Positions 1 to 64,000 of a stretch of DNA of 64,000 nt are shown piece by piece. This DNA is from Fodinibius sediminis (GTDB lineage: Bacteria > Bacteroidota > Rhodothermia > Balneolales > Balneolaceae), in assembly GCF_900182555.1 (NCBI RefSeq), contig NZ_FXTH01000008.1, positions 124,001 to 188,000 on the forward strand, read 5' to 3'. The translations under genes were made by a program, and so were the position numbers. The notes under the pieces were generated by a model that saw only the letters and a program-made list of their open reading frames with translations, was not told where the DNA came from and searched no databases. Numbering within the stretch: position 1 is the first letter of the stretch; each line of letters begins with the position of its first letter.

Positions 1-363
1 GCAAATGTTGGCCTGGCCAGAGTGGCTATTCAAAACGGTGCATACCAGGATGCCCGTGATCTGTTAAATTTGGTGGCCGAGGCCAATACGACGGAAGTGG
101 GGGCCGAAGCACAATATCTGCTCGGAGTGGCTAGTCAGCGCAGCGGCAGCTACGAAGAGGCGGTGCAAAGCTACGCAAGAGTCAGCGTACTTTACGGTGC
201 TTTTGACCGATGGAATGCCAAGGCGCTGCTTGGAAAAGCGGAAAGCTTTCTTAAGCTGCAGCAGCCCGGCGAAGCTCAAGCTGCCCTGAACACGCTGGTC
301 ACTGATTATCCGGACAGCCCGGAAGCACAGGAAGCACAACGTATACTGGATTCTACAAATTAA
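1..363 (+). CDS. C-terminal part of a tetratricopeptide-repeat protein (5' truncated)
   Basis: The reading frame is open from base 1, so the gene begins outside the window; the GTG at 22 is internal. The visible 120 residues are helical repeats with TPR-like spacing: 'AEAQYLLGVASQRSGSYEEA', then 'AKALLGKAESFLKLQQPGEA' and a closing 'YPDSPEAQEAQRIL'. TPRs are protein-interaction scaffolds, and in this phylum large TPR proteins of this style are often periplasmic. The stop TAA at 361-363 overlaps the aroA start by one base (TAATG), so the two are translationally coupled. No function can be assigned from the tail alone. Confidence 0.8.
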   Translation, partial: ANVGLARVAIQNGAYQDARDLLNLVAEANTTEVGAEAQYLLGVASQRSGSYEEAVQSYARVSVLYGAFDRWNAKALLGKAESFLKLQQPGEAQAALNTLVTDYPDSPEAQEAQRILDSTN

Positions 364-1652
364 TGGATTACAAAGTACAACCGGCTACGTCGTTGCAGGG
401 AACCCTGCAACTACCCGCCGATAAGTCTATTTCGCATCGGGCAGCCATGTTTGCCGCCCTGCATGAGGGCACCTCGGTCATCACCAATTTTTCAGAAGCG
501 GCAGATCCCCACAGTACCCTGGATTGCCTGCGTCGCCTGGGTGTAGAAATTGAGGAGCAGTCCGGCCATACCATCAAGGTGGAGGGGGTGGGGCGCGACG
601 GCATGAAAACCCCGTCCACTGACTTGGACTGTGGAAATTCCGGAACTACGATGCGCCTGCTCAGTGGTATTATTACCGGTTCAGGACTATCGGCGCGGTT
701 AACGGGCGATGAATCTCTCTCTAACCGGACGATGAGACGCATTATTGAGCCGCTCCGTAGGATGGGGGCTCATATTGACGCTCGAGAAGATGACTTTGCG
801 CCCCTTTCAATAAGCCGCAGCGCCGCCTTGAAACCCTTGCACTTTCCGCTGCCTATCGCCAGTGCTCAGCTGAAATCGTGCGTGCTGCTTGCCGGCCTGT
901 TTGGAGAAAAACCGACCGAAGTTGTTGAAACCCTGCCCAGCCGCGATCATACCGAACGGCTGCTGAGTCTCTCCATTGTAAAAGAGGGAGAAAAAAAGAT
1001 TATCCGGTCCAGCCGCCAGGACCCTGTACCGCAGCAGTCCTACCGGGTTCCCAATGATTTTTCTGCAGCCGCTTTTTGGCTGGTGGCCGGGGCCATTCAT
1101 CCCGATGCAAGCATCAGGCTGCCAAAGGTAGGGTTGAATCCATCCCGTACAGGGGCCCTGGAGATTCTGAAGCAGATGGGGACCGATATTGAAATTACGA
1201 ACAACCACAATGCAGGGGCCGAGCCGGTTGCTGATATCCGGGTCAAGAGCTCCAGGCTGCGACCGGTTACGATAACGGAAGAGATTGTTCCCAACTGCAT
1301 TGATGAGATCCCGATTTTAGCCATTGCCATGCTTTTTGCCGACGGTGTATCGAAGGTATCGGGGGCTGAAGAGCTGCGTCACAAGGAAACAGACCGCCTG
1401 CATGCCCTCGCGGAAATGCTGAGTGCGGCCGGAGCTGAGTTCGAAGAGTATGCAGACGGACTCAAGATAGCGGGAGACCCGGATTTTATCCCTGATGGAG
1501 CAGCATTTAAAAGCTTCCATGATCACCGCATTGCTATGGCGGCGGCGGTAATGGGACTGATGGGGGAGGAACCCTCAACGGTACTGGACGGCGACTCCAC
1601 TGCTATTTCCTATCCCAACTTCTGGACCGACCTGTCAATGCTGACGAATTGA
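363..1652 (+). CDS. aroA: 3-phosphoshikimate 1-carboxyvinyltransferase (EPSP synthase)
   Basis: Cytosolic shikimate-pathway enzyme joining shikimate-3-phosphate and phosphoenolpyruvate to give EPSP, the step before chorismate. The 429-residue length is normal for the family. Motifs visible: 'LQLPADKSISHR' near residues 15-26 (substrate-binding Lys21, Ser22, Arg26), 'LDCGNSGTTMRLLSG' near 88-102, the 'SAQLKSCVLLAGL' loop, 'RHKETDRL' and 'DHRIAMAAAV' near the C-terminus. The ATG lies inside the stop of the upstream TPR gene, which fixes this start and suggests one transcript. No convincing terminator follows before the heat-shock gene. Confidence 0.97.
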   Translation: MDYKVQPATSLQGTLQLPADKSISHRAAMFAALHEGTSVITNFSEAADPHSTLDCLRRLGVEIEEQSGHTIKVEGVGRDGMKTPSTDLDCGNSGTTMRLLSGIITGSGLSARLTGDESLSNRTMRRIIEPLRRMGAHIDAREDDFAPLSISRSAALKPLHFPLPIASAQLKSCVLLAGLFGEKPTEVVETLPSRDHTERLLSLSIVKEGEKKIIRSSRQDPVPQQSYRVPNDFSAAAFWLVAGAIHPDASIRLPKVGLNPSRTGALEILKQMGTDIEITNNHNAGAEPVADIRVKSSRLRPVTITEEIVPNCIDEIPILAIAMLFADGVSKVSGAEELRHKETDRLHALAEMLSAAGAEFEEYADGLKIAGDPDFIPDGAAFKSFHDHRIAMAAAVMGLMGEEPSTVLDGDSTAISYPNFWTDLSMLTN

Positions 1653-1751
1653 TTTTTCGTTCCGCAAATTTGACAAAAGCTGCCTATTGTTGACGCAATA
1701 ATGCCAATACGTCATAAAACTATCCTTTCTTTGTAGCTTGGCATTGTGATT

Positions 1752-1765
1752 GCTCTTATAAGAGC
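1752..1765. promoter_or_regulatory. Perfect 14-bp palindrome before the Hsp20 gene
   Basis: GCTCTTATAAGAGC is perfectly self-complementary and ends 12 bases before the Hsp20 ATG. It sits in the only non-coding gap between aroA and the heat-shock genes. Position and symmetry suit an operator for a dimeric repressor or a short leader structure. It does not match CIRCE. The regulatory role is inference. Confidence 0.4.
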
Positions 1766-1777
1766 GAACATCAACAA

Positions 1778-2215
1778 ATGGGTGGATCCATGAGTGAATT
1801 CAAAGTCGATATTGAAAAACAGCTAACGAAGCTTGGCAAGGATATACAGGATTTCGTGGAGCGTATTGTTCCCCTTGAAGATCGGGGCCATGATTTTACC
1901 CCTGCCTGTGATATCATTGAAAGTGATAAAACTTTTGTTATTAAGCTGGATTTGCCCGGTATGGCTAAAAATGAAATTAACATTGCTCTCAAGGAGCAGG
2001 TATTGACCGTCAAAGGCGAACGGGCAGAAACATTGGATGAAGATGAAAAATACAGCCGGCAGGAGCGTTCGATGGGGGTATTTTCACGCTCCTTTGCACT
2101 GCCGGAAAATGTGAATACCGCCGAAACCGAAGCCCGGTTTAGTAAAGGAGTGCTTTCCATTACAATGCCTAAATCGGAAATCTTTGATGACGCAACCTCA
2201 ATACCGATAAAATGA
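1778..2215 (+). CDS. Hsp20/alpha-crystallin family small heat-shock protein
   Basis: ATP-independent holdase chaperone that keeps unfolding cytosolic proteins soluble until DnaK refolds them. The 145 residues hold the alpha-crystallin domain: 'CDIIESDKTFVIKLDLPG' near 46-63, 'VLTVKGER', the 'SRSFALPENV' strand and the closing 'KGVLSITMPK', all family hallmarks. The C-terminal tail carries an I-P-I anchor ('TSIPIK'), the motif that docks oligomers together. A second in-frame ATG at 1790 is an alternative start. The gene lies just upstream of dnaK, so the two may answer to the same stress signal. Confidence 0.95.
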   Translation: MGGSMSEFKVDIEKQLTKLGKDIQDFVERIVPLEDRGHDFTPACDIIESDKTFVIKLDLPGMAKNEINIALKEQVLTVKGERAETLDEDEKYSRQERSMGVFSRSFALPENVNTAETEARFSKGVLSITMPKSEIFDDATSIPIK

Positions 2216-2260
2216 CAGCAAGAATGTTCCCCCGGTGTTTTTCCGGGATCTAAAAAAATC

Positions 2261-2281
2261 TGCTGATACCACGTTTCAGCA
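2261..2281. promoter_or_regulatory. Inverted repeat 6-N9-6 upstream of dnaK
   Basis: TGCTGA and TCAGCA are exact complements separated by nine bases, 59 bases before the dnaK ATG. The nine-base spacer matches CIRCE (TTAGCACTC-N9-GAGTGCTAA), but the arms are shorter and differ, so it is not a canonical HrcA site. It may be an operator or leader hairpin for dnaK. A weaker CCCGG/CCGGG stem at 2231-2247 lies just upstream and could end the Hsp20 message. Confidence 0.3.
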
Positions 2282-2340
2282 TAACATGATATTTTCTACC
2301 AAAGAATTAATCTACTAACAAAAAATCATAAACGACTATT

Positions 2341-4290
2341 ATGGGAAAGATCATAGGAATTGACTTGGGTACTACCAACTCCTGCGTTGCCGTCATGGAG
2401 GGGAATGAGCCCACGGTTATTCAAAATTCAGAAGGCGGGCGAACAACTCCCTCGGTTGTCGCCTTCTCTAAAGACGGCGAGCGTCTTGTGGGAGCTCCCG
2501 CAAAGCGCCAGGCGATTACCAATCCTGACAAAACCATCTCTTCTATCAAGCGGTTTATGGGCCGTCTTTTTAATGAGGTGAAGGAAGAGACCAAGCAGGT
2601 TTCTTACAATATTGTCAAAGGTGACGACGGGACCGCCCGTGTTCAAATTGAAGATCGAAAGTATGCTCCCCAGGAGATTTCTGCCATGGTGCTTCAGAAG
2701 ATGAAGCAGACCGCGGAGGAGTATCTGGGAGAAAAGGTAACGGATGCTGTTATTACCGTTCCCGCTTATTTCAATGATGCACAGCGCAAGGCTACCCAGG
2801 AGGCAGGAGACATCGCGGGATTGAATGTGAAGCGAATTATCAATGAACCAACGGCTGCTTCTCTTGCCTATGGACTGGACAAGAAAGATCAGGATCAGAC
2901 CATTGTTGTCTATGACCTCGGTGGTGGTACCTTTGACGTTTCCATCCTTGAACTCGGCGATGGTGTATTTGAAGTGAAGTCAACCAGCGGAGACACACAT
3001 CTGGGCGGCGATGACTTTGACTCTCGCCTGATAGATCACTTGGCTTCTGAATTCAAGAAAGATGAGGGTATTGACCTTCGAGAAGATCCGATGGCCATGC
3101 AGCGGCTGAAAGATGCAGCTGAAAAAGCCAAAATTGAGCTTTCCAGCTCGCAGAAGACGAATGTAAACCTGCCGTTCATTACAGCTACCGATTCCGGGCC
3201 AAAGCATTTGAATATTGACATCAGCCGGTCACAGTTTGAAAAACTGGTTGATGATCTCGTTCAAAAAACCATTGATCCCTGCAAGAAGGCTATTAAAGAT
3301 GCGGGTCTGAGCAAGAATGAAATTGACCAGGTCATACTGGTTGGCGGTTCTACACGAATCCCGAAAATACAGGAAGTTGTTAAGGACTTCTTTGGCAAAG
3401 ATCCCAGCAAGGGCGTGAATCCTGATGAGGTTGTGGCTGTCGGAGCGGCTATTCAGGGTGGAGTGATGTCGGGCGACGTTGATGACGTTGTGCTGCTTGA
3501 TGTTACACCGCTGTCACTTGGTATTGAAACTCTGGGCGGGGTGTCCACACAGCTTATTGAAGCCAACACGACAATTCCAACCAGCAAGAAAGAGACCTTT
3601 TCTACGGCTGCTGACAATCAGACCAGCGTGGAGATTCACGTATTGCAGGGAGAACGGGCCAAGGCCCAGGATAACCGCACCCTCGGCCGTTTCCACCTGG
3701 ACGGTATACCGCCGGCCCCACGGGGTGTTCCCCAAATTGAGGTCACCTTCGATATCGATGCCGACGGTGTGTTGAATGTAAGCGCCAAAGACAAGGGCAC
3801 GGGGAAAGAGCAGAGCATCCGTATTGAGTCTTCTTCCGGATTGTCCGAAGAGGAGATCGAAAAAATGAAACAGGCTGCCGAGGAACACGCAGAAGAGGAT
3901 GAACGTATCCGCGAACGAGCTGAAAAGCTGAACAAGGCTGACAGCTTGGTATTCTCTACGCGCAAGCAGCTGGATGAGCACAGCGACAAGATTTCTGATG
4001 AGAATAAAGAAAAAATCGAAGCGGCACTCGAGAAAGTTAAGGAGTTGCACGACCAGGAGAAGGTCGATGAGCTCGATGAGGCCATGGAGGAACTTAACAC
4101 GGCCTGGTCTGCGGCTTCGCAGGAAATCTATCAATCTGCTGCTCAGGAACAACAGGGTCAACCTGGACCGGGAGCCGGAGCAGCCGCCGGTGGTGCCACA
4201 GACGGCGCTCCCGGGGCGGAAGCCGACCAGGAAGATGAAGATGCTGTGGATGCCGATTTTGAAGTCGTCGATGACGATGACAAGGAATAA
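2341..4290 (+). CDS. dnaK: Molecular chaperone DnaK (Hsp70)
   Basis: Cytosolic ATP-driven chaperone working with DnaJ and GrpE. The 649-residue length is typical. The N-terminal ATPase starts '[20 protein letters not shown]', carries the phosphate loop '[19 protein letters not shown]' near 185-203 and '[13 protein letters not shown]' near 331; the substrate-binding domain begins around '[14 protein letters not shown]'. The lid is followed by a Gly/Ala/Pro-rich linker and an acidic tail ending in 'VDDDDKE', the usual co-chaperone-docking end. Neither dnaJ nor grpE is adjacent, so dnaK appears monocistronic, ending at a strong terminator. Confidence 0.98.
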
Positions 4291-4325
4291 AACGGCTCAA
4301 TAGCATCCCCGTCGAATAGAATATA

Positions 4326-4357
4326 AAGCCCTCCATCGGCTGATGGAGGGCTTTTTT
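4326..4357 (+). terminator. Rho-independent terminator of dnaK
   Basis: A perfect 12-bp stem, AAGCCCTCCATC (4326-4337) with GATGGAGGGCTT (4342-4353), closes a four-base loop and runs into six T's. It sits 35 bases after the dnaK stop and insulates the nad operon. Confidence 0.93.
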
Positions 4358-4363
4358 ATTATC

Positions 4364-4395
4364 TTGGGTAGCTTACGGAATATACCTTATATTTA
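4364..4395 (+). promoter_or_regulatory. Candidate Bacteroidota-type promoter of the nad operon
   Basis: TTG at 4364-4366 and TATATTTA at 4388-4395 are 21 bases apart, close to the TTTG / TAnnTTTG (-33/-7) layout known in Bacteroidota; the last base of the -7 box differs. It lies between the dnaK terminator and the nadB GTG start, where a promoter is required. Confidence 0.35.
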
Positions 4396-4422
4396 GGGTG
4401 AAATTTTAGGAATTCAACTTAC

Positions 4423-5991
4423 GTGAAAAGTACAGCGATCAGTACGGATTTTCTTATTATTGGGAGTGGTGCAGCCGGCCTGAATGCAGCGTTGCATGCC
4501 AGTCGGCATGGCGAGGTCAGGCTCATAACAAAATCCGGTCTGGAAGATAGCAGCAGTTACTGGGCGCAGGGGGGGATTGCCGCGGTGTTGACAGAGGGTG
4601 ATACCTACCAAAGTCACAAGAAAGACACCCTCGCAGCGGGACGTGGTTTGTGTAATACGCAGGCGGTGGATCTGTTGGTGCGCGAGGGAGCCCGGGAAGT
4701 GCAACGATATATTGACCGGGGAATGAACTTTGACAAGACTGATGGGGAGCTCGACCTCGGCCTGGAAGGCGGGCACTCGAACAGGAGAGTATTGCATGCC
4801 AATGGGGCAGCAACCGGAAAAGCGCTCATCGAATTTCTTACCAAGCTGGTGAAGGCGGAAGAGCGTATTACGGTAACGGAGCAGGCCTTTGTATACCGGC
4901 TGTTACAGGACGGGGAGGGGCGTTGCCGGGGAGCTGAAGCCTACCTGTACAGGGAAGATGAACTTCTTACAATTGAAAGCCCGGTTACCATCCTGGCTAC
5001 GGGCGGCTATTCAGGGCTCTTCCAGCGCAGCACTAATCCCCACACATCTACTGGCGATGGTTTGTGGCTCGGCTATGAAGCAGGCGCCATTCTCCAGGAC
5101 CTGGAGTTCGTACAATTTCACCCTACTGCTTTTTATGCCCCTGACGGCTCAACTTTTTTGATCAGTGAAGCTGTCAGGGGAGAAGGTGCTTATCTGTTGA
5201 ATGAAAAAGGGGAGCGCTTCATGGAAGCCTACAAGCAGAAAGAGCTGTCGCCCAGGGATGTGGTTTCACAGGAGATTTTCCGTCAGATCGAACAGCAGGA
5301 AAAAGAATACGTCTATCTGGATATCAGGCACCTCGATACCCAGCGAATGAACGATCATTTCCCGAATTTGATGGGTAAAGTCGCGGAACACGGCATTGAT
5401 ATTAAAAACGAAGGAATCCCGGTGGCACCGGCAGCCCATTACTGCATCGGGGGACTTGCAACGGACTTGGATGCCCGAACAACGGTAGAAGGGTTGTATG
5501 CCTGTGGAGAAGTGGCAGCAACGGGAGTACACGGGGCTAACCGGCTGGCCAGCAACTCACTGCTGGAGTGCCTGGTTTTCAGTAAAAGAGCCGTAACCCA
5601 TGCTGCCATGAGGGAAAATAAAAATCAGGGAACACTTCCGGTGTGGGGATCATTTGTCATTCAACAGGAGGCCGGTGACCAGTTTGTAGCGTTTCAGCAG
5701 CAGGTGTCGGCCTTGCTTAGCCGGCATGTGGGAATTCAGCGCCACCGGGAAGGGCTGGAAGAGGCGGTTCATGCATTCCATACAATAAAGGAGAAGCTGC
5801 CGAATAAACCCAACGAATATTTTTCAATCCGCTCCCGGGGACTTGTACAGCTGGCCGGGCTGATTGCAGAGGCGGCACTGCAGCGAAAGGAAAGCCGCGG
5901 CGTTCACACCCGGATCGATTTTCCTGAACGGGATAATACTTCGCGCCACCTCTCTTTTCAAAAGCCCCTTGAACATAAAGAGTTACTTTAA
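4423..5991 (+). CDS. nadB: L-aspartate oxidase
   Basis: FAD enzyme oxidising L-aspartate to iminoaspartate, the first step of de novo NAD synthesis. At 522 residues it matches the family. The N-terminal dinucleotide fold reads 'FLIIGSGAAGLNAAL'; 'SSSYWAQGGIAAVL' near 45, 'LEFVQFHPTAFY' near 228-239, and 'GVHGANRLASNSLLECLVF' near 369-387 are signature segments shared with the succinate dehydrogenase flavoproteins. The start is GTG: upstream codons in frame hold no ATG before a TGA at 4399. The stop is 8 bases before nadC, so the genes form one operon. Confidence 0.96.
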   Translation: MKSTAISTDFLIIGSGAAGLNAALHASRHGEVRLITKSGLEDSSSYWAQGGIAAVLTEGDTYQSHKKDTLAAGRGLCNTQAVDLLVREGAREVQRYIDRGMNFDKTDGELDLGLEGGHSNRRVLHANGAATGKALIEFLTKLVKAEERITVTEQAFVYRLLQDGEGRCRGAEAYLYREDELLTIESPVTILATGGYSGLFQRSTNPHTSTGDGLWLGYEAGAILQDLEFVQFHPTAFYAPDGSTFLISEAVRGEGAYLLNEKGERFMEAYKQKELSPRDVVSQEIFRQIEQQEKEYVYLDIRHLDTQRMNDHFPNLMGKVAEHGIDIKNEGIPVAPAAHYCIGGLATDLDARTTVEGLYACGEVAATGVHGANRLASNSLLECLVFSKRAVTHAAMRENKNQGTLPVWGSFVIQQEAGDQFVAFQQQVSALLSRHVGIQRHREGLEEAVHAFHTIKEKLPNKPNEYFSIRSRGLVQLAGLIAEAALQRKESRGVHTRIDFPERDNTSRHLSFQKPLEHKELL

Positions 5992-5999
5992 GCACACTT

Positions 6000-6860
6000 A
6001 TGAGTACAGAAACCGCCCAAAGCATCCCTGAAGAGGTTATACGCCGCCTCATAGATCAGGCTTTTCAGGAAGATATCGGAAACGGCGATGTGACAACCGA
6101 TGCTATTGTGGATGAATATGCCCAGGCAGAAGCCTGTTGGAAAGCAAAAGATGAAGGAATTGTTGCAGGACTTGAAATTGCCCGGCAGGTATTTGAACGG
6201 CTGGACCCTCAGCTGGAGTGGAAACCGGAAACGAAGGAGGGGCAGCGGGTATCGGCCGGAAGCATACTTACTGTTATGCAGGGGGCGACACGTGCGCTTT
6301 TGACTGCAGAACGCATCGCGCTTAATATTGTCCAGCGTATGTCAGGGATTGCTACCAGGACCCGCCAGTATGTAGCGGCTGTTGGCGAGCTTGACACTGT
6401 AATTCTGGACACCCGCAAGACAGCGCCGGGGTTACGCCTGCTGGATAAATATGCCGTCAAGACGGGAGGAGGACAAAATCATCGCATGGGACTCTATGAT
6501 CTGGCCATGATTAAGGATAATCATATTATTGCTGCCGGAGGTATTGCCGAAGCGGTAGAGAAGGTCCGCCGATATGCCCCCGGACTTGACGTTGAGGTGG
6601 AAACAACAACCTTGCGGCAGGTAGAGGAGGCACTGGGAGCGGAGGCGGATATCATCATGCTCGATAACATGAGCAACAAATTGATGCAAAAAGCCGTTAA
6701 AAAGATCAACGGACGGGCCAAAACCGAAGCTTCCGGAAATATCACGCTGCATACGGTCAGGGAGGTTGCAGAAACGGGGGTGGATTATGTTTCGGTGGGG
6801 GCCTTGACCCATTCGGTGGAAGCATTTGATATCAGTCAGACTTTACAACAACTTAAATAA
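6000..6860 (+). CDS. nadC: Nicotinate-nucleotide diphosphorylase (carboxylating), quinolinate phosphoribosyltransferase
   Basis: Converts quinolinate and PRPP to nicotinate mononucleotide with loss of CO2, the third de novo NAD step. The 286-residue length is normal. Visible are 'EDIGNGDVTTDA' near residues 22-33, 'ERIALNIVQRMSGIATRTRQ' near 102-121, 'ILDTRKTAPGLRLLDKYAV' near 135-153 with PRPP-binding Arg/Lys residues, 'GGGQNHRMGLYDLAMIKDNH', and the 'DYVSVGALTHS' barrel end. It lies between nadB and nadA, an arrangement that by itself supports the assignment. Confidence 0.97.
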   Translation: MSTETAQSIPEEVIRRLIDQAFQEDIGNGDVTTDAIVDEYAQAEACWKAKDEGIVAGLEIARQVFERLDPQLEWKPETKEGQRVSAGSILTVMQGATRALLTAERIALNIVQRMSGIATRTRQYVAAVGELDTVILDTRKTAPGLRLLDKYAVKTGGGQNHRMGLYDLAMIKDNHIIAAGGIAEAVEKVRRYAPGLDVEVETTTLRQVEEALGAEADIIMLDNMSNKLMQKAVKKINGRAKTEASGNITLHTVREVAETGVDYVSVGALTHSVEAFDISQTLQQLK

Positions 6861-6865
6861 ATAAA

Positions 6866-6882
6866 ATCTCAAATTGTGAGAT
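6866..6882. repeat. Short inverted repeat in the nadC-nadA spacer
   Basis: ATCTCA-AATTG-TGAGAT: six-base perfect arms and a five-base loop, 12 bases before the nadA start. It could be a weak mRNA hairpin tuning nadA relative to nadBC. The structure is seen in the sequence; any role is inference. Confidence 0.3.
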
Positions 6883-6894
6883 AACCGAACACTT

Positions 6895-7836
6895 ATGAAT
6901 ACCCAAGAACTAGTCACGGAAATCAACCGGTTAAAAGAGGAACGCAATGCAGTAGTGCTGGCTCATAACTACCAGGTGCCCGAAGTACAGGATATCGCCG
7001 ACTATATCGGCGATTCCCTGGGACTTTCGCATCAGGCGGCTGAGACGGACGCAGACGTTATAGTTTTCTGCGGAGTGCATTTCATGGCAGAGACGGCTTC
7101 CATTATTTCACCCGACAAGAAAGTGCTTATTCCTGATCTTGATGCAGGCTGTTCCCTGGCCGATAGTATTACGGTAGAGCAGCTTCGGTCGTGGAAGGCC
7201 GACCACCCGGATGCCGTAGTCGTCACCTATATCAATACAACTGCTGCTGTTAAAGCTGAATGCGATTACTGCTGCACCTCTTCCAATGCGGTTGACATTG
7301 TAGAGTCCATCCCCGAAGAAAAAGAAATCCTGTTTTTACCGGACAAATTTCTTGGATCATACGTGGAGATGGTTACGGGGCGCGAGCTCAATATATGGGA
7401 CGGCTCCTGCCATGTGCATGAGAAGATTGGAGAACTGAATCTGGGAGAAAAGCAGAAAGAATATCCCGATGCGGAAGTGCTTATACACCCTGAATGCGGC
7501 TGCTCTACTTCGTGCATGATGAAGTCGGCTATGTACTTTGACTGCGAAGACGGACATATTCATTCGACCAGCGGAATGCTCAATCGTGCCAGTGAGTCGG
7601 AGGCAGAAGAGTTTGTAGTTGCCACGGAAACGGGTATCCTGCACCGTATGCGCAAAGAAAATCCCGGAAAGAAGTTTTACCCGGCTAATGAGAATGCCGT
7701 GTGTGAGTTCATGAAGATGATTACCCTTGAAAAACTGCATGAGGCCCTTAAATACGACCAGCATGAAGTGAAAGTGTCCAAAGAACTGGCTGAGCGTGCC
7801 CATCTGCCGATTCAGCGCATGTTAAATGTGGCCTGA
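6895..7836 (+). CDS. nadA: Quinolinate synthase
   Basis: 4Fe-4S enzyme condensing iminoaspartate with dihydroxyacetone phosphate to quinolinate, the second de novo NAD step. The 313-residue chain shows three pseudo-repeated domains: 'VVLAHNYQVPEVQDIADYIG' near 20-39, 'VFCGVHFMAETASI', 'YINTTAAVKAE' with cysteines 'CDYCCTSSNAV' near 123-133, 'HPECGCSTSC' near 198-207, and a last cysteine in 'ENAVCEFMK'. These supply the three cluster ligands. Last of the nadB-nadC-nadA genes, it is followed after 11 bases by tsaD. Confidence 0.97.
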   Translation: MNTQELVTEINRLKEERNAVVLAHNYQVPEVQDIADYIGDSLGLSHQAAETDADVIVFCGVHFMAETASIISPDKKVLIPDLDAGCSLADSITVEQLRSWKADHPDAVVVTYINTTAAVKAECDYCCTSSNAVDIVESIPEEKEILFLPDKFLGSYVEMVTGRELNIWDGSCHVHEKIGELNLGEKQKEYPDAEVLIHPECGCSTSCMMKSAMYFDCEDGHIHSTSGMLNRASESEAEEFVVATETGILHRMRKENPGKKFYPANENAVCEFMKMITLEKLHEALKYDQHEVKVSKELAERAHLPIQRMLNVA

Positions 7837-7847
7837 TACAGACGCCA

Positions 7848-8852
7848 ATGAATATTTTAGGCATAGAGTCTTCCTGTGATGAAACAGCTTCTGCTGTTTA
7901 TACGGATAAGGGCTTACAGTCCAATGTCATTGCCTCTCAGACGGTTCATGAACAGTATGGAGGGGTCGTGCCTGAGTTGGCCTCCCGAGCCCATCACAAG
8001 ACCATCTGGTCGACTGTTCAACAGTCGCTGGAGGAAGCTGGGACATCACTGGACAAGATCGATGCTGTTGCGGTAACCCAGGGACCCGGTCTTATGGGAT
8101 CACTGCTGGTTGGTCTATGTTTTGCCAAGGGGCTGTGTTTGTCACGGGATATCCCGATCATTGGGGTTAACCACATGGATGCCCATATTTATGCCAATTT
8201 TATTGAGGGACAGCCGGAGTATCCCTTTGTTTCTCTGACTGTTTCCGGGGGACACACTCAGCTGGTCTACGTTGAGAGTCCGTTCGAGCATACCCTGCTG
8301 GGACAAACCCGCGACGACGCGGCAGGGGAGGCCTTCGACAAGATCGGAAAGATTCTGGGGTTGCCTTATCCCGCCGGCCCTGAGATTGATGAACGATCGA
8401 AAAAGGGAGATCCGCAATTCCATGATTTTCCCCAGGCCATGCTGGATAATGATTTTGAGTTTAGCTTTTCGGGTCTTAAAACATCGGTGATGTATTACCT
8501 GGAGGACAAGGAGGACCCGGAAGCTTTTCTTGCAGAACATTTGAATGATATTTGCGCCAGTGTTGCCCGTGCGATAACAGAAGTGCTCATCAAAAAACTG
8601 CGTAACGCGGTCGTTCACACCGGCGTTCAGACCATCACGCTGGCCGGGGGCGTATCAGCCAATTCAATGCTGCGACAGAAAGCGAAGGCATTGGCCCGGC
8701 AAAAAGATCTGCAGCTGTTCATCCCCCATATTGCCTACTGCACCGACAATGCTGCAATGATAGCGATTACAGGCCATATGATGGCCCGGCGGGGGCTGTT
8801 TTCTGACATGAACCTGAAACCATTTGCCAGCCTCAAACAGGCAGTATCCTGA
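7848..8852 (+). CDS. tsaD: tRNA N6-adenosine threonylcarbamoyltransferase TsaD
   Basis: Transfers the threonylcarbamoyl group to A37 of ANN-decoding tRNAs, acting with TsaB and TsaE. The 334-residue ASKHA-fold protein begins 'MNILGIESSCDETASAVY'; the metal-binding histidines are in 'GVNHMDAHIYA' near residue 105, with 'SLTVSGGHTQL', 'GEAFDKIGKILGL' and 'LAGGVSANSMLR' further on. The ATG is 11 bases after nadA, so it may ride on the nad transcript. A weak AGCTCA/TGAGCT stem (8864-8889) between this gene and convergent rnhA may end both messages. Confidence 0.97.
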   Translation: MNILGIESSCDETASAVYTDKGLQSNVIASQTVHEQYGGVVPELASRAHHKTIWSTVQQSLEEAGTSLDKIDAVAVTQGPGLMGSLLVGLCFAKGLCLSRDIPIIGVNHMDAHIYANFIEGQPEYPFVSLTVSGGHTQLVYVESPFEHTLLGQTRDDAAGEAFDKIGKILGLPYPAGPEIDERSKKGDPQFHDFPQAMLDNDFEFSFSGLKTSVMYYLEDKEDPEAFLAEHLNDICASVARAITEVLIKKLRNAVVHTGVQTITLAGGVSANSMLRQKAKALARQKDLQLFIPHIAYCTDNAAMIAITGHMMARRGLFSDMNLKPFASLKQAVS

Positions 8853-8906
8853 TTTCTTGCAAGAGCTCAGGCTGCTTTTCCATTGAGCTGAGACGTTTTG
8901 TTGCCG

Positions 8907-9353
8907 CTACTGAAATTTTTTTGAGGCTTCTACCGCCAGTCGGTCAACCCTGTTGTTTCGTTCATTGTCGGCATGGCCTTTGACTTTAATCCACTCTACA
9001 TCATGGGGCTGCATCGCGGTCAGCATTTCTTCCCATAGGTCCCTGTTTTCCACTGGTTTTTTATTGGCTTTTTTCCAGCCCCGCTTCAGCCAGCCATCAA
9101 TCCAGCCCTGCTTGAATGCATTCACAATGAGTGCACTGTCGCTGTGTATTTTTACATGACAGGGCTGATTTATCGCATTCAAAGCTTCAATAACCGCCCG
9201 CATTTCCATGCGGTTGTTGGTCGTATTTGGTGCGCTGCCGGTAATTTCTTTCTCTCTGCCATTCCACTGGAGCAGTGCCCCCCAGCCGCCGGGACCGGGA
9301 TTTCCGCTGCACGCTCCGTCGGTAAATACAATAACCGTTTTTTTCTTAGACAT
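8907..9353 (-). CDS. rnhA: Ribonuclease HI
   Basis: Cleaves the RNA strand of RNA-DNA hybrids during replication and R-loop removal. Starting at ATG 9353 gives 148 residues, the usual size; the frame is open for 30 more codons upstream, but these lie inside pyrF and do not resemble the family. Catalytic acidic residues are in 'IVFTDGACSGNPGPGGWG' (Asp12), 'TTNNRMEMRAVIEAL' (Glu), 'KIHSDSALIVNAF' (Asp) and 'NNRVDRLAVEAS' (Asp). Its start overlaps the pyrF stop by 8 bases, implying coupled translation. Confidence 0.95.
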   Translation of the reverse strand: MSKKKTVIVFTDGACSGNPGPGGWGALLQWNGREKEITGSAPNTTNNRMEMRAVIEALNAINQPCHVKIHSDSALIVNAFKQGWIDGWLKRGWKKANKKPVENRDLWEEMLTAMQPHDVEWIKVKGHADNERNNRVDRLAVEASKKFQ

Positions 9354-10185
9354 AGGTTGCAGTGATTGGAGATATTCGTTCTTTGAGGTTCTTGGCCGAT
9401 TGACGGACTTCCTGTTCCCAGTCATCAGAATCCCCGCCCGCATACAGGATACTCCGGCTCGAGTTTATCAGGGGGATACCATGGTGATTTTTCAAGGCTT
9501 CTGCCAGGGCACTGACAGAGCCTCCCTGCTTGCCCACGCCCGGAATAAGAAGAGGAGAAGCGGGAAACTGGCTGATGACCGGCTGCAGGTCAGGGGCTTT
9601 GGTAGCCCCCACAACCATGCCGATGGCCGCAGCGCTCGATTCCTGTTTATGCTGAAGTTCACGGGCAATGTAAGTTGCAACCGTTTCTCCGGAGGAAAGG
9701 GTTTTGAGAAGAATATCAGCAGCTCCCGGATTGGACGTCAGGGTGAGCGTATAGACACCGTTGGATGCATTGTCAAGAAAGGGGTCCAGTGTCTCAAATC
9801 CCATCAGTGGATTGAGCGTAATCGCATCCACCTCCAGTTGTTCAAAAAAGGCTTTGGCGTAATGTTCTGCTGTCGAGCTGATATCCCCCCGCTTGGCGTC
9901 TGCTATAACCATTTTTCCGGGCGGGAGGTATGCGAGAATTTCCTGGAAAACATCCCAGCCATCGGGGCCGAGGGCTTCGAAAAAACCCAGGTTGGGCTTA
10001 TAGGCTGCACAGTGCTCCTGTGTAACGTCAATCACCTTTTTGAGGAAGGTACGGACTTTTACAGGCGGGGATGCCTGTCCATTCCGGATGGCTGCCGGCA
10101 GCAGATCAATATTGGGGTCAAGTCCTACGCAGAGGGTAGAGTCAGCTTGCCGGACCGCCTCGGCTAATTTGTCGTTGTAATCCAT
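9346..10185 (-). CDS. pyrF: Orotidine-5'-phosphate decarboxylase (subfamily 2)
   Basis: Last step of UMP synthesis. From ATG 10185 the protein has 279 residues and begins 'MDYNDKLAEAVRQADSTLCV'; a 12-codon upstream extension is possible but unlike the family. The 'LCVGLDPN' strand and the catalytic 'IADAKRGDISST' (Asp96, Lys98, Asp101) are clear, and the length plus 'LGFFEALGPDG' fit the longer subfamily 2 found in Bacteroidota and Actinobacteria. It is the upstream partner of rnhA. Confidence 0.95.
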   Translation of the reverse strand: MDYNDKLAEAVRQADSTLCVGLDPNIDLLPAAIRNGQASPPVKVRTFLKKVIDVTQEHCAAYKPNLGFFEALGPDGWDVFQEILAYLPPGKMVIADAKRGDISSTAEHYAKAFFEQLEVDAITLNPLMGFETLDPFLDNASNGVYTLTLTSNPGAADILLKTLSSGETVATYIARELQHKQESSAAAIGMVVGATKAPDLQPVISQFPASPLLIPGVGKQGGSVSALAEALKNHHGIPLINSSRSILYAGGDSDDWEQEVRQSAKNLKERISPITATYV

Positions 10186-10253
10186 AGAACAATACGGTTT
10201 AAAGTTCAGCGAAAGATACAAACTGGCCGAAGGAGTTCGAAATGTTTACCCAT

Positions 10254-10281
10254 AAAAAAGGAGCCGTCGTACAACGGCTCC
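10254..10281 (-). terminator. Rho-independent terminator of the FadL/SGNH-hydrolase operon
   Basis: An 8-bp stem (10260-10267 with 10274-10281, arm GGAGCCGT) is followed on the minus strand by six T's (10254-10259). It lies 29 bases after the hydrolase stop and separates it from pyrF. Confidence 0.88.
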
Positions 10282-10309
10282 CAAACAGGCATAAACAAGA
10301 GACGGATCC

Positions 10310-11650
10310 TCAGTTGTTAATGGGAATGCCTCTTGGAATAGTCCCCAGGTCTATGTCCGGCAAGGAGGCATTATACGTATCATTAATGGCCTCAATGGTA
10401 AGGTTGGCAACGACGCCATGTCCCTGGTTGCTGGGATGCACCCCGTCGAAACTGAAGAGGGAGCCGGGAACAGGTGTAAGAGTAATCCCATTCATAGTAA
10501 TTCCCTGTTCACCGCTGGATTGCTGGAAGTTTTGGAATATCTGACTGAATGTATCATTGATATCAACCAAGGCCCAGCTGTTTGCACTTGCAGCGTTGGA
10601 TATAGTATTGTTATAGTTGTCGACCACTTGATTGGCCTGTGCAATTTCAGAATTTCCTGCGGAAGTAGGCGTAGGCCCATCAAGGATGTATTGATTTGGA
10701 ATAGGATTATTTGGTTTTATAGGGGGGGGAGTTTCGCCTGTCTGGACTCTTTCAAAATAACTGGTAGCTGATAACAGAATGAGGTCATTAGCGCGCATAA
10801 CTCGTGTGCCCTCGACTGCTTCAATAAAAATATCAAACGAACCTTCTGACGTGTTAAACTGGTAGGTCTGAGTTATTTCATTGTAGGATATAATACCTTC
10901 ATTAACCAGCCTTGTCCGTAAAAGGAAAACATAGGGAATAGTGGTTACATTGGGGATATTGTAAAGAACTGCCTTGGCTCCGGTCTGTGCAATAGTGCTA
11001 GCTGACGCCTGGTACAGCTGTCGGAAGTCGCTTGGAGGCACATACGCCTGTGTGCCTCCGCTGGTAACGTAGCCAAGAATGTCGTTGCTACCAAGCCAGA
11101 ACAGTACAAAGGTGGGATCAAGGGCGGCCAGCTGCTCGGACTGCGTATTGCCCATGTCACGTAACACAAGATCAAAGAACGGGTTGTTTTGCCGTCGGGC
11201 GGAATAGGGGGCACTGGGGAGGTCCTGTCCCAGGAAATCAGCTAAAAGGGCATTGGGAATACCCAAATTGTTATAGGGGCGGTCAAGGTCGGAGTTGATG
11301 GGCTGGCCCTGTTCGTCGGTCTGGGTGGGACCGGACAGATCCGAGCCTTCCAGCCCGAGGCGGCCGAGGCCGATGCCGGGGTCGCTGACAAGCGGCTGTT
11401 CAAAATTTTGTACTGATTCCATCTGGCCCGCCACGAGCGATGGATAGGAATAACGTTGGGCGGTGCGGTAGAGGGCCCCGTTCTGGTATCCGGCGGTCAG
11501 GCTGTTGCCAACGGCTGCCACCATTGAAAAGTCCGCCTCGCCACTGTTGGATTCAAAATTTACGTCATTAAAATCTTTACACGCCGATAGAGAGACTGCC
11601 GTTATCAATAACGCCAGGAAGACCTGAAGTGAAAGTGTACGGAATTTCAT
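10310..11650 (-). CDS. SGNH/GDSL hydrolase-family lipoprotein
   Basis: Probable esterase or lipase anchored in the envelope. The N-terminus is a lipoprotein signal with lipobox 'LSAC' (Cys24). The SGNH motifs are present: block I as 'AVGNSLTAGYQNG' with nucleophile Ser50, block III in 'WLGSNDILGYV', and block V 'FDGVHPSNQGHG' with the Asp/His pair. At 446 residues it is about twice a minimal SGNH domain, with long insertions. It lies 18 bases downstream of an FadL-type porin on the same strand and before a terminator, so the two form an operon; the porin may carry the released fatty acid. Substrate unknown. Confidence 0.88.
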   Translation of the reverse strand: MKFRTLSLQVFLALLITAVSLSACKDFNDVNFESNSGEADFSMVAAVGNSLTAGYQNGALYRTAQRYSYPSLVAGQMESVQNFEQPLVSDPGIGLGRLGLEGSDLSGPTQTDEQGQPINSDLDRPYNNLGIPNALLADFLGQDLPSAPYSARRQNNPFFDLVLRDMGNTQSEQLAALDPTFVLFWLGSNDILGYVTSGGTQAYVPPSDFRQLYQASASTIAQTGAKAVLYNIPNVTTIPYVFLLRTRLVNEGIISYNEITQTYQFNTSEGSFDIFIEAVEGTRVMRANDLILLSATSYFERVQTGETPPPIKPNNPIPNQYILDGPTPTSAGNSEIAQANQVVDNYNNTISNAASANSWALVDINDTFSQIFQNFQQSSGEQGITMNGITLTPVPGSLFSFDGVHPSNQGHGVVANLTIEAINDTYNASLPDIDLGTIPRGIPINN

Positions 11651-11668
11651 AATGAGTTCTTTTTATCC

Positions 11669-12937
11669 TTAGAATTTCATCGTTAAACCAAGCGAAGGCA
11701 GGTTGGCGTGGGTATTATACACCCCATGCAGTCCATTAACCGAGCTTCGATTGGTACGTTCATTGGATCTGATAAATATGTAGGATGCGTCCACGGTGAG
11801 ATATTCCGTAACGTCGTAGCTTAGCCCGCCGGAAAATAACCACCGGTTGGCGTCGGGGAGGGTGGGGTCCATATATTTGGTGGGGAGGGGCGACTTATCG
11901 TAAGCCACGCCCGCACGCAGGGAGAGTCCCGGGGTCCAGGCATCGGTATATTCGCCTCCCACCCGGAGCTGCCAGGAGTTGTCGTATCCCCTCTCACTTG
12001 CAAGCCGGTCGGAACCAAAGGCAGGGATCTGCTGGTCAAATTCTATGACCAGCTCGTCATAGCTGGACCAGCCCCACCATACATAATCGGCTTCGAGGTT
12101 AAGGTTCTCGGTTGCCTGTACATTGACAGCTGCAACCCAGTTGGCCGGTAGTTCGAGAGTTGTGCCACCTCCGGCATCTGAGGGGAAGAGGGCCGTTGGA
12201 AGATCACCAAAGTCGGCTTCACCGCTGTATTCCGTCTCAACTTTGCTGCGGTAGGTGAAGCCCAGGGTCACCCGGTCTGTCGGCTCGTAAAGGAGGCCCA
12301 GGTTATACCCAAGGCCCGGCTTTTCAAGTTCTCCGTCCAGTGCAAAGATATCATCTTCCACGGCAAAATCCTCCACTGCGCGGGAGAGTTCAACTTTTCC
12401 ATAGGCGGCAATAACCAATCCGGCCCCAATTTTTACGTTGCCGATGCCAAAATCGGGCAGCTGATACCCTACCGTTGGCTGTACAAAGATGGTTTCAACA
12501 GAGGTATTGATAGCTTCTGTACGACCAACCCAGTTCTTATCCCATCTGGTTCCCAGTCCAAAAGGGGCATATACACCAATCCCGGCCGTGAGCCCATCCT
12601 GTATTTCATAGGAGGCATAAAAATTGGGGACCAGAAAGTTTTGCTCGTGCATATCGTATCTTTTGCTACTGCCGGGATAGGCACTGGAACTTGCAAAGGG
12701 CCCTCTAAAGCTCGATCGCGGGGCAATAATGGTAGCGCCCCCGCTTATCCTGAGCCCGTCGAGCCCGCTCAGCCCGGCTGGATTGTAGTAGATCGTGGAT
12801 ACGTGATCGGCATAGGCTGCAAAAGCTCCCAGCATCCCGTTGGCACGGATGCTGGCTTCATAAATCGAAAATCCGCTGGAGAAAGCGGAAGTCGAGCATA
12901 CAAAAACAAGACATATGGTAGCTATTGTTCTACGCAT
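11669..12937 (-). CDS. OmpP1/FadL/TodX family outer-membrane transport protein
   Basis: Fourteen-strand beta-barrel family carrying long-chain fatty acids or other hydrophobic compounds across the outer membrane. The 422 residues start with a signal peptide ending near 'SAFSS', followed by the family hatch region 'GFSIYEASIRANGMLGAFAA' and 'STIYYNPAGLSGLDG'. The rest alternates hydrophobic and polar residues as in a barrel and ends 'LPSLGLTMKF' with a terminal Phe. It is first gene of a two-gene operon with the SGNH-hydrolase lipoprotein. An inverted repeat and a -7 box lie upstream. Confidence 0.92.
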   Translation of the reverse strand: MRRTIATICLVFVCSTSAFSSGFSIYEASIRANGMLGAFAAYADHVSTIYYNPAGLSGLDGLRISGGATIIAPRSSFRGPFASSSAYPGSSKRYDMHEQNFLVPNFYASYEIQDGLTAGIGVYAPFGLGTRWDKNWVGRTEAINTSVETIFVQPTVGYQLPDFGIGNVKIGAGLVIAAYGKVELSRAVEDFAVEDDIFALDGELEKPGLGYNLGLLYEPTDRVTLGFTYRSKVETEYSGEADFGDLPTALFPSDAGGGTTLELPANWVAAVNVQATENLNLEADYVWWGWSSYDELVIEFDQQIPAFGSDRLASERGYDNSWQLRVGGEYTDAWTPGLSLRAGVAYDKSPLPTKYMDPTLPDANRWLFSGGLSYDVTEYLTVDASYIFIRSNERTNRSSVNGLHGVYNTHANLPSLGLTMKF

Positions 12938-13009
12938 AAAATTACCATTGTGAATTAATATTACCTTATAATGTATTTTTAATGTTATCCCTGCTATACT
13001 GGAGGATAT

Positions 13010-13026
13010 ACTTAACGCTGTTAAGT
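13010..13026. promoter_or_regulatory. Perfect inverted repeat upstream of the FadL gene
   Basis: ACTTAAC-GCT-GTTAAGT, seven-base arms and three-base centre, 73 bases before the FadL start and just downstream of a -7-like box on the minus strand. This is the size and symmetry of a TetR-type operator, a repressor family that often controls fatty-acid genes. The link is inference. Confidence 0.4.
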
Positions 13027-13046
13027 TTAAATAACTAAAAGATGGG

Positions 13047-13054
13047 CAAATATA
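13047..13054 (-). promoter_or_regulatory. -7 box (TAnnTTTG) for the FadL/SGNH operon
   Basis: On the minus strand the bases read TATATTTG, an exact match to the Bacteroidota -7 consensus TAnnTTTG. No -33 TTTG is found at the normal distance. The predicted start would place the inverted repeat 13010-13026 in the early transcribed region, where a repressor could block elongation. Confidence 0.35.
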
Positions 13055-13132
13055 AAAGCAAAGTTTGCAAAAGGGCTCGAATTTTTATTCATTCGGTTGA
13101 AAAACACTTAACATCATTATACCAGCAGATTC

Positions 13133-13876
13133 ATGGATTGGTTTGAAGAATGGTTTGACAGTCCGTTGTATGAGAAACTGTATGCAGACCGGGATGAGGA
13201 TGAGGCCGCACGGCTGATCGACTTGCTGGAACGCGTCTTGTCGCTTCCTGCAGGCTCCAAAATATTGGATCTGGGGTGTGGAAGGGGACGCCATGCGATT
13301 ACCCTGTCCCAAAAGGGGTATCAGGTTACCGGTATTGATCTCTCTGAACAGGCCATTGCCACAGCCCGCGAGAAGTCCGGACACATGGGCATCGAACAAA
13401 TCCGTTTTGAGGTCCGTGATATGCGCAATCCGCTTCCCGAGACGTTTGATGCGGTGTTTAATCTTTTTACCACTTTTGGATATTTTGAATCGGATGAAGA
13501 AAATGCGGGCGTCTTTGACAGTGTCAGTCAAATGTTGTCGCCGGGTGGGATTTTTGTTGTGGATTATTTCAATGCCCAAAAGGTTCGAAGTACCATCCGC
13601 CCCCATGAGGAGGGCTCGTTTCACGGTATTCATTATGATATTTCACGATACATTGAAAATGATATGGTGTTCAAGGAAATAACATTTTCCGGAGACGAGG
13701 TTAACGATACCAAAAAATATGTGGAACGGGTCAAGCTCTATGAGAAATCCTGGTTTGAAAGGGAAATGAGCAAGCGGAATTTTAGCATTGATCATGTATA
13801 TGGCGACTACCTGGGTAATGATTTTGACCCGGATGTCAGTTCACGTCTTTTGCTTGTCAGTCACCGGCAGAAGTAA
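13133..13876 (+). CDS. Class I SAM-dependent methyltransferase
   Basis: Cytosolic methyltransferase of unknown substrate, 247 residues. SAM-binding motif I is 'SKILDLGCGRGRHAITL' near residues 42-58, with the acidic end of strand 2 in 'VTGIDLSEQAI' and motif IV-like 'DAVFNLFTTFGYF'. This matches small-molecule or UbiE/Methyltransf_25-type enzymes. It stands alone on the + strand, divergent from FadL and convergent with an unknown gene. Confidence 0.88.
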   Translation: MDWFEEWFDSPLYEKLYADRDEDEAARLIDLLERVLSLPAGSKILDLGCGRGRHAITLSQKGYQVTGIDLSEQAIATAREKSGHMGIEQIRFEVRDMRNPLPETFDAVFNLFTTFGYFESDEENAGVFDSVSQMLSPGGIFVVDYFNAQKVRSTIRPHEEGSFHGIHYDISRYIENDMVFKEITFSGDEVNDTKKYVERVKLYEKSWFEREMSKRNFSIDHVYGDYLGNDFDPDVSSRLLLVSHRQK

Positions 13877-13927
13877 AAGAAGACAAGTGGAGATGGAACT
13901 CACGGCCGATCTATCTCTACCACTCTC

Positions 13928-14587
13928 TTATAAGACCGTATTAGCAGATACTTCTTCTGCCCCGTGGGGCGGTCGATCAAGGGTCCAGGTCTCAAAATAA
14001 AAGTGACGCTCGGAACGCATGCGTTTGCTGTTGATACTGAAAAAGCGAAAGTCGTTGCTAACCAGTGGTTGGAACGCCCGGAAGAGAGCCGGGTAGATAT
14101 TTTCCATGGTGAGGAGATGAAGGTCAAATCCGTGATGGGCCTGTTCTTTGTATAACACATAGCCGCCCGCTGTCAGAATTTCACGCAGTTCCTGCTTTCG
14201 GTGTACAATATTGGATTCGTTGTCAATGTTGAGGTTATCAAGCATCACTCCGGGTTTCTCATCGGCAATAACCATCGGTTCGCCAATCCCCGAAGACGCC
14301 AGGGCCTCGGCCAGGGATCTGAAAGAGGTGCCGGGGACATGAATGTGCCGGTGTTCAAAGGTTTTTCCCAGTTGCTCGACCGTCCGTGTTGCTTTCTCCA
14401 GGGCATTCAGACCAAATTGTTCTTTATCGAGCCGGGTTCCCGTGATATAAAATTTGGAATAGGTAGGGGTGGGCTTCATAAAATCGGCCAGGGTCGCTTC
14501 AATCTCTTCCGGTGACTTGTTGGCATTCCGTTTCGCCGGTTTATCCAGCCGCAGATCGTGATCAAAGAAGAGTTTAAAGATGTCCAT
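13928..14587 (-). CDS. Conserved-looking hypothetical protein, 219 aa
   Basis: I do not recognise a family. The protein has no signal peptide or membrane segment. It is rich in charged residues with an Arg/Lys-rich N-terminal third ('LRLDKPAKRNANKSPEEIEA'), a probable alpha/beta middle ('GEPMVIADEKPGVMLDN') and an aromatic C-terminal part ('FYFETWTLDRP'). 'GGYVLYKEQAHHGFDLHLLT' resembles a buried core with paired histidines, but I cannot tie it to chemistry. The start ATG 14587 is the first in frame. Long open frame and ordinary codon use make it a likely real gene. Confidence 0.7.
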   Translation of the reverse strand: MDIFKLFFDHDLRLDKPAKRNANKSPEEIEATLADFMKPTPTYSKFYITGTRLDKEQFGLNALEKATRTVEQLGKTFEHRHIHVPGTSFRSLAEALASSGIGEPMVIADEKPGVMLDNLNIDNESNIVHRKQELREILTAGGYVLYKEQAHHGFDLHLLTMENIYPALFRAFQPLVSNDFRFFSINSKRMRSERHFYFETWTLDRPPHGAEEVSANTVL

Positions 14588-14663
14588 GAAGGGTATGATT
14601 TAATGTTGGATTGAATGTTTGAAGATACGGAATACAGGAACCGCTTTAAACATAGACAGAAGT

Positions 14664-14699
14664 AAAAAAAGCCCTGCATCTCAGGTACGGATGCAGGGC
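14664..14699 (-). terminator. Rho-independent terminator of hppA
   Basis: Ten-base perfect arms (14671-14680 with 14690-14699, GCCCTGCATC) close a nine-base loop; on the minus strand they are followed by seven T's (14664-14670). It lies 22 bases after the pyrophosphatase stop. Confidence 0.92.
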
Positions 14700-14721
14700 A
14701 GGGAAGGTTGATACGTTCAGG

Positions 14722-16908
14722 CTATATCATTGTTGCAATAACGAGAGCAACGACCGACATCAGCTTGATAAGAATGTTAAGCGATGGTCCGGAAGTATCC
14801 TTGAATGGATCTCCCACCGTGTCGCCCACGACCGACGCTTTATGTGCCTCGGAGCCTTTGGACAGGATTTCCCCGTTGTACTCGAAACCTTCCTCGATCA
14901 TCTTTTTGGCGTTGTCCCATGCCCCGCCGGCGTTGGATTGAAACAGAGCCATCAACACGCCGGAGGCGGTCACACCGGCAAGCAGACCACCGAGCATTTC
15001 AGGACCTCCCAGGAATCCAAAGGCAACAGGCACAACCACGGCCAGTACACCAGGGGCAATCATCTCGCGCAGGGAGGCCGTGGTGGAAATAGCTACACAT
15101 TTCTCGTATTCGGCTTTTCCGATGGCTGTTTCAAAGGTTTGCTGATCTTCGTCCGACCAATCTTCGAGTTTGGCTCCCTTGTTGCGGTTCATGGTATCAA
15201 GACCGGCGCGCAGTTCGGGGATGTCGTTGAACTGTCGGCGTACCTCTTCAATCATTGACATAGCTGCGCGTCCCACGGCTTTCATGGAAAGGGCAGAAAA
15301 CAGAAAGGGGAGCATGGCACCGATGAAGAGGGCGGCCATAACGGTGGGTTGGGTAATGTCGATGCCCGCGAGTGTAGTTTCGTGGGTCGCATTATAAGAG
15401 GTGATAAAGGCGGCAAAAAGCGCAAGAGCGGTCAAAGCCGCCGATCCAATGGCAAACCCTTTGCCGATAGCAGCGGTCGTATTACCAACAGCGTCGAGCT
15501 TGTCAGTACGGTCACGTACTTCTCCGGGCAGCTCAGACATCTCCGCAATACCACCCGCGTTGTCAGAAATTGGACCGTAGGCATCCACCGCCAGCTGTAT
15601 ACCTGTATTGGAAAGCATGCCAACCGCAGCAATGGCAATACCGTACAGGCCGGCCAGGTGATATGCCCCGATAATGGCTGTAGCAATAATGACAATGGGA
15701 ATGGCCGTGGAAATCATGCCCACGCCCAAACCGGCAATGATGTTTGTTGCAGCACCGGTGGACGACTGTTCTACAATGGACTCAACAGGGCTGGTGCCCG
15801 TCCCCGTATAGTGCTCGGTAATCAGGCCGATGAGCAAACCGGCAGCAAGGCCGAAAATGGTTGCCCAGAAAACACCGCTCGGAGTATAGGTGACGCCATT
15901 GAACATCCAGCTCTCGGGGAGCATCCAGTGAATTAACAGGTAGGAAGCAACCAGCATGACGGCAGCGGAAGCAAATTCACCGATATTCAATGCGGTTTGC
16001 GGGTTCCCACCTTCTTTGACGCGAACAAAGAACGTTCCGAGGATGGAAGTCAGTATCCCGGTCCCGGCCAGGATCAACGGAAGGAGTACGGCAGAAAGCC
16101 CGTTGAAGTTGTCGGCCCAGTCGGGGTTTGCCATAAAGGCGGCCCCCAGAACCATGGTACCGATGATGGATCCCACGTACGATTCAAAGAGGTCAGCGCC
16201 CATCCCTGCTACATCCCCTACATTGTCACCCACGTTGTCGGCAATCGTGGCCGGGTTCAGCGGGTGGTCTTCCGGGATGCCGGCCTCGACTTTCCCTACA
16301 AGATCGGCCCCTACATCTGCCGCCTTGGTATAAATGCCACCGCCCACACGGGCAAAAAGGGCGATGGAGGATGCTCCAAACGAAAATCCGGTTACCACCG
16401 CCAACACTTTGTTAACGCTGGCAGCTGTCCCGGTTCCAAACATATTCCCAAAGAATAAAAAGAGTACGCCCAGGCCGAGTACCCCCAGACCTACAACGCC
16501 GAGTCCCATAACCGATCCTCCTGCGAAAGCGATATTCAATCCTTTTCCCAGGCTTTCCCGGGCGGCATTGGTTGTTCGGACATTGGCCTTGGTAGCCACG
16601 CGCATTCCGATGAAGCCTGCAAGTCCCGAGCAGAGAGCCCCAACCACGAAGGAAACAGACACCAGCCAGTGCGAGGTTTCTGTGTTTGCGGTAATTCCCA
16701 GTAAAATGGCCACGGATATAACAAAGATCGACAGCACCTTGTACTCCGCCTTTAGAAAAGCCATCGCTCCGCGTTGAATGTGGGAGCTTATGGTAGACAT
16801 TTTCTCTGTGCCTGTATCTTGTTTTGAAACCCATGATGATTTTAAGAAGGTGTAGAGCAGGGCAATGATCCCGCTAACCGGGATGAGGTAGGTTATTAGT
16901 GTATCCAT
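14722..16908 (-). CDS. hppA: Membrane-bound K+-dependent-type H+/Na+-translocating pyrophosphatase
   Basis: Integral inner-membrane pump using PPi hydrolysis to export H+ or Na+. The 728 residues make about 16 membrane helices. Active-site signatures are '[20 protein letters not shown]' near 218-237 and '[18 protein letters not shown]', plus '[16 protein letters not shown]' and the C-terminal '[19 protein letters not shown]'. In '[18 protein letters not shown]' the Ala after Thr-Thr-Ala is the residue that in K+-independent enzymes is Lys, so this belongs to the K+-dependent class. Whether it moves Na+ or H+ cannot be settled by eye. Monocistronic, with its own terminator. Confidence 0.95.
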
Positions 16909-17519
16909 ATTTGATTCGATTAATTGTAGACTAATTATGGTTAGTATTAATAATCCCTTGTTATCTGTTGAGCCTTATCATATTACATTGTACTTGCATA
17001 ATTGGTTTTCCCAGAACTGCCTAATTTCAACTGCATCTCCTGCACTTCCGTGGATCGGTTGAAAAGCAAACGTCTGTTGTTCGAAATTTCTCTTGTATAC
17101 TGTAGGTACGTTTCCATTCTACAGAATTCTAACCTTATCATTTAGAAACCAGAAAAACAAACCGAAATAATTGAACGTTCTTCAGCGGGACAGCAGTGTT
17201 GGTTCGGGGCGCCCGTTACATTCATATGGAAATAACCAAGCTGGATTCAGGGTTCCAGCCGATGAAAATAATCCCGGATGCCAAAGGGAGGGGATTATGA
17301 GAAAGGACAACAACCGGAAAGAGCCTCCGGCGTAGGGTGGCGGAAATGACAGGGAGCACTCAATATTCGGAGGACAAAACACAGCCTGCATGAAGTACTG
17401 TGTGAGATCCCGTTTTGGATGTGAATCTTTATTCCAGGGGGCAATGGGAAATTGCCAAAAGAAGTGCCCGGCCCATGTGGCCTATTGCAGCTCGGCTCAC
17501 AAGAAGGCTTTCATCTTAG
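16909..17519. other. 611-bp intergenic region with stem-loop sequence, no gene
   Basis: No credible coding frame. The hppA-proximal 270 bases are A/T-rich and should hold its promoter. From about 17180 to 17400 composition changes and short inverted repeats appear: GCTGGA/TCCAGC (17240-17259), CCGGA/TCCGG (17314-17330) and GGCAAT/ATTGCC (17440-17456). Read on the minus strand, phrases such as 'GTCATTTCCGCC' and 'GAATCCAGC' recall the dispersed intergenic repeats common in bacterial genomes; see findings. Confidence 0.5.
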
Positions 17520-18077
17520 TCAGTTGAAGTCGTTCATCGCCTGATCAATACCTTCCCGGATAAAGGCAAAGCTGGCATCAACGGCCCGGTCGAGCGTTGA
17601 GTTCATCAGCTGCTGTTCTTCTTTGCTGAAAGGGGAGAGAACGTATCGGGCCTGTTGACCTTTTGGGTAGTGATCGCCAATGCCAATACGCAAACGGGGG
17701 AAGCTCTTGGTGCCCAGTTTATGAATAATGTCCTGGATACCATTATGTCCCCCGGCACTTCCTCCCGGCCGAAGCCGTATCGTTCCAATATCTAAATGCA
17801 GATCATCATAACAGATCAGGCAGTTCTCCGGTTCTTCTTTATACCAGTGGAGCACCTGCTGTACAGCATCCCCGCTGTTATTCATGAAAGTGCTTGGTTT
17901 GACCAGGTAGACGTTGTGCCCGCCATGCCGGCCTTTGCCCACATGAAAAGGGCCCTTCCCGGGCCCCATTCGTACTGACATGGCGTCAGCCAATGCATCA
18001 ATAAGTTGGAATCCAATATTGTGACGTGTACCGGCGTACTTGTGTCCGGGATTGCCCAGACCTATAATAACAGGCAT
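17520..18077 (-). CDS. pth: Peptidyl-tRNA hydrolase
   Basis: Releases tRNA from peptidyl-tRNAs that drop off ribosomes. The 185-residue length is typical. 'IIGLGNPGHKYAGTRHNIGF' near 4-23 contains the catalytic His, 'KPSTFMNNSG' the substrate-binding Asn, and 'DDLHLDIGTIRLRPGGSAGG' near 90-109 the active-site Asp followed by the conserved Gly-rich loop 'GGHNG'. It is third in the conserved prs-rplY-pth cluster, 27 bases after rplY. Confidence 0.97.
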   Translation of the reverse strand: MPVIIGLGNPGHKYAGTRHNIGFQLIDALADAMSVRMGPGKGPFHVGKGRHGGHNVYLVKPSTFMNNSGDAVQQVLHWYKEEPENCLICYDDLHLDIGTIRLRPGGSAGGHNGIQDIIHKLGTKSFPRLRIGIGDHYPKGQQARYVLSPFSKEEQQLMNSTLDRAVDASFAFIREGIDQAMNDFN

Positions 18078-18104
18078 AACGCACTTACACCGGTTTGGTC
18101 ACTG

Positions 18105-18818
18105 TTATTGTTCGGATTCGTCTTCTGTACCTTCTTCTGTTTCCTCTCCTTCGGCTGCCTCTTCGCCTTCGGCAACTTCTCCTTCGGGCGCTTCTTCGCC
18201 TTCGGCAAGTTCCTCTTCGCTTGGCTCTTCTGTAATGAGAGAAGAAGTAAGCAGCTCTTCGGATTTTGGAGGACGAATGGTCACAATAGTTCGACTGAGA
18301 TCGTCCAGCGGGATGATGCCCTCAAGATCCAGATCCCGCACGTGCAGCGAATCACCGATGTTCAGGTCACTGACATCCACACTATAAACCCCCGGGATAA
18401 GATCAGGTGTAACACGGATGCGCAAGATATGCATAGGCTGGAAGATGCGTCCGCCCCCGTCGGTTACGCCTGTCGGCGTTCCTTCCAGGTGGATGGGTAC
18501 ACTGAGCGTTACCTTGTAATCATCGGCTAATACATAAAAGTCTACGTGCACCGGCCGGTCGGTCAGGGGATGAAATTCGACTTCCTTGAGAAGCGTCTTA
18601 TAGGTTTCACCGTCGATCTTAATTTCGATGATCTGACGCTTGCTGACAGACAGTACCTTTTCAAGTTCAAGTTCGTCGATGGAGAAGTGAACATTTTCTT
18701 CCACCTTCGGTCCATAGAGCACACTGGGCACCCGCATCGCATCGCGAAGCGCATCAGCAGCCTTGCGACCGGTTTCTCTTACTTTTCCTTCTAATGTTAC
18801 AACGTCAGGAGTAGTCAT
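18105..18818 (-). CDS. rplY: 50S ribosomal protein L25 / general stress protein Ctc
   Basis: Binds 5S rRNA in the large subunit. This is the long Ctc form: an N-terminal L25 beta-barrel ('LEGKVRETGRKAADALRDAM' near 8-27, 'PSVLYGPKV'), a TL5/Ctc C-terminal domain ('VSVPIHLEGTPTGV'-like segment near 105-118), and then an extra tail of about 45 residues that is almost only Glu, Gly and Ala with repeated 'AEGEEA' units. Total 237 residues, longer than usual because of the tail. The tail is read from repetitive DNA (18105-18235) and may vary in length. Sits between prs and pth. Confidence 0.94.
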   Translation of the reverse strand: MTTPDVVTLEGKVRETGRKAADALRDAMRVPSVLYGPKVEENVHFSIDELELEKVLSVSKRQIIEIKIDGETYKTLLKEVEFHPLTDRPVHVDFYVLADDYKVTLSVPIHLEGTPTGVTDGGGRIFQPMHILRIRVTPDLIPGVYSVDVSDLNIGDSLHVRDLDLEGIIPLDDLSRTIVTIRPPKSEELLTSSLITEEPSEEELAEGEEAPEGEVAEGEEAAEGEETEEGTEDESEQ

Positions 18819-18836
18819 AATTCGTAAATCGTTAAT

Positions 18837-19769
18837 TTAATCGTCAAAAAGTGCACTTATTGTATCGTTGGTATGGATACGCTGTATTGCTTCTGCAAAA
18901 ATACCGGCTACGCTGAGCACCTTTATTTTATTCGAAGGCTTGCGAAGCGGTACCGTATCGGTAACCAGCAACTGATCAATAGGCGAATCTTCAATTCGTT
19001 GAAACGCAGGTCCCGATAAAATCGGATGCGTACAAGTTGCCGTGATGTTTAATGTTCCACGTTCTTTCAGGGCTGCCGCAGCGTTGGTCAGGGTGCCGGC
19101 TGTGTCAATAAGGTCATCAACGATGAGCACATTCTTACCTTCAACCTCGCCCACGATATTCATCACTTCCGCTACATTCTGTTTGGGACGCCGTTTGTCA
19201 ATAAAGGCCAACCGGGCTCCCAGACGCTTGGCATACGAGCGGGCCATCTTTAAACTACCCACATCCGGTGCGACAACCACAAGATTTTCAATCGGATGTT
19301 CGCTGAAATAGTCTATAAACAGCCGGCTGGCATACAAGTGATCAACCGGTATATCAAAGAAACCCTGAATCTGGGCCGCATGCAAATCCATGGTCAGAAT
19401 ACGGTCGGCCCCGGCCTCCGTCAGCAGATTAGCCATCATTTTGGAAGCGATGGAAACACGCGGCTGATCTTTGCGATCCTGGCGGGCATATCCAAAATAG
19501 GGTATGACCGCTGTAACTCTTTTAGCCGACGCCCGTTTGGCCGCATCGAGCAAAAGCAATAACTCCATAATATTGTCGCCGGGCGGAGGTGTGGATTGAA
19601 CCACGAAAATATCTTCGCCTCGAATGCTTTGTTCATATTTGGCATAGAGTTCACCGTCCGAGAAAGGCTTAATGGTGAGCTCGCCGAGCGAAGTTCCGTA
19701 TTGTTCAGCAATAGCCCGTGATAAAGCTAAATTACTGCGTCCGGCAAATATGGCTAAGGGTGTATCCAA
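18837..19769 (-). CDS. prs: Ribose-phosphate pyrophosphokinase (PRPP synthetase)
   Basis: Makes PRPP from ribose-5-phosphate and ATP for nucleotide, His, Trp and NAD synthesis (nadC and pyrF products are in this window). The 310 residues show 'LAIFAGRSNLALSRAIAEQY' at the N-terminus, 'RQDRKDQPRVSIASKMMANL' near 99-118, 'TMDLHAAQIQGFFDIPVDHL' near 128-147 and the PRPP loop 'VLIVDDLIDTAGTLTNAA' near 219-236. The start appears to be TTG at 19769: no ATG occurs in frame between it and the TAA at 19794-19796. First gene of prs-rplY-pth. Confidence 0.96.
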   Translation of the reverse strand: MDTPLAIFAGRSNLALSRAIAEQYGTSLGELTIKPFSDGELYAKYEQSIRGEDIFVVQSTPPPGDNIMELLLLLDAAKRASAKRVTAVIPYFGYARQDRKDQPRVSIASKMMANLLTEAGADRILTMDLHAAQIQGFFDIPVDHLYASRLFIDYFSEHPIENLVVVAPDVGSLKMARSYAKRLGARLAFIDKRRPKQNVAEVMNIVGEVEGKNVLIVDDLIDTAGTLTNAAAALKERGTLNITATCTHPILSGPAFQRIEDSPIDQLLVTDTVPLRKPSNKIKVLSVAGIFAEAIQRIHTNDTISALFDD

Positions 19770-19795
19770 CGGAGCGGAATTCAGAAGTTCGATTT

Positions 19796-19827
19796 AAAAA
19801 GAAAAGGATGGCTTTACAGTCATCCTT
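19796..19827 (-). terminator. Terminator after tRNA-Gln
   Basis: Seven-base arms AAGGATG (19804-19810) and CATCCTT (19821-19827) with a ten-base loop; on the minus strand a T-rich run follows (complement of the A-rich 19796-19805). It separates the tRNA transcript from prs. Confidence 0.65.
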
Positions 19828-19848
19828 CGGGTTATGGAGTATCAAGTG

Positions 19849-19919
19849 TTGCCCGGGGAGGACTCGAACCCCCACTGACGGTACCAAAAACCGCTGTCCT
19901 GCCATTAGACGACCGGGCA
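19849..19919 (-). tRNA. tRNA-Gln (TTG anticodon)
   Basis: The minus strand folds as a cloverleaf: acceptor arm TGCCCGG/CCGGGCA, D arm around GTCT/GGAC, anticodon stem GCGGT/ACCGT with loop TTTTGGT giving anticodon TTG, and T arm GGGGG-TTCGAGT-CCTCC. The 71-nt gene ends in discriminator A and does not encode CCA. It decodes CAA and probably CAG. Confidence 0.95.
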
Positions 19920-19971
19920 ATTAGGTGCCTTTTTTAACAGATTCAGATAATAGGGATTTGCTGATTTTAAA

Positions 19972-21159
19972 TCAAGAAGAAATTGCATTTTTAAAGACAA
20001 AACATTCCTGGCACTGTCCGGCTTTACAATAATTACGTAACTGGTGGATGGTGCCTAATTTTTTATTGTAGGATGAGGGTGACAAACCGGTTCCTTCAAA
20101 CAGGCTGATCAGTGATTTTGGTAGCTGGGCCTGGTGGTGTTTCCAAATGTTCCAGCTGTTGGTTTTCAAGGCCTCAGAGTGGAAAAGATTACCAAGGATA
20201 TAGAGTGCCGGCAGTAACACAATTCCGAAGAGGATGGAAGAGCGTTCTTTCCCGATGGAGGGAGAAAGGGAGATTGCTGACAGGATTCCATCCCAGAGGT
20301 CATACGGATGTTCCGTGAGCCACTGTCCAAACGGAAGGTGATGGATATGCCAGAGCCCAAGGGCCGCCTGCTGAACCCGTTGGGCGGGGTGGTTTGCCGG
20401 CCGACATCCCTTATGATTCCACTGGTAGCCCGTACCGGAACGGGAGGGAGCCCCGGCCCCTGAGACAGACAGCGCCCGCTTCCGAAGAGCATCGGCAGAT
20501 GAGCAGGCGTCGATTTGATCATACAGCTGACTGCAGAGCCTTCGCATGGGAGCGCGGTTATGGGCTATGCCCAGTCCATCAAAAAATGCGATGGATACTA
20601 ATCTGCGCCAGGCGCGGGAGGGAGGAAGCGAAGCATCGTAAAAAGGTAACAGGTCTTCTACTTTTTGTTCGAAGTATTCTCTGTGTGCCTTTTCAAGCTG
20701 TTTTAGAAAGACTGCCTCGGAGATGAACGAAAGATGCCTTGAGCAGGGAAGCTGTGGGTGCCGCAGGTATTCGGTCAGAAAAGAACCCAGGGGATCTGCC
20801 AGGTATTGGCCCAGCCAGAGGGTGGGAATGCTGGTCTGATCCTGGCGTTGAATTTCATCGCTTGTTTTTTCGAGGACAATATGCAGAATTACCTTGTTGT
20901 AGCGGGGGTCAGTCCCGTGTGCATGTGACCTCCAGTCGGCCAGTTTCCAGTGGATTTCTATATCGCCATACCACCGAAGGTTGCCAATGGTAATTTCGGC
21001 TCCCTTGAAATCAGGGCCGTCGGTCTTGTTGTGGCGACCCGGTTCATGGATTGTTACTTCGCGGCCGTCTATCGTAGCAAGCCCTTGCGTATCAAAATGT
21101 CCGGTTTCCCAGATCCAGTGGAGCAACCGTTCGTGATATGATGCCTGGGGCCGGCTCAT
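19972..21159 (-). CDS. DUF2851 family protein
   Basis: A conserved but uncharacterised family of Bacteroidota and relatives. From ATG 21159 the protein has 395 residues starting 'MSRPQASYHERLLHWIWETG'; the frame is open 27 codons further up, but those overlap the upstream gene. Family features are 'HEPGRHNKTDGPDFKGAEIT' near 42-61, 'YGDIEIHWKLADW' near 71-83, and four cysteines near the C-terminus in 'NYCKAGQCQECFVF', a likely metal site. The His/Asp/Glu-rich N-terminal segment looks nuclease-like, which I offer only as a guess. Follows the YtxH-like gene by 7 bases. Confidence 0.88.
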   Translation of the reverse strand: MSRPQASYHERLLHWIWETGHFDTQGLATIDGREVTIHEPGRHNKTDGPDFKGAEITIGNLRWYGDIEIHWKLADWRSHAHGTDPRYNKVILHIVLEKTSDEIQRQDQTSIPTLWLGQYLADPLGSFLTEYLRHPQLPCSRHLSFISEAVFLKQLEKAHREYFEQKVEDLLPFYDASLPPSRAWRRLVSIAFFDGLGIAHNRAPMRRLCSQLYDQIDACSSADALRKRALSVSGAGAPSRSGTGYQWNHKGCRPANHPAQRVQQAALGLWHIHHLPFGQWLTEHPYDLWDGILSAISLSPSIGKERSSILFGIVLLPALYILGNLFHSEALKTNSWNIWKHHQAQLPKSLISLFEGTGLSPSSYNKKLGTIHQLRNYCKAGQCQECFVFKNAISS

Positions 21160-21166
21160 GGTTGTA

Positions 21167-21451
21167 TCACCTCTTGATATCAAGATCTTCTGTAGCCTCA
21201 TAGAGATCCGGTATGTGGTGGCTGAGACCTTCGTGGACATTCCGGCGTATGTGTCGCAGTTTCAGCTGTCCTTTGTGCTCGGCGTTCCTGCGTCGGTCTT
21301 CAGCCCACTCGGCCAGCTCAGCAGCGTGTTCTGAAATCCACATCCGGTTTTGACGGCCGTTTGTGGGGGTCAGCAGAAGGCCAAGGGTCATGCCTCCCAC
21401 AAATGATCCGGTAGCCAAAAGAAGGGACTGTAAAATAGCTTTTTTCTTCAT
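21167..21451 (-). CDS. YtxH-like small membrane-anchored protein
   Basis: Ninety-four residues from ATG 21451 (ATG 21463 adds four). One N-terminal hydrophobic helix ('ILQSLLLATGSFVGGMTLGL') is followed by 'LLTPTNGRQNR', which matches the Gly-rich 'LLxPxxGxxxR' end of YtxH-type proteins, and then a long charged amphipathic helix rich in His, Arg and Glu. It is probably an inner-membrane protein with a cytoplasmic coil. Function of the family is unknown. Upstream partner of the DUF2851 gene in a two-gene unit. Confidence 0.7.
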   Translation of the reverse strand: MKKKAILQSLLLATGSFVGGMTLGLLLTPTNGRQNRMWISEHAAELAEWAEDRRRNAEHKGQLKLRHIRRNVHEGLSHHIPDLYEATEDLDIKR

Positions 21452-21594
21452 AAGAAATCGCATTTAAAATGAATGGTATCTTGTTGATAATCCGCTATAT
21501 TTCGTTGTTATATATTATAAAGGTATTAAATGCATTAGATATTTTAAATAGATATTACCGCTGAATTCAAAAAAGACGTAAAGAATTTTATTCT

Positions 21595-22110
21595 ATGAAG
21601 AATCCAGATAACATCCTGCTTATGAGCACCGATCGCATCGCCCGTTCACTGCAAAGGATGGCTCATGAGATCAATGAAAAGAATAAATCCGACTGGCCTA
21701 TTGTTCTGTTGGGAATTAACCAGAGAGGGCTGGCGGTAGCCAGGGATTTAGCGCATTTCTTGACCCCGATTCTGGACAGTCCCGTTAAAGTTGAATCTCT
21801 GACTTTGGGAGAGGAAGGGGCCTCTCGTAAGAAATGGGATAAAAGTGCATACGAAAAGCAATCTTTTATCGTTATTGTTGATGATGTGATCTTTTCCGGG
21901 CAGACGATGTTCCGGGCTCTAACCACCGTGGTGGAGGAACTAGAGCCGGGGGAAGTGTATACGGCTGTACTTGTTGATCGGGGACACCGAAAATATCCGG
22001 TAAAAGCGGAGTTCTGCGGGATGGTGTTACCAACAAAACTGGATGAGCATGTGGCGGTCGAAGTTAAGGACGGAAAAGTGCACGAGGTTCGTCTGACGCA
22101 TGAGCAGTGA
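21595..22110 (+). CDS. pyrR: PyrR-like phosphoribosyltransferase (pyrimidine attenuation / uracil PRTase family)
   Basis: The 171-residue type I phosphoribosyltransferase has the PRPP loop 'VIVDDVIFSGQTMFRAL' near 93-109 and flanking 'GINQRGLAVARDLA' near 39-52, the arrangement of PyrR. PyrR in Firmicutes binds pyr mRNA and has weak uracil PRTase activity; in this phylum the RNA-binding role is unproven. The C-terminal 'RGHRKYPVKAEFCGMVLPT' also agrees with PyrR ('DRGHRELPIRADFVGKN' type). It stands alone here, with no pyr genes next to it. HPRT-like activity is the main alternative. Confidence 0.85.
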   Translation: MKNPDNILLMSTDRIARSLQRMAHEINEKNKSDWPIVLLGINQRGLAVARDLAHFLTPILDSPVKVESLTLGEEGASRKKWDKSAYEKQSFIVIVDDVIFSGQTMFRALTTVVEELEPGEVYTAVLVDRGHRKYPVKAEFCGMVLPTKLDEHVAVEVKDGKVHEVRLTHEQ

Positions 22111-22183
22111 CGGTTTATAGTTGGATTTTTTTATCGTACTTTTAAACAATTATGCCCTTTAATTAATGACATTATCTAGGTAA

Positions 22184-23131
22184 ATGCGCAAATATTTTTC
22201 CTTCTTTGTTTTTGCATTATTGCTGTTTGCGAACACCTTGCCTGCATTGGGCCAGGAAGCAATCAGGATAAGTGAGCTTCTGAAGGATGATGGTGATATA
22301 TCGATTCAGGATATTTCAAGAATTGATAAAACGGTCATTGTGGCGGATACGCTGGATGGCTGGCAAGCCAGCTGGATCGGGGGGCTCAATGGTGCCCAGG
22401 CCGCCTATAATAACTGGAGCCAGGGGGGGACCAATACCATAAGTGTTACCGGTTCTACCATTTTTAATCTGAAGTTCCGCAAAGACCGTTTCGCATATGC
22501 CCTGGATACGAATCTCAGATATGGCAAGGCGCGAATTGAGGATGAAGGCACCCGGAAAACGGATGATCGAGTAGCCGTTAATAATAAATTTAGTTACCTC
22601 TTCGACAATAAAAAATGGAGTGCTTTCGCTAACGTAAATTTCAGCACCCAGTTTGACAAGGGATTTAATTACAACGTTCCCGATACGGTGCAGCCCGAGT
22701 TGATTTCCAAGATCTTTTCTCCCGCCTATTTCACTCAAATCGCCGGTATCGCTTTTACCCCGGCTGATTATTTTTCTGCCCAGGCAGGGATGGCAATGAA
22801 AGAAACCATAGTTGCAGATACCTCACTTTCTCAGCGCTATGGATTGAGTGCAGGCGAGCAGTTTCGTTTTGAGCCGGGCTATTCCACAGCTTTGTTTTTT
22901 GAAAAAGAGCTTTTCAGTAATGTGCGCCTCATCAGTTCAGTAGAAACCTTTACCAACCTCCAGCGGAATATAAGCAGTACGGATGTACATTTTTCCAATG
23001 AGCTTATTGGGAAAATTAATGACTTTATGAATATGTCGTTCCAATATGTCACCATCTACGACGACGACTATTCCAAGAAAGTGCAGATCAAACAGGTTCT
23101 TTCAGCGGGCATATCGGTTAACATCCTGTAA
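22184..23131 (+). CDS. DUF3078 domain-containing outer-membrane-type protein
   Basis: Exported protein of a Bacteroidota family without known function. Signal peptide 'KYFSFFVFALLLFANTLPAL' then cleavage near Gln24. 'WQASWIGGLNGAQAAYNNWS' near 60-79 and 'GGTNTISVTGSTIFNLKFRK' are the DUF3078 signature; the remainder alternates aromatic and polar residues as in a beta-barrel and ends in 'LSAGISVNIL'. Total 315 residues. Likely outer membrane. It is preceded by pyrR by 73 bases and convergent with an aldehyde dehydrogenase. Confidence 0.85.
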   Translation: MRKYFSFFVFALLLFANTLPALGQEAIRISELLKDDGDISIQDISRIDKTVIVADTLDGWQASWIGGLNGAQAAYNNWSQGGTNTISVTGSTIFNLKFRKDRFAYALDTNLRYGKARIEDEGTRKTDDRVAVNNKFSYLFDNKKWSAFANVNFSTQFDKGFNYNVPDTVQPELISKIFSPAYFTQIAGIAFTPADYFSAQAGMAMKETIVADTSLSQRYGLSAGEQFRFEPGYSTALFFEKELFSNVRLISSVETFTNLQRNISSTDVHFSNELIGKINDFMNMSFQYVTIYDDDYSKKVQIKQVLSAGISVNIL

Positions 23132-23212
23132 GGGAAGGGGGCGTACGGACTGCCCAGTCCCCTCCAATGGTTATGAACGGAACGAATAAGAGAAGCCGGA
23201 TAGTCACTGGTG

Positions 23213-24742
23213 TTAATCCACGTCGAATTCAATGCCCTGCGCGAGCGGAAGTTCATCGCTCCAGTTAATGGTGTTGGTCTGCCGGCGCATGTAGGCTTTC
23301 CAGGCATCAGATCCGGATTCGCGTCCGCCCCCGGTTTCTTTCTCTCCACCGAAGGCTCCCCCGATTTCAGCACCGCTTGTGCCAACATTGATATTGGCAA
23401 TTCCACAGTCGGAACCCCGTGTACTCAAAAAGGCTTCAGCTTCCCGGAGGTTGAGGGTAAACATTGAGGAACTGAGGCCCTGTCTGACCCCGTTGTGCAT
23501 GGCTATGGCCTCGTCCAGATCCGAATACTTCATTAAGTACAGAATGGGGGCAAAGGTCTCACGCTGTACAATATCCCAGTCGTTTTGGGCAGTGACAATG
23601 GCTGGCCGTACGTAATTGCCGTCGGACAGCTGGTTTTTGTCTATCACCTCACCTCCATACACCCGTTCCCCGCCTTGTTGTTCGATCTCATCAAGAGCTT
23701 TCTGCATGTTATCCACGGCCTGTTGATCGATCAGGGGACCAACCAGTGTGTCTTCATCCAGGGGGTTGCCGATGTTCACGTTTTCGTAAATGGCCACCAG
23801 GCGATCTTTGAGAGAATCAAACATTTCTTCGTGAATAATGAGTCGCCGGGTGGAAGTACAGCGCTGGCCACAGGTTCCCACGGCGCCGAAGGCGATAGCC
23901 CGGGCCGCCATTTCTAGATCGGCCTCTTTGGAGACAATGACCGCGTTATTTCCACCCAGTTCAAGAATGGTTTTGCCAAGTCGGGCTGCAACGGTTTTGG
24001 CAACTTCCTTACCCATACGGATGGAACCGGTAGCCGAAATAAGGGGAATGCGCTCATCACTGCTCATCCATTTCCCAACCTCGGGTCCGCCTGTGACAAG
24101 GTTGAAGATCCCTTCGGGCAGATCATTGCGCTTCAATACCTTGGCAATGATATTTTGAACCGCGATGCTGCAGAGTGGCGTTTTTTCAGATCCTTTCCAG
24201 ATCATCACATTGCCCGCAACAGCCGCTATCATGGCGTTCCAGCTGTAGACCGCCACGGGAAAATTAAATGCGGAGATGATGCCGGTAATGCCCAGCGGAT
24301 GCCATTGTTCATACATGCGATGCTTTGGCCGCTCTGATGGCATGGTCTTGCCGTAAAGCATGCGCGACTGCCCGACAGCAAAGTCACAGATGTCAATCAT
24401 TTCCTGTACTTCCCCAAGTCCCTCCTGGTATATTTTACCCATTTCATAGGTAACCAGCCGGCCCAGATATTCCTTGTTCGCTCTCAGCTCAAGTCCGATC
24501 TGACGTACAATATCACCCCGTTGGGGAGCAGGAATCATCCGCCATTCTTCAAAGGCCTTTTGAGCGGTTTCAATAACATGTTCATATTCCTCCCGCGTAG
24601 TGACTGTTACGTCTGCGATTTGTGAATTGTCAATGGGAGTATAACTGGCAAGCTTCTCTTTTGCACCTGACCCCAGAAATTTCCGGCCGGTACTGGTTCC
24701 TGTATTCGTGCCCTCGATGCCCAGTTTTTTAAGAAATTCCAT
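23213..24742 (-). CDS. Aldehyde dehydrogenase, ALDH7 (aminoadipate-semialdehyde dehydrogenase-like)
   Basis: NAD(P)-dependent oxidation of an aldehyde to the acid. The 509 residues show 'GITGIISAFNFPVAVYSWNA' near 153-172 (cofactor entrance), the general base Glu in 'ILELGGNNAVIV' near 265-276 and the catalytic Cys in 'GTCGQRCTSTRRL' near 294-306. 'GQRCTSTRR', 'FNFPVAV' and 'GGAFGGEKETGGGRESGSDA' are typical of the ALDH7/antiquitin branch that handles alpha-aminoadipate semialdehyde in lysine breakdown. No lysine-catabolic partner is adjacent, so the substrate stays open. Confidence 0.92.
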   Translation of the reverse strand: MEFLKKLGIEGTNTGTSTGRKFLGSGAKEKLASYTPIDNSQIADVTVTTREEYEHVIETAQKAFEEWRMIPAPQRGDIVRQIGLELRANKEYLGRLVTYEMGKIYQEGLGEVQEMIDICDFAVGQSRMLYGKTMPSERPKHRMYEQWHPLGITGIISAFNFPVAVYSWNAMIAAVAGNVMIWKGSEKTPLCSIAVQNIIAKVLKRNDLPEGIFNLVTGGPEVGKWMSSDERIPLISATGSIRMGKEVAKTVAARLGKTILELGGNNAVIVSKEADLEMAARAIAFGAVGTCGQRCTSTRRLIIHEEMFDSLKDRLVAIYENVNIGNPLDEDTLVGPLIDQQAVDNMQKALDEIEQQGGERVYGGEVIDKNQLSDGNYVRPAIVTAQNDWDIVQRETFAPILYLMKYSDLDEAIAMHNGVRQGLSSSMFTLNLREAEAFLSTRGSDCGIANINVGTSGAEIGGAFGGEKETGGGRESGSDAWKAYMRRQTNTINWSDELPLAQGIEFDVD

Positions 24743-24857
24743 AAAGGTTTCTTTTTGGATATTGGTTTTGCCTCAAGATAAGGATAGTTTTTGTGTTTTG
24801 AATAAGAAGCTCTTTAATTAAGCCCGTATTTTCAACATTAGTTCGAAAGAAATAATC

Positions 24858-25643
24858 ATGACATATGCTTCTAACCGGCAGTTAACCCTGCTCAGAAAAT
24901 TAGGCCGGAAAAAATATCGCCACCGGGAGCGGCTTTTTCTGATTGAAGGAGATCGTGCTGTTCGACAGATTCTAAAGAACAAGGTGGTTGGGATTGAGGC
25001 CTTGTTCTTTGATGACGAACAGGATTACAGTGCGCAGGAATACTGGAAAGCCCTGATCGAAACCCATGAATCAGCGTTGCTGGACAACAGACATTTTGCT
25101 GAAATTTCAGATACCAAGCATCCGCAGGGTGTTCTGGCCTTGTGCCGAATGCCCGGTGAAACATCGGTTGAAAAGATGGGACAGGGCAGGAGGGGGATCA
25201 TCGTTGTGCTGGATGCCATTCAGGACCCCGGAAACCTGGGGACCATTATTCGAACGGCTTCCTGGTTTGGGGCTGCGGGCATAGTGTCGGGAAAGGGAAC
25301 GGTCGATCTGTTTCATCCCAAGGTGGTGCGAAGTACCGCCGGGGCAACGGGAGTGCTGCCGCATCTCAACGGGGAGCTGCCGATGGTATTGGCGGATTTT
25401 GAGAAGATGGGCTGGAACATCCTCCTCCTTGACAAAAGTGAAGCTTCGGTACCTCTGGCAACCGTGGGACGCCCTGAAAAGACGATCCTGGTGGTGGGCA
25501 ACGAGGCCCATGGTATCGACCCGCAGCTGCTGGGAGAAAAGCGGGTCCAAGTGGAAATTCCCCCGGCCGAGGTCCAGCCCAAAGTGGAGAGTTTAAATGC
25601 AGCCATTGCAGCCTCCATTGCCTTGTATAGCCTCGGCTGTTAA
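24858..25643 (+). CDS. TrmH/SpoU family RNA 2'-O-methyltransferase
   Basis: SPOUT-class enzyme methylating a ribose in rRNA or tRNA. The 261 residues have an N-terminal substrate-binding domain ('RKKYRHRERLFLIEGDRAVR' near 17-36) and a knotted catalytic domain with motif 1 'LDAIQDPGNLGTIIRTASWF' near 117-136, motif 2 'ILVVGNEAHGIDP' near 211-223 and motif 3 'ESLNAAIAASIALY' near 244-257. The domain order fits RlmB/TsnR-like rRNA enzymes; the target nucleotide cannot be read from sequence. Confidence 0.93.
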   Translation: MTYASNRQLTLLRKLGRKKYRHRERLFLIEGDRAVRQILKNKVVGIEALFFDDEQDYSAQEYWKALIETHESALLDNRHFAEISDTKHPQGVLALCRMPGETSVEKMGQGRRGIIVVLDAIQDPGNLGTIIRTASWFGAAGIVSGKGTVDLFHPKVVRSTAGATGVLPHLNGELPMVLADFEKMGWNILLLDKSEASVPLATVGRPEKTILVVGNEAHGIDPQLLGEKRVQVEIPPAEVQPKVESLNAAIAASIALYSLGC

Positions 25644-25647
25644 ACAG

Positions 25648-25679
25648 GGGGATGTGCAAGAGCGTCCCCATTCATTTTT
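25648..25679 (+). terminator. Probable terminator of the SpoU gene
   Basis: GGGGATG (25648-25654) pairs with CGTCCCC (25663-25669) using one G-T wobble; a T-run at 25675-25679 follows after five bases. It lies 4 bases past the stop. Confidence 0.5.
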
Positions 25680-25783
25680 AGCCGGAACTGCAATGGGTAT
25701 TGATTCTGAGAGCGTGATTGTCTAACGTTAATAAACTGCAAGAGATGATTCTGGTTCTTTGCAATCATTAAACTCCGCTCTCT

Positions 25784-27115
25784 ATGGCTGCCGCTAAAAA
25801 ACATAAGATTTACGTTCTCGACACATCGGTTATCCTGTACGACTGCGATGCCATTAAAAATTTCAAGAAAAACGATGTTGCAATACCAATCACGGTGTTG
25901 GAGGAGATCGATTCTTTCAAAAAGGGCAATGATGTAATTAATCTGCATGCCCGCGAATTCAGCCGTTATCTGGACAAGATATCGGATAAGAATCTCCTGC
26001 AGACCTGGATTCCCCTCGACGGTGAAACGCATGGAAAACTGAGGGTTCTCAACAACGAGAACAGCAAAATCGATGCTGCAGAAGTATTTGGCAGAGAAAA
26101 AAATGACCACCGAATATTGAATGCGGTGCTCAAGCTGATGGAGGAGGAACCCGATAAGAAAGTGATCCTCGTGTCCAAGGATATCAACCTCAGGATAAAG
26201 GCCCGGGCGCTGAGTATTGATGCCGAAGACTATGAAACCATCCGCATCAAGGATATCGAGCACCTGTACCGGGGAAAAACAGAGCTCAATTTTGAGGATT
26301 CGGCAATCATTGATCGCTTTTATGAGGAAGGGGAGCTCAAGCCGGAGTCGATAGGTATCGAGGAGGCGGCAAGTAATCATTTCTATATCCTGAAAAGCCC
26401 TGTTAATTCGGCCCTTGGCTACTATGACGCCCATCAGGGGCGTATTCTGCCGGTCCAGAAAAAGACGGCCTATGGGATTAAACCTCGCAATGCGGAGCAG
26501 ACTTTTGCCCTGCAGGCTATAATGAATCCCGATAACCTGCTGGTGACTATTACCGGGTCGGCGGGTACGGGCAAGACACTGCTGGCCCTGGCCGGGGCGT
26601 TGGAGCAGCGGCGTCATTACCAGCAAATATATCTCGCCCGTCCCATCGTTCCGCTCAGCAACAAGGATCTTGGCTATCTGCCTGGAGATATTACCTCGAA
26701 GATCAATCCCTACATGCAGCCGCTCTGGGACAACCTGTCATTTATTAAAAATCAGTTTCCCTCCGGCAGCAAACAGTACAAAAAAGTGGATGAAATGATT
26801 GAAAATGAGAAACTGCATATTGTGCCCCTGGCATATATACGGGGACGGAGTCTCTCAAATGTCATCTTTATTATAGATGAAGCCCAGAATTTAACGCCAC
26901 ATGAAGTGAAGACCATCATCACGAGAGCCGGCGATGATACGAAAATCATATTTACCGGTGATATTTATCAGATCGATACCCCTTACCTGGACACCCAGAG
27001 TAACGGGCTGTCTTTTTTGGTTGACCGAATGCATGACAACGACCTGTATGCCCATATCAACCTGGAAAAAGGCGAGCGTTCGGAGCTGGCCAACCTCGCA
27101 AGTAAACTGCTTTAA
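25784..27115 (+). CDS. PIN-PhoH fusion ATPase (PhoH2/YlaK type)
   Basis: Two-domain protein of 443 residues. Residues about 8-150 form a PIN ribonuclease domain with acidic residues in 'KIYVLDTSVILYD', 'LEEIDSFKKG' and 'NDHRILNAVLKL'. From about 230 comes a PhoH helicase-like ATPase with Walker A 'ITGSAGTGKTLLALAGAL' and Walker B 'VIFIIDEAQNLTPHEV'. PhoH2 proteins studied in mycobacteria are RNA helicases with sequence-dependent RNase activity, often tied to toxin-antitoxin loci; no antitoxin-like gene is present here. It probably acts in RNA turnover. Confidence 0.93.
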   Translation: MAAAKKHKIYVLDTSVILYDCDAIKNFKKNDVAIPITVLEEIDSFKKGNDVINLHAREFSRYLDKISDKNLLQTWIPLDGETHGKLRVLNNENSKIDAAEVFGREKNDHRILNAVLKLMEEEPDKKVILVSKDINLRIKARALSIDAEDYETIRIKDIEHLYRGKTELNFEDSAIIDRFYEEGELKPESIGIEEAASNHFYILKSPVNSALGYYDAHQGRILPVQKKTAYGIKPRNAEQTFALQAIMNPDNLLVTITGSAGTGKTLLALAGALEQRRHYQQIYLARPIVPLSNKDLGYLPGDITSKINPYMQPLWDNLSFIKNQFPSGSKQYKKVDEMIENEKLHIVPLAYIRGRSLSNVIFIIDEAQNLTPHEVKTIITRAGDDTKIIFTGDIYQIDTPYLDTQSNGLSFLVDRMHDNDLYAHINLEKGERSELANLASKLL

Positions 27116-27140
27116 ACAGGGGGCGCTGAAGGGGGGACGG

Positions 27141-28376
27141 TTAATAGAAGTCCAGGTGACGGGCCGCAATCCAGCCGGTGGTCCAGGCCGACTGAAAGTT
27201 GTAGCCTCCGGTGATGCCATCGATGTTAAGTACCTCGCCGGCAAAATAGAGGTTGGGACAGATCTTGCTTTCCATGGTTCCCATGTTGACTTCTTTCAGG
27301 GGGATGCCTCCGCTGGTCACAAATTCCTCCTTGTAGGTGGTCTTCCCCTGGATAGGATAACGCCCCCCCGTGAGCTCCCGGGTCAGCTGATGCAGCTGCC
27401 GGTTGGAAACCTCTGCCCATCGGGTTTGCAGGCTGATCTCGGCCCGTTCCAAAAAGCGTTTCCACAGGCGGTGCGGAATGGGAAGACGATCCTGTTTATC
27501 TGCAAGTTTTGGGGCATTGTCTTTCCGCAGATTATTGAGTACTTCACGGGTCTGTTGCTCATTTCTGGGATGCACCCAGTTTATCCGTATAGCAAAACGG
27601 TATTCTTCATCATACAGGTATCGCGCGGCCCAGGCTGAGGTTTTGAGTACGGCCGGACCACTCACACCCCAATGAGTGAGAAGCAGGGGGCCTTCATGCT
27701 CAAAGGAAGTACCTTCTATAGCTACAGAAACTTCCTCAACAGAAATGCCCGCCAGATCCTTGAATACTTTTTTTCGAAAATTGAAGGTGAAAAGTGAAGG
27801 TACGGGCTCTACCACACCATGGCCGATACTGCGCAGCCAGTCATACGTACGGCTTCGGTTTGATCCGCCGGTTGCTACAATCACGGCATCGGCCATTATG
27901 GAGGGCTCGTTTCGAATGATGACCTCATACCGGTGGCCCGCTTCGGGGGAGAGATCTTCCACTTTTGTTTTCGTCCGTATTTGAACCCCGTATTTCCGGG
28001 CTTCCTCTTTCAGGCAGCCGATGATGGTAGCCGAGTCATCGGTGACCGGAAACATGCGGCCGTCTTCTTCTGTCTTCAGATCGACGTCCCGCTCCTGAAA
28101 CCATGATACGGTATCACGGGGCTGAAACTGTTCAAATGCCCAGCGCAGTTCTTTTTGGCCGCGCGGATAGGCCTGGGACAGGACCTGGGGGTCAAAGCAG
28201 TGGTGGGTTACATTGCAGCGTCCCCCGCCTGAAATACGAACTTTTGAGAGGACCTCGCGGCTGCGTTCAAGGATAATAACGTTCAGATCCGGATGCAGCC
28301 GTGCAGCATTGACGGCTGTGAAAAAACCGGCGGCTCCACCACCAACAACGGCAAGGGTGTGATCAGCAGAGGGCAT
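27141..28376 (-). CDS. HI0933/YhiN-family NAD(P)/FAD-dependent oxidoreductase
   Basis: Flavoprotein of 411 residues with N-terminal FAD fold 'LAVVGGGAAGFFTAVNAARL' and the family-specific 'KVRISGGGRCNVTHHC' near 44-59. A second FAD contact is 'ADAVIVATGGSNRSRTYDWL' near 165-184, and the C-terminal 'FAGEVLNIDGITGGYNFQSA' closes the fold. The family is mostly uncharacterised; some members (BaiN) reduce double bonds. The start is 2 bases after the murI stop, so both are on one transcript. Confidence 0.92.
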   Translation of the reverse strand: MPSADHTLAVVGGGAAGFFTAVNAARLHPDLNVIILERSREVLSKVRISGGGRCNVTHHCFDPQVLSQAYPRGQKELRWAFEQFQPRDTVSWFQERDVDLKTEEDGRMFPVTDDSATIIGCLKEEARKYGVQIRTKTKVEDLSPEAGHRYEVIIRNEPSIMADAVIVATGGSNRSRTYDWLRSIGHGVVEPVPSLFTFNFRKKVFKDLAGISVEEVSVAIEGTSFEHEGPLLLTHWGVSGPAVLKTSAWAARYLYDEEYRFAIRINWVHPRNEQQTREVLNNLRKDNAPKLADKQDRLPIPHRLWKRFLERAEISLQTRWAEVSNRQLHQLTRELTGGRYPIQGKTTYKEEFVTSGGIPLKEVNMGTMESKICPNLYFAGEVLNIDGITGGYNFQSAWTTGWIAARHLDFY

Positions 28377-28378
28377 AA

Positions 28379-29179
28379 TCAGAGCTGGATAATCTGGACA
28401 TTGGGGATTTCAGTACCCAGAAAGCGCTCGGCCAGTTCCTGGAAACGCTGTGGACGGTCGCTGACATAGCATTCGAAGGTGCCACCTGAGGGATTCAGCA
28501 GCTGGCGCCGGGCGAGTTCTTCCCGGGCCATCTTGGCAATCGATTCACCGGAGTCCACAATCCTGATCTTTCTCCGGTAAAGCTCCTGCTGGATGGTTTC
28601 TTTGAACAGCGGGTAGTGTGTACATCCCAGGATAAGACTGTCAATATTCTGATCTTCAAAAGAGGCCAGGTACCGGTGAACAATCTGCCTGGCAATATCG
28701 TTATCGGTCCATCCTTCTTCAGCGAGGGGGACCAGCATCGGGCAGGCCTTGGAGGTGATTTTTACCCCACCGTTATATTCCCGGATCGCTCGGTTGTAGG
28801 CCTCAGAGCCAATGGTTGCCAGTGTACCTATGACGCCGATATGGTCATGTTCTGGCCAAGCCATGGCTGCCTTGGTGCCTGCACTGATAACATCCAAAAC
28901 GGGAATGTCGCCCGCCGCTTCCTGAATTTCATCACGTGCCGACGCAGAGACGGTATTGCAGGCGATGAGGATCATCTTGACATTACGCTGCATCAGGAAG
29001 TTTGTAATCTGCAGGGCGTAGTTGCGGACCACTTTTTCCGACTTGATGCCGTAGGGCACCCGGGCAGTATCTCCGAAATAGATAATATTTTCATTGGGGA
29101 GGGCACGGCGAACTTCCTTCACAACAGTCAGACCGCCGATACCGGAATCAAAAATACCGATAGGTGCTTCTTTATTCAT
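28379..29179 (-). CDS. murI: Glutamate racemase
   Basis: Cofactor-free racemase supplying D-glutamate for peptidoglycan. The 266 residues contain 'IGIFDSGIGGLTVVKEVRRA' near 7-26, the first catalytic Cys in 'MILIACNTVSASARDE' near 69-84 and the second in 'SLILGCTHYPLFKE' near 177-190, both essential. 'YFGDTARVPYG' is the substrate-binding segment. Upstream gene of a two-gene unit with the HI0933-type flavoprotein. Confidence 0.97.
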   Translation of the reverse strand: MNKEAPIGIFDSGIGGLTVVKEVRRALPNENIIYFGDTARVPYGIKSEKVVRNYALQITNFLMQRNVKMILIACNTVSASARDEIQEAAGDIPVLDVISAGTKAAMAWPEHDHIGVIGTLATIGSEAYNRAIREYNGGVKITSKACPMLVPLAEEGWTDNDIARQIVHRYLASFEDQNIDSLILGCTHYPLFKETIQQELYRRKIRIVDSGESIAKMAREELARRQLLNPSGGTFECYVSDRPQRFQELAERFLGTEIPNVQIIQL

Positions 29180-29268
29180 CCATATGGTGATTGTTAAAAA
29201 TAGCTTGGTGAAAGGTAGAAAGAACCGCAGAGCATTTAAAAGAATAAAATAGGGATTTCTCCGGGTAC

Positions 29269-32200
29269 TCAGTGAAGTTTCCTTGCGAGTACAATGGCTT
29301 TCTTATAGGCGATGTTGGCGCCGGACGCACTGTCATAGGCTTCAAAGACAATGACATAGATGCCAATCCGGTTGCGTCGGCCGCCGTCCCTGCGCCCGTC
29401 CCAAAGGAGGGAGCCTTCAAAACCGGCGGGTTTGCCGTCGGCCAGTTTTTTTATGAACCGGCCGTAGCGGTCAAAAATAGTGACCCGCAGCAGATAGTCG
29501 GGCTGGTCGAGCTTGTAGTTTATGATCAGCTGGTCTTCAAAACCGTCGCCGTCGGGCGAGAAGGGATTGGGGGTCAAAAGGATGCCTTCCTGTTCCGGCT
29601 GTTCGGTATTTTCCTGGTAGATGGAATTCACAGCCTTTGGAGTACCTCCCCTCGGGTGTACACTCGACCCCCAGTTGGCCTGTTCATTGGTGGGCCCGCC
29701 GGGGGTAATGCGCTCCAGTGCAATGCCCCGCGTATCGACGAGGTTGGGGTTGTGCCACCGGGCCCGGTAATGGACCGAATCGATTGTAGTACCCGTGCTA
29801 TCGGCCAGGTAGATTTCCTCGCCAGATGAGAGACTGAGGCTGCTGCGGTCAATTTGCAAGATAGCCTGCAATCTAGTGGAATCAAGTTCGAAAAAAGTGA
29901 CGATGTCGGACTGGCTATAGGTCGGGGCTTGGTCGGCATAGATCAGCACCGTCTGTTTGGGGGCAACCCACTTGGTGGCGGTCCTGGCCGGGTGCAGTTC
30001 CTGGAACTGCCCCTTTTCATCCGGGGCCTCATGCAGCCTGAGTCCTTCCAGTGATACCGTGTGATCGCTTCTGTTATACAGCTCAATGTATTCACTTTGG
30101 TCAGGCTGCTGGTCGTCAGGGACACTGACGGGATGATACATAATTTCGTTAATGACAAGGGTGCCGGGCTCAAGCGGCTGTGCCAGCGGGATATTGCTGC
30201 TCGGTGTTATATTACCACGGACGTCTTCCAGGTGCTTAATATGGATTGTGGGGTTCGAACCTCCGATGTTGGCGGCTGGATGGTTCATCGTGACTCTGTC
30301 GGCTTCCAAGCTGTCAAAAACAGCTATGGAAAGGAGATTCCCATTTAGGATAAACTGTGTCTTTTCGGGATGACGAATGAATTCGCTGAAGTGGATTTCA
30401 ATTTTTCCATCACTGCGGATCGTGGCAAAATGAGCCACCGGGGGCGTCTGGTCTTCCTCAAAACTGAGGTTCTCAGCCCCGGCCGAGCTGCCTGCATCAG
30501 AGCTGTTGGAGGTCCAGTTCGAAGGGTCGTTGGAAGCGGCATGGGGATCTTTCCGCTCCATGGAATGTCCCGCCGGAGCCATATTCCAGGATGACTGGTA
30601 GTACAAAGAGTCGATGGTAAGGCCAGCACTATTCCTGATAAAAAGAGCGTCGCTACTGTTGTTGAGATTCGGGAAACGGGGCAGAACAAGGGCAGTACCG
30701 GGAATTTGGGAAGGCAGGGAGCCGGGGACAAGGACCAGGTAGTGCCGGGACTGGAGCTCCGTCCCGGCTGGCAGGGTGATTTCATTTTGCGCGTCCCCCA
30801 GTGACCAGTTCCGGAGGTCAATATTCTTGTCGGAGCGATTATACAGCTCTATAAACTCTACCATGTCATTACCGGGATCAGCCAGGATTTCATTGATAAT
30901 TATATCGCCCGGAATGGCCTTTTCCAGGCGCAGGTATTTGAAAGAGTGACTCTCGGGAGGGAGGGCGTTGCCAAAAATGTCGGTGATCCCCGATGTTTCA
31001 AGTGTATAAGTCTCCCCGGATGCAAGAGGGGTGGCCAAGAAGAGGGTAACCGAATCGGACTGAACGGAGACCAGCTGAAGTTCACGATGGGGTATAATCT
31101 GGTAATTGTCAAAGCTGGTGGCACTGGAAACCGACAGGTGTTCTGAAAACAGAAGCTGAAGCGAGGATCTGCCGAGCGGATGGAGATTGTGTATTTCAGG
31201 TGGGGTTTGGTCGGCAGTAATGGAATTTGGCCGCCCCGGGCTTCCCGTTATTTCGGGTGCGGGTCCCCAGTTTTCAGCGTAGGTTGCGGCTACAGAGGTG
31301 GTCCGCCGTTCCAATGCAATCTCCCGGCCACCCCAGGAGGAGGTATATTGAAGGGAATCCAGGCGAATGCCGTTTTTGTTTTTGAGTACGATCTGATCTC
31401 CGCTATTATTCAGGGCCGGAAAACGGGTGCCCATACTGAGAAGTCTGATGCCTGGATGACTCTTGAGGAGAGTGTTGTCGGGTGCGAGAACGACGAAGCT
31501 GTCCGGCGGAAGGATCAGTTGATGGGGTGTCAGCGGTTCTTCCAGTCCGCGGTTGTCGTTCAGGGTCCAGTTTTGTAAATCAAAGGAGTGGTCGGTCGGG
31601 TTGAACAGTTCGAGATATTCTGTCTGGCCGGAAGCCGGATTGTAGCTGAATTCATTGATAAATATGTCTCCTGAATCGGCCACAGTGCTCCTGTAAAAGG
31701 TGAACGTCGTATCGATCTGGGGTAACACATTATCAAAGAGGTCCCTGATACCCGATAGGGTCAGGGTATAGGAGACGGCATTTTGCATGGGAGAGGATAA
31801 TTTTATTTGAGTCGTATCGGGGAGCAGGAACTGAATATCATCTATTGCGGGGGTACCGGAAAAGCTAAAGCTGTTTGCAAGCGAGGTGGAATCGAGATGT
31901 TCACTGAATATAAGCTGAAGGGTCTGTGGATCTGTAAGGTCCAGGACTTCTATGCTCGGAGGCGTTTCATCCGGGGAGACCGTGTTTTTGCTGCCCGGCG
32001 AACCGGTGCTGTCAGAAGGGAGGCCCCAGTTGGCCCGGTAGTAGCCGGCCAGGGTATGGGAGCGCCGTTCAAGGGCAACCTGCATGCCCCCCCAATCCCC
32101 GGAATACTGCAGAGAATCCAAACGTGATCCCGATGAGTCGCGCAGTACGATATGATCGCCGTTGTTGTTGAGGGACGGGGACCGGTTAAGCATCCTTATA

Positions 32201-34908
32201 ACCGGGTAGGGAATTGGCAAAGAATCAGCCGACAGGACGGCAAAGCCACCTGGTGGGAGGGGATACTCCTGGGCGGTAATACGGACGTTATGTCCTGTAT
32301 TGTCATTGAGTGTCCAATTTTGAAGGTTCAATGTTTTGCTGGAAGCATTGAAGAGCTCAATATATTCGGGAAACCCCTCCGGAGGATCGTACATGAATTC
32401 ATTAATAAACACATCCCCGGAATCAGCTGATGAAAGCCGATAATGGGTGAACAGTGTATCTTCGGAGGAGATTGTATTACCGAAAATATCGCCGATATTT
32501 TCGATGCTGAGCGTATATTCCGACCCATTCTGGAGGTTATCATCCAGCTTCAGGAAGACACTATCGGGGGGTGAATACCGGGCGTTGATTATAGCTGTTT
32601 CACTCACAAGCGTATAGTTTTCCGGTTCTTCGGCGGCTGATCCCGAAAGTCGTTCAGAGAAAGTAAGGGTGAGGAGGGTTCCATCCTTGACCGAAAGGGA
32701 GCTCAGTTCCGGCGGCTTCGTGTCGGGCTCAATGGTGTTGGGGGCTCCCGGAGTGCCAAATCCTTCCGGAGCTTCAGCCCAGTTGTCTGTATAGATCCCT
32801 GCCACGTCGGGGCTTCGGCGTTCGAGGCTGAGCTGCTCACCACCCCAGCCGGAGGTATAGGCCAGGGAGTCGAGGAGCGTGCTGTCCCTGCGATGTATCA
32901 GGATCTGGTCGCCGCCATTGTTTAATGAGGGGAAATCATCCATAATGAGGAGGGGAAGGCCGGGATCGGAGATAGCCAGGGTGCTGTCGGGAGCAACGGC
33001 AACAAAACTGTCGGGCGGGAGTATATATGGCTTGTTGGTAATCAACCTTTTCATCCCCCTGTTGTCGCTGAAGGTCCAGTCCTGCAGATCAAACGATTTG
33101 GCTGAACGATTGTATATTTCCACATACTCTGAGCTGACCGGCGGGGGGCTGTACATAAACTCGTTAATTACCACATCGCCGGAATCAGCCTCTGATAATG
33201 TATAGTGGGTAAAGGTGCTGTCTGTCTGGATCATAGCGTTGCCAAATATATCCTCAATATTCGTCACTGCAAGAGTATAGGAGGAAGCATTTTGCAGCGG
33301 GGTTGCCAGGGCTAATTCGGCAGTATCCGGTTCAATGACCCTCGCGGTGGTAATGGCGGTGTTGGTAAGGCTGTAGTTGGATGGGGCAGAGGCGGTAGTC
33401 ACTTCCAGTCGCTCATTAAAAGCCAGCTTGAGTTTTTGAGCGGAAGCAACCTGGAGTGCGATGAGCCTGGGTGCGGTCGTATCCCGGGGCAGGGTATTCG
33501 GCTGTCCGGGCGTGCCGGCTTCCGGGTGTGTAGAGTCACCCCAGTTTTCCATATAGAGGGCTGGGGTTGCAGCTGAGCGCCGTTCCAGGGCTACGCCTGA
33601 TCCACCCCAGGAGGGAGTATAGCTGAGTGAATCCGCTGAGGCCCCGGCCGCTGTGATGAGATGAACCACATCGCCCCCGTTGTTGAAGGCCGGCAGGTTA
33701 AGAGATTCCACATAAGGCTGAGATCCATGACTGTGGAACAGGGCGGATGTGTCGGATGAAACGGCCAGGTAACCATAAGGGGCGAGTGTGAGGGTGTCGG
33801 CTGAAATGCGTGCATCTCCCGAGTTGTCACCTATGCGCCAGTTTTGGAGATTGAGAAATTTATCGGAGATATTTTTCAACTCAACATATTCAGCCTGGCC
33901 GCTTGGCTGGTCATACATAAATTCGGTGATGATGATATCCTGCTTTTTATAGTTTCCATAGACAATGAATTGTGCAGTGGTATCGGTAGCTATGCTGTTA
34001 CCGTGCTGATCCTCAATGTTGCTGGCAGTCAGGGTATAGACATTGGAGAGGAGCGAATGATCATAAGAAAGGCGGACCACGGAAGCCGAAGGGAAGCTTA
34101 TGGATGAGGGACTGCCCATCCCGTTGTCGATTGTGAAGTCGGTCGGCTGAACACTGCCTTGATCGACCTTACGGTTGAATGAGAGCTCGACCTGGTTGTC
34201 TGAAGCCGTGGCCCCGGTGATCGTAAAGGCGGGGAGGTCAATTTTAAAATCATAGCTGAACAGGTCATGGCGCGTGCTGGTATAGGTGGAGCGAACCCCG
34301 AAGTACCGGGTTGAAGCGTGGGTAGCGTCTGTCTGGGTTCCTCCCTCTGGCTCCAGTTGCCCGTCGTAGCCAAGCCCTACCGCCATGCTCCATATTCCGC
34401 CGCCCTCTCTTGTAACCTTAACGCGGAAATCCCCTCCACTGCTGATATCGGTCGTGCCGGAGAGAACAACCTCCGACTCGCTCCCCGCATCATAGCGAAC
34501 GAGCCTGAATACATCGGCTGTGCCACTTTCCCCGGCACGCAGGGCATAGCCATTTACGGGACCCCGCAGGTTGGCCATGTCGCTCATCAGGAATATATCT
34601 GCTTTGTTGCTGCCAGAGGGAGAGAAATCGAGCTGAATATATACTTCCCAGCTTCCTATGGAATCTGATGAGGGCGTGCTAAGGTAATTTATGCCGCCAT
34701 TCTCGGCGTCGCCCTGCAGTTGCAGCAGATGATTCCGGGAGTCCTGGACTACGGTGTAAAGGGTATCATCACCATTCCATTCAGGATTGACTGTGAAGTT
34801 GCCATCCTCGAAACCATCCGTGAAATTTGTGACCTGGCCAAAACCGTTGACTGCCGGTGCAAGTGCAAAGAACAGCATTAGCCATAGCCGATGATAATGC
34901 CCATACAT
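29269..34908 (-). CDS. Giant secreted multi-lamin-tail-domain protein with FlgD-like C-terminus
   Basis: A 1879-residue exported protein. A signal peptide (residues 1-24) is followed by a beta-rich domain (about 28-222, lectin/LamG-like in appearance), then six modules, each an SbsA/Big_5-like Ig domain ('LKLAFNERL', 'TLTFSERLSG', 'LQLIFSEHLDS') plus a lamin-tail domain ('DSGDVFINEFMYDPPEG' type). LTDs start near 323, 575, 828, 1078, 1332 and 1582. The C-terminus (about 1775-1879, 'NPFSPDGDGFEDQLIINYKL') is a FlgD-Ig/gliding-type domain like those in cell-surface sorting tails of this phylum. LTD proteins in bacteria are surface or nuclease-associated; no catalytic domain is visible, so a surface or adhesive role is inferred. 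Monocistronic. Confidence 0.88.
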   Translation of the reverse strand: MYGHYHRLWLMLFFALAPAVNGFGQVTNFTDGFEDGNFTVNPEWNGDDTLYTVVQDSRNHLLQLQGDAENGGINYLSTPSSDSIGSWEVYIQLDFSPSGSNKADIFLMSDMANLRGPVNGYALRAGESGTADVFRLVRYDAGSESEVVLSGTTDISSGGDFRVKVTREGGGIWSMAVGLGYDGQLEPEGGTQTDATHASTRYFGVRSTYTSTRHDLFSYDFKIDLPAFTITGATASDNQVELSFNRKVDQGSVQPTDFTIDNGMGSPSSISFPSASVVRLSYDHSLLSNVYTLTASNIEDQHGNSIATDTTAQFIVYGNYKKQDIIITEFMYDQPSGQAEYVELKNISDKFLNLQNWRIGDNSGDARISADTLTLAPYGYLAVSSDTSALFHSHGSQPYVESLNLPAFNNGGDVVHLITAAGASADSLSYTPSWGGSGVALERRSAATPALYMENWGDSTHPEAGTPGQPNTLPRDTTAPRLIALQVASAQKLKLAFNERLEVTTASAPSNYSLTNTAITTARVIEPDTAELALATPLQNASSYTLAVTNIEDIFGNAMIQTDSTFTHYTLSEADSGDVVINEFMYSPPPVSSEYVEIYNRSAKSFDLQDWTFSDNRGMKRLITNKPYILPPDSFVAVAPDSTLAISDPGLPLLIMDDFPSLNNGGDQILIHRRDSTLLDSLAYTSGWGGEQLSLERRSPDVAGIYTDNWAEAPEGFGTPGAPNTIEPDTKPPELSSLSVKDGTLLTLTFSERLSGSAAEEPENYTLVSETAIINARYSPPDSVFLKLDDNLQNGSEYTLSIENIGDIFGNTISSEDTLFTHYRLSSADSGDVFINEFMYDPPEGFPEYIELFNASSKTLNLQNWTLNDNTGHNVRITAQEYPLPPGGFAVLSADSLPIPYPVIRMLNRSPSLNNNGDHIVLRDSSGSRLDSLQYSGDWGGMQVALERRSHTLAGYYRANWGLPSDSTGSPGSKNTVSPDETPPSIEVLDLTDPQTLQLIFSEHLDSTSLANSFSFSGTPAIDDIQFLLPDTTQIKLSSPMQNAVSYTLTLSGIRDLFDNVLPQIDTTFTFYRSTVADSGDIFINEFSYNPASGQTEYLELFNPTDHSFDLQNWTLNDNRGLEEPLTPHQLILPPDSFVVLAPDNTLLKSHPGIRLLSMGTRFPALNNSGDQIVLKNKNGIRLDSLQYTSSWGGREIALERRTTSVAATYAENWGPAPEITGSPGRPNSITADQTPPEIHNLHPLGRSSLQLLFSEHLSVSSATSFDNYQIIPHRELQLVSVQSDSVTLFLATPLASGETYTLETSGITDIFGNALPPESHSFKYLRLEKAIPGDIIINEILADPGNDMVEFIELYNRSDKNIDLRNWSLGDAQNEITLPAGTELQSRHYLVLVPGSLPSQIPGTALVLPRFPNLNNSSDALFIRNSAGLTIDSLYYQSSWNMAPAGHSMERKDPHAASNDPSNWTSNSSDAGSSAGAENLSFEEDQTPPVAHFATIRSDGKIEIHFSEFIRHPEKTQFILNGNLLSIAVFDSLEADRVTMNHPAANIGGSNPTIHIKHLEDVRGNITPSSNIPLAQPLEPGTLVINEIMYHPVSVPDDQQPDQSEYIELYNRSDHTVSLEGLRLHEAPDEKGQFQELHPARTATKWVAPKQTVLIYADQAPTYSQSDIVTFFELDSTRLQAILQIDRSSLSLSSGEEIYLADSTGTTIDSVHYRARWHNPNLVDTRGIALERITPGGPTNEQANWGSSVHPRGGTPKAVNSIYQENTEQPEQEGILLTPNPFSPDGDGFEDQLIINYKLDQPDYLLRVTIFDRYGRFIKKLADGKPAGFEGSLLWDGRRDGGRRNRIGIYVIVFEAYDSASGANIAYKKAIVLARKLH

Positions 34909-34969
34909 AATGCGCTCCGCTGTTGGTGTACGTAGAAAAGAAGAATACCAAATGCTTTCCCTGAAGGAG

Positions 34970-35096
34970 GAGGTAAAATAGCTATCAACTATTTTACCTC
35001 AGAAGGACATCTCAGCTGTGTTATAGTTATATAACAACCGACCTCTTTTAGGAGAGGATCTGTTAGTAAGACCGTTTTCGGGGGGAATCCTTACAA
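34970..35096. repeat. Cluster of inverted repeats in the divergent promoter region
   Basis: Between the giant LTD gene and the divergent 135-residue gene lie successive perfect stems: 34970-35000 (arms GAGGTAAAATAG / CTATTTTACCTC, 12 bp, loop 7), 35019-35036 (TGTTATA-GTTA-TATAACA), 35042-35057 (CCTCT/AGAGG) and 35069-35096 (GTAAG/CTTAC around a CCG-TTTT-CGG). All fall upstream of both starts, so they are leader structures, operators or a small RNA rather than gene ends. Confidence 0.55.
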
Positions 35097-35157
35097 AGTT
35101 TTTTGATTTTTTTCATATCATGTGATGCATTTACTGTGAACGCTATATTTTGGATAT

Positions 35158-35565
35158 ATGGATTTAGGTCATCGAACGGTTCCTTTTGAGATAACAGGGG
35201 TTTCGCATGGATTGAAAGAGGTAAAGGGCCTCATCAAATCCAGCCCCTCCGGGCTGGAGCTGGAGTATAAGCTGGTGGACGGTTTTGTGGGAGTACTGGA
35301 ATCAGAGATGAAATCAGTTCATATTCCCTTTGGCAGCCTGGAAGACATAACGTTCGAAAAGGGCTGGTTTAGCGGTAAGATTATTCTGGAGGGGACCTCG
35401 ATGCGTGCTTTTCAGGGGCTTCCGGGGACCGAACCGGGCAGCCGAACGCTGAAAATAAAGCGAAAAGACCGGGAGGAAGCGCAGAATCTTGTATCGCGTG
35501 CCCGGATGCAGCTTTCGGAATACAGGCTTAACGAGATAGAGGGAGGGGAGGAGAAAGAGTTCTGA
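35158..35565 (+). CDS. Hypothetical protein, 135 aa
   Basis: No family recognised. No signal peptide or membrane helix. The first 105 residues look like a small beta-sandwich or PH-like barrel ('VPFEITGVSHGLKEVKGLIK', 'VHIPFGSLEDITFEKGWFSG'), followed by a charged C-terminal helix ('REEAQNLVSRARMQLSEYRL') and a Glu-rich end. The layout recalls bacterial PH-like proteins, but this is shape, not homology. Long leader with several hairpins upstream; convergent with asd. Confidence 0.65.
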   Translation: MDLGHRTVPFEITGVSHGLKEVKGLIKSSPSGLELEYKLVDGFVGVLESEMKSVHIPFGSLEDITFEKGWFSGKIILEGTSMRAFQGLPGTEPGSRTLKIKRKDREEAQNLVSRARMQLSEYRLNEIEGGEEKEF

Positions 35566-35592
35566 ATCCAGCGTGCTGAATCCAGAACTCTT
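35555..35592. terminator. Bidirectional hairpin between the 135-aa gene and asd
   Basis: AAGAGTTCTG (35555-35564) pairs fully with CAGAACTCTT (35583-35592); the interior adds a CAG/CTG stem on a CGTG tetraloop. It includes the last codons of the + gene and lies 11 bases from the asd stop. No long T-run, so termination in either direction may be partial. Confidence 0.5.
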
Positions 35593-35602
35593 GCCTCGGA
35601 GG

Positions 35603-36664
35603 TTATGATTCAAAATATCCTTTGGCAGCCAGGAGCTCACCATTGAGGATCGCACCGCCCGCGGCCCCGCGGATGGTATTGTGCGCCATGGTCACATAGC
35701 CCAGATCCATGACGGTGCCTTCCCGCAGGCGTCCTACGGCCGTTTGCATGCCGCCTTCGCGGTCAGCATGCAGCCGTGGCTGGGGATACCGGTTTTCCTC
35801 ATAGAGCCTCACAGGCTGCCGGGGGGAAGAGGGAAGCCCAAGGTCTGCAATGGGATTTTGCCATTCAGCAAATGCTTTTTTGGCCTCGTCAAGGTCAGAC
35901 GGCGGGTTCTTCAGCTTGACCGACACGGATAACAGGTGTCCTTCTATAGTCGGCACGCGCACAGCTGTTGCCTGGATGGGGAATGATCGAAATTCAGTGG
36001 TATTGCCCTTTACTTGTCCAAGCAGCTTTGTGGCTTCTGTCTGCACTTTGGATTCTTCTCCCCCGATATAGGGAACCACATTGGCGATAATATCCAGGCT
36101 GGGGACCCCTGGATATCCGGCCCCGGAGACCGACTGCATGGAGGTTACAACCACGGAATCGATGCCGAAGGCTTCGTCCAGTGGTTTGAGAGACATGGAC
36201 AATGGCACCGAAACACAGTTGGGGTTGGTAACAATCCATCCCTTGCCATCGCTGTCAAAATGTTGGCTGCTGATAAGTTCTGCATGACCAGGATTGACTT
36301 CGGGCACAAGCAGGGGTACCTGGTCGTGCATGCGGTAGTTCTTTGCATTGGAAATAACGGGAATGCCTGCACTGGCAAATTCCTGTTCAATATCTCCGGC
36401 AACAGAAGAGTCGAGACCGGAAAATACAAAGTCGACCTCTCCGAAGTTGGATGAATGACATTCAGAAACCGTAATATCAGCTACCGCAGCCGGCAGCTCT
36501 GTTTTTTCGACCCAGTGCACGGCTTGTTTATATTTTTTCCCGGCCGAACGTTTTGATGCTCCCAGTTTTGTAATGGTAAACCAGGGATGGTCTTCAAGTA
36601 AACGAATGAATTTTTGTCCGACAGCGCCGGTGGCACCGAGTATACCGATTTGATATGAATGCAT
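35603..36664 (-). CDS. asd: Aspartate-semialdehyde dehydrogenase (archaeal/fungal-type)
   Basis: Reduces aspartyl phosphate to aspartate semialdehyde for Lys, Thr, Met and diaminopimelate. From ATG 36664 the protein has 353 residues; a further 20 codons upstream contain a Cys-rich stretch unlike the family. N-terminal NADP fold 'IGILGATGAVGQKFIRLLED', then 'SAGKKYKQAVHW', the active-site Cys in 'VTNPNCVSVPLSMSL' and 'GAGYPGVPSLDI'. The 'KYKxAVHW' segment and overall pattern match the archaeal/fungal branch rather than the proteobacterial one. lysC, the preceding enzyme, is at 46 kb. Confidence 0.94.
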   Translation of the reverse strand: MHSYQIGILGATGAVGQKFIRLLEDHPWFTITKLGASKRSAGKKYKQAVHWVEKTELPAAVADITVSECHSSNFGEVDFVFSGLDSSVAGDIEQEFASAGIPVISNAKNYRMHDQVPLLVPEVNPGHAELISSQHFDSDGKGWIVTNPNCVSVPLSMSLKPLDEAFGIDSVVVTSMQSVSGAGYPGVPSLDIIANVVPYIGGEESKVQTEATKLLGQVKGNTTEFRSFPIQATAVRVPTIEGHLLSVSVKLKNPPSDLDEAKKAFAEWQNPIADLGLPSSPRQPVRLYEENRYPQPRLHADREGGMQTAVGRLREGTVMDLGYVTMAHNTIRGAAGGAILNGELLAAKGYFES

Positions 36665-36798
36665 TTTTTTAGTCAAGTTTGTATGATTTACAGAGTCTGT
36701 ATTATTGCAGCAGCAGGGAACCAAGATCGATTCGCTGCCCTGTTAACGACCCTGAAAATAAGAATAAAAGGAGAATTAATTAAAGACGTAATTTTTAC

Positions 36799-36806
36799 TA
36801 TCTTTG
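36799..36806 (+). promoter_or_regulatory. -7 box (TAnnTTTG) of glyS
   Basis: TATCTTTG is an exact Bacteroidota -7 consensus, 42 bases before the glyS ATG, in the gap where its promoter must lie. No clear -33 TTTG is at the standard distance. Confidence 0.4.
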
Positions 36807-36848
36807 GGCGTCTTTTGAATTGTTTAACTATAAATTGACTGAAGTTAC

Positions 36849-38318
36849 ATGTCCGTTACCGAACTTGAAAGCCTGGATACGATTGTGTCTCTGGCAAAAG
36901 CGCGTGGATTCATTTTTCAATCATCTGAAATTTACGGAGGTCTGGGAGCCGTATACGACTATGGCCCCCTGGGAGCCGAGCTGAAGCGGAATATCCGTGA
37001 GCTGTGGTGGAAAGAGATGACCCAGCGTCACGATAATATCGTAGGGCTGGATGCGGCCATCTTTATGCATCCGAAAGTATGGAAAGCCAGCGGGCATGTG
37101 GATGGGTTTAATGATCCGATGATTGATGACAAGCAGTCAAACAAGCGGTACCGGGCGGATATGCTGGTGGAAGGGCATATTGCCAAGCTGCGGGGAAAGG
37201 GCAAGGAGGAGGAAGCTGATGAACTGCAGAAGCTGCTGGACACGGCCGGTTCGCGCGAAGGGCTGTGCAAAGACCTTCACAATATTATCATGGATAACGA
37301 GATCCGGGCCCCGGAATCGGGAGCTTTCGACTGGACGGAGGTCCGGCAGTTCAACCTGATGTTTAAAACGCAGTTCGGGGCAACCTCATCAGCTGATGAT
37401 GACGATGCGGTATATCTGCGGCCCGAAACCGCGCAGGGCATCTTTGTGAATTTCAAGAATGTGATGGACACCGCACGGCAGAAAATCCCATTTGGCATTG
37501 CACAGGTCGGTAAAGCGTTCCGCAATGAAGTGGTGGCACGTCAGTTTGTATTTCGCATGCGCGAGTTCGAACAGATGGAGATGCAATACTTTGTGGAGCC
37601 CGGTACCGATGGGGAAAGCTATGAGAATTGGCTCAGCAAACGCCTGAAATGGCACAAAACCCTGGGTATCCGGGAACATAAGCTGCGCACGCACCCTCAT
37701 CCCAAAGACAAACTGGCCCATTATGCAGCAAGTGCAGCTGATATCGAATATCAATATCCCATTGGCTGGCAGGAAGTGGAGGGTATCCACAACCGGACGG
37801 ATTTTGATCTTTCCCAGCATCAGGAGTATTCCGGCAAGAAATTGCAGTATTATGACCAGAAAAAACAGAAACGCTATACTCCTTATGTCATCGAAACGTC
37901 CATCGGGCTGGACAGGGCTGTGATGATGGCCCTCTGTGATGCCTATCGCGAGGAGGAAGTGGATGGGGATACGAGGACCGTACTGAAGCTGAACCCGGAG
38001 ATCGCGCCGACAAAAGTGGGCATTTTTCCGCTGATTAAAAAAGACAAGCTCCAAGACCTGGCTCACAAGATTGAAAGCGATCTGAGAGCGGACTACAAGG
38101 TACTTTATGATGAGTCCGGATCCATTGGTAAGCGTTATCGCCGCCAGGATGAGGCGGGAACGCCCTTTTGTATAACGGTTGATTTTGATGGGGTAGAATC
38201 GGAGGGAGAGGATACGGTAACCATCCGCTATCGCGATGATATGACGCAGGACCGGGTGCCCGTAAGCCGTCTTCGCGAGGTCATTGACGACAAGATGAAA
38301 AGCTGGAAGCCCGCATAG
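36849..38318 (+). CDS. glyS: Glycine--tRNA ligase (single-chain, class II)
   Basis: Charges tRNA-Gly; the alpha2 dimer type found in eukaryotes, archaea, Firmicutes and Bacteroidota. 489 residues. Catalytic-core motifs: 'GGLGAVYDYGPLGAELKRNI' near 28-47 (motif 1 region), 'ETAQGIFVNFKNVMDTARQK', motif 2 'GKAFRNEVVARQFVFRMREF' near 220-239, and motif 3 'TPYVIETSIGLDRAVMMALC' near 341-360. The C-terminal anticodon-binding domain starts around 'APTKVGIFPLI'. Monocistronic. Confidence 0.97.
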   Translation: MSVTELESLDTIVSLAKARGFIFQSSEIYGGLGAVYDYGPLGAELKRNIRELWWKEMTQRHDNIVGLDAAIFMHPKVWKASGHVDGFNDPMIDDKQSNKRYRADMLVEGHIAKLRGKGKEEEADELQKLLDTAGSREGLCKDLHNIIMDNEIRAPESGAFDWTEVRQFNLMFKTQFGATSSADDDDAVYLRPETAQGIFVNFKNVMDTARQKIPFGIAQVGKAFRNEVVARQFVFRMREFEQMEMQYFVEPGTDGESYENWLSKRLKWHKTLGIREHKLRTHPHPKDKLAHYAASAADIEYQYPIGWQEVEGIHNRTDFDLSQHQEYSGKKLQYYDQKKQKRYTPYVIETSIGLDRAVMMALCDAYREEEVDGDTRTVLKLNPEIAPTKVGIFPLIKKDKLQDLAHKIESDLRADYKVLYDESGSIGKRYRRQDEAGTPFCITVDFDGVESEGEDTVTIRYRDDMTQDRVPVSRLREVIDDKMKSWKPA

Positions 38319-38336
38319 CCTGACAATAGGATGGTA

Positions 38337-38366
38337 ATGGAGTCCATACTACGGAATGGGCTCCAT
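38337..38366. terminator. Hairpin between convergent glyS and dodecin genes
   Basis: An 11-bp stem (38337-38347 with 38356-38366, one G-T wobble) on an eight-base loop, 18 bases after the glyS stop and 12 bases from the dodecin stop. It lacks a T-run, so it may act as an mRNA end-protecting stem in both directions. Confidence 0.5.
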
Positions 38367-38378
38367 CCACCTCAAAGG

Positions 38379-38579
38379 TTAGTCAACTTCGAAGGAAATT
38401 TTAAGGTTTACGCGATAAGAAGTAATCTTGCCGTCGGAAACGGTTGCGCTCTGGTTTTGAATATTGGCCGATTTGATGTTGCTAACGGTTTGAGAGGCTT
38501 TTTTTATCCCCTCCTCTGCTGCATCTTCCCATGATTCTTTGGACTCGCTCATAATCTCTAAGACTTTTAGTACGGACAT
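38379..38579 (-). CDS. Dodecin family flavin-binding protein
   Basis: Small protein forming a hollow dodecamer that stores FMN or riboflavin. The 66 residues follow the beta-alpha-beta-beta pattern: 'VLKVLEIMSESKESWEDAAE', a helix rich in Ala/Lys and 'VSDGKITSYRVNLKISFEVD'. The flavin-stacking Trp of dodecins is usually in the middle 'W' position; here Trp17 is in the helix ('ESWEDA'), the common place. Single gene, convergent with glyS. Confidence 0.9.
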   Translation of the reverse strand: MSVLKVLEIMSESKESWEDAAEEGIKKASQTVSNIKSANIQNQSATVSDGKITSYRVNLKISFEVD

Positions 38580-38627
38580 AATGATCGTAGATGTTTAGGT
38601 TGGAATTGATGAACCTGTTTTTCCAAC

Positions 38628-38762
38628 TTACTTCTTCTCCCAAGTAAGGTCAAGCTCAAACTGTCTCCCAGACCATCTTTGAGTAGTTTTTTTGGGGTCA
38701 AAGCTGCCTGCCAGCCCTTCGTCCGGACATAATTTACACTTGCTTTCTATCGATCTTTGCAT
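38628..38762 (-). CDS. Possible small ORF, 44 aa with a CxxC pair
   Basis: ATG 38762 to TAA 38628 encodes 44 residues with 'ESKCKLCPDEG' (Cys-x-x-Cys) near residues 6-16 and a basic/aromatic second half ('QRWSGRQFELDLTWEKK'). The frame stays open upstream for at least 17 codons into the divergent TauE/SafE gene. It lies just ahead of dodecin on the same strand. I know no homologue; it could be chance or the remnant of a longer gene. Confidence 0.25.
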   Translation of the reverse strand: MQRSIESKCKLCPDEGLAGSFDPKKTTQRWSGRQFELDLTWEKK

Positions 38763-38807
38763 TTCCTTGATAGCCGTACCGCTGATTTTGAAACTTTTAT
38801 ATTGTAA

Positions 38808-39809
38808 ATGGCTGTCTCTTTTTTAAGTTCGCTCACGAGTCGAAGGCCTTTCCTTTATTTTGTTCTGCCCGTAGCCGGGGTATATGTGGTTTGGCTTTCT
38901 TACATGCAGTTCACGGGACAGTGGGGGTTGTTTAACGACAACTGGTTTATGTCCTTGACTATGATTTTTGGTTCGTTTATTGCCGGTATCAGTTCTGAGG
39001 GAGGGGGGGCTATTGCCTATCCGGTTATGACCCTGGTTTTCAATATTACACCGGAGGTCGCCCGTAATTTCAGCCTGGCTATTCAAAGCATCGGCATGAC
39101 CGCGGCAACTCTCTGGATTATTGCCAAGCGAATCTCGCTTGAGCGGACTTATTTGCTGCTTTCAGGGGCGGGAGGGCTATTCGGGGTTGTTGGAGGAACG
39201 CTCTGGGTAGCGCCGTTGGTGCCGGCGGCCTATGCGAAGATGATGTTTGTCTCTTTCTGGCTCAGTTTCGGCATTGCACTTTTTGTGATTAACCACGTAC
39301 GCAAGCGCGATACCCGGCAGCAACTGCCCCGTCTTTCGGCCTGCCAGAAATCAGAACTGGTCCTTGTAGGTGTGCTGGGGGGGGTATTGAGTGCAATATT
39401 TGGTAATGGAATTGATATTTGCACTTTTTCCTTTGTTACAATGAAATACGGCCTGTCTGAAAAAGTGGCTACGCCGACCTCTGTGGTTCTGATGACTTCA
39501 AATGCCGTAGTGGGAAGCCTGATGCACGGCTTTTTAATAGCTGATATGCAGCCGGAGGCGATCAATTACTGGCTGGTCTGTATCCCTTTCGTCGTGTTGG
39601 GTGCTCCCCTTGGGGCAAATTTACTGGATAAAATAAATCGCCTTAGTATAGCCGTCATGTTGTACGCCATCATCATTGCCCAGTTTATCGCCGCTCTTTT
39701 TATCATTCGTCCCGCAGGATCCCTGATGATGGTATCCGTTCTCACTTTTTGCGCTGGAATCATCATTTTCTTTTTTCTTACCTCGCTCCACAGGGAGGAG
39801 GTCGTTTGA
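38808..39809 (+). CDS. TauE/SafE family anion exporter
   Basis: Inner-membrane protein of about eight helices, 333 residues. Two inverted halves are visible: 'SFIAGISSEGGGAIAYPVMT' near 56-75 and 'GVLGGVLSAIFGNGIDICTF' near 190-209, both with the Gly-rich helix break of the family. Such proteins export sulfite, sulfonates or other small organic anions; no sulfur gene is beside it, so the substrate is unknown. Confidence 0.9.
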   Translation: MAVSFLSSLTSRRPFLYFVLPVAGVYVVWLSYMQFTGQWGLFNDNWFMSLTMIFGSFIAGISSEGGGAIAYPVMTLVFNITPEVARNFSLAIQSIGMTAATLWIIAKRISLERTYLLLSGAGGLFGVVGGTLWVAPLVPAAYAKMMFVSFWLSFGIALFVINHVRKRDTRQQLPRLSACQKSELVLVGVLGGVLSAIFGNGIDICTFSFVTMKYGLSEKVATPTSVVLMTSNAVVGSLMHGFLIADMQPEAINYWLVCIPFVVLGAPLGANLLDKINRLSIAVMLYAIIIAQFIAALFIIRPAGSLMMVSVLTFCAGIIIFFFLTSLHREEVV

Positions 39810-39859
39810 CCCTTAGTTTTTTGGAACATTCCTGAAAAGAAAGGCAATGGGCCGGTCCC

Positions 39860-39893
39860 AAAAAAAACTGCCAGACCTTGTATGGCCTGACAG
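39860..39893 (-). terminator. Rho-independent terminator of sodC
   Basis: On the minus strand a 10-bp stem (39884-39893 with 39868-39877, two wobbles) on a six-base loop runs straight into eight T's (39860-39867). It lies 37 bases after the sodC stop. Confidence 0.85.
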
Positions 39894-39929
39894 GTTATAT
39901 GTAAATGTATCAGTTTTGTTGCCCGGGTG

Positions 39930-40517
39930 TTAATTGCTGGCAATTCCGATAACACCGCATCCCATGCGTGGCCCGGCAGCACCGGTAGGCTGAGATTCCA
40001 GATCATCTTCTCCACCGTGGATGATAATACCGCGGCCGATAATTTGGTTGATATCGATAGTAGAATCTACGTAATCAATGGTGGCGTTTCCATCCGCATC
40101 GGCCTCAATATTACCCATGTCTCCCATATGGCGCGATTCAGCGGTCGGCCCTGCATGATCATTACTTGCCGGGTTGAAATGTCCACCGGCCGAGGTCCCG
40201 TCAGCAGCTGTACAATCCCCATACTGGTGGATGTGGAAACCGTGCTTCCCTTCGGCCAAGCCCGTTACTTCAGCCTGAACCTGTACGCCATCAGCTGTTT
40301 TGGTAAAGGTGACCGTACCGGAAGCCTCATTGCCCTCAGTAGGGTGAATGACGGCCACCGTCTTGGAGAATTCCGGTGCATTGGACATCGTTTCTTCGAC
40401 CTCTTGTTCAACTTGCGGTCCAGACTGCATATTCTCCTCCTGCGATTCCTGTTGCGCACAACCCATCGCAAACAGCATCATTGAAAGGACCACAGAAATA
40501 TTTTTAAATAATGTCAT
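39930..40517 (-). CDS. sodC: Superoxide dismutase [Cu-Zn], lipoprotein
   Basis: Periplasmic enzyme destroying superoxide. From ATG 40517 it has 195 residues with a lipoprotein signal ending 'LFAMGC' (lipobox Cys20). Copper ligands are in 'GKHGFHIHQYGDC', zinc ligands in 'GGHFNPASNDHAG' and 'RHMGDMGNI', and the C-terminal 'AGPRMGCGVIGIA' supplies the disulfide partner and active-site Arg. An Glu/Gln-rich linker follows the anchor. The alternative start 48 bases upstream would bury the signal peptide. Confidence 0.95.
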   Translation of the reverse strand: MTLFKNISVVLSMMLFAMGCAQQESQEENMQSGPQVEQEVEETMSNAPEFSKTVAVIHPTEGNEASGTVTFTKTADGVQVQAEVTGLAEGKHGFHIHQYGDCTAADGTSAGGHFNPASNDHAGPTAESRHMGDMGNIEADADGNATIDYVDSTIDINQIIGRGIIIHGGEDDLESQPTGAAGPRMGCGVIGIASN

Positions 40518-40588
40518 GACAGTATATTGTTTTATTTTTGATTCAATCCTATTGTTAGAGCACAAGTTATCTGTAATTCAATCGGTTG

Positions 40589-41344
40589 TCAAAAATATCT
40601 TCTCGCCCAGCTGGCAAGGACTTCCGCTACAAAGGTGCTGTCTTTTTCATCCATCAACAGGTGATCGGCATTGTCGAGGGAGACAAAACTCTTGGGATGG
40701 CGTGCCATCTTATAGATGTGGGCGGCATTGTCTATGCCTACGATTTTATCAACCGGTGAATGAAAAATCATCAGCGCACGGTTAAGGTTTCTAATGCTTT
40801 GGTCCATGCGGCTGGCTTCAAGATCTTCTATGAACTGCCTGGTGATGGTGAAGTCGCGTCCGGCCAGGGTAACGGTAGCTCGCCCTTTTTTTTCTATTTC
40901 ATCGAGTTTGGCTCCAAAGTTTTTTTTAACATGGTCGGGATTGGAGGGGGCTCCAATGGTAGCCACCGCCCGGGCGGCTGGAATCTGGGAAGCAGCCTGA
41001 ATAACCGCCGCTCCTCCGAGGGAGTGGCCAATAAGGATCTCGGGAGCACCGTAATGTTTTTGCATATACCCCGCAGCTGCAATCAGATCGTCGATATTCG
41101 AGGAAAAATTGGTATCTGCAAAATCGCCCTCGCTTTCACCGAGCCCTGTAAAATCAAATCGGAAAACGCCTATGCCGCGCTCGTTTAATCCGGCACTTAT
41201 ATTTTTTATCGGTCTCAGATTCTTTGAACAGGTGAAACAGTGTGCAACGAGGGCATAGGTACGGATGGTGCCTTCGGGCAGGTCCATGCGGGCGGCAAGC
41301 TGATCGCCAAATGCGCCTTCGAAGGTAATCTTTTCTGATGACAT
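40589..41344 (-). CDS. Alpha/beta hydrolase (type usually fused to OsmC)
   Basis: Serine hydrolase of 251 residues. 'YALVAHCFTCSKNLRPIKNI' near 30-49 and 'FRFDFTGLGESEGDF' near 60-74 mark the subgroup often found as the N-terminal half of hydrolase-OsmC fusion proteins. The nucleophile elbow is 'LIGHSLGGAAVI' near 104-115; the catalytic acid is probably in 'HSPVDKIV' and the His in 'LDNADHLLMD'. Here the OsmC part is absent and nothing like it is adjacent. Substrate unknown. Confidence 0.87.
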   Translation of the reverse strand: MSSEKITFEGAFGDQLAARMDLPEGTIRTYALVAHCFTCSKNLRPIKNISAGLNERGIGVFRFDFTGLGESEGDFADTNFSSNIDDLIAAAGYMQKHYGAPEILIGHSLGGAAVIQAASQIPAARAVATIGAPSNPDHVKKNFGAKLDEIEKKGRATVTLAGRDFTITRQFIEDLEASRMDQSIRNLNRALMIFHSPVDKIVGIDNAAHIYKMARHPKSFVSLDNADHLLMDEKDSTFVAEVLASWARRYF

Positions 41345-41515
41345 GAGAGTCTGGTTATGTGAAAGTTCAATGAGCTATGGCCGGATATTGTTATCCGAGA
41401 GAAAAAAGTCTTGTTGCCGCGAGCTGCTGGTCTAATAGTGCTAAGCCACAATAAGTTAATGTATATTATGCTGTACTGGGAGTATGACCACAGATAAAAT
41501 ACAAATCAAGTTTTA

Positions 41516-41947
41516 ATGACGATGGATAATACAACTCCACTTTTTCACCTTGCGTTTCCGGTCGCTGATCTCGAAGACACCCTCCGCTTTTATCGTGATG
41601 TACTGGGCTGTGACACCGGACGCCGTACGGACGAATGGATCGATTTTAATTTCTGGGGACATCAGGTCGTAGCTCATCTGAGTCCGGATGAGGCGGGAAA
41701 ATCGAGCCTGAATGATGTTGACGGGCATGACGTACCGGCAAAGCATTTCGGGCTGATCCTGGAATGGCACGAGTGGGAAAAGCTCGCTGAACGACTGGAA
41801 GAAAAGGGGATGGATTTCATTATCGAACCCTATGTTCGCTTTAAGGGCAAGCCTGGTGAGCAGGCAACGATGTTTTTCAAGGATCCCAGCGGTAATGCAC
41901 TGGAATTCAAGGCATTTCGGAGCAGGGAACAAATTTTTGCCGGCTGA
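41516..41947 (+). CDS. VOC family protein (glyoxalase/dioxygenase fold)
   Basis: Metal-dependent fold of paired beta-alpha-beta-beta-beta modules, 143 residues. 'FHLAFPVADLEDTLRFYRDV' near 10-29 gives the first metal ligand His, 'WGHQVVAHLS' a second region and 'FFKDPSGNALEFKAF' near 121-135 the Glu ligand. The end 'KDPSGNALEFK' is typical of glyoxalase-like VOC proteins. A second ATG at 41522 is possible. The reaction cannot be named. Convergent with an SDR gene 16 bases away. Confidence 0.88.
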   Translation: MTMDNTTPLFHLAFPVADLEDTLRFYRDVLGCDTGRRTDEWIDFNFWGHQVVAHLSPDEAGKSSLNDVDGHDVPAKHFGLILEWHEWEKLAERLEEKGMDFIIEPYVRFKGKPGEQATMFFKDPSGNALEFKAFRSREQIFAG

Positions 41948-41963
41948 GGGATGGAGAGCCGTG

Positions 41964-42731
41964 CTATCCTGCGGCCGAAGCGCCCCCGTCAATTGTAATG
42001 ACCGATCCCGTAATCCATGAGGAGTCTTCGCTGGCCAGGAATAGCACCGTTTGGGCAATATCGCTGGGTGACCCGACACGTTTCATCGGGAGGGAGCCGG
42101 GCACTTCATCCAGGATGGTATCAGCATTCGGGAAGGCCGCAGCTGAATCCTTGTATAATTTCGTTTCCACCGGGCCGGGCTGAATTAAATTGATGCGGAT
42201 ATCCGGTGCATAGTCTACTGCGGCCTGCCGGACCAGGGATTCCACAGCCCCTTTTGAGGCGCAGTAGGCCGCGTGGTTGGGAAAGCCTTTGTGTGCTGCG
42301 ATGGATCCCGTTACCACAACAGAGCTGGGTTCATCTGTCTTGCGCATTTCCGGGATAGCCTCGCGAAGCAAGTAGAAGACGGCATTGAGATTGGTATCCA
42401 GAGTGCGGTGCCAGGTCTCCTCCTTTACTTCGGTTACAGAACCCAGTCCAAGCATGCCGGCATTGGGAACAAGGATGTCAAGCCGGCCGTAGGTCTGAAC
42501 GGCTTTTTTAACAAGCTGACGGTTAGCTTCCGGCGTGCGTATATCAGCCGCCATAAAAGTGGCCGTTCCTCCTCTTGCGACAATACTGCCGGCTACTTCT
42601 TCACCGAGCTTTTTATTCCGGCCGTTGATAACAACGCTGGCGCCCTCTTTGGCAAATAGTTCTGCTACAGCCCGGCCCATCCCGCGCGTTCCACCCGTAA
42701 TAAGCGCTACTTTATTTTTTAATTTTTTCAT
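41964..42731 (-). CDS. SDR family NAD(P)-dependent oxidoreductase
   Basis: Classical short-chain dehydrogenase, 255 residues. Cofactor loop 'ALITGGTRGMGRAVAELF' near 9-26, 'LVPNAGMLG' near 86-94, catalytic Ser in 'VVVTGSIAAHKGF', and Tyr/Lys as 'HAAYCASKGAVESL' near 153-166; 'GPVETKLY' near 186. After the cofactor loop the sequence runs 'VVINGRNKK', an Arg-containing loop that favours NADP(H). Substrate not predictable. Confidence 0.92.
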   Translation of the reverse strand: MKKLKNKVALITGGTRGMGRAVAELFAKEGASVVINGRNKKLGEEVAGSIVARGGTATFMAADIRTPEANRQLVKKAVQTYGRLDILVPNAGMLGLGSVTEVKEETWHRTLDTNLNAVFYLLREAIPEMRKTDEPSSVVVTGSIAAHKGFPNHAAYCASKGAVESLVRQAAVDYAPDIRINLIQPGPVETKLYKDSAAAFPNADTILDEVPGSLPMKRVGSPSDIAQTVLFLASEDSSWITGSVITIDGGASAAG

Positions 42732-42833
42732 TCCGTGATAGCTGCGTTAAAAGTTAATTGTGTTTTAAAATTAGACAAGGGATGGTATGTATGCAGTGCC
42801 TGTTTCCCGGTCGTGGAACCTGCCTGCTGTTCG

Positions 42834-44798
42834 CTAGGAGCTGAATTTTTCTTCTATTTCACTGATTTCCATGGCCAGTTCCTCCCATTCGGCATAAATT
42901 TCAACCAGTTCCCCTTTTAGCTTCTCATATTCCAGTGATAGGTCCTTGACCTGTTCTTCGTCATCATAAAAATCGGGTTGGGCCATCATTTCCTCAATTT
43001 CATTTTTCCGCGCTTCTTTTTGTTCTATGCTTTCTTCAATGGGATCTATTTTCCTTTTTAGCGGTTTGAGCTGCCGGTACTTTTTCTGTCTTATTTGGGC
43101 TTCAAGACGGCGTTCCTCCTTGCGCGACAGGCCGTTGTTCTTGCCGGAATCCGAAGAGCCGGAAGATGACTGTTCAGCGCGGTTTTTTTCGCGCTCTTCC
43201 ACTTTTTCCAGGTAATAGGATACGTTGCCCAGGAAGGTATTGGTGGTATCCGGACGCACCTCCAGTACCTTGTTAACAATGGGATCTAGAAAATCGCGGT
43301 CGTGGGAGACGATCATGAAGGTGCCTTCATACTGCTCAAGAGCCTGCTGCAAAATCTTCTTGGACTGCATATCCAGGTGGTTGGTCGGTTCGTCAAAGAT
43401 TAGAAAATTCGCGGGCATCAATAACATGCGAGCCAACGCCAGCCTGCTTTTTTCGCCGCCCGAGAGCACGGAAACTTTTTTAAAAACATCGTCTCCCTGG
43501 AAGAGGAAACAGCCTAAGATAGTGCGAAGCCGGGTCTCCTTGGCCTTCGGTGCCGCCTCGCGCATGATATCAAAGACCGTGCTGTCGAGATCCAGCTCAT
43601 CAGCCTGGTGCTGGGCAAAATAGGACGCCGTGACATTATGTCCCGGCTCACGGTTGCCACCGTCGAAGTCTTCAAGTCCGGCGATAATTCGGATCATGGT
43701 AGATTTCCCGGCCCCGTTGGGACCCACAACAGCAATTTTATCGCCGCGGTCGATGGCATAGGAAAGATTACCGAACACTACATTGGAGTCATACTGCTTA
43801 TGGACATTCTCCAGTTTCATCACCACCGCACCGCTGCGCTCGGGCGGCGGAAACTGGAAGGAAATTTCTTCTTCGTGCTCGTCAAGCTCAATCTTATCCA
43901 TCTTTTCGAGCTTTTTAATACGGCTCTGTACCTGTTTGGCTTTGCTGGCCTTATATCGGAAACGGTCGATGAATTCCTGGGTTTCCCTGATCTCTTTTTG
44001 CTGGTTTTCATAAGCCTTCCGCAGGTGTTCCTGCCGCTCCTTGTCTTTCTCTCGGTAGTAGGAATAGTTCCCGGCATAATCAAGCAGGGCTCCACGGTCC
44101 AGGGCCAGGGTGCGGTTGGTAATGGTATTGAGAAAGGCCTTGTCGTGAGAAACAATGATAACGGCCCCTTCGTAGTTGGTTAAAAACTGTTCCATCCACC
44201 GCAGCGATTCAATATCGAGGTGGTTGGTGGGCTCATCCAGCAACAGGTAAGTGGGGCGCTGGAGCAACAGTTTGGCCAGTGCGATACGCATCAGCCATCC
44301 CCCGCTGAATTCGGTTGTCGAACGGTTAAAATCCTCTGGTCCAAAACCCAGTCCCATCAGTACTTTCTCTATATTAGACCGCAGGGTATAGGCCCCCGAC
44401 TGTTCGAGCTTGTTTTGCATGGTGCCCAGTTGTTCGAGCGCTTTTCGGTATTCTGGGGATTCCTTGTCCATGGCACCCAGTTGTTGCTGTTGTTGCCGGA
44501 CCCGTTTTTCAAGCTCACGAATCTCCTGGAAGGCTCGTTCAACTTCTTCATAGACGGAACAACCCGGATCGGGCTCCACGCCGTCCTGGGGCAAATAGCC
44601 TATGGTTGCTTCCCTGGATGTGTTGATGCTGCCCTCATCAGGTTTTATGTGGCCTGCGATAATTTTCAACAGCGTCGATTTTCCAGCCCCGTTGGGTCCC
44701 ACCAGGCCTATGCGCTCGCCAGGATTTATGAGTGTGCTGACGCCTTTCAATAACTGCTGATCGCCAAATGTAAGTGATATATTATTTAATGAAAGCAA
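42834..44798 (-). CDS. ABC-F family ATPase (ribosome-associated)
   Basis: Two tandem ABC ATPase domains without membrane segments, 654 residues: Walker A 'GPNGAGKSTLLKIIAGHI' near 34 and 'GPNGAGKSTMIRIIAGLE' near 358; signature motifs 'FSGGWLMRIALAKLLL' and 'LSGGEKSRLALARMLL'; the interdomain linker (about 240-320) is charged and helical, and a coiled-coil C-terminal extension (about 545-654) recalls Uup/YdiF. ABC-F proteins act at the ribosomal E site on stalled or antibiotic-bound ribosomes. The start is TTG (44796-44798): no ATG lies between it and an in-frame TAA four codons upstream. Confidence 0.94.
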   Translation of the reverse strand: MLSLNNISLTFGDQQLLKGVSTLINPGERIGLVGPNGAGKSTLLKIIAGHIKPDEGSINTSREATIGYLPQDGVEPDPGCSVYEEVERAFQEIRELEKRVRQQQQQLGAMDKESPEYRKALEQLGTMQNKLEQSGAYTLRSNIEKVLMGLGFGPEDFNRSTTEFSGGWLMRIALAKLLLQRPTYLLLDEPTNHLDIESLRWMEQFLTNYEGAVIIVSHDKAFLNTITNRTLALDRGALLDYAGNYSYYREKDKERQEHLRKAYENQQKEIRETQEFIDRFRYKASKAKQVQSRIKKLEKMDKIELDEHEEEISFQFPPPERSGAVVMKLENVHKQYDSNVVFGNLSYAIDRGDKIAVVGPNGAGKSTMIRIIAGLEDFDGGNREPGHNVTASYFAQHQADELDLDSTVFDIMREAAPKAKETRLRTILGCFLFQGDDVFKKVSVLSGGEKSRLALARMLLMPANFLIFDEPTNHLDMQSKKILQQALEQYEGTFMIVSHDRDFLDPIVNKVLEVRPDTTNTFLGNVSYYLEKVEEREKNRAEQSSSGSSDSGKNNGLSRKEERRLEAQIRQKKYRQLKPLKRKIDPIEESIEQKEARKNEIEEMMAQPDFYDDEEQVKDLSLEYEKLKGELVEIYAEWEELAMEISEIEEKFSS

Positions 44799-44878
44799 GA
44801 TAATCTTATTTTAAGTTGGTGCTTAATATAACCATCAGAGGCATAGAGCTAAATGCTTTTTCTTAATTTTGTGATCCA

Positions 44879-44896
44879 TATCTTTTTAAAAAGATA
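44879..44896. promoter_or_regulatory. Perfect 18-bp palindrome upstream of the CNNM gene
   Basis: TATCTTTTTAAAAAGATA is exactly self-complementary, 21 bases before the CNNM-domain start and 80 bases from the divergent ABC-F start. A symmetric operator or a hairpin in the CNNM leader are both possible. Confidence 0.45.
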
Positions 44897-44917
44897 CTTT
44901 TATTCTATTTTGGGCCT

Positions 44918-45991
44918 ATGGGTTTACTTATTTTTTATTTGTTACTTGCCATCGGGGTTTCTTTTCTTTGCTCAATGTTAGAGGCCGTGCTGCTATCGGT
45001 AAGCCATTCGTATGTGGCCATCATGGAGCGTAAAGGGAGCAGGACAGGCAAGTTGCTGCGCGGCTACAAGGAGGATATAGACCGCCCGCTTTCAGCTATT
45101 TTGAGCTTAAATACCATCGCGCATACGGTGGGTGCAGCCGGCGTGGGCGCCCAGGCACAGATTATCTTTGGCGAAGGGTATGTCGCAGCGACTTCGGCCG
45201 TTCTAACACTGCTTATCCTGGTGCTGTCAGAAATAATACCGAAAACCATTGGAGCGACATACTGGCGAAAATTGGCTCCGTTTACGGCCAAGACGCTGAA
45301 TTTGCTGATGATCCTGCTTTACCCCTTTGTGCTGATATCCCAAGCTATCACCCGCTGGTTATCAGATGAAGACTCTCCGAGCTTCAGCCGGGAAGAATTC
45401 GGTGCTTTGGCGGATCTGGGAGTAGAGGAGGGGGTATTTGAAGAGAAGGAATCCCGCATTTTTAAAAACCTTATCCGTTTCAGCTCCCTGCGTGTGAAGG
45501 ATATTATGACTCCCCGGACGGTTGTTGTTGGGTTCAATGAAAACCGTACAGTGGCAGAGGTTAGCGAGAATGTGGAGCAGCTTCATTTTTCCAGACTGCC
45601 GGTCTATGGTGAGGCCCGTGATGAAGTTACAGGCTATGTGCTGAAAAACGATTTACTGCTGATGATGGCACGCAGTGAATTGTCGATGCCGCTCAAGAAA
45701 TTCAAGCGGGATATCCTGATTGTACCTGAAATGATGCCGCTCCAGGATTTCTTCGAACGGCTTATGCGCAAACAGGAGCACATCGCTCTGGCCGTGGATG
45801 AATATGGGGGATTCGCGGGCGTGGTTACCATGGAAGACCTGGTGGAAACCCTGCTTGGGATGGAAATCATTGACGAAGTGGATACTATTGAGGATATGCA
45901 GAAGATGGCCCGCAAAAAATGGATGGAGCGGGCCCGGCGACTGGGAATTGTAGACCCCGCTGAACAGGCACCTGCCGAGGGCGAGTCGTAA
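44918..45991 (+). CDS. CNNM/DUF21 and CBS-domain protein (hemolysin/CorC-like)
   Basis: Inner-membrane protein of 357 residues. Residues 1-175 are the DUF21/CNNM transmembrane domain ('SFLCSMLEAVLLSVSHSYVA' near 15-34, 'ILVLSEIIPKTIGATYW' near 99-115), followed by a CBS pair ('VKDIMTPRTVVVGFNENRTV' near 193-212, 'EYGGFAGVVTMEDLVETLLG' near 294-313). The C-terminal CorC/HlyC domain of longer relatives is not apparent, the chain ending soon after the second CBS. CNNM relatives handle Mg2+ or other divalent cations. Its TAA abuts the lysC stop with no gap. Confidence 0.9.
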   Translation: MGLLIFYLLLAIGVSFLCSMLEAVLLSVSHSYVAIMERKGSRTGKLLRGYKEDIDRPLSAILSLNTIAHTVGAAGVGAQAQIIFGEGYVAATSAVLTLLILVLSEIIPKTIGATYWRKLAPFTAKTLNLLMILLYPFVLISQAITRWLSDEDSPSFSREEFGALADLGVEEGVFEEKESRIFKNLIRFSSLRVKDIMTPRTVVVGFNENRTVAEVSENVEQLHFSRLPVYGEARDEVTGYVLKNDLLLMMARSELSMPLKKFKRDILIVPEMMPLQDFFERLMRKQEHIALAVDEYGGFAGVVTMEDLVETLLGMEIIDEVDTIEDMQKMARKKWMERARRLGIVDPAEQAPAEGES

Positions 45992-47353
45992 TTACTGTGA
46001 CTCCAAGAAAAGACGCCTGTGAAGTGCTTGTACAGCGGGTATGACATTCCGCTCATCGACAACTGCGTTTAAAATGCGTTTGGTGGGATTGAATGAGAGC
46101 AAGCTGAGCATTTCTGCATCAAAACTATCTAGCATGTGCCCCATAAGTATGGAGCTTAGGCGAGGGGTGCAGCCTACAAGGCCGATTATACTTTGATGTT
46201 CAATTATTTCAACGTACCCCAGGTTCTCCAATACAGGAATGAGCTTGCGGCCGGCATCAGCCTGCTCTACAGCGGCGGTGAATGAGGTTCCGGTCAAGGT
46301 CAGAATCTGCATAGATAGCCGCTTGGCCTCCGGGAGATCAAACATGGCGCCCAGCAGGTTTTCAGCCGGCATCGGTCTTTCGGCTGTTACGGTTAACGTC
46401 ACCATATTGTTTTTAAGAGCCATGGCTTTGGCAAGTCCGTTGGTGCCGCCCTCTGTACTGATGGTGGTTCCGGGCTGGCAGGGACTGAATATATTTTTTA
46501 CCAGGATCGGGATATTTTTGCGGGCAGCGGGCCAGGTAGTGGATGGGTGCAGCACTTTCGCCCCGAAGTGAGCAAGCTGTCCTGCTTCTTCAAAACTGAG
46601 GTTGGGCACAGGCCGGGCATTGGCGACAATCCGCGGATCGCAGGTGTAAATCCCGCTCACGTCCGTCCAGATTTCAATAGATCGGGCCGACAGGGCCGCC
46701 CCGACAATGCTGGCTGAAAAATCTGAGCCTTCAAAGCCAAGGGTTGTGAAATCACCGCCCGCGTTTTTCCCGTAATAACCTCCCATTATGGGGATCTGCC
46801 GGCTGGCAATGGATTGCATTTCCTGTGAAATATAAGAGCGTATACAGTCGATGTCGGGTTGGGCATCGCCAAAATTTGAATCCGTACGTATCACCCTGCC
46901 GGCATCAATCCAGTGCGTGGACAGCCCGCAGGCTTCGGCACATTGTGCCAAGAGATAGGAGGAAAGAAGTTCGCCGGTAGCTAAAACAGCATCTTTGTCC
47001 CGCTCGCTGAGATGTCGGGCATGGTGGATGTTATCCAGCCGACGCATTAACCGCTTGCCCTGGGTGTAGATCCATTGTTTGCAGCGATCGCCGACGGCGG
47101 GGGCATGGCTGGAACATTCGTGCAAGAAATTGGCAACCAGTTCTAGGTGGCGCTGCTGGATATTCAATACTTCTTTTTGGGCTTGCTCAGGATCAGAAAG
47201 AGCCGTCTGGGCGGCATTCAGCAGCTGGCGGGTTGTGCGGGCAGTGGCCGAGACAACAATAAACGGCTGTTTGTACTGTCTTATGATATTCAGCACACGG
47301 TGCCAGTTTTGGGCGTTATCCATGGAGGTGCCCCCAAATTTAAGAACATGCAT
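45992..47353 (-). CDS. lysC: Aspartate kinase
   Basis: Phosphorylates aspartate, entering Lys/Thr/Met/diaminopimelate synthesis. The 453 residues begin 'MHVLKFGGTSMDNAQNWHRV' (nucleotide-binding 'KFGGTS'), with 'ELLSSYLLAQCAEACGL' near 148-164, 'TTLGFEGSDFSASIVGAALS' near 204-223 and 'EIWTDVSGIYTCDPR' near 227-241. Two ACT-like regulatory segments follow (about 315-450), so feedback inhibition by Lys or Thr is expected. No homoserine dehydrogenase is fused. asd lies about 10 kb away, so the pathway genes are split. Confidence 0.94.
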   Translation of the reverse strand: MHVLKFGGTSMDNAQNWHRVLNIIRQYKQPFIVVSATARTTRQLLNAAQTALSDPEQAQKEVLNIQQRHLELVANFLHECSSHAPAVGDRCKQWIYTQGKRLMRRLDNIHHARHLSERDKDAVLATGELLSSYLLAQCAEACGLSTHWIDAGRVIRTDSNFGDAQPDIDCIRSYISQEMQSIASRQIPIMGGYYGKNAGGDFTTLGFEGSDFSASIVGAALSARSIEIWTDVSGIYTCDPRIVANARPVPNLSFEEAGQLAHFGAKVLHPSTTWPAARKNIPILVKNIFSPCQPGTTISTEGGTNGLAKAMALKNNMVTLTVTAERPMPAENLLGAMFDLPEAKRLSMQILTLTGTSFTAAVEQADAGRKLIPVLENLGYVEIIEHQSIIGLVGCTPRLSSILMGHMLDSFDAEMLSLLSFNPTKRILNAVVDERNVIPAVQALHRRLFLESQ

Positions 47354-47751
47354 CAGGTTAAATAATCTGGTGGATATGGTTCAGTTATGTTGAACGACTT
47401 GCAGCAACGGCTTGGCAGTAACGGTTGAAGGCTCTCGGATAATGTATTGTTCCACAACAAATCTTAAAGCAGGAAACACAACGGATTGCCTCGACCGATA
47501 GTACTACGGATATTCTGCTGGCCATACAGTCCGATCAGCCTGCCCATTTGCATAAGGATCTTTTTTTAAAAAGAATTAGACGATGAAAATCATGTTTGTA
47601 TTACTCTGTTTGGTTTATCATTATTAGAAATCATTAAAAAATCACTGGGATATTCAGCCTTCGTCTGCCTCGCAAAAAGCCGCAAAAGGCCCTGTACATG
47701 GCTTCAGCCCGGGGGACATATCCTCACAGTAGTTTAGTTGATAAAGGATCT
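47354..47751. other. 398-bp intergenic region, divergent promoters
   Basis: Separates lysC (-) from the VCBS gene (+). No coding frame of note; only a 14-codon ATG frame at 47583. An A/T tract with core TTTTTAAAAA (47563-47572) and a run of T/A-rich sequence at 47560-47640 may hold the VCBS promoter, though I find no exact TAnnTTTG box. Confidence 0.5.
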
Positions 47752-50700
47752 ATGAATTTATTGGATAGCATTAGGAATCTACGGGAAATAGTGTCTAAGT
47801 TTGTTTTTGCAGGTGTACTGTTAGGGTTTGCCGGCTGTGCAGGTGATAAACCGACGCCCCGTTTTGAAAATATAAGTGCGGATCAAAGCAACCTCTCATT
47901 CACAAACCGGGTGGAACAGACCCCGGATTTCAATATTGTCAACTACCTCTATTTTTATGACGGCGGCGGGGTATCGATAGGAGATGTCAATGGGGATGGA
48001 CGGCCCGATATCTATTTAACTGCTAATATGGGAACCAACAGGCTGTATCTGAATGAAGGCAATTTTAAATTCCGGGATATCACCGAGCGGGCCGGGGTGG
48101 GAGGATCCGGAGACTGGACAACCGGCACGACCATGGCCGACATCAACGGGGATGGACTGCTTGACATCTATGTGTCCAATGTGCACTACAGGACCAAAAA
48201 GGGGCGCAATCAGCTCTTCATCAATAACGGGGACTCCACTTTTACGGAAAAAGCAGAGGAGTACGGTCTTGCGTTCAGGGGCTATTCCAAACAGGCTGCA
48301 TTTTTTGATATGGACCGGGATGGCGATTTGGATATGTACCTTGTGAATCATTCGGTGCATAACAAGGATACATTTAAGCCCCGTGACCAGCAGCAGTCCG
48401 CCAGCCCCAAAGCGGGAGATCGCCTCTACCGCAATGACGGGGAAACATTTACGGATGTCACCGAAGAGGCTGGTATCCACAACACGGCCCTGGGGTACGG
48501 GCTGGACCTCGCGGTCAGTGATTTGAACGGCGACCATTACCCCGACCTTTATATAACCAATGACTTTCATGAAAATGATTATTTATACCTGAACCAGGGG
48601 GATGGCACGTTTCGCGACGTGCTGCCGCAGAGCACGGGCCATACCAGCCGGGCATCCATGGGCAGTGATATAGCGGATATCAATAATGACCTCAGGCCCG
48701 ATATAGCCGTTGTGGATATGCTGCCATACACGGAGGAAGGGCTGAAAACAGCGATAAGCAGTGAGCCTTATGAATTGTATTCCATTCAGCGTGACTACGG
48801 TTACCATCCGCAGCTCATACGGAATACGTTGCAGCTGAACCTGTTTCAGGACAGCAGTGCCGTCCCATTTTTTGCTGATATTGCCCCCATGGCCGGCGTT
48901 CAGGCTACCGACTGGAGCTGGTCGGCTCTGCTTTTTGACATGAATAATGATGGTTCAAAAGACCTGTATGTTTCAAATGGCATTTATCGACGACCCAACA
49001 ACATGGATTATCTGGCCATGGTAAAAAGAGATGAGATGCAGCAATCATTGAAAGGGGGGATGACGGAAGAGAATATCTCGGTGATTGACAGCATGCCTCA
49101 GCTTAAAATTCCAAACAGGGCGTATCAAAATGAGGATGCTTTTTATTTTTCAGATAAGACGGAAGAATGGGGGCTGGACATCCCCAGCTATTCGAACGGA
49201 GCAGCCTATGGGGATTTAGATAATGACGGTGATCTTGATATTGTTGTTAATAACATTAATTCGGAGGCTGCTTTATACCGGAATTTGACAAGGGAACAGG
49301 ATAGCAGCAGTTACCTGGCACTGAAGCTCGAGGGAGAGGGCCCCAACACCAGGGGAGTAGGCAGCAAAGCCATAGTGTACGCCGGGGAGAGGCGACAGGT
49401 CGCAGAGCTTTTTCCTTCCCGAGGGTATCAGTCTTCGGTTGATCCGCGTCTTTTTTTCGGTCTGGGAGAGGCCAATCATGCAGACAGTCTTGTCATCATT
49501 TGGCCTGCCGGAAAAAAAACGTTTATGAAGGAGGTGCCGGCCAACCAACAACTTACTGTTGTTGAGCAGGAGGCCGGAAACGAAGTTATTGAACAGCAGG
49601 ACGATCCGAAGCCGCTGAAGAAAAGGAGTACCCCATTGCCTGCTAAATTCCGGCACCGCGAAAATGATTTTGATGAATTCAAGGTACAGCCGTTTATGCC
49701 TTATCAGCTGTCAGCAATGGGTCCTCCCCTGGCCGTGGCTGATGTCAACGGGGACGGGATGCAGGATCTTTACGTAGGCGGTGCGGCCCGGCAGGCCGGA
49801 GCTCTTTTTTTGCAGGGAGAAGCAGGGCATTTCGAGTACGGGGAGAACACCACTTTCCAAAAGCACGCCCTGGGCGAAGATGTAGCTGCTGCTTTTTTTG
49901 ATGCAGACGGTGATGGCCATCCGGACCTGTATACCGCAAGCGGGGGCGACGAACGAAGCAGAGATGACGGACGTCTTGCCGACCGGCTGTATTTTAATGA
50001 CGGAGAGGGCAACTTTTCACCTGCTGCTTCGGGGGCTCTTCCGGAAGTTAGTGCTAATGGGTCAGTGGTGGTACCGATAGACTTCAACAGCGACGGCCGG
50101 ATGGACCTGTTTGTCGGCAGTCGCTCTGTCCCCGGCAGCTATGGCGAAATACCTTCTCAGTATTTGCTCGAAAACCAGGGGGATGGAACATTCAGGGATG
50201 TAACGTCGACGGTCAGTCCTGCCCTGCGCTCTATCGGTATGGTCAGTGCGGCCGGAAAAGCGGATATAACCGGAGACGGCCGGATGGAGCTGGTCGTGGC
50301 GGGAGACTGGATGCCGGTGACCGTATTCCAGGCGAAGGATGGCAAGCTTGAACGGTATGAATCCTTTAAATCTCCTGCTGGTCTGTGGCAGAGCCTCCAC
50401 ATGGCCGATGTGGACGGGGACGGTGATGTTGATATACTGGCGGGCAACATGGGGCTGAATACCCCATTTGACGTTTCGGAAACCGAGCCTTTGGTAATGT
50501 ATGCTGCTGATTTTACCGGGCAGGGCAATGCTGATCCAATTATCGGCTATACCAGAGAGAACAAGGTATTTCCGGTGGCCCCCAGGGATCGGTTGCTGAA
50601 GTCTATCGGTATTTTACGCAACCGCTTTCCGACGTACGAATCCTATGCTAATAAGTCACTGACTGATATTTTTGGAGAACAACAACTGCAGCGTGTACTT

Positions 50701-51087
50701 CACAGGAGGGTCACAAGCCTGGCTTCTGTCTATTTTGAAAATACAGGCAATGGCACCTTCAAAATACATTCGCTCCCGGCGGCGATGCAGTCTGCACCTA
50801 TTTTTGCATTTTATACAGGCGATCTGAATCAGGATGGTCGTTCTGATATAGTAGCGGGCGGCAACTTATACGATGTTCGTCCTGTCTTTGGCGGCCGTTA
50901 TGATGCCAGTTACGGATGGTTTTTGGCGGGCAGACCGGGAGGCATATCGGGCTCTTCGCCGGTCAGCCTGAGGATCAGAGGTGAAATAAGGGATATCGAA
51001 GGAATTTCAGCCGGGCAGGGTTTCTCTTCTGTTGTAGTAGGGATTAATGACAAGGCGCCACTCTTTTTGCAGCCGGCCCGGAAGTAA
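47752..51087 (+). CDS. VCBS/FG-GAP repeat lipoprotein with ASPIC/UnbV domain
   Basis: Large surface lipoprotein, 1111 residues from ATG 47752, chosen because it gives a proper lipoprotein signal ('LLGFAGC', Cys28) and has AAAGGA upstream; an ATG at 47698 would add 18 non-signal residues. It holds two beta-propeller-type regions of FG-GAP/VCBS repeats with Ca-binding 'DVNGDGRPDIY' and 'DINGDGLLDIY'-type loops, separated near residues 530-600 by an ASPIC/UnbV segment ('RGVGSKAIVYAGERRQ', 'LVIIWPAGKK'). Such proteins are regular partners of SusC/SusD pairs and probably bind glycans or other ligands outside the cell. First gene of the locus. Confidence 0.9.
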   Translation: MNLLDSIRNLREIVSKFVFAGVLLGFAGCAGDKPTPRFENISADQSNLSFTNRVEQTPDFNIVNYLYFYDGGGVSIGDVNGDGRPDIYLTANMGTNRLYLNEGNFKFRDITERAGVGGSGDWTTGTTMADINGDGLLDIYVSNVHYRTKKGRNQLFINNGDSTFTEKAEEYGLAFRGYSKQAAFFDMDRDGDLDMYLVNHSVHNKDTFKPRDQQQSASPKAGDRLYRNDGETFTDVTEEAGIHNTALGYGLDLAVSDLNGDHYPDLYITNDFHENDYLYLNQGDGTFRDVLPQSTGHTSRASMGSDIADINNDLRPDIAVVDMLPYTEEGLKTAISSEPYELYSIQRDYGYHPQLIRNTLQLNLFQDSSAVPFFADIAPMAGVQATDWSWSALLFDMNNDGSKDLYVSNGIYRRPNNMDYLAMVKRDEMQQSLKGGMTEENISVIDSMPQLKIPNRAYQNEDAFYFSDKTEEWGLDIPSYSNGAAYGDLDNDGDLDIVVNNINSEAALYRNLTREQDSSSYLALKLEGEGPNTRGVGSKAIVYAGERRQVAELFPSRGYQSSVDPRLFFGLGEANHADSLVIIWPAGKKTFMKEVPANQQLTVVEQEAGNEVIEQQDDPKPLKKRSTPLPAKFRHRENDFDEFKVQPFMPYQLSAMGPPLAVADVNGDGMQDLYVGGAARQAGALFLQGEAGHFEYGENTTFQKHALGEDVAAAFFDADGDGHPDLYTASGGDERSRDDGRLADRLYFNDGEGNFSPAASGALPEVSANGSVVVPIDFNSDGRMDLFVGSRSVPGSYGEIPSQYLLENQGDGTFRDVTSTVSPALRSIGMVSAAGKADITGDGRMELVVAGDWMPVTVFQAKDGKLERYESFKSPAGLWQSLHMADVDGDGDVDILAGNMGLNTPFDVSETEPLVMYAADFTGQGNADPIIGYTRENKVFPVAPRDRLLKSIGILRNRFPTYESYANKSLTDIFGEQQLQRVLHRRVTSLASVYFENTGNGTFKIHSLPAAMQSAPIFAFYTGDLNQDGRSDIVAGGNLYDVRPVFGGRYDASYGWFLAGRPGGISGSSPVSLRIRGEIRDIEGISAGQGFSSVVVGINDKAPLFLQPARK

Positions 51088-51563
51088 TGCGCACAGAATT
51101 TGTACTTAATTTTCTAATTTCATCCGTTCGGCAGGGGACTGGGACATTATTGCCGGGGTTGTATGCAGGGGCACCGTGAGGATCTATGAAAATAATTTCA
51201 CACTGATATCTACCTTTTGTTCATTGTATGCGGTTTTTTGGGGGTGTGGGGAGGTCTTATTAAAATACAGATGAAAAAAAATTTTTTCTTCTCAGGATTT
51301 TTTTAAAAAAATTTGGGGGTATGCAATTTTCAGAGCGTCTATTACAACGGAAAGATGGTGAGAAGGATATGATTAGGATTAGTTTTTGCTTTCCAAGGAC
51401 ATTGGTTTTGTTATCGTATTCATAGCAGTTTGTGGATTGAATCCAATCCATTATCTATTGCAGTCAGCAAATAGGTACGGAGAAGAACTGTTGTGTTCTC
51501 ACCTTTCAATTCCTTAAAGGCGAAATAAAGTAAATTCATAATGTTCAATTAACTCAATTTAAT
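51088..51563. other. 476-bp A/T-tract region upstream of susC
   Basis: No gene. It holds two long A/T tracts 23 bases apart: A8T6 at 51274-51287 (the curved AnTn form) and the 16-bp palindrome ATTTTTTTAAAAAAAT at 51297-51312. These are likely promoter-region elements for susC; a GGATT-G-AATCC inverted repeat (51434-51444) lies downstream. I cannot place the transcription start. Confidence 0.45.
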
Positions 51564-54500
51564 ATGAAGTTATATTCCTCAAATAAATGGATAGCATTGT
51601 TGGTTGTATTTTCAGGATTGGTTTTCTGTAGTACATTTTCTGCAACGGCTCAGGACATAGAAGTGAGTGGTACGGTGATTGATGCTACGACTGATCAAAC
51701 CCTGCCCGGTGTTAATATTGCGGTGCAGGGAACGAGCAGGGGTACGGCCACCGACGCCGATGGTAACTATTCTATTGAAGTTCCGAGTGATGCGACCCTG
51801 GTATTTACCTTTATCGGTTATGCCGAGCAGGTGGTACCGGTTAACGGGCGCCAGGAAATTAATGTGGCACTGGAACCCGGCGTCAACCAGCTGGGTGAAG
51901 TTGTGGCTGTGGGCTACGCAACGCAGGAGGCCGGAGAGGTTACGGGCTCCATATCTTCTGTCAGCTCGGAAGACCTGGAAGATGTAAGCGTTGTTAATAC
52001 CTCTTCAGCGCTAAAAGGAGCCGTTTCCGGTGTTACTGCTGTGGAATCCAGTACGCCCGGTGAAGGAGCCAGTATTCGTATTCGCGGCCTGACTACTATT
52101 AATGACAATGAACCCTTGTGGGTGGTTGATGGGGTGCCCGGTGCTCCGGTAAACCCTGAAAATATTGAATCCATTTCCATTTTAAAGGATGCGGCTTCCC
52201 AGGCTATTTACGGGGCCCGTGCTTCTAACGGGGTTGTGCTTGTAACCACAAAGAGCGGAAGAAAGGATCAACCTGTTCAGGTCAATGTGAAGGTAAGGAA
52301 CGGTATCACCCAAAACGCCAACAGCTATAATCTGCTGAATACCCAGGAATATGGGGAAATGCTTTGGCTGCAGGCTAAGAATGACGGAAATGATCCTGTG
52401 CACCCGCAGTATGGCAGTGGTGATGAGCCTGCAATTCCTGATTACATCCTGCCGGCGGGTACCAATGGCGAGGTCGATGAGAGTCTGTACGATCGCCAGA
52501 TGGTCCACCAGGATGGAGATGATACGTTTATCATCATGCGCGCCAACAAGCAGGGTACCGACTGGATGGACGAGATTGAACGTAATGCCGTCTACCAGGA
52601 ATACAGCGTGGGACTGAATGGAGGAAGCGAGACGACAAATTATGCATTCCAGGCCGGATACCTGAAGGAAGAAGGTATCTTAAAGTACACCGGCTACAAC
52701 CGGTACAACCTGCGCTCCAATGTCAGTGTTGACGTCAATGACTGGCTGAGCGTCGGTGAAAAAGTGGGACTGACCTACAGCGAAGACTACGGAAATCAGT
52801 CGAACAACAACGAGGCAACCGTAATTTCCCATACCTACCGGATGCAGCCCATTGTACCGGTGTACGATATCAAAGGAGCGTATGCAGGAACCCGGGCATC
52901 CAACACGGGGAACGGTACAAACCCGCTGTGGTCTCTTGATATGAACCAGCATGACCAGACCAATGGCCTTAACCTCAGTGGAAACGCATTTGCCGAGGCC
53001 GATATTTTAGAAAATTTGTCTTTCAAATCGCTGGTCGGTTTTAACTACAACACCGCGGATGTCAGGAACTATAGTTATGTTGAAGTAGCTTTCGCTGAAA
53101 GGGGTAAGTATGACGGCCTTGGGGAATTTGCGTCCTTCAGCACGCAGTGGAACTGGACAAATACCCTGAACTATTCGAAAACATTTGCGGACGTCCATGA
53201 TATTACCCTGATGGCAGGAACCGAGGCGATACAGAACAACTATCGCTGGCGAAACGGATCTCGGGAAAATTTCTTCTCGCGTGATCCCCTCTACATGCAG
53301 CTTAACTCCGGGGTGCAAAACCAGATAAACGGGGGTAATGAAAGCCAGTGGAACCTGTTCTCCATGTTCAGCCGTGTAAACTACGCCTATGATCAAAAGT
53401 ATCTGCTGGAAGCAGTTGTGCGTCGCGACGGCTCTTCTCGCTTTGGCGAAGAAAATCGCTATGGTACGTTCCCGGCGTTTTCAGCGGCCTGGCGAATAAC
53501 CAACGAGGAGTTCATGTCTTCCACCGAAAACTGGCTGGACTATTTGATGGTGCGCGTAGGATACGGTATGACCGGTAACGACCGCATAGGAAATTACAAC
53601 TCCTACACCACCTATGCGTCGAGCCAGTCGAATTCCTTTTACCCCATAGCGGGAGCCAATATCGGCCCGGGGAGTTCGGGATTCTATCGTGCCAGCCTTG
53701 GCAATGACAACGTGCAGTGGGAGATTACCACTACCACCAACATCGGTATTGATGCTACAATCTTCAGCAACTGGGATCTGAGCGTTGACCTCTGGAACAG
53801 GGTGACAAGCGATATGCTGTACCCGCAGCGGATACCCGACGTTCTGGGTCAGGCTGCTGCTCCGTCCATCAACGTGGGCGAGATGGAGAATAACGGTATC
53901 GATGTGGAAGTGGGATACAATGGTACTGCCATGGACGAGGAACTGCAATATGGCATCAGCCTGAACGTCTCCCATTACAAGAACAAGGTCAATCGTCTCT
54001 CCTCAGACGCCAACGAGTTCATGGAGGGATCCTCGTTCCGTCAAATGAATTATACACGTGCGGAAACGGGAACACAGTTCCCCGAATTCTACGGCTACGT
54101 GATTGAAGGGATCTTCCAGACACAGGAGGAGGCTGACAATCATCCGGCGGCATTCGGAGAAGGGGGCGATTACAACGAACCCGGCCGCTTCAAGTATAAA
54201 GACGTCAATGGGGACGGGGTCATTACGGCGGATGACCGTACCTATATCGGCGACCCCCACCCGCTCTTTACTTCGGGACTTAATCTCAACATGAGCTACA
54301 AAGGCTTCCGGGCCTCTACCCGTTTCTATACCAGCTATGGAAACGACATGGTTAACTACGTGAGACGATGGATTGACTTTAACCAGTTCCAGGGGAACCG
54401 AAGCGAGCGGCGACTCTATGAATCCTGGGGAAGTCCTTACCTGGCTAACAATGCAAATGCGACCATGCCCAAGGCGGAAGGCAATGATACCGACAGTCAA

Positions 54501-54761
54501 TACCCCTCTACCTATTTTATGGAGGATGCTTCCTACCTGCGCATGGAGCAGCTGCACCTGAGCTACGACCTGAATTCCATCCTGAATGTTCAGAATGTCA
54601 GGAACCTGCGGCTGTATATCCAGGCAAATAATCTCTTTACGATAACCAATTATTCCGGACTGGATCCGGAAGTTAATGCCGGAGGAATCAACCGGGGCAT
54701 CGACCGTGGTGCATGGCCTACAAGCAGGCGATTGATGTTCGGAGTAGACATCGGCTTGTGA
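51564..54761 (+). CDS. SusC/RagA-type TonB-linked outer-membrane protein
   Basis: TonB-dependent importer barrel, 1065 residues. Signal peptide cleaved after Ala29; then a carboxypeptidase-regulatory-like domain (about 31-115, 'SGTVIDATTDQTLPGVNIAV'), the plug with the SusC signature ('IRIRGLTTINDNEPLWVVDG' near 173-192, 'ILKDAASQAIYGARASNGVV' near 209-228), and a barrel ending in 'RLMFGVDIGL'. There is no N-terminal STN signalling domain, so it should not transmit a signal to an anti-sigma factor. Paired with susD 61 bases downstream; imports a large ligand delivered by SusD. Confidence 0.96.
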   Translation: MKLYSSNKWIALLVVFSGLVFCSTFSATAQDIEVSGTVIDATTDQTLPGVNIAVQGTSRGTATDADGNYSIEVPSDATLVFTFIGYAEQVVPVNGRQEINVALEPGVNQLGEVVAVGYATQEAGEVTGSISSVSSEDLEDVSVVNTSSALKGAVSGVTAVESSTPGEGASIRIRGLTTINDNEPLWVVDGVPGAPVNPENIESISILKDAASQAIYGARASNGVVLVTTKSGRKDQPVQVNVKVRNGITQNANSYNLLNTQEYGEMLWLQAKNDGNDPVHPQYGSGDEPAIPDYILPAGTNGEVDESLYDRQMVHQDGDDTFIIMRANKQGTDWMDEIERNAVYQEYSVGLNGGSETTNYAFQAGYLKEEGILKYTGYNRYNLRSNVSVDVNDWLSVGEKVGLTYSEDYGNQSNNNEATVISHTYRMQPIVPVYDIKGAYAGTRASNTGNGTNPLWSLDMNQHDQTNGLNLSGNAFAEADILENLSFKSLVGFNYNTADVRNYSYVEVAFAERGKYDGLGEFASFSTQWNWTNTLNYSKTFADVHDITLMAGTEAIQNNYRWRNGSRENFFSRDPLYMQLNSGVQNQINGGNESQWNLFSMFSRVNYAYDQKYLLEAVVRRDGSSRFGEENRYGTFPAFSAAWRITNEEFMSSTENWLDYLMVRVGYGMTGNDRIGNYNSYTTYASSQSNSFYPIAGANIGPGSSGFYRASLGNDNVQWEITTTTNIGIDATIFSNWDLSVDLWNRVTSDMLYPQRIPDVLGQAAAPSINVGEMENNGIDVEVGYNGTAMDEELQYGISLNVSHYKNKVNRLSSDANEFMEGSSFRQMNYTRAETGTQFPEFYGYVIEGIFQTQEEADNHPAAFGEGGDYNEPGRFKYKDVNGDGVITADDRTYIGDPHPLFTSGLNLNMSYKGFRASTRFYTSYGNDMVNYVRRWIDFNQFQGNRSERRLYESWGSPYLANNANATMPKAEGNDTDSQYPSTYFMEDASYLRMEQLHLSYDLNSILNVQNVRNLRLYIQANNLFTITNYSGLDPEVNAGGINRGIDRGAWPTSRRLMFGVDIGL

Positions 54762-54796
54762 TCACCAAAACCGAAAGATATTATTTGAACGCAGCC

Positions 54797-54816
54797 AATT
54801 TTAAAAATTTAAAATT
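54797..54816. repeat. A/T-only inverted repeat before susD
   Basis: AATTTTAAA and TTTAAAATT are exact complements separated by AA, ending six bases before the susD ATG. As RNA it would be a weak AU hairpin over the ribosome-binding region; the AT-rich context also suits initiation in this phylum. Confidence 0.4.
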
Positions 54817-54822
54817 TAAGTT

Positions 54823-56589
54823 ATGAAGTTAATAAGAATAAGAAAGCTGGTTTTACTGACAACCTTAATGGGATTTGTCGCTTTCCTGAATTCATGCAAG
54901 GACAACTTCCTGGTCAACGAGCCGCCGGGGTCGGCTTCTGAATCGGTGATGTCAACCTCCACCGGCGTTGAGAGCCTTTTAATCGGGGCCTATGACATGC
55001 TCAATGGTAATGGGTACTTCGGGGGAGCCATGGCTACCGACTGGACCTACGGATCCGGGGCTTCTGATGATACCTATAAAGGGACCACCTTTGGCGACCA
55101 GAGCTCATTCAACCAGGTGGAGCGGTACAATACCAATCCCGCCAACCCGTACATGGCAGAGCGGTGGAGAGATACCTACAATGGGGTCTCACGGGCCAAT
55201 GACGTGCTGACAAACCTGTGGAAGGCCCAGGAAAGCAATGATCCTATAGCAGAAGACCGGGCAAATGAAATCGAAGGGGAGGCCAAGTTTTTGAGAGCCT
55301 GGTACCACTTCAAGGCAACTCTGGTGTTCGAGAAAATTCCCTATATAAAGACGGCGGAAGAGCTGGGCGATGTAGCACCTGAAAAAGTGCCCAACGATTC
55401 TGAAGGCTGGGAAGGCATTGAAGCCGATCTGCAGTTCGCTATTGACAACCTGCCCGAGGACTCCCCAAAGGGACAACCCGGGCGTGCTGACAAATGGGCG
55501 GCTGTGGCACTCAAGGCCAAAGCGCACATGTACCAGAATGAGTTTGACAAGGCCAAGCCGCTGCTCGATCAGATCATTGACAGTGGACAGTTCGAACTGG
55601 TTGACAACTATTTCGACAATTACCGGCAGGATACGGAGAATAATGTAGAATCCATCTTTGAAATCCAGGCATCGGTGCAAACGGGTGTTGAGAATAATAT
55701 CATTATGGCAGGGCCCGCTTCGCACCAAAAGGGACCGGCCGGTGTGGGCTGGGGCTTCTTTCAGCCTTCGCAGGACCTTTTCGAAGCTTTCCAGACGACC
55801 GAAGACGGATTACCGGTACTTGACAAGGAGGATCGCGACCCGCTGGCCAATGATATGAATATGGGGAGTGATGAAGAATTCGTGCCGACGGACCACGAAC
55901 TTGATCCACGCGTTGACTGGACTATTGCCCGCCGTGGGGTCGATTACCTCGGATGGGGTATACACCCGGGCGAAGCCTGGATCCGTGCCCAGAGCAACGG
56001 CGGACCCTACATGACAAAGAAGTTCTTCTACCTGCAGGAGTTCAGCGACAATACAGCGGATGGTGGGTTTGATAATCCCCGGAACTTCCGGGCCCTGCGA
56101 TATGGCCATGTACTGCTGTGGCGAGCGGAAATTGCGGTTGAAGACGGTAACCTGGGATATGCCCGCGAACTGGTGAATATGATCCGTAGCAGGGCTAAAA
56201 ACAGCGATTATGTCATGGGGCGTGTCACGGATTACACCCTCGACTCTCAGCCTGCGGAGGAAGATATAAACTGGGATGAACCTGCTGCAAACTATGAAAT
56301 TGAACCGTATCCTGTGGGTTCCGCCGCTTTTTCATCGCAGGAAAATGCACGAAAGGCCGTCCGTCTGGAACATCGTCTGGAGTTTGCAACAGAAGGGCTG
56401 CGCTTCTTCCAGCTCCGGCGCTGGGGCATTGCGGATCAGGTGCTGAACGACTATATCCAGAGGGATAGTCAGTTCCGAACCTTCATGCAGGGGGCCAGCT
56501 TCGATCCGCAACGGGATGACTACTGGCCCATTCCGCAAAGTCAGATCGATATCCAGAGTGATGTCCTGACACAAGATGAATCCTACTAA
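54823..56589 (+). CDS. SusD/RagB-family nutrient-binding lipoprotein
   Basis: Surface lipoprotein that lids the SusC barrel and binds ligand. 588 residues; signal with lipobox 'FLNSC'. The N-terminal TPR-like part has 'YDMLNGNGYFGGAMATDWTY' near 52-71 and 'DVLTNLWKAQ'; 'AKFLRAWYHFKATLVFEKIP' near 152-171 is the strongest SusD hallmark. C-terminal 'VRLEHRLEFATEGLRFFQLR' near 513-532 and 'PIPQSQIDIQ' complete the RagB/SusD pattern. Partner of the preceding SusC. Followed by a very stable hairpin. Confidence 0.95.
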   Translation: MKLIRIRKLVLLTTLMGFVAFLNSCKDNFLVNEPPGSASESVMSTSTGVESLLIGAYDMLNGNGYFGGAMATDWTYGSGASDDTYKGTTFGDQSSFNQVERYNTNPANPYMAERWRDTYNGVSRANDVLTNLWKAQESNDPIAEDRANEIEGEAKFLRAWYHFKATLVFEKIPYIKTAEELGDVAPEKVPNDSEGWEGIEADLQFAIDNLPEDSPKGQPGRADKWAAVALKAKAHMYQNEFDKAKPLLDQIIDSGQFELVDNYFDNYRQDTENNVESIFEIQASVQTGVENNIIMAGPASHQKGPAGVGWGFFQPSQDLFEAFQTTEDGLPVLDKEDRDPLANDMNMGSDEEFVPTDHELDPRVDWTIARRGVDYLGWGIHPGEAWIRAQSNGGPYMTKKFFYLQEFSDNTADGGFDNPRNFRALRYGHVLLWRAEIAVEDGNLGYARELVNMIRSRAKNSDYVMGRVTDYTLDSQPAEEDINWDEPAANYEIEPYPVGSAAFSSQENARKAVRLEHRLEFATEGLRFFQLRRWGIADQVLNDYIQRDSQFRTFMQGASFDPQRDDYWPIPQSQIDIQSDVLTQDESY

Positions 56590-56601
56590 TAACCGCTAAC
56601 A

Positions 56602-56654
56602 ACTTTGCAGCTTTCCTCCCCCCGTGATATATAGGGGGAGGAGACTTGCAAAGT
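56602..56654 (+). repeat. Very stable stem-loop after susD
   Basis: ACTTTGCA (56602-56609) pairs with TGCAAAGT (56647-56654); TCCTCCCCC (56614-56622) with GGGGGAGGA (56634-56642). The four bases between them also pair apart from one C-C mismatch, giving about 20 pairs in a 21-position stem, with an 11-base loop. No T-run follows, so it is more likely an mRNA-stabilising or attenuating element than a classical terminator. It starts 12 bases after the susD stop, 20 bases before the next start. Confidence 0.8.
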
Positions 56655-56673
56655 GTGGCTAATGCACTGATGC

Positions 56674-58083
56674 ATGTCTGATTCTGATAAATCTGCACGA
56701 CGTTCTTTTCTAAAAAAAATTGGTATCGCCACTGCTGGAATCTTCAGCACGCCTTTTATTTTCGGAAGCCGTAAGCATCCCCCCAACGCAGTTGTACTGG
56801 AACCGGGCGCTGATTCAAATCGATCGCAATCCTATTCCCGGAACGATCAGATTCAGCTTGCCCTGATTGGGGCCGGAAAAATGGGACAGGGCAATCTTCG
56901 GGTAGCACTTGAACACGAGGGCGTTGAGCTGGTGGCAGCCTGCGACCTGTATGACAGCCGTCTGAATAGATGCAGGGAACGCTTCGGCAACCATGTTGAC
57001 ACCACCACCGACTATCGTGAGATATTGACCCGTGAGGATGTAGATGCGGTTGTTATTGCGACCCCGGATCACTGGCATAATACTATAGCTGTAGATGCCC
57101 TGAACAGTGGCAAGGCTGTCTATCTTGAAAAGCCGATGGTCCAGCATATCGAGGAAGGCTATGGGATCATTGAAGCGGCTGAGGAGAATTCGCAGCCGGT
57201 CATTGTCGGCAGTACGTCTACCAGTGACATTGTCTACCGGAAAGCCCGGGAGTTGTATAGAAATGGGCAGATAGGGGAGCTGAATCTGGTGGAGTCTCAC
57301 TATGACCGCTATTCCGCGATGGGTGCATGGCAGTACTCCATTCCGCCCGGCGCATCTACGGATAACGTTGACTGGGATATGTTCCTGAAGGATCTTCCTG
57401 AGATCCCGTTTGATCCCAAGCGATTTTTCAGATGGAGAAATTACCGTGATTATGGTACTGGCGTGGCCGGAGATCTTTTTGTACACTTGTTTTCGGGTAT
57501 TCACCTGGTTACCGGTTCAAAAGGCCCCGAACGGATCATGTCTACAGGCGGACTCCGATTCTGGAATGATGGGAGAGACGTACCGGATATGATGACCGGG
57601 ATGTACGATTACCCGGAGACGGAATCGCATCCGGCTTTTAATTTAACACTGCGGGTTAACCTTGCCGATGGATCGGGAGGTGGCCGGATGATGCGTTTTG
57701 TAGGATCAGAAGGCGAGATAACTATAGCCGGCGACCAGGTCACATTGAAAAAGGCCAGGCTTCCCGACCGCCCGGGCATGAGTATTTACGAATTCGGATC
57801 AGAGGTCCGTGAAGAATACAGGGAATATTATGAGGAGAAATATGGCAAGGAACAGCGTCCGACGGCAACACAGACGGAAGTTGTTACCTACAAGGCCCCG
57901 GAGGGCTACAGCTCGCGCTACGATCATTTTGACAATTTTTTCAGGGCCATCCGCAACGGTACAAAGCTGATCCAGGATGCCCGATTTGGTTTGCGGGCGG
58001 CTGCACCGGCACTGGCCAGTAACCTGAGTTATTTCCAGAATGAGATGATCAACTGGGATCCGGAGGCGATGCAGCTTGTCTGA
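56674..58083 (+). CDS. Tat-exported Gfo/Idh/MocA-family oxidoreductase
   Basis: NAD(P)-binding sugar-type oxidoreductase of 469 residues with a twin-arginine signal ('ARRSFLKKIG', residues 8-17), so folded with cofactor before export to the periplasm. Rossmann loop 'ALIGAGKMGQG' near 63-73, 'VVIATPDHWHNTIAVDAL' near 127-144 and the family 'YLEKPM' near 150-155 carrying the catalytic-site Lys. Members of this exported class act on glycosides or oxidised sugars. It sits between susD and a PIG-L deacetylase, which suggests periplasmic processing of the imported ligand. Substrate unknown. Confidence 0.92.
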   Translation: MSDSDKSARRSFLKKIGIATAGIFSTPFIFGSRKHPPNAVVLEPGADSNRSQSYSRNDQIQLALIGAGKMGQGNLRVALEHEGVELVAACDLYDSRLNRCRERFGNHVDTTTDYREILTREDVDAVVIATPDHWHNTIAVDALNSGKAVYLEKPMVQHIEEGYGIIEAAEENSQPVIVGSTSTSDIVYRKARELYRNGQIGELNLVESHYDRYSAMGAWQYSIPPGASTDNVDWDMFLKDLPEIPFDPKRFFRWRNYRDYGTGVAGDLFVHLFSGIHLVTGSKGPERIMSTGGLRFWNDGRDVPDMMTGMYDYPETESHPAFNLTLRVNLADGSGGGRMMRFVGSEGEITIAGDQVTLKKARLPDRPGMSIYEFGSEVREEYREYYEEKYGKEQRPTATQTEVVTYKAPEGYSSRYDHFDNFFRAIRNGTKLIQDARFGLRAAAPALASNLSYFQNEMINWDPEAMQLV

Positions 58084-58183
58084 ATTCAGTGCTGCAACAG
58101 ATGATTGAGTACGGAGACCGGTTTTTTATGAAAGGATGGACTTACTGTAATTATTAATAATAACAATCGTAAAACAATTTAAT

Positions 58184-59065
58184 ATGATGAGAGAAATAAA
58201 AAACATACTTGTGCTGACGCTGCTGGTGGGGCTTGTAAGCTCTCCGGCTTTTGCACAACCGGAAACCCCGGTTAGTGAATGGACCGGAAAAACGATTCTG
58301 CTTGTGGGTGCTCATCCCGATGACGACTCCAACTCATACGGCACGCTTTCCATGCTGCAGGAGAACGGGAATGAAGTCTATGTATTGTTGATGACGACGG
58401 GCAATGTGGGGACAAAAGACCCGGATATGACCCGCGATCGCCTGGCCAAGATCAGGCGTGGAGAAGAACTGCGTGCATTAAATGAGATTGGAATTCCGGA
58501 AGAAAACTATATCAACCTCGGCTACAATGATGGTATGCTTGAATTTACCGATCGCAAAGAGGTGGTGCGTCGTCTTGTCAAATGGTACAGAAAACTAAAA
58601 CCTGATGTGCTGTTTGCCTTTGATCCGGGTTACGGATACCAGAAATGGCTGAAAGCCGACCACCGGCGCGCTTCCTATTTAGCTGTGGATGCTGCACGAG
58701 CTGCGGAATGGCGGTTGATCTTCCCCGGCCAGATTACTCAGGATGGCCTGGAGAAGCACTGGATCCAGGAATACATGTTTTACAGCGGGGTGGAGGAGGA
58801 TAAAAATACTTGGGTAGACATCTCTGGCAAGCATGCCGACAGGAAATTCAATGCGGTATCAAAACATGTCAGCCAGTTTAGCTCGGCGTGGGAAGACTAT
58901 AATGGTTCCAATCTGGAGGCGGAGGATCTTCCGACGGAAGATCGGAATGAATTTTTGGACAAGATGCGCAGCCGGGTATATGACAATAAGAAAGATGGGA
59001 CGACGGTCGAAGGATTCAGGTATTACAAAGGCATACCCGATGGCATTGGGCATCGTCGTCATTAA
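58184..59065 (+). CDS. Periplasmic PIG-L/LmbE-family deacetylase
   Basis: Zinc-dependent de-N-acetylase family, 293 residues with a signal peptide cleaved near 'AFA-QPE' (residue 24). The zinc/catalytic motif is 'LLVGAHPDDDSNSYGTL' near 39-55 with His44 and Asp47; the more common Glu after the Asp pair is Asp48. A downstream His160 in 'KADHRRASY' is the third ligand. PIG-L enzymes deacetylate GlcNAc-type substrates, consistent with an N-acetylated sugar as the target here. ATG 58187 is an alternative start. Confidence 0.9.
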   Translation: MMREIKNILVLTLLVGLVSSPAFAQPETPVSEWTGKTILLVGAHPDDDSNSYGTLSMLQENGNEVYVLLMTTGNVGTKDPDMTRDRLAKIRRGEELRALNEIGIPEENYINLGYNDGMLEFTDRKEVVRRLVKWYRKLKPDVLFAFDPGYGYQKWLKADHRRASYLAVDAARAAEWRLIFPGQITQDGLEKHWIQEYMFYSGVEEDKNTWVDISGKHADRKFNAVSKHVSQFSSAWEDYNGSNLEAEDLPTEDRNEFLDKMRSRVYDNKKDGTTVEGFRYYKGIPDGIGHRRH

Positions 59066-59153
59066 CAGACGTACCATGGGCCGCAACGTGCTATACGGGC
59101 AGGCATGAGAAGGCGCCAGGCAGAGATGATGGCATTTTGAAATGAATTCTTAT

Positions 59154-59167
59154 TGTTAACATTAACA
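59154..59167. promoter_or_regulatory. Inverted/direct repeat before the ECF sigma gene
   Basis: TGTTAA-CA-TTAACA is a perfect inverted repeat and, read another way, a tandem TTAACA. It ends 11 bases before the sigma factor ATG, a position where a repressor or the sigma factor itself could act. Role inferred. Confidence 0.35.
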
Positions 59168-59178
59168 GATGAGAATAT

Positions 59179-59739
59179 ATGAATTCAGAAGAGGAACAGA
59201 GGGTAAGGGAAATTCGAAATGGAAATGAGGAAGCCTTTGAAGAACTGTTTTTTGAGTACTATGCCTCTTTGTGCGGCTATGCCTTGAAAATTTTAAAATC
59301 ACGGGATCTGGCGCGTGATGCTGTACAGGAAGTTTTCCTGAAAATATGGAGAAATCGTGCGAGCTGGAATATATACCGCTCGCTGAAAGTATATCTTTAC
59401 CAGGCTGTGAGGAATAAATCGCTTGATTTGCTCGAGAAAAAGAACCGACAGCAAAACCTTACCAAAGAATTGTCTGAACAGGCGTTAAACAGTCTGACAA
59501 AGCAGAAGATCGAGCAGCAGAAAAAATATGAACAGTCTGATGATGTGCTGCAACTCATCGAGGCCATATGGGATATTGCGGAAGAGATGCCCGAACGACG
59601 AAAGACAGTCTTCATCCTGCACCGTCGTAATGGACTCAGCTACAAAGAGATAGGTGATGTCATGGGTATTACCCGGAAAACAGTTGAAAACCATATGGCC
59701 CTTGCGCTCCAGACGATACGGGAAGAAATCAATTATTAA
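59179..59739 (+). CDS. RNA polymerase ECF sigma factor
   Basis: Extracytoplasmic-function sigma factor, 186 residues. Region 2 is 'AFEELFFEYYASLCGYALKI' near 17-36 with 'RDLARDAVQEVFLKIWRNRA' near 42-61; region 4 is 'LSYKEIGDVMGITRKTVENH' near 154-173, a helix-turn-helix for the -35 element. It lies within the SusCD locus and just before a short FecR-like anti-sigma gene, so it likely drives part of this locus. The region is more A/T-rich than the flanks. Confidence 0.93.
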   Translation: MNSEEEQRVREIRNGNEEAFEELFFEYYASLCGYALKILKSRDLARDAVQEVFLKIWRNRASWNIYRSLKVYLYQAVRNKSLDLLEKKNRQQNLTKELSEQALNSLTKQKIEQQKKYEQSDDVLQLIEAIWDIAEEMPERRKTVFILHRRNGLSYKEIGDVMGITRKTVENHMALALQTIREEINY

Positions 59740-59814
59740 ATATTAATTTATGTAAATAAATATAAATAGGTCAGATATACATTATTTTTTATTGGATATT
59801 TAAAGGTATTAAAT

Positions 59815-60123
59815 ATGATTAATCCTATTTTGATCCTGCGTTATTTGTCGGATGACTGTACTCCGGGGGAAGAAAGCGCAGTTGAACAATGGTTCAGAGG
59901 GGACGGCCGTAATACTTATGTCATGGAAGAGTATCGTACCATATGGGAATTATCAAAAAGTTCAGAAGTGGATTTTAGAAATTTATTTGATGTGGAAATC
60001 GGCTGGCTGGAATTAAGAGAACGTATGTCAGCGAAGTCCGTGCAAATGGACTACGGTAATGTTGAAGAGCGCACTGTTCAGGATGACTTTCCGTTGCGTA
60101 TCCGGCTTTTCCTGGAAGAGTGA
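59815..60123 (+). CDS. Short FecR-N-terminus-like anti-sigma candidate
   Basis: Only 102 residues. 'LILRYLSDDCTPGEESAVEQ' near 6-25 and 'WFRGDGRNTYVMEEYRTIWE' near 26-45 match the N-terminal cytoplasmic domain of FecR-type anti-sigma factors, and 'DVEIGWLELRERM' near 59-71 corresponds to the segment just before the usual membrane helix. The helix and the whole periplasmic FecR domain are missing, and no FecR coding remains downstream in any frame that I can see. Either a truncated anti-sigma or a soluble, purpose-built one. Follows the ECF gene by 75 bases. Confidence 0.75.
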   Translation: MINPILILRYLSDDCTPGEESAVEQWFRGDGRNTYVMEEYRTIWELSKSSEVDFRNLFDVEIGWLELRERMSAKSVQMDYGNVEERTVQDDFPLRIRLFLEE

Positions 60124-60302
60124 GTGTTGTTGTCTGAAACAAAGGATAAATAGCGGTTCCGCCTGCCCATGTTATTTTATCCTGCCGTTAGTTTGAGTAC
60201 GAATTGAATACCATCCAAGACTGAGAAGTTTGTTTTCTGCTGGTTATGATATGCCTGTAGTGGATCACTGTATCGATGATTAGTTAAGAGTACAAAATTA
60301 TT

Positions 60303-61166
60303 ATGGATGATTGCCTGATTGGGATAGATATAGACGCAACGACTATTCGTGTGGCCTGTATACAGGACAATGAAATAGAGAATATGGTATCCGAAGAGAT
60401 ACGGGACAATGAGGATAAGTACCTGATCATCGATCAGATTGCTGTGCTGGTTGACCGCGTGCTTATACCGCAGGTGAGTGGAATCGGGCTGGGAGTGCCG
60501 AGTGTGGTGGATACCCAAAAGGGTATCGTATATGACGTGCAGAATATCCCATCCTGGGAGGAGGTCCCTGTAAAGGCAATTTATGAGAAAAAATTTCAGC
60601 TGCCGGTTTTTGTCAATAATAATGCCAACTGTTTTGTACTTGGTGAAAAGTATTTTGGCAAGGGACAGTCCTTCGACACTGTAGTCGGACTTGTCGTTTG
60701 TGATTCGGGACTGGGAGCCGGAATAATTATTGACGGTATGCTCTATGAAGGCCGGAACTGCGGGGCAGGAGAAGTCGGAATGTTTCCGTATCGCAATTCA
60801 ATTATGGAGCATTATTGTTCGGGCCAGTTTTTCAGCAGAAGAGAGGGAATAACAGCATTGGAAGCCTGTCGGCTGGCCGCAGAAGGGAATGCCCAGATTC
60901 AGGCTCTTTTTGAAGAATTCGGCATTCATTTTGGAATTGCTGTAGAAGCAGTCATCTATGCCTACGATCCGGAAATGATCATCATCGGGGGACCCATCAG
61001 CAGGGCATTTTCTTTTTTCAAGGATACCATGTATTCCTCGCTCGAAAGCTTTGCGTATCAGAATTCACTGAAAAAAATTGCCATCGAAGTGACAGAAGAC
61101 AAGCGAATAACTTTAAAAGGGGCTGCTGCTCTTGTCCTCGAAAATAAATTGAATTGTCAGGTGTAA
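60303..61166 (+). CDS. ROK-family protein with degenerate kinase motifs
   Basis: Sugar kinase/repressor fold, 287 residues, without an N-terminal HTH. Compared with active ROK kinases, the nucleotide loop 'DIGGTK' is 'DIDATT' (9-14), the catalytic Asp of 'ENDANA' is Asn107 ('VNNNANC', codon AAT at 60621), and the zinc motif is absent: the usual His is Met160 ('GEVGM') and the CxCGxxGC block is replaced by 'MEHYCSG'. 'DSGLGAGIIIDG' near 134-145 remains. It may be a sugar sensor rather than a kinase, or use a shifted mechanism. Downstream of the sigma pair and upstream of a sugar transporter. Confidence 0.8.
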   Translation: MDDCLIGIDIDATTIRVACIQDNEIENMVSEEIRDNEDKYLIIDQIAVLVDRVLIPQVSGIGLGVPSVVDTQKGIVYDVQNIPSWEEVPVKAIYEKKFQLPVFVNNNANCFVLGEKYFGKGQSFDTVVGLVVCDSGLGAGIIIDGMLYEGRNCGAGEVGMFPYRNSIMEHYCSGQFFSRREGITALEACRLAAEGNAQIQALFEEFGIHFGIAVEAVIYAYDPEMIIIGGPISRAFSFFKDTMYSSLESFAYQNSLKKIAIEVTEDKRITLKGAAALVLENKLNCQV

Positions 61167-61239
61167 TTAAACGGACGCCTGCTGTCAAGGTCGGCATTCC
61201 CAGATATTGAGGTTCTAACTTTAATTCAATCAACATCAT

Positions 61240-62505
61240 ATGAAACGGAACTATTACCTCGTAGCACTTATTCTACTTACGTTTTTCGTAATTTCCTTTC
61301 TGACCAATATTATTGGTCCGCTTATCCCGGAAATTATTGAAGACTTTGATTTGAGCCTCACCATGGTGGCGGTGTTGCCCTTCTCTTTTTTCATAGCCTA
61401 CGGGGCCATGTCCATTCCGGCTGGATTGCTCATCGAGCGCTATACGGAGAAAAAAATCATGATCAGCGCCTTTCTGGTGGCATTCAGCGGAGCCCTTCTG
61501 TTTGGCCTGTTTCCTGTTTATCTGATCGCGATTGTGTCTCTTTTTCTGATAGGTTCGGGAATGGCGATGCTGCAGGTCGCTATCAATCCGCTGCTTCGTG
61601 AAGCCGGGGGAGAAGAGCATTTTGCCTTCAATTCGCAGCTGGGGCAGCTCTTTTTTGGTTTGGCTTCGTTTCTGAGCCCGCTCGTTTATTCCTATCTGGT
61701 GGTTAATCTGGAGAGTGGCGTTACCGAGGGCATCCTGCTATCGGTACTGGCAGCGATGGTACCTTCCGAATTGCCCTGGATATCACTCTACTGGATTTTT
61801 GCTTTAGTTTCACTGTTGATGGTCATCATCATATCGATTTCCCGTTTTCCGGAAGTGGAGCGGAAGGAGGATGAGAAAGTAGGGGTGCTGGAAACCCTGG
61901 AATTGCTCAAGCGCCCGATGGTCTGGTTTTTCTTCCTGGGTATTTTCTGTTATGTGGGATCCGAACAGGGCGTCGCCAACTGGATTTCCGAGTTTCTCTC
62001 TACCTACCATGGCTATGATCCCCAGACCACCGGAGCCAGTACCGTCTCATGGTTCTGGGGTATGATGACGGCTGGAACAGTGCTGGGACTATTATTATTG
62101 AAGGTCATGGACAGTCGCAGGGTGCTGATTAGCTTTACCACCGGGGCCCTGGTCTGCTTGACCCTGGCTCTGTTCGGAAGCGGATCTACAGCCCTTTATG
62201 CCTTCCCGGCTATTGGTTTTTTGATCGCCGTTATGTGGCCGGTTATCTTTTCACTGGCATTGAATTCAGTGGCCGAAAGCCACGGCTCATTCTCCGGGAT
62301 CCTGGTGACGGGCATTGTTGGAGGAGCCGTTGTACCACTCATTGTGGGCACCCTCGGCGATATGATGGGCCTAAAGTTTGGTATGTTTTTCCTTTATCTC
62401 ACCTTTGGCTATATCCTGAGCATCGGTTTCTGGGCCGAGCCCCTGGTCACCAATAAGACCATTGAATTTTCCACCCAGAAACGTGACAAACAAGAAGTGG
62501 GCTAA
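61240..62505 (+). CDS. MFS sugar transporter (FucP/NagP-like)
   Basis: Inner-membrane symporter of about 12 helices, 421 residues. The sequence 'NIIGPLIPEIIEDFDLSLTM' near 24-43, 'SIPAGLLIERYTEKKIM' near 58-74 and 'NPLLREAGGEE' near 116-126 follows the fucose:H+ / N-acetylglucosamine permease group of Bacteroidota and Gammaproteobacteria. 'MWPVIFSLALNSV' near 331-343 is a further FucP-like segment. Last gene of the locus; it would carry the processed sugar from periplasm to cytosol. Confidence 0.9.
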   Translation: MKRNYYLVALILLTFFVISFLTNIIGPLIPEIIEDFDLSLTMVAVLPFSFFIAYGAMSIPAGLLIERYTEKKIMISAFLVAFSGALLFGLFPVYLIAIVSLFLIGSGMAMLQVAINPLLREAGGEEHFAFNSQLGQLFFGLASFLSPLVYSYLVVNLESGVTEGILLSVLAAMVPSELPWISLYWIFALVSLLMVIIISISRFPEVERKEDEKVGVLETLELLKRPMVWFFFLGIFCYVGSEQGVANWISEFLSTYHGYDPQTTGASTVSWFWGMMTAGTVLGLLLLKVMDSRRVLISFTTGALVCLTLALFGSGSTALYAFPAIGFLIAVMWPVIFSLALNSVAESHGSFSGILVTGIVGGAVVPLIVGTLGDMMGLKFGMFFLYLTFGYILSIGFWAEPLVTNKTIEFSTQKRDKQEVG

Positions 62506-62575
62506 TAATAGATGACGGGCGGCAGGGATGAGCAGGAAATGCCGGAACTGAGCCTGAAATGATGGGCCTGTTAGC

Positions 62576-63613
62576 CTACAAAGCAAAACGATGTCGGCTG
62601 ATCACCCTGCTGTTTTTATCAAGGAAAGAACGAATTTCACTGATGGGTATGGCCTGAGTAATGCCATAAGCAATCCTGTTTTTTTGCCCAAGAAAGATCT
62701 GGTCAGTATAGGGACGAATGACACCGGCCTGAACATCCTCTTCACTGTCGGGATAAGGGAGCAGAACTGTTTCCTGGGAGGCGGTGGCAGAGCGGGCCAT
62801 GCCAAGCCATTCAAAACTTCTGAAATGGTCTCTGCTGCCGATAACGAGACCGCCGCTAATGCCGGGGTTGAACAGGGCGTCCATGATAAAAAAGCGGTGG
62901 GGGGGATTCCCGCGCGTGCTGGCTATGCCGCGGGTTATCATGGGAAATCCTTTTGGATAGCCCAGCACATATAAAAAGGAACCCAGCCTGAGATGCTCCA
63001 TCTGTCCCATAGGGAAGCGGAGGGCCCGGTGCTGCGACTGGGTATCGGGATTGAGGGTTGTCGACAGGAGAGCGAGGTCCGAGAGCCTGTCTTCGGCAAT
63101 AATTTCGAAATTTGTCAATTCGCTGACGGTGAACAGCAGATTGGTCTGTCTCCTTTTAATACTTATGGATTCGATATAGGTGTTTTGTTCGTAGCCCTCA
63201 TCGATGAAATAATTGATCAAGGTATCCGGAGAGGTAACTGAATGGGCACAGGTGATGAGCAGAGCCTCGCCGTTGTCATTAAGGTCGAGGATGATAGAAG
63301 TGCCCGCTGTACTTTCATCATCGCTGTATTGCTGAGAGGCTATCTCTTTCAGATTGCTTGTTCTCACATCCGACAGACGGACCTCCGGTTTGTCGAAAAC
63401 ATAGGTATTGTAATGAGACGTTGATACAATCCGGATGAGGGACTCCTGTGCGTCCTCAAGCTGATCGGAGATGTCGCGGTGTGGAAAAGCTGTCGTGTAG
63501 GTATCCGGCTGGCCGGTGCGGGCAGCAGAAACGGACGATTCTTGGGGAACGCTACAGGAAGTAACCCACAGGGTTAGGAAAAAAAAGGATGTAAAAGCCA
63601 CGTACTTATCCAT
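62576..63613 (-). CDS. Trypsin-like serine protease lipoprotein
   Basis: Envelope lipoprotein of 345 residues: signal with lipobox 'VTSC' (Cys20). A chymotrypsin-like fold is indicated by His124 in 'LLITCAHSVTS', Asp179 in 'EDRLSDLALLS' and Ser253 in 'NPGISGGLVIG'. The usual GNSGGP around the nucleophile is GISGGL, a modest change that keeps the oxyanion glycine. No PDZ domain. Alone on the minus strand, convergent with the MFS gene. Substrate unknown; degeneration into a non-peptidase cannot be excluded. Confidence 0.8.
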   Translation of the reverse strand: MDKYVAFTSFFFLTLWVTSCSVPQESSVSAARTGQPDTYTTAFPHRDISDQLEDAQESLIRIVSTSHYNTYVFDKPEVRLSDVRTSNLKEIASQQYSDDESTAGTSIILDLNDNGEALLITCAHSVTSPDTLINYFIDEGYEQNTYIESISIKRRQTNLLFTVSELTNFEIIAEDRLSDLALLSTTLNPDTQSQHRALRFPMGQMEHLRLGSFLYVLGYPKGFPMITRGIASTRGNPPHRFFIMDALFNPGISGGLVIGSRDHFRSFEWLGMARSATASQETVLLPYPDSEEDVQAGVIRPYTDQIFLGQKNRIAYGITQAIPISEIRSFLDKNSRVISRHRFAL

Positions 63614-63688
63614 AGTAGCCAGATTGGGTTCATGCCTATCTATAATATATGAAAACTCTCCCTATAAGTAGCAAAATCAAATCTCTGG

Positions 63689-63720
63689 CAGTACATTAGC
63701 CGGTTCTTTTGGGTGTACTG
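63689..63720 (-). terminator. Possible hairpin after the window-end gene
   Basis: CAGTACA (63689-63695) and TGTACTG (63714-63720) are exact complements around an 18-base loop, five bases past the stop of the last gene on the minus strand. Only a mixed T-rich sequence follows, so termination is uncertain. Confidence 0.35.
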
Positions 63721-63725
63721 AACGA

Positions 63726-64000
63726 CTAGGTCGCAGATTTTTCCTCTCTGGCCATACTGAACAGCTGGGGATCCATGCCTTTCTGAATGGCTACATAGAG
63801 AATCAGGTCTCCCTCGGCGGGAACCGGAGGATTGTCCACGGTGAAGGGCACGACGGTAGTACCAGATTTTATCAGGAAAAGGGGAACCGGGTGTTGTTCC
63901 GTATTGTCACCCAGCTTATCAAAGGTATGATCTGCCGTTACTTCATGAGTTGTAATCTCGTGATTATTTCTGAAAATCCTGGAGAGCCATTCAAAATTCA
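63726..64000 (-). CDS. C-terminal part of an unidentified protein (5' truncated)
   Basis: The minus-strand frame is open from the window edge to TAG at 63726-63728, giving 91 visible residues. The closing part, 'VPFTVDNPPVPAEGDLILYV', reads like the end of a TrkA-C/RCK-type regulatory domain that closes many ion channels and Na+/H+ antiporters, where a 'GD.l.' strand is typical. The last 20 residues are polar. Identification needs the rest of the gene. Confidence 0.6.
   Translation of the reverse strand, partial: NFEWLSRIFRNNHEITTHEVTADHTFDKLGDNTEQHPVPLFLIKSGTTVVPFTVDNPPVPAEGDLILYVAIQKGMDPQLFSMAREEKSAT

Follow-up and report, generated by a model that had tools for sequence, protein, structure and literature searches.

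Gene content of a nine-gene SusCD block

The window, a 64,000-nucleotide stretch of the genome of the salt-loving Fodinibius sediminis (assembly G000, 4.43 Mb; the window side of every comparison rests on this one assembly), bears nine intact genes read in the same direction, at the coordinates and on the strand assigned to them in an earlier note made from the sequence alone, and the family scans agreed with that note for every gene (Table 1). The genes susC and susD are adjacent on one strand, as in SusCD polysaccharide utilisation loci (PULs). On the other hand, GH and PL models of Pfam and NCBIfam gave zero matches to all nine proteins, leaving the block without the GH/PL glycan-cleaving enzyme of such a PUL. 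This agrees with the glycosidase-free locus that the earlier note described, and it rules out a GH/PL domain hidden in the VCBS protein, which was included in the scans. PIG-L proteins target N-acetyl groups and do not cleave glycosidic bonds.

Table 1. Features of the nine-gene block and its flanks (positions are those of the window).
Feature	Position	Strand	Basis or remark
CNNM/CBS protein	44918-45991	+	left flank, common to F. roseus (89%)
Nine-gene block	47752-62505	all +	ORFs intact; Pfam/NCBIfam scans
VCBS/FG-GAP lipoprotein, UnbV/ASPIC domain in C-terminal half	47752-51087	+	Pfam
SusC/RagA TonB-dependent transporter, 1065 aa, without STN	51564-54761	+	TIGR04056, 858 bits
SusD/RagB lipoprotein	54823-56589	+	Pfam, 1.8e-36
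Tat-exported Gfo/Idh/MocA dehydrogenase, putative glycoside 3-dehydrogenase	56674-58083	+	Pfam/NCBIfam, profile and fold matches
Secreted PIG-L/LmbE-type N-deacetylase	58184-59065	+	Pfam, 7.9e-25; signal peptide
ECF sigma factor, Bacteroidetes type	59179-59739	+	TIGR02985, 146 bits (cut-off 126)
FecR reduced to cytoplasmic sigma-binding domain, 102 aa	59815-60123	+	matches to relatives' FecRs
ROK-fold protein, kinase residues lost	60303-61166	+	ortholog alignment, codon analysis
FucP/GluP/NagP-type MFS sugar carrier	61240-62505	+	TIGR01272, 1.9e-41
Trypsin-like lipoprotein	62576-63613	-	right flank, common to F. roseus (69%)

The first gene most likely starts where the earlier note had placed it, the longest open reading frame beginning at 47698. 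Its product carries 11 FG-GAP/VCBS matches (FG-GAP_3, 1.7e-83) together with UnbV_ASPIC (1.9e-20), and would be a putative surface glycan-binding beta-propeller. Because a gap of 476 bp separates it from susC, the gene may form its own transcription unit. VCBS lipoproteins recur beside SusCD in genome G101 (66% identity, L051) and at two further loci (L068 and L069). Literature searches for UnbV/VCBS proteins associated with SusCD, and for PIG-L proteins within PULs, yielded nothing useful. An STN signalling domain, sought in the N-terminus of the window SusC, was absent; it was the top N-terminal match in all seven inspected SusCs encoded beside full-length FecRs. The F. roseus ortholog of the window SusC likewise lacks STN as best N-terminal match, and the orthologous SusCD pair (about 57-59% identity) lies there on a different contig from the cognate block.

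The Gfo/Idh/MocA protein (hereafter Gfo) begins with a Tat start (RRSFLKK) and retains both the EKP lysine (Lys153) and the GTGxxGDxxxH motif. Its nearest solved relatives by profile are 8tdf, 8tdh and DgpA, and its structural model, which is moderately confident (pLDDT 70), best matches 8tdi (a glucuronide-3-dehydrogenase) and DgpA1; against the NCBIfam equivalog of the BT2158 family it scored 116 bits, far below the cut-off of 750. Based on this profile and structure similarity to glycoside 3-dehydrogenases and on the gene context, the reaction of Gfo is likely a 3-oxidation.

Close matches to the window Gfo occur in 30 of the 92 family genomes searched (its own genome counted). At 6 of 18 inspected places, a gene for a PF06439 3-keto-disaccharide hydrolase directly follows on the same strand, and four of these six continue with a GMC dehydrogenase and Gluconate_2-dh3. 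Such repeated pairing of the subfamily with a dedicated hydrolase argues against a Gfo that itself cleaves the bond, as an NAD-dependent glycosidase of the GH109/GH188 kind for which a separate lyase is unneeded. The GH188-type structure 8qc2 is among the fold matches of the model and the GH109 structures 2ixa and 6t2b match weakly, but the former is a general fold match only, the latter (about 1e-7 to 2e-7, versus 9e-22 for 8tdf) cover only the Rossmann part, and full-length similarity was found to neither family. GH109 membership was consequently rejected, and a self-cleaving Gfo is very unlikely.

In the PIG-L protein the metal site is intact (AHPDD at 43-47, DHR at 159-161), with the LmbE-type residues H44, D46, D47 and H160 invariant in an alignment of nine orthologs, and its nearest solved relatives are diacetylchitobiose deacetylases (4e-20); the protein would thus be predicted to remove an N-acetyl group. 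A PF06439 gene lies immediately downstream of the PIG-L ortholog in 12 Bacteroidota loci (five clusters at 85% identity; two of the 12 checked by Pfam).

Sigma factor, short FecR and ROK protein

The 102-aa protein reached none of the family models. However, it aligns, over residues 6-75, to residues 1-75 of the full-length FecRs of relatives (343-370 aa), a match that bears out the short anti-sigma factor of the earlier note and specifies it as a FecR cytoplasmic domain. It has neither a transmembrane helix nor a periplasmic FecR domain, and keeps the three signature tryptophans (W26, W44 and W64). As no FecR remnant was found downstream of the open reading frame in any frame, a sequencing frameshift behind the short protein was ruled out. 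A sequence search against solved structures returned nothing relevant, and Foldseek mainly returned the anti-sigma factors RsiW and RslA at non-significant E-values.

Like FecA-FecI-FecR, the window places an ECF sigma factor next to a FecR-type sigma-binding domain; unlike that system, it has no membrane-anchored periplasmic FecR part and no STN-bearing transporter. In its regulatory parts the block differs from every relative seen. In E. coli FecR the conserved tryptophans are required, and fragments ranging from 1-59 to 1-116 activate FecI without inducer (PMC9249621, PMC8144685); the window protein resembles the laboratory fragment FecR(1-85). By analogy with these fragments, the simplest prediction is that expression of the block would be inducer-independent. 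On the other hand, since an FpvR fragment inhibits its sigma factor rather than activating it (PMC9249621), the sign could be reversed, and "always on" could instead be "always off".

The ROK protein, which the earlier note had called degenerate, carries D107N, G134D, G11D and N14T at positions that are invariant in nine close orthologs (the ortholog group scored above about 179 bits, other ROKs at most 83). D107N removes the catalytic base (Asp) of ROK kinases, and its AAT codon is unambiguous in the assembly. Where relatives read N-N-D-A/S-N and D-L-G-A/G-T-N, the window protein reads N-N-N-A-N and D-I-D-A-T-T, so that the catalytic Asp of N-D-A-N and the glycine-rich phosphate loops of a ROK kinase are missing. 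It is the only full-length ROK in the genome, with no intact ROK kinase elsewhere.

One explanation for these losses is that the block is decaying, i.e., that the truncated FecR, the dead ROK and the missing partners are relics and only some genes are still useful. Consistent with it, the ROK catalytic residues are gone, and the sister pair in G101 is broken, both susC and susD being pseudogenes and the SusD ortholog (65% identity) containing stop codons. Several lines of evidence stand against it: i) all nine open reading frames are intact; ii) changes unique to the window ROK fall at 0.17, 0.11 and 0.52 on codon positions 1, 2 and 3, a constrained pattern; iii) the three FecR tryptophans are retained; iv) neither the MFS carrier nor the PIG-L protein has lost invariant sites beyond the losses seen in relatives. 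Decay of the block is therefore unlikely. For ROK itself, coding constraint persists but is weaker than in two congeners; recent neutral decay, although ROK changes faster than in these congeners, is not favoured, and the protein is, as judged from its residues, probably a pseudokinase retained in a non-kinase role.

The same site in F. roseus and two conserved gene sets

The earlier note proposed to look for co-occurrence of the nine families across relatives. As a unit they are not kept together: among the relatives compared, the exact composition is present in one genome only, that of F. sediminis, while its component parts are conserved in other genomes, so that conservation holds for sub-modules and not for the whole. 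Genes of relatives were called by a simple longest-ORF script, and where a contig ends, the gene context listed is a minimum.

The named same-genus comparison genome was Fodinibius roseus DSM 21986 (G011, contig C44; loci L030, L039 and L096). Here a block ordered Gfo-PIG-L-TIM barrel-MFS-ROK-ECF-FecR(full)-SusC(STN)-SusD (SusD-like_2) is enclosed by the same CNNM and trypsin-like genes as the window block. Because both flank genes are common to the two genomes, the two blocks occupy the same chromosomal site. Identity to the window proteins was 78% for Gfo, 88% for PIG-L, 89% for MFS and 50% for ROK (the window MFS being 87-89% identical to the cognate-block carriers of two congeners). The window differs in having another SusCD pair and the VCBS lipoprotein, in lacking the TIM-barrel gene and in its gene order. 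In G101, VCBS-SusC-SusD, with susC and susD broken, faces Gfo-PIG-L-TIM. The PIG-L proteins of the window, F. roseus and G101 form one group in the tree (100/100).

The first of the two gene sets, also recovered by a genome-wide PIG-L scan, is a module conserved in about 21 loci of Balneolaceae, KSB1, a Caldithrix MAG and Neomarinimicrobiota, which comprises NagB, a secreted PIG-L, ECF, FecR, SusCD, a second secreted PIG-L, MFS, ROK and a PcRGLX-like lipoprotein; we located no published description of such a NagB/PIG-L/ROK/MFS/PcRGLX module. The relatives' ROK genes have the members of this set as neighbours, among them NagB or a NagB-PIG-L fusion and the same MFS carrier, and we take NagB with a NagP/FucP-type carrier as a pointer to amino sugars. 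The window holds part of this set in changed order: its PIG-L, MFS, ROK, ECF and FecR N-terminal domain are related to those of the module, whereas SusCD is swapped, FecR truncated, ROK devoid of its catalytic residues, the second PIG-L and the PcRGLX-like protein lost, and VCBS and Gfo gained. No PcRGLX-like protein was found anywhere in the window genome; given this and the lack of an intact ROK kinase, the former pathway in the cytoplasm may no longer work. A NagB-PIG-L protein is encoded on contig C20.

That PIG-L, MFS, ROK and ECF are all members of this module, and that most of its loci have no Gfo, would fit a block for amino-sugar salvage (deacetylation, then MFS import) descended from the module, with Gfo as a passenger or an enzyme of unrelated polyols. 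Against this, the Gfo subfamily adjoins a window-type PIG-L at four places besides the window, an adjacency that arose more than once (at least two separate changes are required on the PIG-L tree), and in other genomes PF06439 genes are neighbours of Gfo as well as of PIG-L; for example, one locus (G018, L061) is ordered SusD-Gfo-PF06439-PIG-L, although that PIG-L is distant (29%). A passenger Gfo is thus conceivable but doubtful.

Missing cleavage enzyme and proposed route

The earlier note had suggested that redox-based cleavage replaces hydrolysis at this locus. The chemistry is already known as the 3-ketoglycoside pathway (PMC11300592, PMC9007349). The redox idea itself is favoured by the grouping of Gfo with glycoside 3-dehydrogenases and by its PF06439 context, but the enzyme for the cleavage step is absent: no 3-keto-glycoside hydrolase or lyase, as expected of such a pathway, is encoded within the nine-gene block.

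Three described systems frame the comparison. In Bacteroides thetaiotaomicron BT2157-BT2160, a periplasmic glycoside 3-dehydrogenase of Gfo type (BT2158; PMC11300592) likewise replaces a glycosidase, the corresponding activity in the window being predicted from sequence; relatives of the window Gfo adjoin PF06439 proteins like BT2157, and DUF1080/PF06439 has been linked to 3-ketoglycoside hydrolysis (PMC9007349). The window block differs in having an N-deacetylase and SusCD and no 3-keto hydrolase. In Caulobacter, lactose is oxidised at C3 in the periplasm by LacABC and then split with DUF1080. LacABC is a flavin GMC-type enzyme for which no N-deacetylase is described, whereas the window block has an NAD-type Gfo. 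A LacABC-type GMC/Gluconate_2-dh3/PF06439 locus does lie on contig C7 of the window genome. In DgpA-DgpB/C, an oxidoreductase of the Gfo family and a TIM-barrel partner cleave C-glycosides (PMC8563793), resembling the Gfo-PIG-L-TIM order of F. roseus; the window block has no TIM partner, and the dgp cluster as described has no deacetylase.

Elsewhere, the window genome encodes 23 PF06439 domains, and contig C7 carries, at 150251-151198, an ortholog (69%) of the F. roseus TIM-barrel protein, adjoining ECF-FecR-SusC(STN)-SusD-GMC-G2dh3-PF06439 (one stop was flagged inside the aligned stretch of this ortholog; a 311-aa ORF is open). Given these genes, cleavage could be supplied in trans. The scheme as the earlier note wrote it, a complete block that cleaves by oxidation and deacetylation alone, has gene content and export signals on its side. 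However, in the 3-ketoglycoside systems described, the lyase or hydrolase is an enzyme of its own (PMC9007349, PMC8563793), and in F. sediminis these candidates lie outside the block, the TIM partner on another contig; a self-sufficient locus is hardly tenable.

We therefore regard the block as an unusual variant that combines an amino-sugar uptake set with an oxidise-then-cleave set, and not as a novel type of pathway; its unusual parts are the added N-deacetylase and the trimmed signalling. The preferred reading, to which we give a probability of roughly 55% jointly with the whole scheme below, is that of a lineage-specific hybrid in which these two conserved sets have been reassembled in situ, at a site that F. 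roseus also uses. The scheme would run as follows: i) the VCBS lipoprotein and SusCD, importers by family, would bind and import an N-acetylated, presumably amino-sugar, glycoside; ii) in the periplasm, Gfo would oxidise the sugar, most likely at C3 as judged by family and context; iii) PIG-L, also in the periplasm, would strip the N-acetyl group; iv) 3-keto-glycoside hydrolases or lyases acting in trans, with the PF06439 proteins and the C7 TIM-barrel protein as candidates, would split the bond; v) the freed, probably glucosamine-like sugar would enter through the MFS carrier; and vi) it would be metabolised via the C20 NagB-PIG-L protein. Without an STN the SusC would not signal, and with FecR cut to its sigma-binding fragment and ROK a non-kinase by its residues, the block would not be under FecR-type induction. 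More tentatively, the block may be a glycosidase-free locus for N-acetylated glycosides based on 3-oxidation and N-deacetylation, in which the truncated FecR is a sigma activator in a constantly released state and the ROK fold serves as a sugar sensor or scaffold without kinase function.

The locus also amounts to a natural FecR experiment, in which the transmembrane signalling chain has apparently been lost while the sigma-binding fragment, an activator in E. coli, has been kept. Moreover, the gene pairing, which recurs in Bacteroidota and in Balneolota, ties a family of N-deacetylases to the 3-ketoglycoside pathway, suggesting that oxidative cleavage reaches amino-sugar glycosides.

Amino-sugar module and broken transport genes in relatives

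A conserved amino-sugar module, consisting of NagB, two secreted PIG-L deacetylases, ECF/FecR, SusCD, MFS, ROK and a PcRGLX-like lipoprotein, with a DASS carrier in some copies, was common to Balneolaceae, KSB1, one Caldithrix MAG and Neomarinimicrobiota (L098, L099, L100, L103, L108 and other loci). Its only cleavage candidate was a remote PcRGLX-type protein; no published description of the module was located.

In a relative's genome (G101), orthologs of the window susC and susD were both broken, and the genes next to them for the Gfo/Idh/MocA dehydrogenase, PIG-L and the TIM-barrel protein were intact.

Loci and features by position
Feature	Location	Strand	Content
Broken susC/susD (L050-L051)	G101:C10, near 654-660 kb
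Oxidative locus (L092)	G000:C7:139901-159800		ECF-FecR-SusC(STN)-SusD-GMC-Gluconate_2-dh3-PF06439
Second-type PIG-L (L002)	G000:C4, near 288-290 kb
1879-aa protein	window 29269-34908	-	six Lamin Tail Domains, Ig-like repeats

The 1879-aa protein matched the CHU_C type IX secretion signal weakly.

PIG-L and oxidative genes

In Bacteroidales MAGs, PIG-L orthologs were flanked by a zinc-type alcohol dehydrogenase-like gene (~345 aa) and a gene for PF06439, the 3-keto-disaccharide hydrolase family (L113, L114, L115, L118, L122, L127 and others). G000, the genome that holds the window, has one more PIG-L, of the second type, directly adjoining PF06439 genes. Elsewhere in this genome, the contig C7 block is a complete LacABC/DUF1080-like oxidative locus, and the TIM-barrel ortholog adjoins it.
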